A stretch of DNA of 19,556 bases, taken from an uncultured Porphyromonadaceae bacterium. Its GTDB lineage: Bacteria; Bacteroidota; Bacteroidia; Bacteroidales; Barnesiellaceae_A. Both the position numbers and the translations under genes were made by a program. The stretch covers positions 1-19,556 of the forward strand of contig UQMR01000041.1 of the NCBI GenBank assembly GCA_900542255.1. Direction: 5' to 3'. The notes below the pieces were generated by a model. The model had not been told where the DNA came from, did not search any database, and worked only from the letters and a program-made list of their open reading frames with translations. This document shows positions 1 to 19,556 of the stretch, one piece after another (the stretch's first letter is position 1; the number at the start of each line of letters is the position of its first letter).

Positions 1-1389
1 TACAAAAAAGCCTTGGAATGCTATTTGGCAGGAGAATATGTGTACAAACTGGGTGGAATGTATGAACGAGGCGAAGGCACCACACCCGATATGGAAAAAG
101 CATTTTATTATTATAAGCAGGCAAATGACAATTATAACATAGGGCGAATGTATGAGCAGGGCCTTGGCACGAAGAAGAATTTGCATAAAGCGTTTGAATG
201 TTATCACAAAATTGTTGATAGAGAGATTTATGAGCATGATTCAGAGGAAGAGAAAAACAAAATTCTGTCTGCTCGCAGTTCATTCCGTCGCTTAAAAAAG
301 ATATTGTTCGAGCAAAAGGATGAGATATGGATGACGGTTGCTGTAAGGGAACCGCAATCTGTCTGCGGTTTCTCGTTCACCAGTTATGGCGATTGCCAAT
401 TTACGATAGATTGGGGTGACGGACAAGTGGAAGAGATAAACAATGAGAAAGGAGAAGAAATTCATGCAGAACATACGTATGCGAGGGAAGGAGAATGGAG
501 CATCTGTTTGAGAAGTGATGAGACACATACTATCACTTCTTTCCATTACACTTGCGAGACATGTACCCTGAAAGTACTAAATGTAACGCTATGTCCGATA
601 CTTATCGACTTGTACTGTGTCAATCAAGGATTGAAATGTTTGAATGTTTCCAAAAATCCAAGACTGGGACGCCTGGTTTGCCGCGGCAACAAGTTGAAGA
701 AATTGAATATCCGGAGAAATAATCGCCTTACCCAACTTGACTGTTCTGACAACCCGGAGCTTTATCACGTAGATTGGAATCCACAATACTCAGCATTGAC
801 CAAGGTTTGCATGAAGAATATCATAAACTTTGACCAACTGGGCTTTCTCGACTATTTGCTGAAACGGAACAAAGGACAAAAATGCGAACCCATCGCGGAA
901 GCCTCGTTTGATCCTGTATTCTTGCCACTCTCTTATTATATGCGCTGCTTGAATTGGAGTGACGTGAAAGCAAAGATAAAAGAAGGTGGCTATCCAATAT
1001 GGAAAGAACATCCATGGAAAAAGTATAAATCCGCATTCGATGATATGAGTTCACGAGAAGATTTCCACTACACAGGCATTGACCGTATTGTTTGCGAAGG
1101 CGGTTATACCTATTATTGGCTTTATAGCTCCCGTGAAAAAAAGTACGTCCACCAAGATCTTGAAGATGTTGTTATGAATCTTATGCCTTGGAGTGAAACG
1201 CTTGATATGCCTGTGGAGATAAGAGAAAAGGAAGGATGGATGATGTTCCCACAAGTGACTTGGGCAGATGTGTTTTGTCCCTGTTTCATTGAGATGACTT
1301 GTTCGCACTGGAAAGAAACGGAAGAAATTATTCAATGGGAGCGTGATTATTGGGAGCGACATCGCCAAAGACAGGAGAAATACGAATGA
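1..1389 (+). CDS. Sel1-repeat / PKD-like / leucine-rich-repeat protein, 5' end missing
   Basis: The reading frame is open from base 1, so the true start lies left of the window and 462 codons are visible. Numbered from base 1, residues about 1-70 form two Sel1-type repeats, with GGMYERGEGT and GRMYEQGLGT as the A-loop motifs. Residues about 112-185 resemble a PKD/BspA-like beta-sandwich, with DWGDG at 137-141 and HTY at 158-160. Residues about 197-256 hold degenerate leucine-rich repeats of the L.CLNVSKN / L.KLNIRRN / L.QLDCSDN type. The last 200 residues are rich in Trp and Tyr and match nothing I recognise. Sel1 and leucine-rich repeats are protein-binding scaffolds, so a binding role is likely but the partner is unknown. 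The stop overlaps the next gene's start (ATGA), implying translational coupling. The base composition is AT-rich like the rest of the left block. Confidence 0.85.
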   Translation, partial: YKKALECYLAGEYVYKLGGMYERGEGTTPDMEKAFYYYKQANDNYNIGRMYEQGLGTKKNLHKAFECYHKIVDREIYEHDSEEEKNKILSARSSFRRLKKILFEQKDEIWMTVAVREPQSVCGFSFTSYGDCQFTIDWGDGQVEEINNEKGEEIHAEHTYAREGEWSICLRSDETHTITSFHYTCETCTLKVLNVTLCPILIDLYCVNQGLKCLNVSKNPRLGRLVCRGNKLKKLNIRRNNRLTQLDCSDNPELYHVDWNPQYSALTKVCMKNIINFDQLGFLDYLLKRNKGQKCEPIAEASFDPVFLPLSYYMRCLNWSDVKAKIKEGGYPIWKEHPWKKYKSAFDDMSSREDFHYTGIDRIVCEGGYTYYWLYSSREKKYVHQDLEDVVMNLMPWSETLDMPVEIREKEGWMMFPQVTWADVFCPCFIEMTCSHWKETEEIIQWERDYWERHRQRQEKYE

Positions 1390-1985
1390 GACTGGATTAT
1401 AAAGGAAAACGTTTGTTTGCATTTTCGGACACGCACGGTATGCACAGAGAATTAAGCATCCCCAAAGGCACAGATATTCTGATTTGTGCCGGGGATATCG
1501 TATCAGATTTTCAAGAAAACGAGTTGAGTGATTTCTTTGACTGGTTCTCTTCCTGTCCAGCACAGCTCCGATTATTTGTGCCGGGCAACCATGAAATCAT
1601 TTTCGACCTTTATCCGGAAGAAGCTCATCGGTTGATACCTGCAAATGTGACTTTACTTGAAGATTGCGGTATAAAGTATGACGGAATCACTTTCTACGCT
1701 ATTTCCAGCAGGATGATTCAGCAAATGCAGTGGTTAGGAGGGGAATGTGGATTACCATATCAAACGGATTTCTTGATTACCCACATTCCCCTGAAAGGCA
1801 TATTGGATGAAGGTACGGGTAGCGAAGTGTTACAACGAACTATTTTGGAACGTCAACCGAAACATCATCTTTTCGGCCACGTACATTCTAAAGGAGGACT
1901 ATGCGAAGAAAAGTGGAGTACAAAGTTTGACAATGTCTCCACCTTTCAGGCACTTTGCAAAACAGATGGTCAATTCGAGTTATAG
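1386..1985 (+). CDS. calcineurin-like metallophosphoesterase
   Basis: A 199-residue protein with all the signature blocks of the calcineurin-like (two-metal) phosphoesterase fold: D15-T-H17, G36-D37, G67-N-H-E70, T132-H133 and G164-H165-V-H167. It should hydrolyse phosphate mono- or diesters in the cytoplasm with two bound divalent metals; no signal peptide is seen. The substrate cannot be told from sequence; small proteins of this family include nucleotide and cyclic-nucleotide phosphodiesterases. I chose the ATG at 1386 over the TTG at 1350 because it overlaps the previous stop as ATGA and has AGGAG eight bases upstream (1373-1377), a rare clear Shine-Dalgarno for this group. It is therefore probably coupled to the Sel1/LRR gene. 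The 3' end overlaps the convergent gene by 16 bases. Confidence 0.88.
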   Translation: MRLDYKGKRLFAFSDTHGMHRELSIPKGTDILICAGDIVSDFQENELSDFFDWFSSCPAQLRLFVPGNHEIIFDLYPEEAHRLIPANVTLLEDCGIKYDGITFYAISSRMIQQMQWLGGECGLPYQTDFLITHIPLKGILDEGTGSEVLQRTILERQPKHHLFGHVHSKGGLCEEKWSTKFDNVSTFQALCKTDGQFEL

Positions 1986-2761
1986 CGTTTTCCGTTTTGG
2001 TCTATGATGTGCTGGCATACCAGATGGGCTTCCACCCAAAAATCATTTAACCGCAATAAGTCCGGAATGGAGTAAGGCTTGTGCGTGCAAATGTCATGTA
2101 CGGCATGACACACGACAACATGCTCCAATTCCGGACGGCGTAAATGCCCTTCCGCCCATGTCACGCCATCATCCCATACATCCACACAATGCAACTGTTC
2201 ATCTGTCATATCGGAAGTGTGTTGGGGCAAATAGCAGATTGAGCATTCTTCTATTTCAGGTATTCCCCCACAGAAATCCTCATTTAGCAAGGAAATCAAT
2301 TCTATCATATAAGCAAAGTCAGAACCATAATAGCTGTCTTCCGGCAATTCCAATATAGACTCCAGTCCACAGAACATATACCTTAGTGTACCACGGATGA
2401 CATAATCGTCATCAAAAGCTTCATCTTTTGGGCTATCAATCAATGTACGATAGAGATTTGCCATGCGATGGTACATTTTCTTGGTCAAGTTATTCAGCAA
2501 TTCGTTTACCGCCTCAAAACGTTTGATTTCTTGCGAAGTGGCTTGGAACATCCGGTTGAGAATCAAGCTCCGTGTACTTACTAAATCTTCTATCTTTTCT
2601 ATCTGTACTGCACTGATATACCTCAAATCAAGGCTTCCCTTTTCCTGTTCGCCCATGAGCTTTTTGATTTCCGCTTCCACTTCCAACAGCAAAGCCCGTT
2701 TCTTGTCCACATTATTTTCTTGATAGATGTAATCCGCCAAATCTTCTGCATATAAATCCAT
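1970..2761 (-). CDS. unknown protein, helical N-terminus and Cys/His-rich C-terminus
   Basis: I do not recognise this 263-residue protein. Its first half is charged and helical, with heptad-like stretches around residues 15-40 and 50-100. The second half carries scattered Cys and His, including CSIC, CHAVHDICTH and CQH, which might bind a metal, although no standard zinc motif fits. The C-terminal block reading LLRLNDFWVEAHLVCQHIID looks conserved in style. The frame is also open back to an ATG at 2842. I prefer the ATG at 2761 because a -7-like TATTTTTG (2796-2789 on the minus strand) would start the transcript near 2782, downstream of 2842. The gene diverges from the duplicated-domain operon across a 163-base shared region, and its 3' end overlaps the phosphoesterase gene. 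Confidence 0.72.
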   Translation of the reverse strand: MDLYAEDLADYIYQENNVDKKRALLLEVEAEIKKLMGEQEKGSLDLRYISAVQIEKIEDLVSTRSLILNRMFQATSQEIKRFEAVNELLNNLTKKMYHRMANLYRTLIDSPKDEAFDDDYVIRGTLRYMFCGLESILELPEDSYYGSDFAYMIELISLLNEDFCGGIPEIEECSICYLPQHTSDMTDEQLHCVDVWDDGVTWAEGHLRRPELEHVVVCHAVHDICTHKPYSIPDLLRLNDFWVEAHLVCQHIIDQNGKRYNSN

Positions 2762-2788
2762 AATCGTCTTATTTATTGAATGATGTGA

Positions 2789-2796
2789 CAAAAATA
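2789..2796 (-). promoter_or_regulatory. possible -7 element for the minus-strand unknown gene
   Basis: CAAAAATA on the plus strand reads TATTTTTG on the minus strand, an exact match to the Bacteroidetes -7 form TAnnTTTG. The nearest TTTG upstream (2814-2811) leaves a spacer of only 14 bases instead of about 19-21, so the -33 half is weak. It would give a 5' leader of about 20 bases to the ATG at 2761. Confidence 0.45.
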
Positions 2797-2859
2797 AGTT
2801 CACCTTATGCCAAATGGAAGCACAGGGCTGCTTATTTCTCATAATAACAAAATCTTTTT

Positions 2860-2891
2860 AGCATATGCTTTAATATGGCATAACTTTATGC
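2860..2891. promoter_or_regulatory. candidate operator: palindrome plus inverted repeat over the promoter
   Basis: AGCATATGCT at 2860-2869 is a perfect 10-base palindrome touching the -33 box. GCATAA-ct-TTATGC at 2878-2891 is a perfect inverted repeat (6+2+6) filling the spacer up to the -7 box. Both use GCATA/TATGC half-sites, and another TTATGC lies at 2805-2810 toward the divergent gene. The WYL regulator encoded in this operon is the obvious candidate ligand (inference). Confidence 0.55.
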
Positions 2892-2899
2892 GATATTTG
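2869..2899 (+). promoter_or_regulatory. putative promoter of the duplicated-domain/WYL operon
   Basis: TTTA at 2869-2872 and GATATTTG at 2892-2899 are separated by 19 bases, the usual Bacteroidetes -33/-7 spacing, each with one mismatch to TTTG and TAnnTTTG. Transcription would begin near 2906, about 19 bases before the ATG at 2925. The elements are interleaved with inverted repeats, as expected for a repressed promoter. Confidence 0.5.
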
Positions 2900-2926
2900 C
2901 ATTATCAAGTTAAAACTTTGCATTAT
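2896..2926 (+). repeat. 10-base direct repeat TTTGCATTAT, 21-base period
   Basis: TTTGCATTAT occurs at 2896-2905 and again at 2917-2926, running into the start codon at 2925. The 21-base offset is two helical turns, so both copies face the same side of the DNA. They overlap the -7 box and the likely transcription start, which suggests a second protein-binding element. Confidence 0.6.
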
Positions 2927-3788
2927 GGAACAAATGACATTCAAATCTTTGCTCGCTCGGTTCAGTTTTGATGACATCTTACCTGAATTTAAAGCCTTAT
3001 ATCAAAAGCTAAGGTCTGATTTGTTTGAACAGACAGACTGGGATATTTATCGAGACTTATATCAAGACTTACGAACACGTAAAGAAAAAGAAGGTAAATC
3101 AAAGTATGCCATTCAAATAAATGAACGCTGGGGTGAATCACAAATTGCAGGTTCAAACTGTTGCTTGTTTTATGAAGATGGAAATGATTACGACTATCGG
3201 GGAATAGGTAGCTATCCTTATCTGTCAGAGATCTTAGGCTTGGAAATCATTATCAATGGCAATGTCGCGCTTTCATTAGAAGAATTGACCGCAGGCTTGC
3301 TTTGGGAGATTACATATGACAAGCGTAATGGATTAACGGATGTTGATCTGGAACATCTGACTTTTAAGTATTTGCTTACACGTTTCAGTTTTGATGACAT
3401 CTTAAGCGATTTCAAGACCTTGTATCAAAGGAATGCACCAAAATCATTTCTGAAAGCGAATTGGGAAGCTTATCGAAAAGTTTATCTATTCCTTCAGCAA
3501 CTTAAACTTTCAGAATCAAAGTATTGCATTTATCTGGCATCCCGTTGGGAAGGATGTTCGCCTTTGATTGACATGAATTGTTCCATCTACGATAAAAATG
3601 GAGATGAGATTTGTCAGCCCATGGCAACATATCCCATATGGTCGGAAATATTGAACATGAGGATTATCATTGAATATGATATGATAATCAGACCACAAGA
3701 ACTGACTGCCGGATTGCTTTGGGAAATCACTTATTATGGAGAAACAGACAAAATGATTCAAGAACATCTTGAAAAAATGTTTAAATAG
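2925..3788 (+). CDS. two-copy unknown-domain protein (possibly DUF6557-like)
   Basis: This 287-residue protein is an internal tandem duplication. Residues about 4-140 and 145-280 share the order FK.LL.RFSFDDIL..FK.LYQ, a variable centre, a YP..SEIL motif, and ELTAGLLWEITY. The DNA still shows the event: TTCAGTTTTGATGACATCTT is identical at 2961-2980 and 3384-3403, a 423-base (141-codon) period, so the duplication is fairly recent. There is no signal peptide or membrane segment; it should be a soluble cytoplasmic protein. From memory the layout resembles the Bacteroides DUF6557 family (unknown function), which I cannot confirm. It is the first gene of a plus-strand run with a third copy of the domain and a WYL regulator immediately downstream. 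Confidence 0.8.
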   Translation: MEQMTFKSLLARFSFDDILPEFKALYQKLRSDLFEQTDWDIYRDLYQDLRTRKEKEGKSKYAIQINERWGESQIAGSNCCLFYEDGNDYDYRGIGSYPYLSEILGLEIIINGNVALSLEELTAGLLWEITYDKRNGLTDVDLEHLTFKYLLTRFSFDDILSDFKTLYQRNAPKSFLKANWEAYRKVYLFLQQLKLSESKYCIYLASRWEGCSPLIDMNCSIYDKNGDEICQPMATYPIWSEILNMRIIIEYDMIIRPQELTAGLLWEITYYGETDKMIQEHLEKMFK

Positions 3789-3810
3789 CAGATTTATAAT
3801 CAATAATAAA

Positions 3811-4236
3811 ATGGAATGTGTTACAGTTAAAATGCTAACAACGGAATTGGGCTTTGAGCATATGCTGCCTGTACTTGGCGCATTACATAACCGATTCGAG
3901 GCTCAACCGTTTCGAGATTGTGATGTGGAAAAATATCGGAAGTTATACATGGCACTTCAAGAACAGGAAGCTATCGACTCTGGATTTTCCATTTATGTGA
4001 CTACAAATTTGTCCGATTACCCGCCATTCAAGATATTGAGTTTGGTGGATATGCACTTTGCTATATACGACAAGAAAGAAGATAGCTTTCATGGCTCAAT
4101 AACAGACTATCCGTCATTATCAGAACTTTTAGGGATGGAAATCATACAGGGAGGCGAATATGTATCCACTCTTGAAGAACTGCAAGCAAACCTGTTTTGG
4201 GAACTTGCTGTCGTTCGCAAAACAAAAAACGCATAG
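3811..4236 (+). CDS. single-copy protein of the same unknown domain
   Basis: A 141-residue protein that aligns along its whole length with each half of the preceding protein: V.VKML....GFEHMLPVL.ALH at the start, AIYDKKED in the middle, YPSLSELLGMEI and then EELQANLFWEL at the end. It is clearly more diverged than the two halves are from one another, so it separated earlier. I chose the ATG at 3811 because the homology begins there; an upstream ATG at 3769 would overlap the previous gene. The gap to the previous stop is 22 bases and to the WYL gene only 5, so all three are probably co-transcribed. Function is unknown; no catalytic motif is visible. Confidence 0.8.
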   Translation: MECVTVKMLTTELGFEHMLPVLGALHNRFEAQPFRDCDVEKYRKLYMALQEQEAIDSGFSIYVTTNLSDYPPFKILSLVDMHFAIYDKKEDSFHGSITDYPSLSELLGMEIIQGGEYVSTLEELQANLFWELAVVRKTKNA

Positions 4237-4241
4237 ATATT

Positions 4242-5147
4242 ATGACAAAAGATTTATTTGACAAATACATTTGGTTAGTAGACACTATCTACAGAGCCGG
4301 AAAAATCACGTTTGAGGAAATCAACGAGCGTTGGCTTCGTTCACGATTGAGTGAAGGGGAAGATATTCCATTAAGAACCTTTCATAACTGGCGCATTGCC
4401 ATCGAACAAGTCTTTGATATAAATATCAATTGTAACCGGAAAGGTGGCTATTACTACTATATCGAAAATGCAGATGATATGCAAAAAGGAGGTATCCGTA
4501 ATTGGTTGCTCAATACGTTTGCAGTTAATAATCTGATAAACGAAAGCCATCATTTGAAACGGAGAATCCTATTTGAAGAAATTCCTTCCGGCAGAAAATA
4601 CCTCACGCCTGTCATTGAAGCCATGCGTGACGGATTAGAATTGGAGCTATATTATCAAAGTTATTGGTACGAAGAACCAAGTACCTATACGTTACAACCT
4701 TATTGCATCAAAGTGTTTAAGCAGAGATGGTATGTCATCGGTTTCTGCAAAGAGCGGAATAATATCCGCACCTTTTCTTTGGATAGAATACAACAACTGA
4801 CCACCTTGGACACGAAGTTTATTTATCCAAAAGATTTTGATCCAGAAGCCTACTTTGCAGACTATTTCGGTATTATGATTGAAAACAAGAAATTGGAAAC
4901 CATTCGGATTAAAGTCTATGGAATGCATGTACAATATATCCGTGCTTTGCCTTTGCACCATTCCCAATGCGAAATTGAGACAACAGAAGATTATTCCATC
5001 TTTGAGTACCGTATGAAACCGACCTTAGACTTCCGGCAGGAATTACTTTCAAGAGGGGCAGTTGTAGAGGTGCTTGCTCCTTTAACTTTTCGGGAAGAAA
5101 TTATTCAATCGGTGAATAAAATGAGTTCTTTATACAATAAACAGTGA
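4242..5147 (+). CDS. WYL-domain transcriptional regulator
   Basis: A 301-residue protein with the standard three-part layout of WYL regulators. Residues about 1-75 form a winged helix-turn-helix; residues about 120-190 form the WYL domain, with QRWYVIGFCKE at 161-171 followed by RTFSLDRI at 176-183; residues about 218-297 form the C-terminal WCX-type extension. WYL domains bind small ligands such as nucleotides or nucleic-acid ends and often control phage-defence or DNA-damage genes. The ATG at 4242 lies 5 bases after the previous stop; a longer frame from 4197 would overlap that gene and has no homology support. It is the most likely regulator of its own operon through the palindromes at 2860-2891 (inference). 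Confidence 0.88.
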   Translation: MTKDLFDKYIWLVDTIYRAGKITFEEINERWLRSRLSEGEDIPLRTFHNWRIAIEQVFDININCNRKGGYYYYIENADDMQKGGIRNWLLNTFAVNNLINESHHLKRRILFEEIPSGRKYLTPVIEAMRDGLELELYYQSYWYEEPSTYTLQPYCIKVFKQRWYVIGFCKERNNIRTFSLDRIQQLTTLDTKFIYPKDFDPEAYFADYFGIMIENKKLETIRIKVYGMHVQYIRALPLHHSQCEIETTEDYSIFEYRMKPTLDFRQELLSRGAVVEVLAPLTFREEIIQSVNKMSSLYNKQ

Positions 5148-5159
5148 TCTTACATACAA

Positions 5160-5753
5160 ATGAAAAAGAAATATACTGATGCTCAATCCTATTTTCAAGA
5201 TTGGGCACAAGCCAAAAAGAAAGAAGTGCAGAATATGGAAGAATCCATGAGGGAAAATCCGTTATATCAGAAAGAGGTGAATCCTATCGAAGATAATGAA
5301 ACTTGGTCAGAACGATTCCATTTCATACTTCGCAAGGGACTCTCCGAAAAAGAATGGAAAGCGTATCAACAGAGTATAAGACAAGACCGCTTACGGATAT
5401 GGGCAATGTTTATAAATGAGAATCCAGACTACGATTATCATTATTTCTTGAATCTGTTGAAATTCAAATTGGAATGGATGATTTTCTATTGGGAGAACTT
5501 TGGACATTTAGCTCGTGCGGAGCAAGATATCAGTCGAATGCGGATTGCTACAAGGCTTTTGGATATTATCATGGACGAAAATTCTGATGCTCCAATCCCT
5601 TATGTGAATATGAAAAACAAACATCGCTTCCGTGTATATCAGAAATCGCAGGATATGTATGAAATTGATAGTGAATATGAAGTTCGTTTTTGCAAAGCAT
5701 ATTGTTTGTTCTTTAGGTTTTTAGAATATCATCTGTTAGGATGGTGGGATTAA
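5160..5753 (+). CDS. unknown Trp/Tyr-rich protein, last gene of the WYL operon
   Basis: I do not recognise this 197-residue protein by name. It is strongly charged at the N-terminus (residues 1-45, Lys/Glu-rich, helical) and aromatic thereafter, with no signal peptide or clear membrane segment. It ends in FRFLEYHLLGWWD; a C-terminal ...F..L...WWD block is a pattern I associate with small proteins of Bacteroides phages and mobile elements, which fits its place at the end of the accessory block. The start is 12 bases after the WYL stop, so it probably belongs to the same transcript. It is followed by the candidate attachment region and tRNA-Leu. Confidence 0.72.
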   Translation: MKKKYTDAQSYFQDWAQAKKKEVQNMEESMRENPLYQKEVNPIEDNETWSERFHFILRKGLSEKEWKAYQQSIRQDRLRIWAMFINENPDYDYHYFLNLLKFKLEWMIFYWENFGHLARAEQDISRMRIATRLLDIIMDENSDAPIPYVNMKNKHRFRVYQKSQDMYEIDSEYEVRFCKAYCLFFRFLEYHLLGWWD

Positions 5754-5819
5754 ATTGTTGCTTGGTCCTTTTTTACTTACGTTTAATAGCATTTAGGAAG
5801 AGAAAAATTAAGTATGGCC

Positions 5820-5840
5820 GGGAACAAAACGGGAACAATA
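5820..5840. repeat. GGGAACA direct repeats, possible integrase arm sites
   Basis: GGGAACAAAA (5820-5829) and GGGAACAATA (5831-5840) are direct repeats offset by 11 bases, about one helical turn, within 60 bases of the 3' end of tRNA-Leu. Short repeats like this beside a tRNA are typical arm-type binding sites of tyrosine integrases. No integrase gene is present in the window, so the assignment is inferred. Confidence 0.45.
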
Positions 5841-5844
5841 GGCG

Positions 5845-5891
5845 CAAAATAAAATCGGCTAAGCATTGATATTCAACTACTTAGCCGATTT
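5845..5891 (-). terminator. terminator downstream of tRNA-Leu
   Basis: AAATCGGCTAAG and CTTAGCCGATTT (plus-strand 5852-5863 and 5880-5891) form a perfect 12-base stem with a 16-base loop. On the minus strand the hairpin starts 6 bases after the tRNA 3' end and runs into TTTTATTTT, a good intrinsic terminator. If the left block is an inserted element, this terminator would belong to the element's end. Confidence 0.75.
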
Positions 5892-5896
5892 GCTCG

Positions 5897-5980
5897 TACC
5901 CAGAGCCGGGATCGAACCGGCATGGAAGTGAATCCACTGGTGTTTGAGACCAGCGCGTCTACCAATTCCGCCATCTGGGC
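5897..5980 (-). tRNA. tRNA-Leu (anticodon CAA)
   Basis: The minus strand folds as an 84-nt class II tRNA. The acceptor arms GCCCAGA and TCTGGGT pair with a G-U at position 1-72. The D stem is GCG/CGC; the anticodon stem CTGGT/ACCAG carries the loop CTCAAAC, giving anticodon CAA, which reads UUG as Leu. The long variable arm has a TGGA/TCCA stem, and the T arm is GCCGG-TTCGATC-CCGGC. The discriminator is A, as in leucine tRNAs. CCA is not encoded. It marks the boundary between the AT-rich accessory block and the housekeeping DNA. Confidence 0.96.
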
Positions 5981-5990
5981 TTAGCGGGGG

Positions 5991-6022
5991 CAAAGATAGT
6001 GCTTCGCGCTGACATGTGCAAA
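5991..6022 (-). promoter_or_regulatory. consensus promoter of tRNA-Leu
   Basis: On the minus strand TTTG (6022-6019) and TATCTTTG (5998-5991) are separated by 20 bases, an exact match to the Bacteroidetes sigma-ABfr promoter. Transcription would begin about 5 bases before the tRNA 5' end at 5980. Confidence 0.85.
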
Positions 6023-6262
6023 TTTTGAGGTGTTTTTTTGTCGAGGATTTCTTTTTGTCTGCTGTATAGGCCTCGCAGGCTTCTCTATGAGGTTCTTTTT
6101 CAGCCGTGTTGCGGCCCGGATGGGGCCGGCGGATGGAATGTGATATTAATATAATTTGTTATAACTTGGGTAAAGAAAGTAAGCGGAAATGATGACTCTT
6201 TCGGGATTTTATTGTAAATTAGCCCTCTCAATAAGAGTCGGATTATAAAAGAAAATTCTGTC

Positions 6263-7339
6263 ATGGAAAACCGGTATTGTGTTATAATGAGCGGCGGTAT
6301 AGGCCGCAGGTTTTGGCCATTCAGTCGCACTTCGTGTCCGAAGCAATTTCTCGATTTTTTTGGCAGCGGACGTACGCTGTTACAGATGACTTACGACCGT
6401 TTATCCCGTATCATACCCACAGACCATATTTTTATCGTTACCAATGAGGCGTATGCCGCGCTCACGCATGAACAGTTGCCCGAGGTGGCCGAGGAGCGGA
6501 TTCTGTTGGAGTCGCATCGTCGCAATACGGCGCCTTGCATCGCATGGGCTACGTATCATATAAAGGCTATCGACCCCGATGCGGTCGTCCTGGTAGCGCC
6601 GTCAGACCATCTTATATTGCGCGAGGATGAGTTCCGCCGTTGTATCGACGAAGGTTTTGAGTTTGTGGCGCGTCACGATAAGTTGCTTACGCTGGGTATT
6701 ACGCCCAACCGCCCCGAGACGGGGTATGGCTACATACAGGTGGGCGAGCCTTACGAGAAGGAGATATGCTCGGTAAAGACGTTCGTAGAGAAGCCCAATT
6801 ACGAGATGGCCTGTGTGCTCTTGGAGAGCGGCGAGTTCTATTGGAACTCGGGTATGTTCCTGTGGAGTGTGAGCAGCATTACGCGGGCTTTGGAGCGTTA
6901 TCTGCCCAATGTGTCGTCGCTCTTCGAGCAGATAAGCGACCGCATGTGTACGCCCGACGAGAAGGCTGCGGTAGATGAGGCATATAACCTCTGTCCTGTT
7001 ATCTCGATAGACTTCGGCGTGATGGAGAAGGCCGATAACGTGTGCGTGATGTGTGCCGACTTCGGGTGGAGCGACATAGGCACATGGGGCGGCCTGTATG
7101 ATGTATCGCCCAAGAATGCCGAGGGCAATGTGACGCAGAACTGCAAGACGCTGATGTATGACAGCCGCAACAACCTTGTTGCCGTCAAGGGCGACAGGCT
7201 GGTGGTGATAGACGGGTTGAGCGACTTCCTGGTGGCCGAGGCCGATGATGTGTTGCTGATTTGTCCCAAGGATAACGAGCAGCGCATTCGTCAGTTTGTC
7301 ACCGATGCCCGCGTGAAGTTCGACGACAAGTATATATAA
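6263..7339 (+). CDS. manC: mannose-1-phosphate guanylyltransferase
   Basis: The enzyme makes GDP-mannose from mannose-1-phosphate and GTP in the cytoplasm, feeding GDP-fucose and mannose-containing glycans. The 358-residue length fits the single-domain form without the isomerase half seen in some proteobacterial fusions. The nucleotidyltransferase signature GGIGRRFWPFSR is at 11-22 and PKQF at 25-28; then come APSDH, TGYGYIQVG, FVEKP, YWNSGMFLW, SIDFGVMEK and GWSDIGTW, all in family order. It is a stand-alone gene: the tRNA lies upstream on the other strand and a strong hairpin follows it at 7365-7398. I see no convincing promoter in the 282 bases upstream. The base composition is visibly more GC-rich than left of the tRNA. 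Confidence 0.93.
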   Translation: MENRYCVIMSGGIGRRFWPFSRTSCPKQFLDFFGSGRTLLQMTYDRLSRIIPTDHIFIVTNEAYAALTHEQLPEVAEERILLESHRRNTAPCIAWATYHIKAIDPDAVVLVAPSDHLILREDEFRRCIDEGFEFVARHDKLLTLGITPNRPETGYGYIQVGEPYEKEICSVKTFVEKPNYEMACVLLESGEFYWNSGMFLWSVSSITRALERYLPNVSSLFEQISDRMCTPDEKAAVDEAYNLCPVISIDFGVMEKADNVCVMCADFGWSDIGTWGGLYDVSPKNAEGNVTQNCKTLMYDSRNNLVAVKGDRLVVIDGLSDFLVAEADDVLLICPKDNEQRIRQFVTDARVKFDDKYI

Positions 7340-7364
7340 CAGCTGAATATGCCTATGAAATATA

Positions 7365-7404
7365 AGGGGCTGTGGCATCTTTATGAGCCACAGCCCCTGT
7401 TTTA
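7365..7404. terminator. bidirectional terminator between manC and the nucleoside kinase
   Basis: AGGGGCTGTGGC (7365-7376) and GCCACAGCCCCT (7387-7398) form a perfect 12-base stem with a 10-base loop, followed by GTTTTA on the plus strand and an AT-rich run on the minus strand. It lies between two convergent stop codons (7339 and 7423), so it can serve both genes. Confidence 0.85.
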
Positions 7405-7422
7405 TGATTCGGATTGATGCTG

Positions 7423-9096
7423 TCAGTATCTGAAACTGCTGCCGCCGAGGAACTCGCGTAACAGGGATGTGGGCGGTATTTCGTTCTCGGGCAGAGGCAG
7501 GAAGTAGTGCAGGAAGCTGAGCAGGCGGGCTGCCTCGGCATACTCGGGACAGTTGCGTGGTACGACCCGCAGGATGGGGGTGGCGTAGTTGCGGATAACC
7601 GAGAGCTCGAATATCAGCGACGAGTTGAACATGGCGTCGGCATTCTCTTGGTAGGGGAATATCCAGCGGTCTTCGCCTTTGCGTACGCTTTTCCAACGGG
7701 CGATGGTGTCTTTGGCCGAGCATCCGCGGCTTTGTGCATCGCGTACGATGCGGCGCAGCAGACGGTTGTCGGTGGTGGGCACCCAGCTGTGGTCGTCGAT
7801 AGAGAGGGAGGTGAGTGCCGAGACGTAGATGCGGAACTTCTGATGCTCCGGTATGTGCGGTGTCAGGTCGGGGTTAAGGCCGTGTATCCCCTCCATGATG
7901 AGTACCGTGTTGGGCGTAAGCTGCATGGTGCGCCCGGTCTCGATGCGTGTGCCGCTCTTGAAGTCGTAGGTAGGCAGGGCCACCCGTTCGCCGGCAAGGA
8001 GGCGGTTCAGGTCGGAGTTGAAGCGTTCGAGGTCGAGAGCATAGAGCGACTCATAGTCGTAGTCGCCGTTTTCGTCGCGCGGGGTATCCTTGCGGTTGAC
8101 GAAATAGTCGTCGAGCGATATGGCGGCCGGGGTGATGAGGCTCGTCATGAGCTGGATGGAGAGCCGCTTGGAGAAGGTCGTTTTGCCCGATGAGGAGGGT
8201 CCCGATATGAGTACGATGCGGGCGCCGCCGTTTCTGAAACGTGTGGCAATCTCTTCGGCAATCTGGGCAATCTTCTTTTCGTGTAGCGCCTCGGCGACCT
8301 GTATGAGCTCGGTGGCACGGTTCTCCTCGATGGCACGGTTGAGTTTTCCCACACCGTCGAGTCCGACAATATGGTTGAAGGCGATATATTCGCCAAAGGC
8401 ACGCAGCATCTTTTGTTGGTTGATAACCGATGCCGGGCGTGACGGGGCGGTGGTATCGGGGGGTAAGAGCAGCATGCCGTCGCTGTACGGTACCAAGTCG
8501 AATACCGACAGATAGCCGGTAGAGGGTACCAGCCAGCTGTAATATATGTCGGCAAGGCCGTCCAGCAGGTAGTAGTTGGTGTAAAGGTCGCCTATCGATT
8601 CGAGCAACGCCACTTTTTCAAGCATATTCTGTTTGCGGAATATCTCTATCACCTCCTCGGTGTGCGCAAGTTTGTGCTCAAAAGGTATATCCTCGGCGAC
8701 AATCTCTTGCATGCGATGTTTTATCGCCTTGATGTTCTCTTCCGTCAGCGGGGCATCTCCGTTTTTCAGTACACAGTAGTTGCCATGCGAGATGGAGTGC
8801 TCTATGCGAAGGCGGCTGCCGGGGTGTAGCTCGGTGATGGCCTTATACAGGACGAAACAGAGCGACCGCACGTAGGCGCGCATGCCCGAAGGGTCGGTAA
8901 TGTCGACAAATTCTACATCGCAAGGGTTGTAGACGCGATAGTCGAGGCTTTCCGATTTGTGATTTACACGGGCTGTTACAGCCGGATATGCCGAGGGAAT
9001 ATCGAGGCGCTTGTATATGTCGAGAAGTCTCTCTCCGCCCTCAGCCTCTATTTGCGAAGCGGTATTGGTGCAATAAATGTGAAATTTGTGTTCCAT
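7423..9096 (-). CDS. uridine kinase-like nucleoside kinase with ThrRS-like N-terminus
   Basis: A 557-residue two-part protein. The first 200 or so residues resemble the TGS and second additional domain of threonyl-tRNA synthetase, including HSISHGNYCVL. The remainder is a P-loop phosphotransferase of the uridine kinase/phosphoribulokinase family, with Walker A GPSSSGKT at 299-306 and SLDDYFVNR shortly after, which supplies the catalytic Asp. This architecture is common in Bacteroidetes and Firmicutes, usually annotated only as nucleoside kinase; the true substrate and the role of the N-terminal part are not settled. It is probably cytoplasmic. The gene stands alone, converging on manC, with 268 bases to the sirtuin gene upstream. 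Confidence 0.88.
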   Translation of the reverse strand: MEHKFHIYCTNTASQIEAEGGERLLDIYKRLDIPSAYPAVTARVNHKSESLDYRVYNPCDVEFVDITDPSGMRAYVRSLCFVLYKAITELHPGSRLRIEHSISHGNYCVLKNGDAPLTEENIKAIKHRMQEIVAEDIPFEHKLAHTEEVIEIFRKQNMLEKVALLESIGDLYTNYYLLDGLADIYYSWLVPSTGYLSVFDLVPYSDGMLLLPPDTTAPSRPASVINQQKMLRAFGEYIAFNHIVGLDGVGKLNRAIEENRATELIQVAEALHEKKIAQIAEEIATRFRNGGARIVLISGPSSSGKTTFSKRLSIQLMTSLITPAAISLDDYFVNRKDTPRDENGDYDYESLYALDLERFNSDLNRLLAGERVALPTYDFKSGTRIETGRTMQLTPNTVLIMEGIHGLNPDLTPHIPEHQKFRIYVSALTSLSIDDHSWVPTTDNRLLRRIVRDAQSRGCSAKDTIARWKSVRKGEDRWIFPYQENADAMFNSSLIFELSVIRNYATPILRVVPRNCPEYAEAARLLSFLHYFLPLPENEIPPTSLLREFLGGSSFRY

Positions 9097-9227
9097 GCCA
9101 GAAAAATTGAATCTAAATACAAAAGAGAAGCGTGAGCTTGCTTATAACTTGTTAGTGCCAATGTAGGAATAAAAAACGAGATATATGGTAGTATTACGTA
9201 TTTTAACCTATATCGGAGTTCTCGCGG

Positions 9228-9255
9228 TGAGACAACGGGCGGCGGCTCTGTCTCA
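9228..9255. repeat. short inverted repeat in the kinase-sirtuin gap
   Basis: TGAGACA (9228-9234) and TGTCTCA (9249-9255) are a perfect 7-base inverted repeat with a GC-rich 14-base loop. It lies downstream of the sirtuin gene on the minus strand but has no T-run, so it may be a weak terminator, a binding site, or nothing. The rest of 9097-9364 shows no gene. Confidence 0.3.
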
Positions 9256-9364
9256 GAAACATTGCATCCATGAGGATAAGCTCTGGCGCCGGTTGACAGT
9301 TCTCCTTTTGGTGCCCTGCCGGGTGGGTAAGGCTGTTGCTGTATGATGCTTCCGCCCCGTATCC

Positions 9365-10072
9365 TTATTTAGGCGGTTGTTGTGAGGTGAGAATCTGTGT
9401 CAACTCGGCAACCCCTTCCGACGCTCCTTTGCGTATGAAATGGATGGCCATATTCTGGGGTGCATTTACCGGCTTGGGGTCGATAAGGTAGATAGGTACG
9501 CCGTGTTTTACGTATTGTAGCAGTCCGGCGGCCGGATATACGTTGAGCGAGGTGCCTATTACTACGAAGATGTCGGCCGATTCGGTAATCTCTATGGCCG
9601 GTCCTATCATGGGAACGGCCTCGCCAAACCATACGATGTGCGGCCGCAGCGGGTCGCCATATTTGTCCCGGTCGTCCATGCTTATCTCGCAATGCTCGGG
9701 CGAGAGTTCATAGATATGCTTGTCGTTATATACCGAGCGTACTTTCATCAGCTCGCCGTGCAGGTGCAATACCGAGGTGCTGCCGGCGCGCTCATGCAGG
9801 TTGTCGACGTTTTGCGTGATAATATGCACGTCGAACTCTTTTTCGAGGGCGGCCAGCTGGGTGTGTCCGGCGTTGGGCTGAGCCTTTATCAGCTCTTTGC
9901 GGCGCGTGTTATAGAAGTTCTGTACCAGCTCGGGGTTGCGCATCCACCCTTCGATAGATGCTACATCTTCTACCCGATAACGCTCCCATAAACCTCCGCT
10001 GTCGCGGAAGGTTGAGATTCCGCTTTCGGCACTCATGCCGGCTCCGGTGAGTACAACTAAGTTCTTTTTCAT
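9365..10072 (-). CDS. NAD-dependent protein deacylase, sirtuin class III, no zinc cysteines
   Basis: A 235-residue Sir2-family enzyme that removes acyl groups from lysine using NAD. The NAD-binding block GAGMSAESGISTFR is at 10-23, TQNVDNLHERAG at 86-97, and the catalytic His is H105 in LHGEL. Y54 and R57 in FYNTR match the Tyr and Arg that give E. coli CobB and human SIRT5 their desuccinylase/demalonylase activity. The segment between H105 and WFGE, where sirtuins normally have two CxxC pairs for zinc, contains a single Cys and no pair, so the structural zinc is apparently lost. It is monocistronic as far as can be seen. No clear promoter is found in the 250-base gap it shares with the divergent FKBP operon. 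Confidence 0.93.
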   Translation of the reverse strand: MKKNLVVLTGAGMSAESGISTFRDSGGLWERYRVEDVASIEGWMRNPELVQNFYNTRRKELIKAQPNAGHTQLAALEKEFDVHIITQNVDNLHERAGSTSVLHLHGELMKVRSVYNDKHIYELSPEHCEISMDDRDKYGDPLRPHIVWFGEAVPMIGPAIEITESADIFVVIGTSLNVYPAAGLLQYVKHGVPIYLIDPKPVNAPQNMAIHFIRKGASEGVAELTQILTSQQPPK

Positions 10073-10275
10073 AGTCGGTCGTTATATCGTTTGTTACTCT
10101 GTCAGTCGGTGCCTCTTGTAAAAGGAGGCCTGCCCCGCCGGCTTGATGCGACTTGCAGGCGGCAAGCCGGTCGTGATGGTATAAATATCGGTAAAATAAT
10201 TGTTTGTAAGTACCGCAACGCTCGAAATTATGTTATTTTTAACTTCTGTGGCAAGATATTATAGTCGAAAGGCTC

Positions 10276-10283
10276 TATCTTTG
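10276..10283 (+). promoter_or_regulatory. -7 element of the FKBP operon promoter
   Basis: TATCTTTG exactly matches TAnnTTTG and would start transcription near 10290, leaving a leader of about 34 bases to the ATG at 10324. No good TTTG lies 19-21 bases upstream. Confidence 0.65.
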
Positions 10284-10323
10284 CAGCCGTATGAAATAAT
10301 TATGAACATAAACCGCAAAAAAC

Positions 10324-10914
10324 ATGGATAAGTTAAGTTATGCCTTGGGTATGAACGTAGGTTACAGTTACCTTGCCTCGGGCATTAGCAACCTGCAAGT
10401 AGATGATTTCGCACAAGGTGTAAAAGCCGTTATGGAGCAAGCCGAGCCGGCACTCAGCATCGATGAAGCGAAAACGATAATCAACGATTTTTTCATGCAG
10501 TTGCAGGAGCAGATAAACAAAGCCGCCGGCGAAACGCTGAAAAAAGGCGAGGAATTTCTTGCCGAAAACGCCAAGCGTCCCGGTATAGTGACTTTGCCCA
10601 GCGGCTTGCAGTATGAAATATTGTCGGCTGGTACCGGCCGCAAGCCGTCGGCTACCGACCGTGTACAATGCCATTATCATGGGACATTGATAGATGGTAC
10701 GGTTTTTGACAGTTCGGTACAGAGAGGTGAGCCTGCCGTATTTGGAGTCAATCAAGTGATTCCCGGATGGGTAGAGGCGTTGCAACTGATGCCCGAGGGG
10801 TCGCGTTGGAAACTTTATATACCTTCTAAATTGGCTTATGGCGAGCATCAGGCCGGGTCGATACCCCCCAACTCGGCATTGGTTTTTGAAGTAGAACTTA
10901 TCAAAGTAATATAA
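10324..10914 (+). CDS. FKBP-type peptidyl-prolyl isomerase, cytosolic
   Basis: A 196-residue protein with an FkpA-type N-terminal dimerisation region (residues about 1-85; MDKLSYALGMNVG start) and a C-terminal FKBP domain from about 108 to 195. Family motifs include CHYHGTLIDGTVFDSS, VIPGWVEALQLMPEG, and KLAYGE followed by IPPNSALVFEVEL. FKBPs speed cis-trans isomerisation of proline bonds and act as folding helpers. There is no signal peptide, so this copy should be cytosolic, unlike its lipoprotein neighbour starting 7 bases downstream. The two are certainly paralogues and very probably co-transcribed from the promoter at 10276. Confidence 0.92.
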   Translation: MDKLSYALGMNVGYSYLASGISNLQVDDFAQGVKAVMEQAEPALSIDEAKTIINDFFMQLQEQINKAAGETLKKGEEFLAENAKRPGIVTLPSGLQYEILSAGTGRKPSATDRVQCHYHGTLIDGTVFDSSVQRGEPAVFGVNQVIPGWVEALQLMPEGSRWKLYIPSKLAYGEHQAGSIPPNSALVFEVELIKVI

Positions 10915-10921
10915 TACGAAT

Positions 10922-11794
10922 ATGAAAAAAATTTTAGTTTATTCCCTTTGTACGGCCGCAGCGTTGGCTGTGACCTCTTGTGGCAATAAAGCCGCCACTT
11001 CTATAACAGACCAGAACGACAGTATCAGCTATGCCTTTGGTGTGATGAACGGGTCGGGTATGGCCGAGGCCAAATCTACGGGTATGTATCCCGAGCTTAA
11101 TGATTTGGATGTAGACCTCTATATGAAAGGTCTCAAAGAGTCTATCAATAGCAGCAAGGAGCAAAATTCCTACTATATGGGTATGGCACAGGGCGCACAA
11201 CTCCGGCAATTCTTTGAGCGCATGAGCAATGACCTCGGTGTAGAGTTTGATGCAGATATATTCATGGCAGCCTTTGAGAAATCTGTCAAGGGCGACTCCG
11301 CTTTGTTTATAGCTCCGGGTGTGGCTCGCGGCGTATACACCTCGATGTTGCAACAAGCACAAGAGAGAAAAGAACAGGCCGAGCTTGACTCTATCGCTGC
11401 TACGCCCGAGGCAAAAGCCAACCTCGAGGCCGGTATGGCTTTCCTCGCAGCCAAGGAGAAAGAAGAGGGCGTGAAGAAAACCGAGTCGGGCTTGCTCTAT
11501 AAGGTCATAAAAGAGGGCCGTGGAGAGAAAATCAAAGCCAACGAGCGCGTAGAACTCTCGTATGTAGGTAAATTGATCAATGACACTATTTTCGACCAGA
11601 ATCCCAAGACTCGCTTTATGCCCAGCCAAGGTATTGCCGGATGGAAAGAGGGTCTGCAACTGATGTCGCCCGGAGCAAAATACGAATTCTATATCCCCGC
11701 AGAGTTGGCCTATGGAGTACGTGGCGCAGGTGACAGAGTTCCTTCAAATTCTACGTTGATATTTGAAGTGGAAGTCTTCAATCGTGTGAAATAA
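10922..11794 (+). CDS. FKBP-type peptidyl-prolyl isomerase, lipoprotein
   Basis: A 290-residue paralogue of the upstream gene. The N-terminus is a lipoprotein signal peptide with the lipobox VTSC and the acylated Cys at position 20, so it is exported and membrane-anchored, probably in the periplasm or outer membrane. Residues about 25-190 are the FkpA-like helical dimerisation domain, containing SISYAFGVMNG. Residues about 198-288 form the FKBP domain, with YVGKLINDTIFD, GIAGWKEGLQLMSPG, and ELAYGV followed by VPSNSTLIFEVEV. The role is likely folding of exported or outer-membrane proteins. The gene ends with a strong terminator at 11827. Confidence 0.93.
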   Translation: MKKILVYSLCTAAALAVTSCGNKAATSITDQNDSISYAFGVMNGSGMAEAKSTGMYPELNDLDVDLYMKGLKESINSSKEQNSYYMGMAQGAQLRQFFERMSNDLGVEFDADIFMAAFEKSVKGDSALFIAPGVARGVYTSMLQQAQERKEQAELDSIAATPEAKANLEAGMAFLAAKEKEEGVKKTESGLLYKVIKEGRGEKIKANERVELSYVGKLINDTIFDQNPKTRFMPSQGIAGWKEGLQLMSPGAKYEFYIPAELAYGVRGAGDRVPSNSTLIFEVEVFNRVK

Positions 11795-11826
11795 TAAAAA
11801 CAACCTATATAATAAATTATATTTTT

Positions 11827-11859
11827 CGGCAGAGGGGTAATTTTCTCTGCCGTTTTTTT
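11827..11859 (+). terminator. terminator of the FKBP operon
   Basis: CGGCAGAG (11827-11834) pairs with CTCTGCCG (11845-11852) around a 10-base loop and is followed at once by seven T residues, a textbook intrinsic terminator. Confidence 0.92.
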
Positions 11860-11914
11860 ATGTTATAAAAGCACAAAACATTGTTCTTTTTTCTTTTTTT
11901 TCTAATATACTTAT

Positions 11915-11922
11915 TATTTTTG
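11915..11922 (+). promoter_or_regulatory. -7 element upstream of the Lrp/AsnC gene
   Basis: TATTTTTG matches TAnnTTTG exactly. It lies in a very AT-rich stretch and would give a leader of about 58 bases to the ATG at 11988. The -33 half is not clear because the upstream sequence is almost all T. Confidence 0.5.
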
Positions 11923-11987
11923 TAATATAATTGCCAAAACCGACCTATTCGGTTACACTTGTGTAAAAAAATAAATTTTTTTGAGGT

Positions 11988-12470
11988 ATGGATAAGATAG
12001 ATGACTTAGATCGTAAGATTTTGGAGATTATCATGAATAACGCACGTATCCCATCGAAAGACGTTGCCGTCGTATGTGGTGTGTCGCGGGCTGCTGTACA
12101 TCAAAGAATACAGCGAATGATAGAGCTGAACATCATTACGGGTTCGGGCTATCATGTAGATCCCAAAGTGCTGGGTTATAATGTATGTGCTTATGTAGGA
12201 GTGAAACTTGAACGTGCTTCCTTGTATCGAAACGTATTGTCGGAGCTGGAAAATGTCAAAGAGATTATCGAAAGCCATTTTACGACCGGTCCGTATACCA
12301 TGTTGTGCAAGATGGTTGCCCGTGACAACGAGCATTTGATGAATCTGTTGAACAGGCGTATACAGGTAATTCCCGGAGTAATGTCGACAGAAACACTTAT
12401 CTCTTTGGAAGAGAGTCTAAACCGTGAAATTCCTGTCACATACAAAGGAGACGGGCGTTATAAATTCTGA
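11988..12470 (+). CDS. Lrp/AsnC-family transcriptional regulator
   Basis: A 160-residue protein of the usual Lrp/AsnC size. Residues about 1-60 form the N-terminal helix-turn-helix: LDRKILEIIMNNARIPSKDVA, then VSRAAVHQRIQRM as the recognition helix. Residues about 75-150 form the RAM ligand-binding and oligomerisation domain. Members sense amino acids or related small molecules and act as multimers on DNA. Target genes cannot be deduced: it stands alone, with a terminator before it (11827-11859) and a bidirectional one after it (12642-12680). The C-terminal tail after about residue 145 is slightly longer than in typical Lrp. Confidence 0.92.
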   Translation: MDKIDDLDRKILEIIMNNARIPSKDVAVVCGVSRAAVHQRIQRMIELNIITGSGYHVDPKVLGYNVCAYVGVKLERASLYRNVLSELENVKEIIESHFTTGPYTMLCKMVARDNEHLMNLLNRRIQVIPGVMSTETLISLEESLNREIPVTYKGDGRYKF

Positions 12471-12641
12471 GGGCGGCCGTCCTTTTTCGTAGGAAAAAGT
12501 CCCGATAGTATAGTTTTGGTGAGATAGAGCAATTTATAGCAACTTGTAACGTTACTTTTTCAGAATGTGAGTATCTGGTTTTTGTGCAATTCTCTGTATC
12601 TTCATTCTGAGTATATTATCATATTTTCTTACACACATTAT

Positions 12642-12680
12642 ACGGGGCTGTGATGCAATGAATGCCAATCACAGCCCCGT
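12642..12680. terminator. bidirectional terminator between the Lrp gene and ispG
   Basis: ACGGGGCTGTGAT (12642-12654) and ATCACAGCCCCGT (12668-12680) form a perfect 13-base stem with a 13-base loop, followed by TGTTTG on the plus strand. It sits between two convergent stop codons. The GGGGCTGTG core is the same as in the terminator at 7365-7398. Confidence 0.8.
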
Positions 12681-12720
12681 TGTTTGCAATCGTGTGTAAA
12701 AAAGTGCCGGCCGAGCGCCG

Positions 12721-14526
12721 TTACTCTCTCTCTTGCCAGTCGCCGTTGGCTTTGATGAGAGTTATGAGCCGTTTTACGGCCTCTTCTTCGGGAATGTTGC
12801 GTTCTATGCACTCTTTGCCTTTGTACAGTGCGATGCGGTGAGGCCCCGAGCCAACATATCCGTAGTCGGCATCGGCCATCTCGCCCGGGCCGTTTACTAT
12901 ACACCCCATGATACCTATTTTCAGGTTTTTGAGGTGAGCCGTAGCCTCCTTGACACGTTTTATGGTCTGTTGCAAGTCAAAGAGAGTACGCCCGCAGCTG
13001 GGGCAGGAGATATATTCGGTCTTGCTGGTGCGCCGGCGAGCCGCTTGCAGGATGGTGAATGCGTAGTCGCATATATCGCCTTGCGGTATCGTGCCGTCGT
13101 TTTGCAGCCATATTCCGTTGCCATGGCGGTCTATGAGCATGGCGCCCAAGTCGGCCCCGGCTTTCATTTGCAGCTGTTCGGCCAGCGACTCGTTGTATTG
13201 CATGCGCAGAATGACCGGAGCCGTACATTCTGCGGCATAAATACGAGCCAATGCCGCACGAAGCTCTCCTACGGGATTGATGTGTCGTGACGACAGGACA
13301 ATAACGGCCGACGGAGCCGCTGTTACGAGTGCCAGCCATTCGTCGGTAATCTCGTCGCAGAATGCGGCGGCAAAGCAGACATCGGCCTTGCAATGCAGCA
13401 GGTGCTCGGCTTGCGCAACGGTAAAGAGGGGGTACACACCGTGCATGAGACGATAGGAATCGTAGTCGACAATGGTGCGTATGGCAGGTTCTGCGGCCGG
13501 CATGTGGCACCCTGCGTAGAGGAAATCGGGGGTGAGGTTGCCTGCGGTTTCGGCAATGACCACCGGCTGGCAATCGGCCCCTATTATATCGCACGTCTTC
13601 ACGACAGGTGTCGCCTGTGCCGGGGTAGGAGGTGGAGTGATAGCGGGGTGATTGGCGCGCGCTGTTATGTAGTCGACCAGCAAGCGGGCGACGGGGACCT
13701 CGTTGCGGGGCTCTTCGCTCAGCGACACCCTGATGGTATCGCCTATGCCATCGGCAAGCAGTGTGCCTATGCCTACGGCCGATTTGATACGCCCGTCTTC
13801 GCCGTCACCGGCTTCGGTAACGCCAAGGTGCAGGGGGTAGTGCATATCTTCGGCATCCATCGCTTCTACAAGCATTCGCACGGTTTCTACCATGATGACG
13901 GTATTGGACGCCTTGATAGAGAGAACAATATCATTGAAATCTGCCTCGCGGCATATCCGCAGGTATTCGAGGCACGACTCTACCATGCCCCGAGGCGTAT
14001 CGCCGTAGCGGCTCATGATGCGGTCTGAGAGCGAGCCGTGGTTGACGCCCAGCCTGATGGCGGTATGGTGCTCTTTGCAGATATTGAGAAACGGAATCAG
14101 ACGCTCGCGTATGTGGTCGAGTTCGGCCCGATACTCCTCGTCGGTATAGTCGTGGTGTGCGAATGTCTTGGCCCGGTCGGTGAAGTTGCCCGGATTGATG
14201 CGTACCTTTTCTACGTTGCAGGCAGCGACTTCGGCCGCTTGCGGATTGAAATGAATATCGGCGATAAGCGGTGTCGTGTAGCCTTTCGCCCTCAGTCCGG
14301 CGCGGATGTTTGCCAAGTTTCCGGCTTCGCGCCTTCCTTGTGCCGTAAGGCGTACATAGTCGGCTCCCGCATCGATGATAGAGATACATTGGGCGATGCT
14401 GTTGTCGGTGTCGAGGGTCGACGTGTTGGTCATAGATTGTATCCTGATGGGATAGTCGCCTCCCATCGGGGTGTCGCCTATCTGTACGATAGAACTTTTG
14501 CGGCGGTGATAATTGTATATATCCAT
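12721..14526 (-). CDS. ispG: 4-hydroxy-3-methylbut-2-enyl diphosphate synthase, long form
   Basis: IspG (GcpE) is the penultimate enzyme of the MEP isoprenoid pathway: it reductively opens the cyclic diphosphate MEcPP to HMBPP with a [4Fe-4S] cluster. The N-terminal TIM-barrel part shows PIRIQSMTNTST and DAGADYVRLTAQG. The cluster ligands are C508, C511 and C542, plus E549, in CPSC and GCIVNGPGE. At 601 residues it is the long form found in Bacteroidetes, Chlamydia and plants, with an extra domain of about 200 residues between the barrel and the cluster domain; E. coli IspG has 372. It is the last gene of a run with purE and the PAP2-like gene, 86 bases after purE. Confidence 0.96.
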   Translation of the reverse strand: MDIYNYHRRKSSIVQIGDTPMGGDYPIRIQSMTNTSTLDTDNSIAQCISIIDAGADYVRLTAQGRREAGNLANIRAGLRAKGYTTPLIADIHFNPQAAEVAACNVEKVRINPGNFTDRAKTFAHHDYTDEEYRAELDHIRERLIPFLNICKEHHTAIRLGVNHGSLSDRIMSRYGDTPRGMVESCLEYLRICREADFNDIVLSIKASNTVIMVETVRMLVEAMDAEDMHYPLHLGVTEAGDGEDGRIKSAVGIGTLLADGIGDTIRVSLSEEPRNEVPVARLLVDYITARANHPAITPPPTPAQATPVVKTCDIIGADCQPVVIAETAGNLTPDFLYAGCHMPAAEPAIRTIVDYDSYRLMHGVYPLFTVAQAEHLLHCKADVCFAAAFCDEITDEWLALVTAAPSAVIVLSSRHINPVGELRAALARIYAAECTAPVILRMQYNESLAEQLQMKAGADLGAMLIDRHGNGIWLQNDGTIPQGDICDYAFTILQAARRRTSKTEYISCPSCGRTLFDLQQTIKRVKEATAHLKNLKIGIMGCIVNGPGEMADADYGYVGSGPHRIALYKGKECIERNIPEEEAVKRLITLIKANGDWQERE

Positions 14527-14612
14527 GAGGATGCGTGTTTAGGGCTCGGGCTGAGAGGTCGTCCCGGGCGGTTAGCGGATGTGCCTGATGGGCTTATACG
14601 GGCAACCGCTTA

Positions 14613-15119
14613 TCAGTTGGTTTTGTAGTCGTAGTGGATGTCGGCCAGCTCTTTGTTGGCTTTCACGATTTTATCGGCGAGGTGTATCTTGTAGTTTTGT
14701 ACCCGTTGGGCGATACGGGTATCGCCCAATGCCAATATTTGGGTGGCAAGAATAGCCGCATTGAGAGATGCATTGATACCCACCGTGGCAACCGGTATGC
14801 CCGGAGGCATTTGTACGATGGCATACAGGGCATCGATACCATCGAGGCTCGATTTGATGGGAACGCCTATGACCGGGAGTGTAGTCATAGAAGCTATTAC
14901 ACCCGGCAGGTGAGCTGCCATTCCGGCGGCGGCAATGATGACCTTGATGCCGCGTTGCTCGGCATTCTTGGCAAACTCCTCGACCTCGGCCGGAGTGCGA
15001 TGTGCCGACAAGGCGTTCATCTCAAACGGAATTTCAAAATCGTTGAGGAGCTGTGCAGCTTTCTCCATGATAGGGAGGTCTGAGGTGCTGCCCATGATGA
15101 TGCTTACGATTGGTTGCAT
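14613..15119 (-). CDS. purE: N5-carboxyaminoimidazole ribonucleotide mutase
   Basis: A 168-residue class I PurE, which converts N5-CAIR to CAIR in purine synthesis. Motifs: [12 protein letters not shown] at 7-18 for phosphate binding; SAHRTP with the catalytic His at 40; [15 protein letters not shown] for substrate binding; [16 protein letters not shown] near the C-terminus. The length and the SAHRTP block indicate the bacterial mutase rather than the class II carboxylase. The start lies 12 bases after the PAP2-like stop, so the two are co-transcribed, with ispG following after 86 bases. Confidence 0.96.
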
Positions 15120-15131
15120 GTGTATGAGAAA

Positions 15132-15764
15132 TCAGATAAGTGTAATAAGAAGGAATATATAACACGAGATACATATCCATATGAATCCGTTGGCAAAGCC
15201 GCTTATTACCTGCCCCAGCGTGTGACGTTTGAGCAGGATGCGCGAGGTGCCCAGGCATCCCGATGCCAATATGGTGCCTATTTGCAGGTAGAACATGTAA
15301 TCGGTATACATAATGTATTGCAGGTAGCTCATGATGAATACAAGACCCGTCATGCCGCCTATCGCCGTCATGTGGACGCTTATTTTCCACCATCTGTTTA
15401 TGATGAGGTCGCATATAAGGGCAACGATACCACCTACGACAAATCCGAACTGTATCCCTCTGAGCCCCGCCAGCCACAGGTACACGGCGCATGCTACGTA
15501 GCAAACCAAGAAAATGATGTAGGGCAGCGTGCGCTCCTCGCGGTTAACCAATCCCACGCTCGTAATGAGTTTCATCTTGTAGAGCATCAGTACGCCTATG
15601 CAGGGGAATAGGATGGTGAATAGCGCAACGAGCAGCGTGTAGGTGAGGATGTATTGGTCGCCCAAAAGGCTCATGTAAGAGAAAAAGAGCGAAATGAATA
15701 TTCCTGCTGTCGGAATAATAAGCGGATGGAATATCGTAGAACAGATACGCGCAAAAATCTTCAT
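15132..15764 (-). CDS. PAP2-like integral membrane protein
   Basis: A 210-residue hydrophobic protein with about six membrane segments. The arrangement NREERTLP at the first cytoplasmic loop, HMTAIGG before the next helix, and SRILLKRHTLGQVISG near the C-terminus resembles motifs of the PAP2 phosphatidate/undecaprenyl-diphosphate phosphatase superfamily. The match is loose: the usual PSGH is SVHMT here, and the last motif lacks the Asp three residues after His. Activity is therefore uncertain. A role in recycling lipid carrier phosphates would fit co-transcription with ispG, which supplies isoprenoids (inference). I chose the ATG at 15764; the frame is open to 15797, but the extra 11 residues look like leader sequence. 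Confidence 0.78.
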   Translation of the reverse strand: MKIFARICSTIFHPLIIPTAGIFISLFFSYMSLLGDQYILTYTLLVALFTILFPCIGVLMLYKMKLITSVGLVNREERTLPYIIFLVCYVACAVYLWLAGLRGIQFGFVVGGIVALICDLIINRWWKISVHMTAIGGMTGLVFIMSYLQYIMYTDYMFYLQIGTILASGCLGTSRILLKRHTLGQVISGFANGFIWICISCYIFLLITLI

Positions 15765-15850
15765 GATACAGTGGTATTTTGGTATGTCTTTTAGCACGAG
15801 GTGTGTTTTTTATGGTGAAAAATTTCGGACACCCGGTAAAAGTTGCTGTG

Positions 15851-15858
15851 CAAAAATA
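15851..15858 (-). promoter_or_regulatory. -7 element for the PAP2-purE-ispG operon
   Basis: CAAAAATA on the plus strand reads TATTTTTG on the minus strand, matching TAnnTTTG, about 87 bases before the ATG at 15764. No clear -33 TTTG is present at the usual distance. Confidence 0.5.
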
Positions 15859-15942
15859 CACATTTTATCGTATCGGGTTGTATGAAACGGGTTTAATTTT
15901 GTATGTAGCGGTTGTGTCAACGCTATGTCTTGCCGGTGAGGT

Positions 15943-15962
15943 GCTCCCGGAAAATCGGGAGC
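15943..15962. repeat. short inverted repeat upstream of the PAP2-like gene
   Basis: GCTCCCG (15943-15949) and CGGGAGC (15956-15962) form a 7-base stem with a 6-base loop. There is no T-run on either side. It lies between the terminator at 16007 and the -7 element at 15851, so it could be a regulator site or a second transcription stop. Apart from these elements I see nothing in 15765-16063. Confidence 0.35.
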
Positions 15963-15999
15963 AATGAGTTTTATGGTAGTGATAGAGGGTAACCGCCGG

Positions 16000-16036
16000 A
16001 AACAAAACCGCCCGCAAGTGGATTTTTACGGGCGGT
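16000..16036 (-). terminator. terminator of the outer-membrane protein gene
   Basis: ACCGCCCG (16007-16014) and CGGGCGGT (16029-16036) form an 8-base stem with a 14-base loop. On the minus strand it is followed by TTTTGTTT, making an intrinsic terminator 28 bases after the stop codon of the gene ending at 16064. Confidence 0.85.
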
Positions 16037-16063
16037 CCTGACAGGTTTGATAGATATGGCTAT

Positions 16064-16693
16064 TTACCATTGGAAACCGAATTTGAGATAAAATCCGGTG
16101 TTTTTCCATGTCCAGGTGTCATTATACTCATTTATAGGTGTCTCGTCTATTATAGTTGGGTCGACAATTTCTATTCTTTTCCCTCTTATGTTTAAATATG
16201 TCTCGGGGAAACTGTGGTGCATAAGTCCCATGGCAATAGTAAATTTCCACAGGCGAATACCCGCTCCGAAATCGCAATAGAATCCGTTATATGAATAATC
16301 TCCTACTCCGACGGCATAACCGAGAGAAAGATTCAGGTATGGTTCTATTTTATTTGAAACAGGGTAGTAACCTTTGACATTGGCAAAAACCGGGAAATGT
16401 AAGCCAAAATCGGGGATATATTCTATCCCTTTACATGAATATGTAGCATATTCGGAAGAGGCACGGAACCCGAGTCCAAGACCAGTGAAGAGATATTTAT
16501 TGATTCTGACACCATGTACAGTTTCTATGAAAGCCGACAAGGGTGTAATATATCCCAGATTAAATTCACCCTGATAGCAAGGATATGTTTTTTCTTTCTC
16601 TTGAATATAGATAGATTGGCTTTGTATAATTTGAGCGAAGGAATTTGTAGAGGCGACGAGGCAGACAAATGACAGTAATAATATTTTTTTCAT
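16064..16693 (-). CDS. outer-membrane beta-barrel protein of unknown function
   Basis: A 209-residue protein with a signal peptide (MKKILLLSFVCLVASTNSFA, cleavage after A20) and a mature part of alternating aromatic and polar residues, as in small outer-membrane barrels. GEFNLGYITP, TGLGLGFRAS, YLNLSLGYAVGVGDYSY and the C-terminal FYLKFGFQW, ending in an aromatic residue, are typical strand motifs. The length suits an 8-stranded barrel. There is no enzymatic motif. The gap to the upstream exported-protein gene is 38 bases, so co-transcription is possible, and a terminator follows. Confidence 0.78.
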   Translation of the reverse strand: MKKILLLSFVCLVASTNSFAQIIQSQSIYIQEKEKTYPCYQGEFNLGYITPLSAFIETVHGVRINKYLFTGLGLGFRASSEYATYSCKGIEYIPDFGLHFPVFANVKGYYPVSNKIEPYLNLSLGYAVGVGDYSYNGFYCDFGAGIRLWKFTIAMGLMHHSFPETYLNIRGKRIEIVDPTIIDETPINEYNDTWTWKNTGFYLKFGFQW

Positions 16694-16731
16694 GATTATA
16701 CGTATTTATGGTTTGTATAAGTGATGAGTGC

Positions 16732-17190
16732 TTATTTGCCAACCGATTCGGTGTTCTTTCTTCTCGATTCTATGTTATAGAAACTGAGCATCCATTTATC
16801 GTCGGCAGTGGCGGCTCTGAACCGTGCGTACGTTGCCGGGTAGCCTTGTATATCTACAATGACCGAGTCGGCATTCATGCGGGTGTCTATAAGGGCACCA
16901 ATAATAACGTCGGCTTTGTTCTCTTTTTGGAAATCGGAGAGAGCTTTTGCCCGGGCATTCGACAAGTCGACCGTCCCGTCGTGCGAATAACTGTAACGGC
17001 CCGAAGCCTTTTGGGTGCTGACATTCAGCTCGGCCACCTGAGGAGCTACAATGACCGACGACTGTGGCTCGATATTGCGAGCCTGTGCCGTAGAGATTTC
17101 TACCACCCGTTCTACTTTCTTTTGAGCAGAGGCAGTAGAGGCGCATGCGAGTAGAATGATACCCGTAAGCGTCCATGTTAATTTTTTCAT
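16732..17190 (-). CDS. small exported protein of unknown function
   Basis: A 152-residue protein with an export signal. The first 22 residues end in ASTASA before Q23, a good signal peptidase I site; LLAC at 13-16 could instead be read as a weak lipobox. The mature part has DLSNARAKALSDFQKENKADVIIGALID and then VDIQGYPATYARFR, a pattern I associate with conserved Bacteroidetes periplasmic proteins of unknown role. I chose the ATG at 17190 because it begins the signal peptide; an upstream start at 17295 would add an unlikely basic tail and overlap the terminator hairpin. It lies just downstream of the structured RNA, and 45 bases separate the T-tract from its start. Confidence 0.75.
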   Translation of the reverse strand: MKKLTWTLTGIILLACASTASAQKKVERVVEISTAQARNIEPQSSVIVAPQVAELNVSTQKASGRYSYSHDGTVDLSNARAKALSDFQKENKADVIIGALIDTRMNADSVIVDIQGYPATYARFRAATADDKWMLSFYNIESRRKNTESVGK

Positions 17191-17235
17191 AAAATAGATA
17201 TGTTTTATGTGCGCCCAACTCCTATGCGCAAATAC

Positions 17236-17460
17236 AAAAAGAAAGTGCAGAGTTGTTCGTTTATTCAGTCTGGAGGCTCCGGATAAGCCCGACACCTAAA
17301 TAAACAATACCCCGCACTTGTACGCTATATATCAGAACAATATATGGCTACACAAGTTGAGTGTTATTGCTATTCTTTGGTGTCGTTTGAAATTTTCCGG
17401 ATTTCCAGACCAAGAATATAGCGAAACACTTTCGTTATAATATGTTATCGCCTTTGCGAT
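17236..17460 (-). ncRNA. candidate structured RNA or regulated leader
   Basis: Starting just downstream of a consensus -7 element (17472-17465), the minus strand folds into a series of hairpins. H1 is ATCGC-aaag-GCGAT (17460-17447). H2 is a long interrupted stem (17429-17361) containing ATTCTTGGT paired with ACC-A-AAGAAT. H3 is ACTTGT/ACAAGT with an inner ATATAT/ATATAT stem (17357-17316). H4 is AAGTGCGGGGT/ACTCTGCACTT with an inner GTTTATTTAG/CTGAATAAAC stem (17319-17243), ending in TTTCTTTTT. The H3 and H4 outer stems share bases 17319-17316 and exclude each other. It may be a free small RNA (a 6S-type RNA is one option) or the 5' leader of the exported-protein gene at 17190. No protein-coding frame is convincing here. 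Confidence 0.55.
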
Positions 17461-17464
17461 GAGG

Positions 17465-17472
17465 CAAAGATA
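17465..17472 (-). promoter_or_regulatory. -7 element of the structured RNA
   Basis: CAAAGATA on the plus strand reads TATCTTTG on the minus strand, the same -7 sequence as the tRNA-Leu promoter. Just upstream is the short inverted repeat CGAAA-ata-TTTCG (17473-17485). No good TTTG is found at the -33 distance, so activation by another factor is possible. Confidence 0.6.
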
Positions 17473-17503
17473 CGAAAATATTTCGCTTAATAACGATTGC
17501 GGG

Positions 17504-17549
17504 ATATTGATTGTGCAAATTACGGCGATATTATGCAAAAAATCAATAT
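17504..17549. repeat. 9-base inverted repeat upstream of the structured RNA
   Basis: ATATTGATT (17504-17512) and AATCAATAT (17541-17549) are a perfect inverted repeat with a 28-base AT-rich centre, 30-80 bases upstream of the -7 element at 17465. It could be a binding site for an activator of that promoter. Confidence 0.35.
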
Positions 17550-17665
17550 TGAAAACGGAAAAAGATTATCGTATATTGCCTTTGTCTGCGTGTTTCCGTA
17601 TTGTACAGATGGAGCTTGTGGCGTTGAGAAAGCTGTTTGTGGATGTGTTGAGAGGGGGAAGAAAG

Positions 17666-17701
17666 CATTCGCCTCCCTTGCGATATATAAGGAGGCGAAT
17701 G
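17666..17701 (-). terminator. terminator of rpoN
   Basis: CATTCGCCTCC (17666-17676) and GGAGGCGAATG (17691-17701) form a perfect 11-base stem with a 14-base loop, 27 bases after the rpoN stop on the minus strand. It is followed by GCTTTCTTCC, a modest pyrimidine tract. Confidence 0.75.
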
Positions 17702-17728
17702 TAATTGTGTTTATAATGTTTATAACTT

Positions 17729-19198
17729 CTATAACTTTTTCCTGAGCCGTGCCACAGGTATGCCCAGTTGCTCGCGATACTTGGCAATGGTGCGGCGTGC
17801 TATGGGATAGCCCTTTTCTTTGAGCATCTCGCAAAGTTTGTCGTCGGAGAGAGGATTGCTTTTGTTCTCCTCGTCGATACACGATTGCAGGATATTTTTT
17901 ATTTCGCGGGTTGACACTTCGTCGCCGGCATCGTTTTGTATTCCTTCCGAGAAGAAGTATTTCAATGAGTATATCCCGAAAGGCGTTTGCACATATTTGC
18001 TGCTGGTGGCCCGCGAGATGGTAGAGATGTCGTATCCGGTGCGTTCGGCGACGTCGCGCAGAACCATGGGGCGCAGGTCGCGCTCGTTGCCCGTGAGGAA
18101 GAAGTCGTGCTGCAAGTCGGCTATGACAATCATGGTGTCGAGGAGAGTCTTCTGCCGTTGTTTTACAGCGCTTACAAACCATTGTGCGGCATCTAATTTT
18201 TGTTTTACGAAGAGCAGGGCATTGCGGCGCTCGCGGGTGCGATTGTTTTTGTTGGCGTTGTAGTCGTCAAACATCTCTTTGTAGCGGCGGCTTACGGTGA
18301 GCTCGGGCAGATTGCCCGAGAGGAGGTTTACCACCAATTCGCCGTCCTGCTCATAGACTTCAAAGTCGGGCGTGATGTGTTCGCCGGGCGAGTCGGCGGC
18401 TCCGCCGTTCCACGCACTGCCGGGCTTGGGCGAGAGAGTGCTTATCTCGCGTAGGGCGGCTTTGAGCTCCTCTTCGCTGATATTCAGCTGCTTGATGATT
18501 TTGTCGTAGTGCTTCTTGGAGAACGTGTCGAACATCTCGTTGATGATGCGGTATGCCAGCATGTTGGAGGGCGTTCCGCTACGGCGTTCCAATTGCAGCA
18601 GGAGGCACTCTTGCAGGTTGGATGCTCCCACACCCGCAGGCTCGAAGTCTTGTATGATTTGCAGGATATCGTTTATCTTCTCGGGAGATACGTCTATGCC
18701 GGCCTGAAAGATAAGGTCGTCCGAGATGGCGGCAAGCGGGCGTTGCAGGTATCCGTTGTCGTCGATGTTGCCTATGATGTACTCGGCGATTTTATGTTCG
18801 GTCTCGTCGAGGGGGCGCATACCCAGTTGCTCGTCGAGAAAATCGTGGAAAGAGGAGCTTGTCCCTATGGGTATGTTCTCTTGCTTGTCGTCGGGTGAGT
18901 AGTTGTTGGTACCCAGCCGGTAATCGGGTATCTCGTCCTCGTTATAATAATCGCCCAGCGACAGCTGTTCGGGGGTTTCGGTAGGTTTGCCCTCTTCGTC
19001 GACATTGATGTCGGCAATGGCCGGGTCGCTATCGGGATATTCGGCTCCCTCTTCGAGGGCCGGATTATCTACAATCTCTTGTTTGACGCGTTCTTCCATT
19101 TCGAGCTCATTGAGTTCGAGCAGCCGCATGAGTTGTATCTGTTGGGGCGATAGCTTTTGCTGTAATTTTTGTTGCTGTTGCAGACTCTGTCGTGGCAT
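17729..19198 (-). CDS. rpoN: RNA polymerase sigma-54 factor
   Basis: Sigma-54 directs RNA polymerase to -24/-12 promoters that need an AAA+ activator. The 489-residue protein has all three regions. The Gln- and Leu-rich region I (residues 1-50: SLQQQQKLQQKLSPQQIQLM) interacts with activators. An acidic region II follows at about 50-120. The core-binding and DNA-binding region III ends in the RpoN box ARRTIAKYRE at 467-476, which contacts the -24 element; this is only slightly changed from the usual ARRTVAKYRE. The gene follows the RNase R-type gene after 34 bases, so they are probably co-transcribed. It ends before a strong hairpin. No sigma-54 activator gene lies in the window. Confidence 0.96.
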   Translation of the reverse strand: MPRQSLQQQQKLQQKLSPQQIQLMRLLELNELEMEERVKQEIVDNPALEEGAEYPDSDPAIADINVDEEGKPTETPEQLSLGDYYNEDEIPDYRLGTNNYSPDDKQENIPIGTSSSFHDFLDEQLGMRPLDETEHKIAEYIIGNIDDNGYLQRPLAAISDDLIFQAGIDVSPEKINDILQIIQDFEPAGVGASNLQECLLLQLERRSGTPSNMLAYRIINEMFDTFSKKHYDKIIKQLNISEEELKAALREISTLSPKPGSAWNGGAADSPGEHITPDFEVYEQDGELVVNLLSGNLPELTVSRRYKEMFDDYNANKNNRTRERRNALLFVKQKLDAAQWFVSAVKQRQKTLLDTMIVIADLQHDFFLTGNERDLRPMVLRDVAERTGYDISTISRATSSKYVQTPFGIYSLKYFFSEGIQNDAGDEVSTREIKNILQSCIDEENKSNPLSDDKLCEMLKEKGYPIARRTIAKYREQLGIPVARLRKKL

Positions 19199-19232
19199 AT
19201 ATGTGATGGGTTGGGTGTTGTATGGGATTGGT

Positions 19233-19556
19233 CTACGGCTCTACGAGCGCAAAGTCGAGCTGTTTCCTTTCTAAGTTGGCTTGGGCAATTTGTATGCGTA
19301 CGGCATCGCCTAAGCGGTATATGCGATGTTTGCGCCGTCCTACAAGGCAGTAGTTCTTCTCGTCGAACTCGTAGTAGTCGTCTTCGAGGTCGCGTATGGG
19401 AACCAACCCCTCGCACTTGTTTTCGTTTATCTCTACGTAGAAGCCCCATTCGGTAACGCCCGAGATAACGCCGTCGTACTCCTCGCCCAGGTGTTCGCTC
19501 ATAAATTCTACCTGTTTGTATTTGATAGAGGCTCTCTCGGCGTTGGCGGCCAGTTG
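19233..19556 (-). CDS. rnr: ribonuclease R, C-terminal S1 domain (partial)
   Basis: Only the last 107 codons are visible; the gene runs off the right edge of the window. The frame reads NAERASIKYKQVEFM, the end of the RNB catalytic domain as found in RNase R/VacB, then an S1 RNA-binding domain: YDGVISGVTEWGFYVEINENKCEGLVPIRDL, ending after LDFALVEP. RNase R is a 3'-5' exoribonuclease that degrades structured RNA. Unlike E. coli RNase R, there is no long basic tail after the S1 domain. The start codon and catalytic Asp residues are outside the window, so completeness cannot be judged. Confidence 0.88.
   Translation of the reverse strand, partial: QLAANAERASIKYKQVEFMSEHLGEEYDGVISGVTEWGFYVEINENKCEGLVPIRDLEDDYYEFDEKNYCLVGRRKHRIYRLGDAVRIQIAQANLERKQLDFALVEP

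Follow-up and report, generated by a model that had tools for sequence, protein, structure and literature searches.

A WYL regulator and an exchangeable DUF6557 slot in what is most likely a mobile nucleic-acid stress or defence cassette beside tRNA-Leu in Bacteroidales

The window analyzed here, a stretch of 19,556 nucleotides from an uncultured Porphyromonadaceae bacterium, carries four co-directional genes, here referred to as A, B, C, and D (Table 1). A sequence-only reading had described these as four tightly spaced genes, and the coordinates of the open reading frames, with intergenic gaps of 22, 5, and 12 bases, match exactly. The two-plus-one copies of one domain that it had seen were borne out as well: A contains two stretches matching the PF20194/DUF6557 profile (E 3e-15, 57.5 bits, above the curated cutoff of 27.8), and B, which has no Pfam match and does not reach that cutoff, shares 32% identity with A across 138 amino acids (E 2e-18 to 3e-18, small local database) and is counted as a DUF6557 relative solely through this identity. 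C is indeed a WYL regulator, with matches to WYL (E 4.8e-19) and WCX (1.4e-8), and the small protein said to end in WWD, D, terminates in LLGWWD, an end found in 13 of the 15 database relatives that were aligned out of 77 found. The setting is AT rich, as had been stated, with a GC content of 36 to 38% in the six 500-base bins that span 2501 to 5500; the five preceding bins have 41 to 43%, and from 6001 on, 20 of 28 bins lie at 45 to 61%, the lowest being at 37%. The proposal of an undescribed operon stood in part: no description was found in paper searches, but the unit is larger than four genes, and its order is the Sel1 gene, the metallophosphoesterase gene, a divergent 290-amino-acid gene (X290), and then A-(B)-C-D.

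Table 1. Genes and sequence features of the cassette and the adjoining island end
Feature	Position	Strand	Details
Sel1-repeat gene	13..1389	+	3' part, cut by window edge; Pfam Sel1 E 1e-14
Metallophosphoesterase gene	1386..1985	+	calcineurin-like, MPPED2-like; PADLOC candidate PDC-S10; PF00149 E 1e-8
X290	1970..2842	-	divergent 290-aa gene; start kept in relatives probably near 2761
Near-palindrome AATATGGCATAA-CT-TTATGCGATATT	2872..2897		between divergent X290 and A; candidate operator
Gene A	2925..3788	+	two tandem DUF6557 domains, residues about 1-142 and 143-287; PF20194, alignments A1 and A3
Gene B	3811..4236	+	third, divergent DUF6557-like domain, 141 aa; 32% identity to A
Gene C	4242..5147	+	WYL + WCX regulator; Pfam, PDB relatives
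Gene D	5160..5753	+	197 aa, all-helical by prediction (model); phrog_8579-like C-terminal part
Tandem 11-base repeat CGGGAACAA(A/T)A	5819..5840		at island end; copies 5819-5829 and 5830-5840
Hairpin with 12-base arms	5852..5891		between repeat and tRNA; common to L006
tRNA-Leu (caa)	5896..5980	-	putative insertion target; chromosome continues rightwards

X290, the metallophosphoesterase gene, and the Sel1 gene travel with the four genes, and a gene with a subthreshold UDG match also accompanies the cassette in relatives. The cassette recurs in metagenome-assembled genomes (MAGs) of Paraprevotella and Butyricimonas, lacks the phosphoesterase in Bacteroides caecigallinarum, and is decayed in a Phocaeicola MAG. 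Among the individual loci (numbered with an L), the order sel1-mpe-X290-A-C-D is retained in L002 and L004, the phosphoesterase (mpe) is lost in L003, and L006 is decayed. In L002, L003, and L004, where the two genes keep the order seen here, C is 96 to 99% and D is 87 to 91% identical to the window's proteins, and C of L006 is 92% identical. X290, for which no Pfam family was found, shares 86 to 91% identity with its counterparts in L002, L003, and L004 and 39% with those in L046/L047, while the Sel1 gene is 94% identical to that of L003 and 74% identical to that of L002, its relatives being 622 to 762 amino acids long. In L002, L003, and L004, no gene B lies between A and C, and the 15 relatives of B come only from the sources lgn and ena. 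Purifying rather than diversifying selection acts on all of the genes compared, namely, X290, A, C, D, and the phosphoesterase gene, with dN/dS values of 0.02 to 0.32 (0.02 to 0.04 for C). Taken together, the identity of C and D, the gene order across loci, and the purifying selection argue that the cassette goes beyond a chance assembly.

The DUF6557 slot behaves differently from the genes that flank it. When the domain was compared between four loci, dS was 1.40 to 2.23 in four of the six pairs, against 0.08 to 0.74 for the flanking genes of the same loci, and ordinary in the remaining two pairs. For L003 and L004, for instance, dS is 0.08 for X290, 0.33 for C, 0.16 for D, and 2.23 for the DUF6557 domain; for C against the more distant L006, it is 1.33 to 1.82. 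The slot is thus exchanged between islands, and the DUF6557 protein is therefore the most likely carrier of specificity. Such swapping resembles the effector displacement that is named as typical of conflict systems in one account (PMC7159879).

The four genes seem to make up the conserved terminal part of a mobile genomic island located at tRNA-Leu(CAA). The tRNA gene that had been noted earlier is present, with a tandem repeat and a hairpin beside it (Table 1), and GGGAACAAAACGGGAAC recurs at that end in both L004 and L006. By eye, the sister genome has another hairpin. The sister locus, L095, is collinear with the window only from 5892 rightwards, sharing the tRNA side alone; its left flank consists, by eye, of kdp-like genes, and the genome itself (G027) is not among the 15 PF20194-matching genomes, so that a close relative lacks the cassette at this site, and the claimed position at the tRNA holds. 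In L006, the cassette adjoins the same tRNA, and the L003 contig carries a relaxase, NikA, and a tyrosine integrase within about 9 kb of its cassette copy. Since the island runs off the window and its second end is unseen, we infer the insertion from one side.

C combines the WYL and WCX domains of BrxR/CapW/PafBC-type regulators, and searches against the PDB returned PafBC and WYL regulators (best E 1.3e-8). Its residues 1 to 100 resemble a winged helix by eye, and HTH profiles gave no match there. In the near-palindrome between X290 and A, 11 of 12 arm positions pair, a score reached by 10 of 1,000 dinucleotide shuffles, which makes it only moderately unusual; 9 to 10 of 12 positions pair at the equivalent place in L002, L003, and L004, and the best-scoring palindrome of L006 sits elsewhere. 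BrxR is a WYL protein that is described as repressing a defence island and binding inverted repeats (PMC9122601).

No nuclease or other effector was recognized in A, B, or D by profile searches. Structure models were obtained for the second domain of A (pLDDT 84.6) and for the predicted all-helical D (82.3), which matches the phage family phrog_8579 (E 7e-9). A had no match in the phage and plasmid collections or in two scans of viral contigs and hence shows no direct tie to phages. DUF6557 fused to a phosphoesterase was seen in P0082/P0085 and in L049 (3570 to 4607), and a full-text literature search found no mention of DUF6557. Individual PADLOC profiles, run against the seven cassette proteins, named only WYL-type models and PDC-S10 and left A, B, and D without a match; the PDC-S10 match of the metallophosphoesterase (E 4e-46) spans model positions 11 to 203 of 223, and the protein also matches MPPED2 (E 1e-11).

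The sequence-only reading had named repeated proximity of the domain to WYL genes as support for its proposal, and such proximity was found, far above chance, for the close DUF6557 relatives, whereas the broad family mostly lacks WYL. Around close relatives, a WYL gene lies within 10 kb at 11 of 17 places, with about 0.26 expected; this count covers 12 genomes with close A matches (25 matches merged by hand into 17 contigs) and leaves out 13 of the 15 PF20194 genomes, in which the A match is weak or missing. Eleven of those 13 were read with long flanks, 7 among the controls and 4 listed apart, and a WYL match was found in 2 of 11 such broad loci (L038, 27%; L047, 49%). At six of the 17 places, the WYL gene is more than 10 kb away or missing (G005:C21, G001:C51, G002:C18, G003:C389, G519:C27, and G296:C17), the second to fifth of these being short contigs or near a contig end. 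The 14 control loci of the neighbour counts given next were not random; a match to broad DUF6557 or to D had led to them, or they represent the sister genome.

In related loci, the set is joined by genes for DprA, RtcB, a tubulin-like protein, a RecA-like protein, PLD, and a DEDD exonuclease. In the 17 close-DUF6557 loci, window included, we counted WYL in 11 (too low, as the L045 gene G296:C12:35736-35939 was missed in ORF picking), a long DUF6557 in 11, metallophosphoesterase in 7, RtcB and DprA in 6 each, a DEDD exonuclease in 5, tubulin-like in 4, and PLD in 3; the RtcB, PLD, tubulin-like, and long DUF6557 queries were drawn from these loci and each counts itself once, and the loci are partly redundant (L079 to L082 are alike, and L001 and L051 are perhaps a single element divided between two contigs). 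The window, which holds only a part of the island, showed no RtcB, DprA, PLD, or tubulin-like gene. By PADLOC, the related-locus DprA matched ShosA (E 2e-54), PLD matched DrmC (1e-8), and DEDD matched a CRISPR-associated DEDDh model (3e-28), and the tubulin-like, UDG-like, long DUF6557, and 296-amino-acid proteins matched nothing. Such names denote homology, and even a DprA with a housekeeping role would probably hit ShosA. Elsewhere, 3'-5' exoRNases are described as occurring fused to WYL domains (PMC4012209).

In light of these data, the locus is most likely a mobile cassette for nucleic-acid stress or defence that is repressed by its WYL protein and in which DUF6557 is the exchangeable part. 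We propose, with a probability of roughly 0.4, that C represses the divergent promoter and that the DUF6557 proteins serve as adaptors or inhibitors in a modular system by which Bacteroidales respond to nucleic acid that is foreign or damaged. C would bind the palindrome and keep the promoter between X290 and A shut, and its WYL pocket may respond to a nucleic acid or a nucleotide that signals invasion or damage, upon which its release would turn on A, B, D, and X290. The DUF6557 proteins could then act as exchangeable subunits by which an effector activity is aimed or held back, the best effector candidates being the metallophosphoesterase and the possibly UDG-like protein. The island boundary, the conserved gene order, the swapping of the slot, the partner genes, the phosphoesterase fusion, and the example of BrxR speak for this reading. 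Against it count the lack of a recognized effector in A, B, and D, the partner genes not being seen in the window, PADLOC names that denote homology, the scarcity of WYL in the broad family, the purifying selection and the two DUF6557 pairs with ordinary dS, the only moderately unusual palindrome, the single visible island end, and the missing tie to phages.

The small tandem domains in a swapped slot would also be expected of an immunity or antitoxin cassette, in which DUF6557 binds and neutralizes a rival's toxin or the toxin of a toxin-antitoxin pair, while the tandem copies and the swapping keep pace with toxin variants. In L039, a HigA-like gene (8899 to 9195) is followed 3 bases on by a DUF6557 gene with a PF20194 match (9199 to 9741), and the DUF6557 gene of L037 lies among MazF/RelE-like genes, these names having been read by eye. 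However, the seven cassette proteins matched no toxin family, and immunity arrays usually lack WYL, RtcB, DprA, and exonuclease neighbours, so that we regard this explanation as unlikely. We consider it improbable, too, and ranking behind the immunity explanation, that a WYL-regulated accessory operon times excision or transfer of a mobilizable island. The placement at the island end, the relaxase, primase, and integrase genes on the L003 contig, and locus L064, in which a distant relative of D (E 5e-5) accompanies relaxase- and replication-initiator-like genes by eye, would suit such a role, but four L003 mobility queries (integrases excluded) matched nothing in the WYL-DUF6557 loci L079 to L082, where the partners are nucleic-acid enzymes.

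Partners such as RtcB and an RNase T-type exonuclease, together with a PafBC-like regulator, would fit housekeeping genes that answer the cell's own RNA or DNA damage and that the island has simply picked up. Against this stand the mobility and swapping of the cassette and its rarity, since PF20194 matched 15 of the order's 393 genomes and D, even with weak matches counted, 9 of the family's 399; we therefore hold it to be the least likely explanation of all. The stress or defence cassette proposed above can be extended, more tentatively, to an undescribed modular immune system of Bacteroidales, in which WYL sensing and a swapped DUF6557 protein would be joined in other versions by a DprA-like sensor, the RNA ligase RtcB, a tubulin-like GTPase, a RecA-like ATPase, a PLD nuclease, and a DEDD exonuclease, and in which RNA breakage and re-ligation may serve defence. 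The recurrence of DUF6557 relatives among WYL, RNA-ligase, and DprA-like genes makes the cassette a candidate for a new system against invaders. Should the wider set prove to be an immune system, RNA ligation would join the Bacteroidales defence repertoire. To our knowledge, the WYL link, the phosphoesterase fusion, and the RtcB/DprA sets give DUF6557 its first testable role.

Several known systems share features with the cassette. ShosTA and PsyrTA pair a DprA-like antitoxin with a toxin; DprA-like genes occur in 6 of the 17 related loci, and the one scanned scores as ShosA/PsyrA, whereas no DprA was seen in the cut island part within the window. A stable core with a swapped slot is also a property of the MoxR-vWA ternary systems, as described in eLife in 2020 (PMC7159879). 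L045 has bpMoxR and weak vWA matches near a DUF6557 pair, but the seven cassette proteins contain no MoxR or vWA family in Pfam. BrxR and CapW are WYL regulators of defence islands, and PafBC acts in DNA damage. C is built likewise, from WYL and a C-terminal WCX, and it, too, belongs to an island and has an inverted repeat ahead of its operon, as in the published description (PMC9122601), but its neighbours are DUF6557, D, and X290. With the PF20194 family, finally, A shares the DUF6557 profile, and it is the tandem duplication in A, together with the divergent B, that sets this cassette apart.

The four co-directional genes A to D lie exactly where the sequence-only reading had placed them, with gaps of 22, 5 and 12 bases between the ORFs. 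A Pfam profile search assigned the domains of A to PF20194 (E 3e-15). Gene B had no Pfam match and is 32% identical to A across 138 amino acids, and the claim that the operon carries two plus one copies of one domain is therefore borne out. The C protein, assigned by Pfam, has PafBC and further WYL regulators of solved structure in the PDB among its relatives. The structure model of D (pLDDT 82.3) accompanies a phage-family match at E 7e-9, and its C-terminal LLGWWD is common to 13 of 15 aligned database relatives. Fold searches with the A and D models named no function for either. For the second domain of A (3351-3785), the sole structural match in a viral library at E ≤0.001 was A0A3G4ZVI3 (E 6.6e-4, TM 0.56), an uncharacterised protein of the giant virus Edafosvirus.

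Features of the cassette in the window, and one fusion gene from another locus
Feature	Position	Strand	Description
Sel1-repeat gene	13-1389	+
Phosphoesterase	1386-1985	+	metallophosphoesterase
X290	1970-2842	-	290-aa protein
Near-palindrome	2872-2897
Gene A	2925-3788	+	two DUF6557 domains
Gene B	3811-4236	+	DUF6557-like, related to A
Gene C	4242-5147	+	WYL+WCX
Gene D	5160-5753	+	predicted all-helical, phrog_8579 match
Tandem 11-base repeat	5819-5840
tRNA-Leu(caa)	5896-5980	-
L049 fusion	3570-4607		metallophosphoesterase + C-terminal DUF6557 domain

While the genes and spacing of the proposed four-gene operon were confirmed, the unit itself is larger, since the Sel1-repeat gene, the phosphoesterase and the divergent X290 lie upstream in an order kept in relatives. 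Two MAG loci, L002 (Paraprevotella) and L004 (Butyricimonas), retain the window order, preceded by an extra gene whose UDG match is sub-threshold (16.5 bits versus a Pfam cut-off of 24.3). The window phosphoesterase is MPPED2-like and matches PDC-S10 in PADLOC (E 4e-46); in L003 (Bacteroides caecigallinarum) it is reduced to 18 recognisable residues. L002, L003 and L004 have no B between A and C, and A is single-domain in L002 and L003. L006, from a Phocaeicola MAG, is a decayed cassette, with C 92% identical and D missing. DUF6557-phosphoesterase fusions occur in two database proteins (P0082 and P0085) and in L049. At L005 (4249-5008), a DUF6557 gene 60-65% like A adjoins a tRNA-Met gene; WYL and D are absent from the stretch examined, and a NikA-like gene lies ~3 kb off.

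Comparison of the window with L002, L003 and L004 (the phosphoesterase without L003) showed that the DUF6557 slot has been exchanged between islands. The dS values were 0.08-0.74 for X290, C, D and the phosphoesterase, whereas for the DUF6557 domain four of the six pairs reached 1.40, 1.85, 1.50 and 2.23, which indicates two allele classes at this gene with mixed flanks. The other two pairs had ordinary values (window-L004, 0.28; L002-L003, 0.39). The compared genes are under purifying selection (dN/dS 0.02-0.32), which is strongest on C (0.02-0.04).

The A-D cassette appears to form the end of a mobile island. The operon has a reduced GC of 36-38%, and similarity to a sister-genome locus starts at base 5892 and extends rightwards only (~87% identity over 5892-9212); left of this match the sister locus carries, by eye, kdp-like potassium-transport genes. 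L004 and L006 carry the tandem repeat at the corresponding end too, and the L006 copy likewise adjoins tRNA-Leu(caa). The L003 contig also carries relaxase, NikA/MobC, Toprim primase, DUF5906 and tyrosine integrase genes. Insertion is deduced from one boundary, because the other end of the island falls outside the window. Right of the tRNA, 6263-19198 resembles ordinary chromosome, with genes that by eye are mannose-1-phosphate guanylyltransferase-, SIR2-, ispG-, purE- and rpoN-like and FKBP-type.

Twelve genomes, picked by A, DUF6557 or D matches with WYL not a criterion, hold close DUF6557 genes on 17 contigs. A WYL gene lies within 10 kb in 11 of these, versus 0.26 expected from 29 WYL matches in ~38 Mb; the binomial test assumes independent places, which related islands are not. 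The WYL gene immediately follows the DUF6557 gene(s) in five loci: the window, L002, L003, L004 and L006. The suggested WYL association thus exceeds chance, but is restricted to the close subfamily: the broad family is rare in the order (15/393 genomes), and where its loci were inspected with extended flanks only 2 of 11 had WYL.

Across the 17 close-DUF6557 loci, window included, partners were WYL and long DUF6557 (11 each), phosphoesterase and an unassigned 296-aa protein (7 each), Sel1, DprA and RtcB (6 each), DEDD exonuclease, D, X290 and UDG-like (5 each), tubulin-like (4), PLD (3) and RecA-like ATPase (2), compared with WYL, D and long DUF6557 (2 each) and RtcB and DEDD (1 each) in 14 control loci. 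One control, L063, found via D alone, has relatives of WYL, RtcB and DEDD and its own DUF6557 gene barely above cut-off. A PADLOC scan of ten partner proteins, whose resulting names are homology labels, matched DprA to ShosA (E 2e-54), the exonuclease to DEDDh (E 3e-28), PLD to DrmC (E 1e-8), the RecA-like protein to mad8 (E 4e-7), the WYL protein to WYL and RtcB only to a doubtful methylase (E 2e-4); four of the ten had no match. GmrSD_N genes lie close by in L001 and L063, as does a bpMoxR gene in L045. Around long DUF6557 proteins at L061 (5399-15416), L079, L080, L081 and L082, a Bacteroidales gene set recurs with varying parts: RtcB, DprA-like, tubulin-like, RecA-like ATPase, PLD, DEDD exonuclease, WYL and the 296-aa protein.

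The near-palindrome, in the 163-base gap that separates X290 from A, pairs at 11 of 12 arm positions and was equalled by 10 of 1000 shuffles; L002, L003 and L004 have one at the same place (9-10 of 12). Rival readings would make the cassette an immunity or antitoxin set, a means of element control, or plain repair. At L039 (8607-9741), a DUF6557 gene begins 3 bases past a HigA-like antitoxin gene, which is itself preceded by a HigB-like gene (names by eye), possibly a three-part toxin-antitoxin arrangement. We infer instead, by analogy, that C may repress a divergent promoter between X290 and A, that a nucleic-acid or nucleotide ligand would free it, and that the DUF6557 proteins could act as swapped adaptors or inhibitors. 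In this, C would resemble BrxR, which binds inverted repeats and represses a defence island (PMC9122601).
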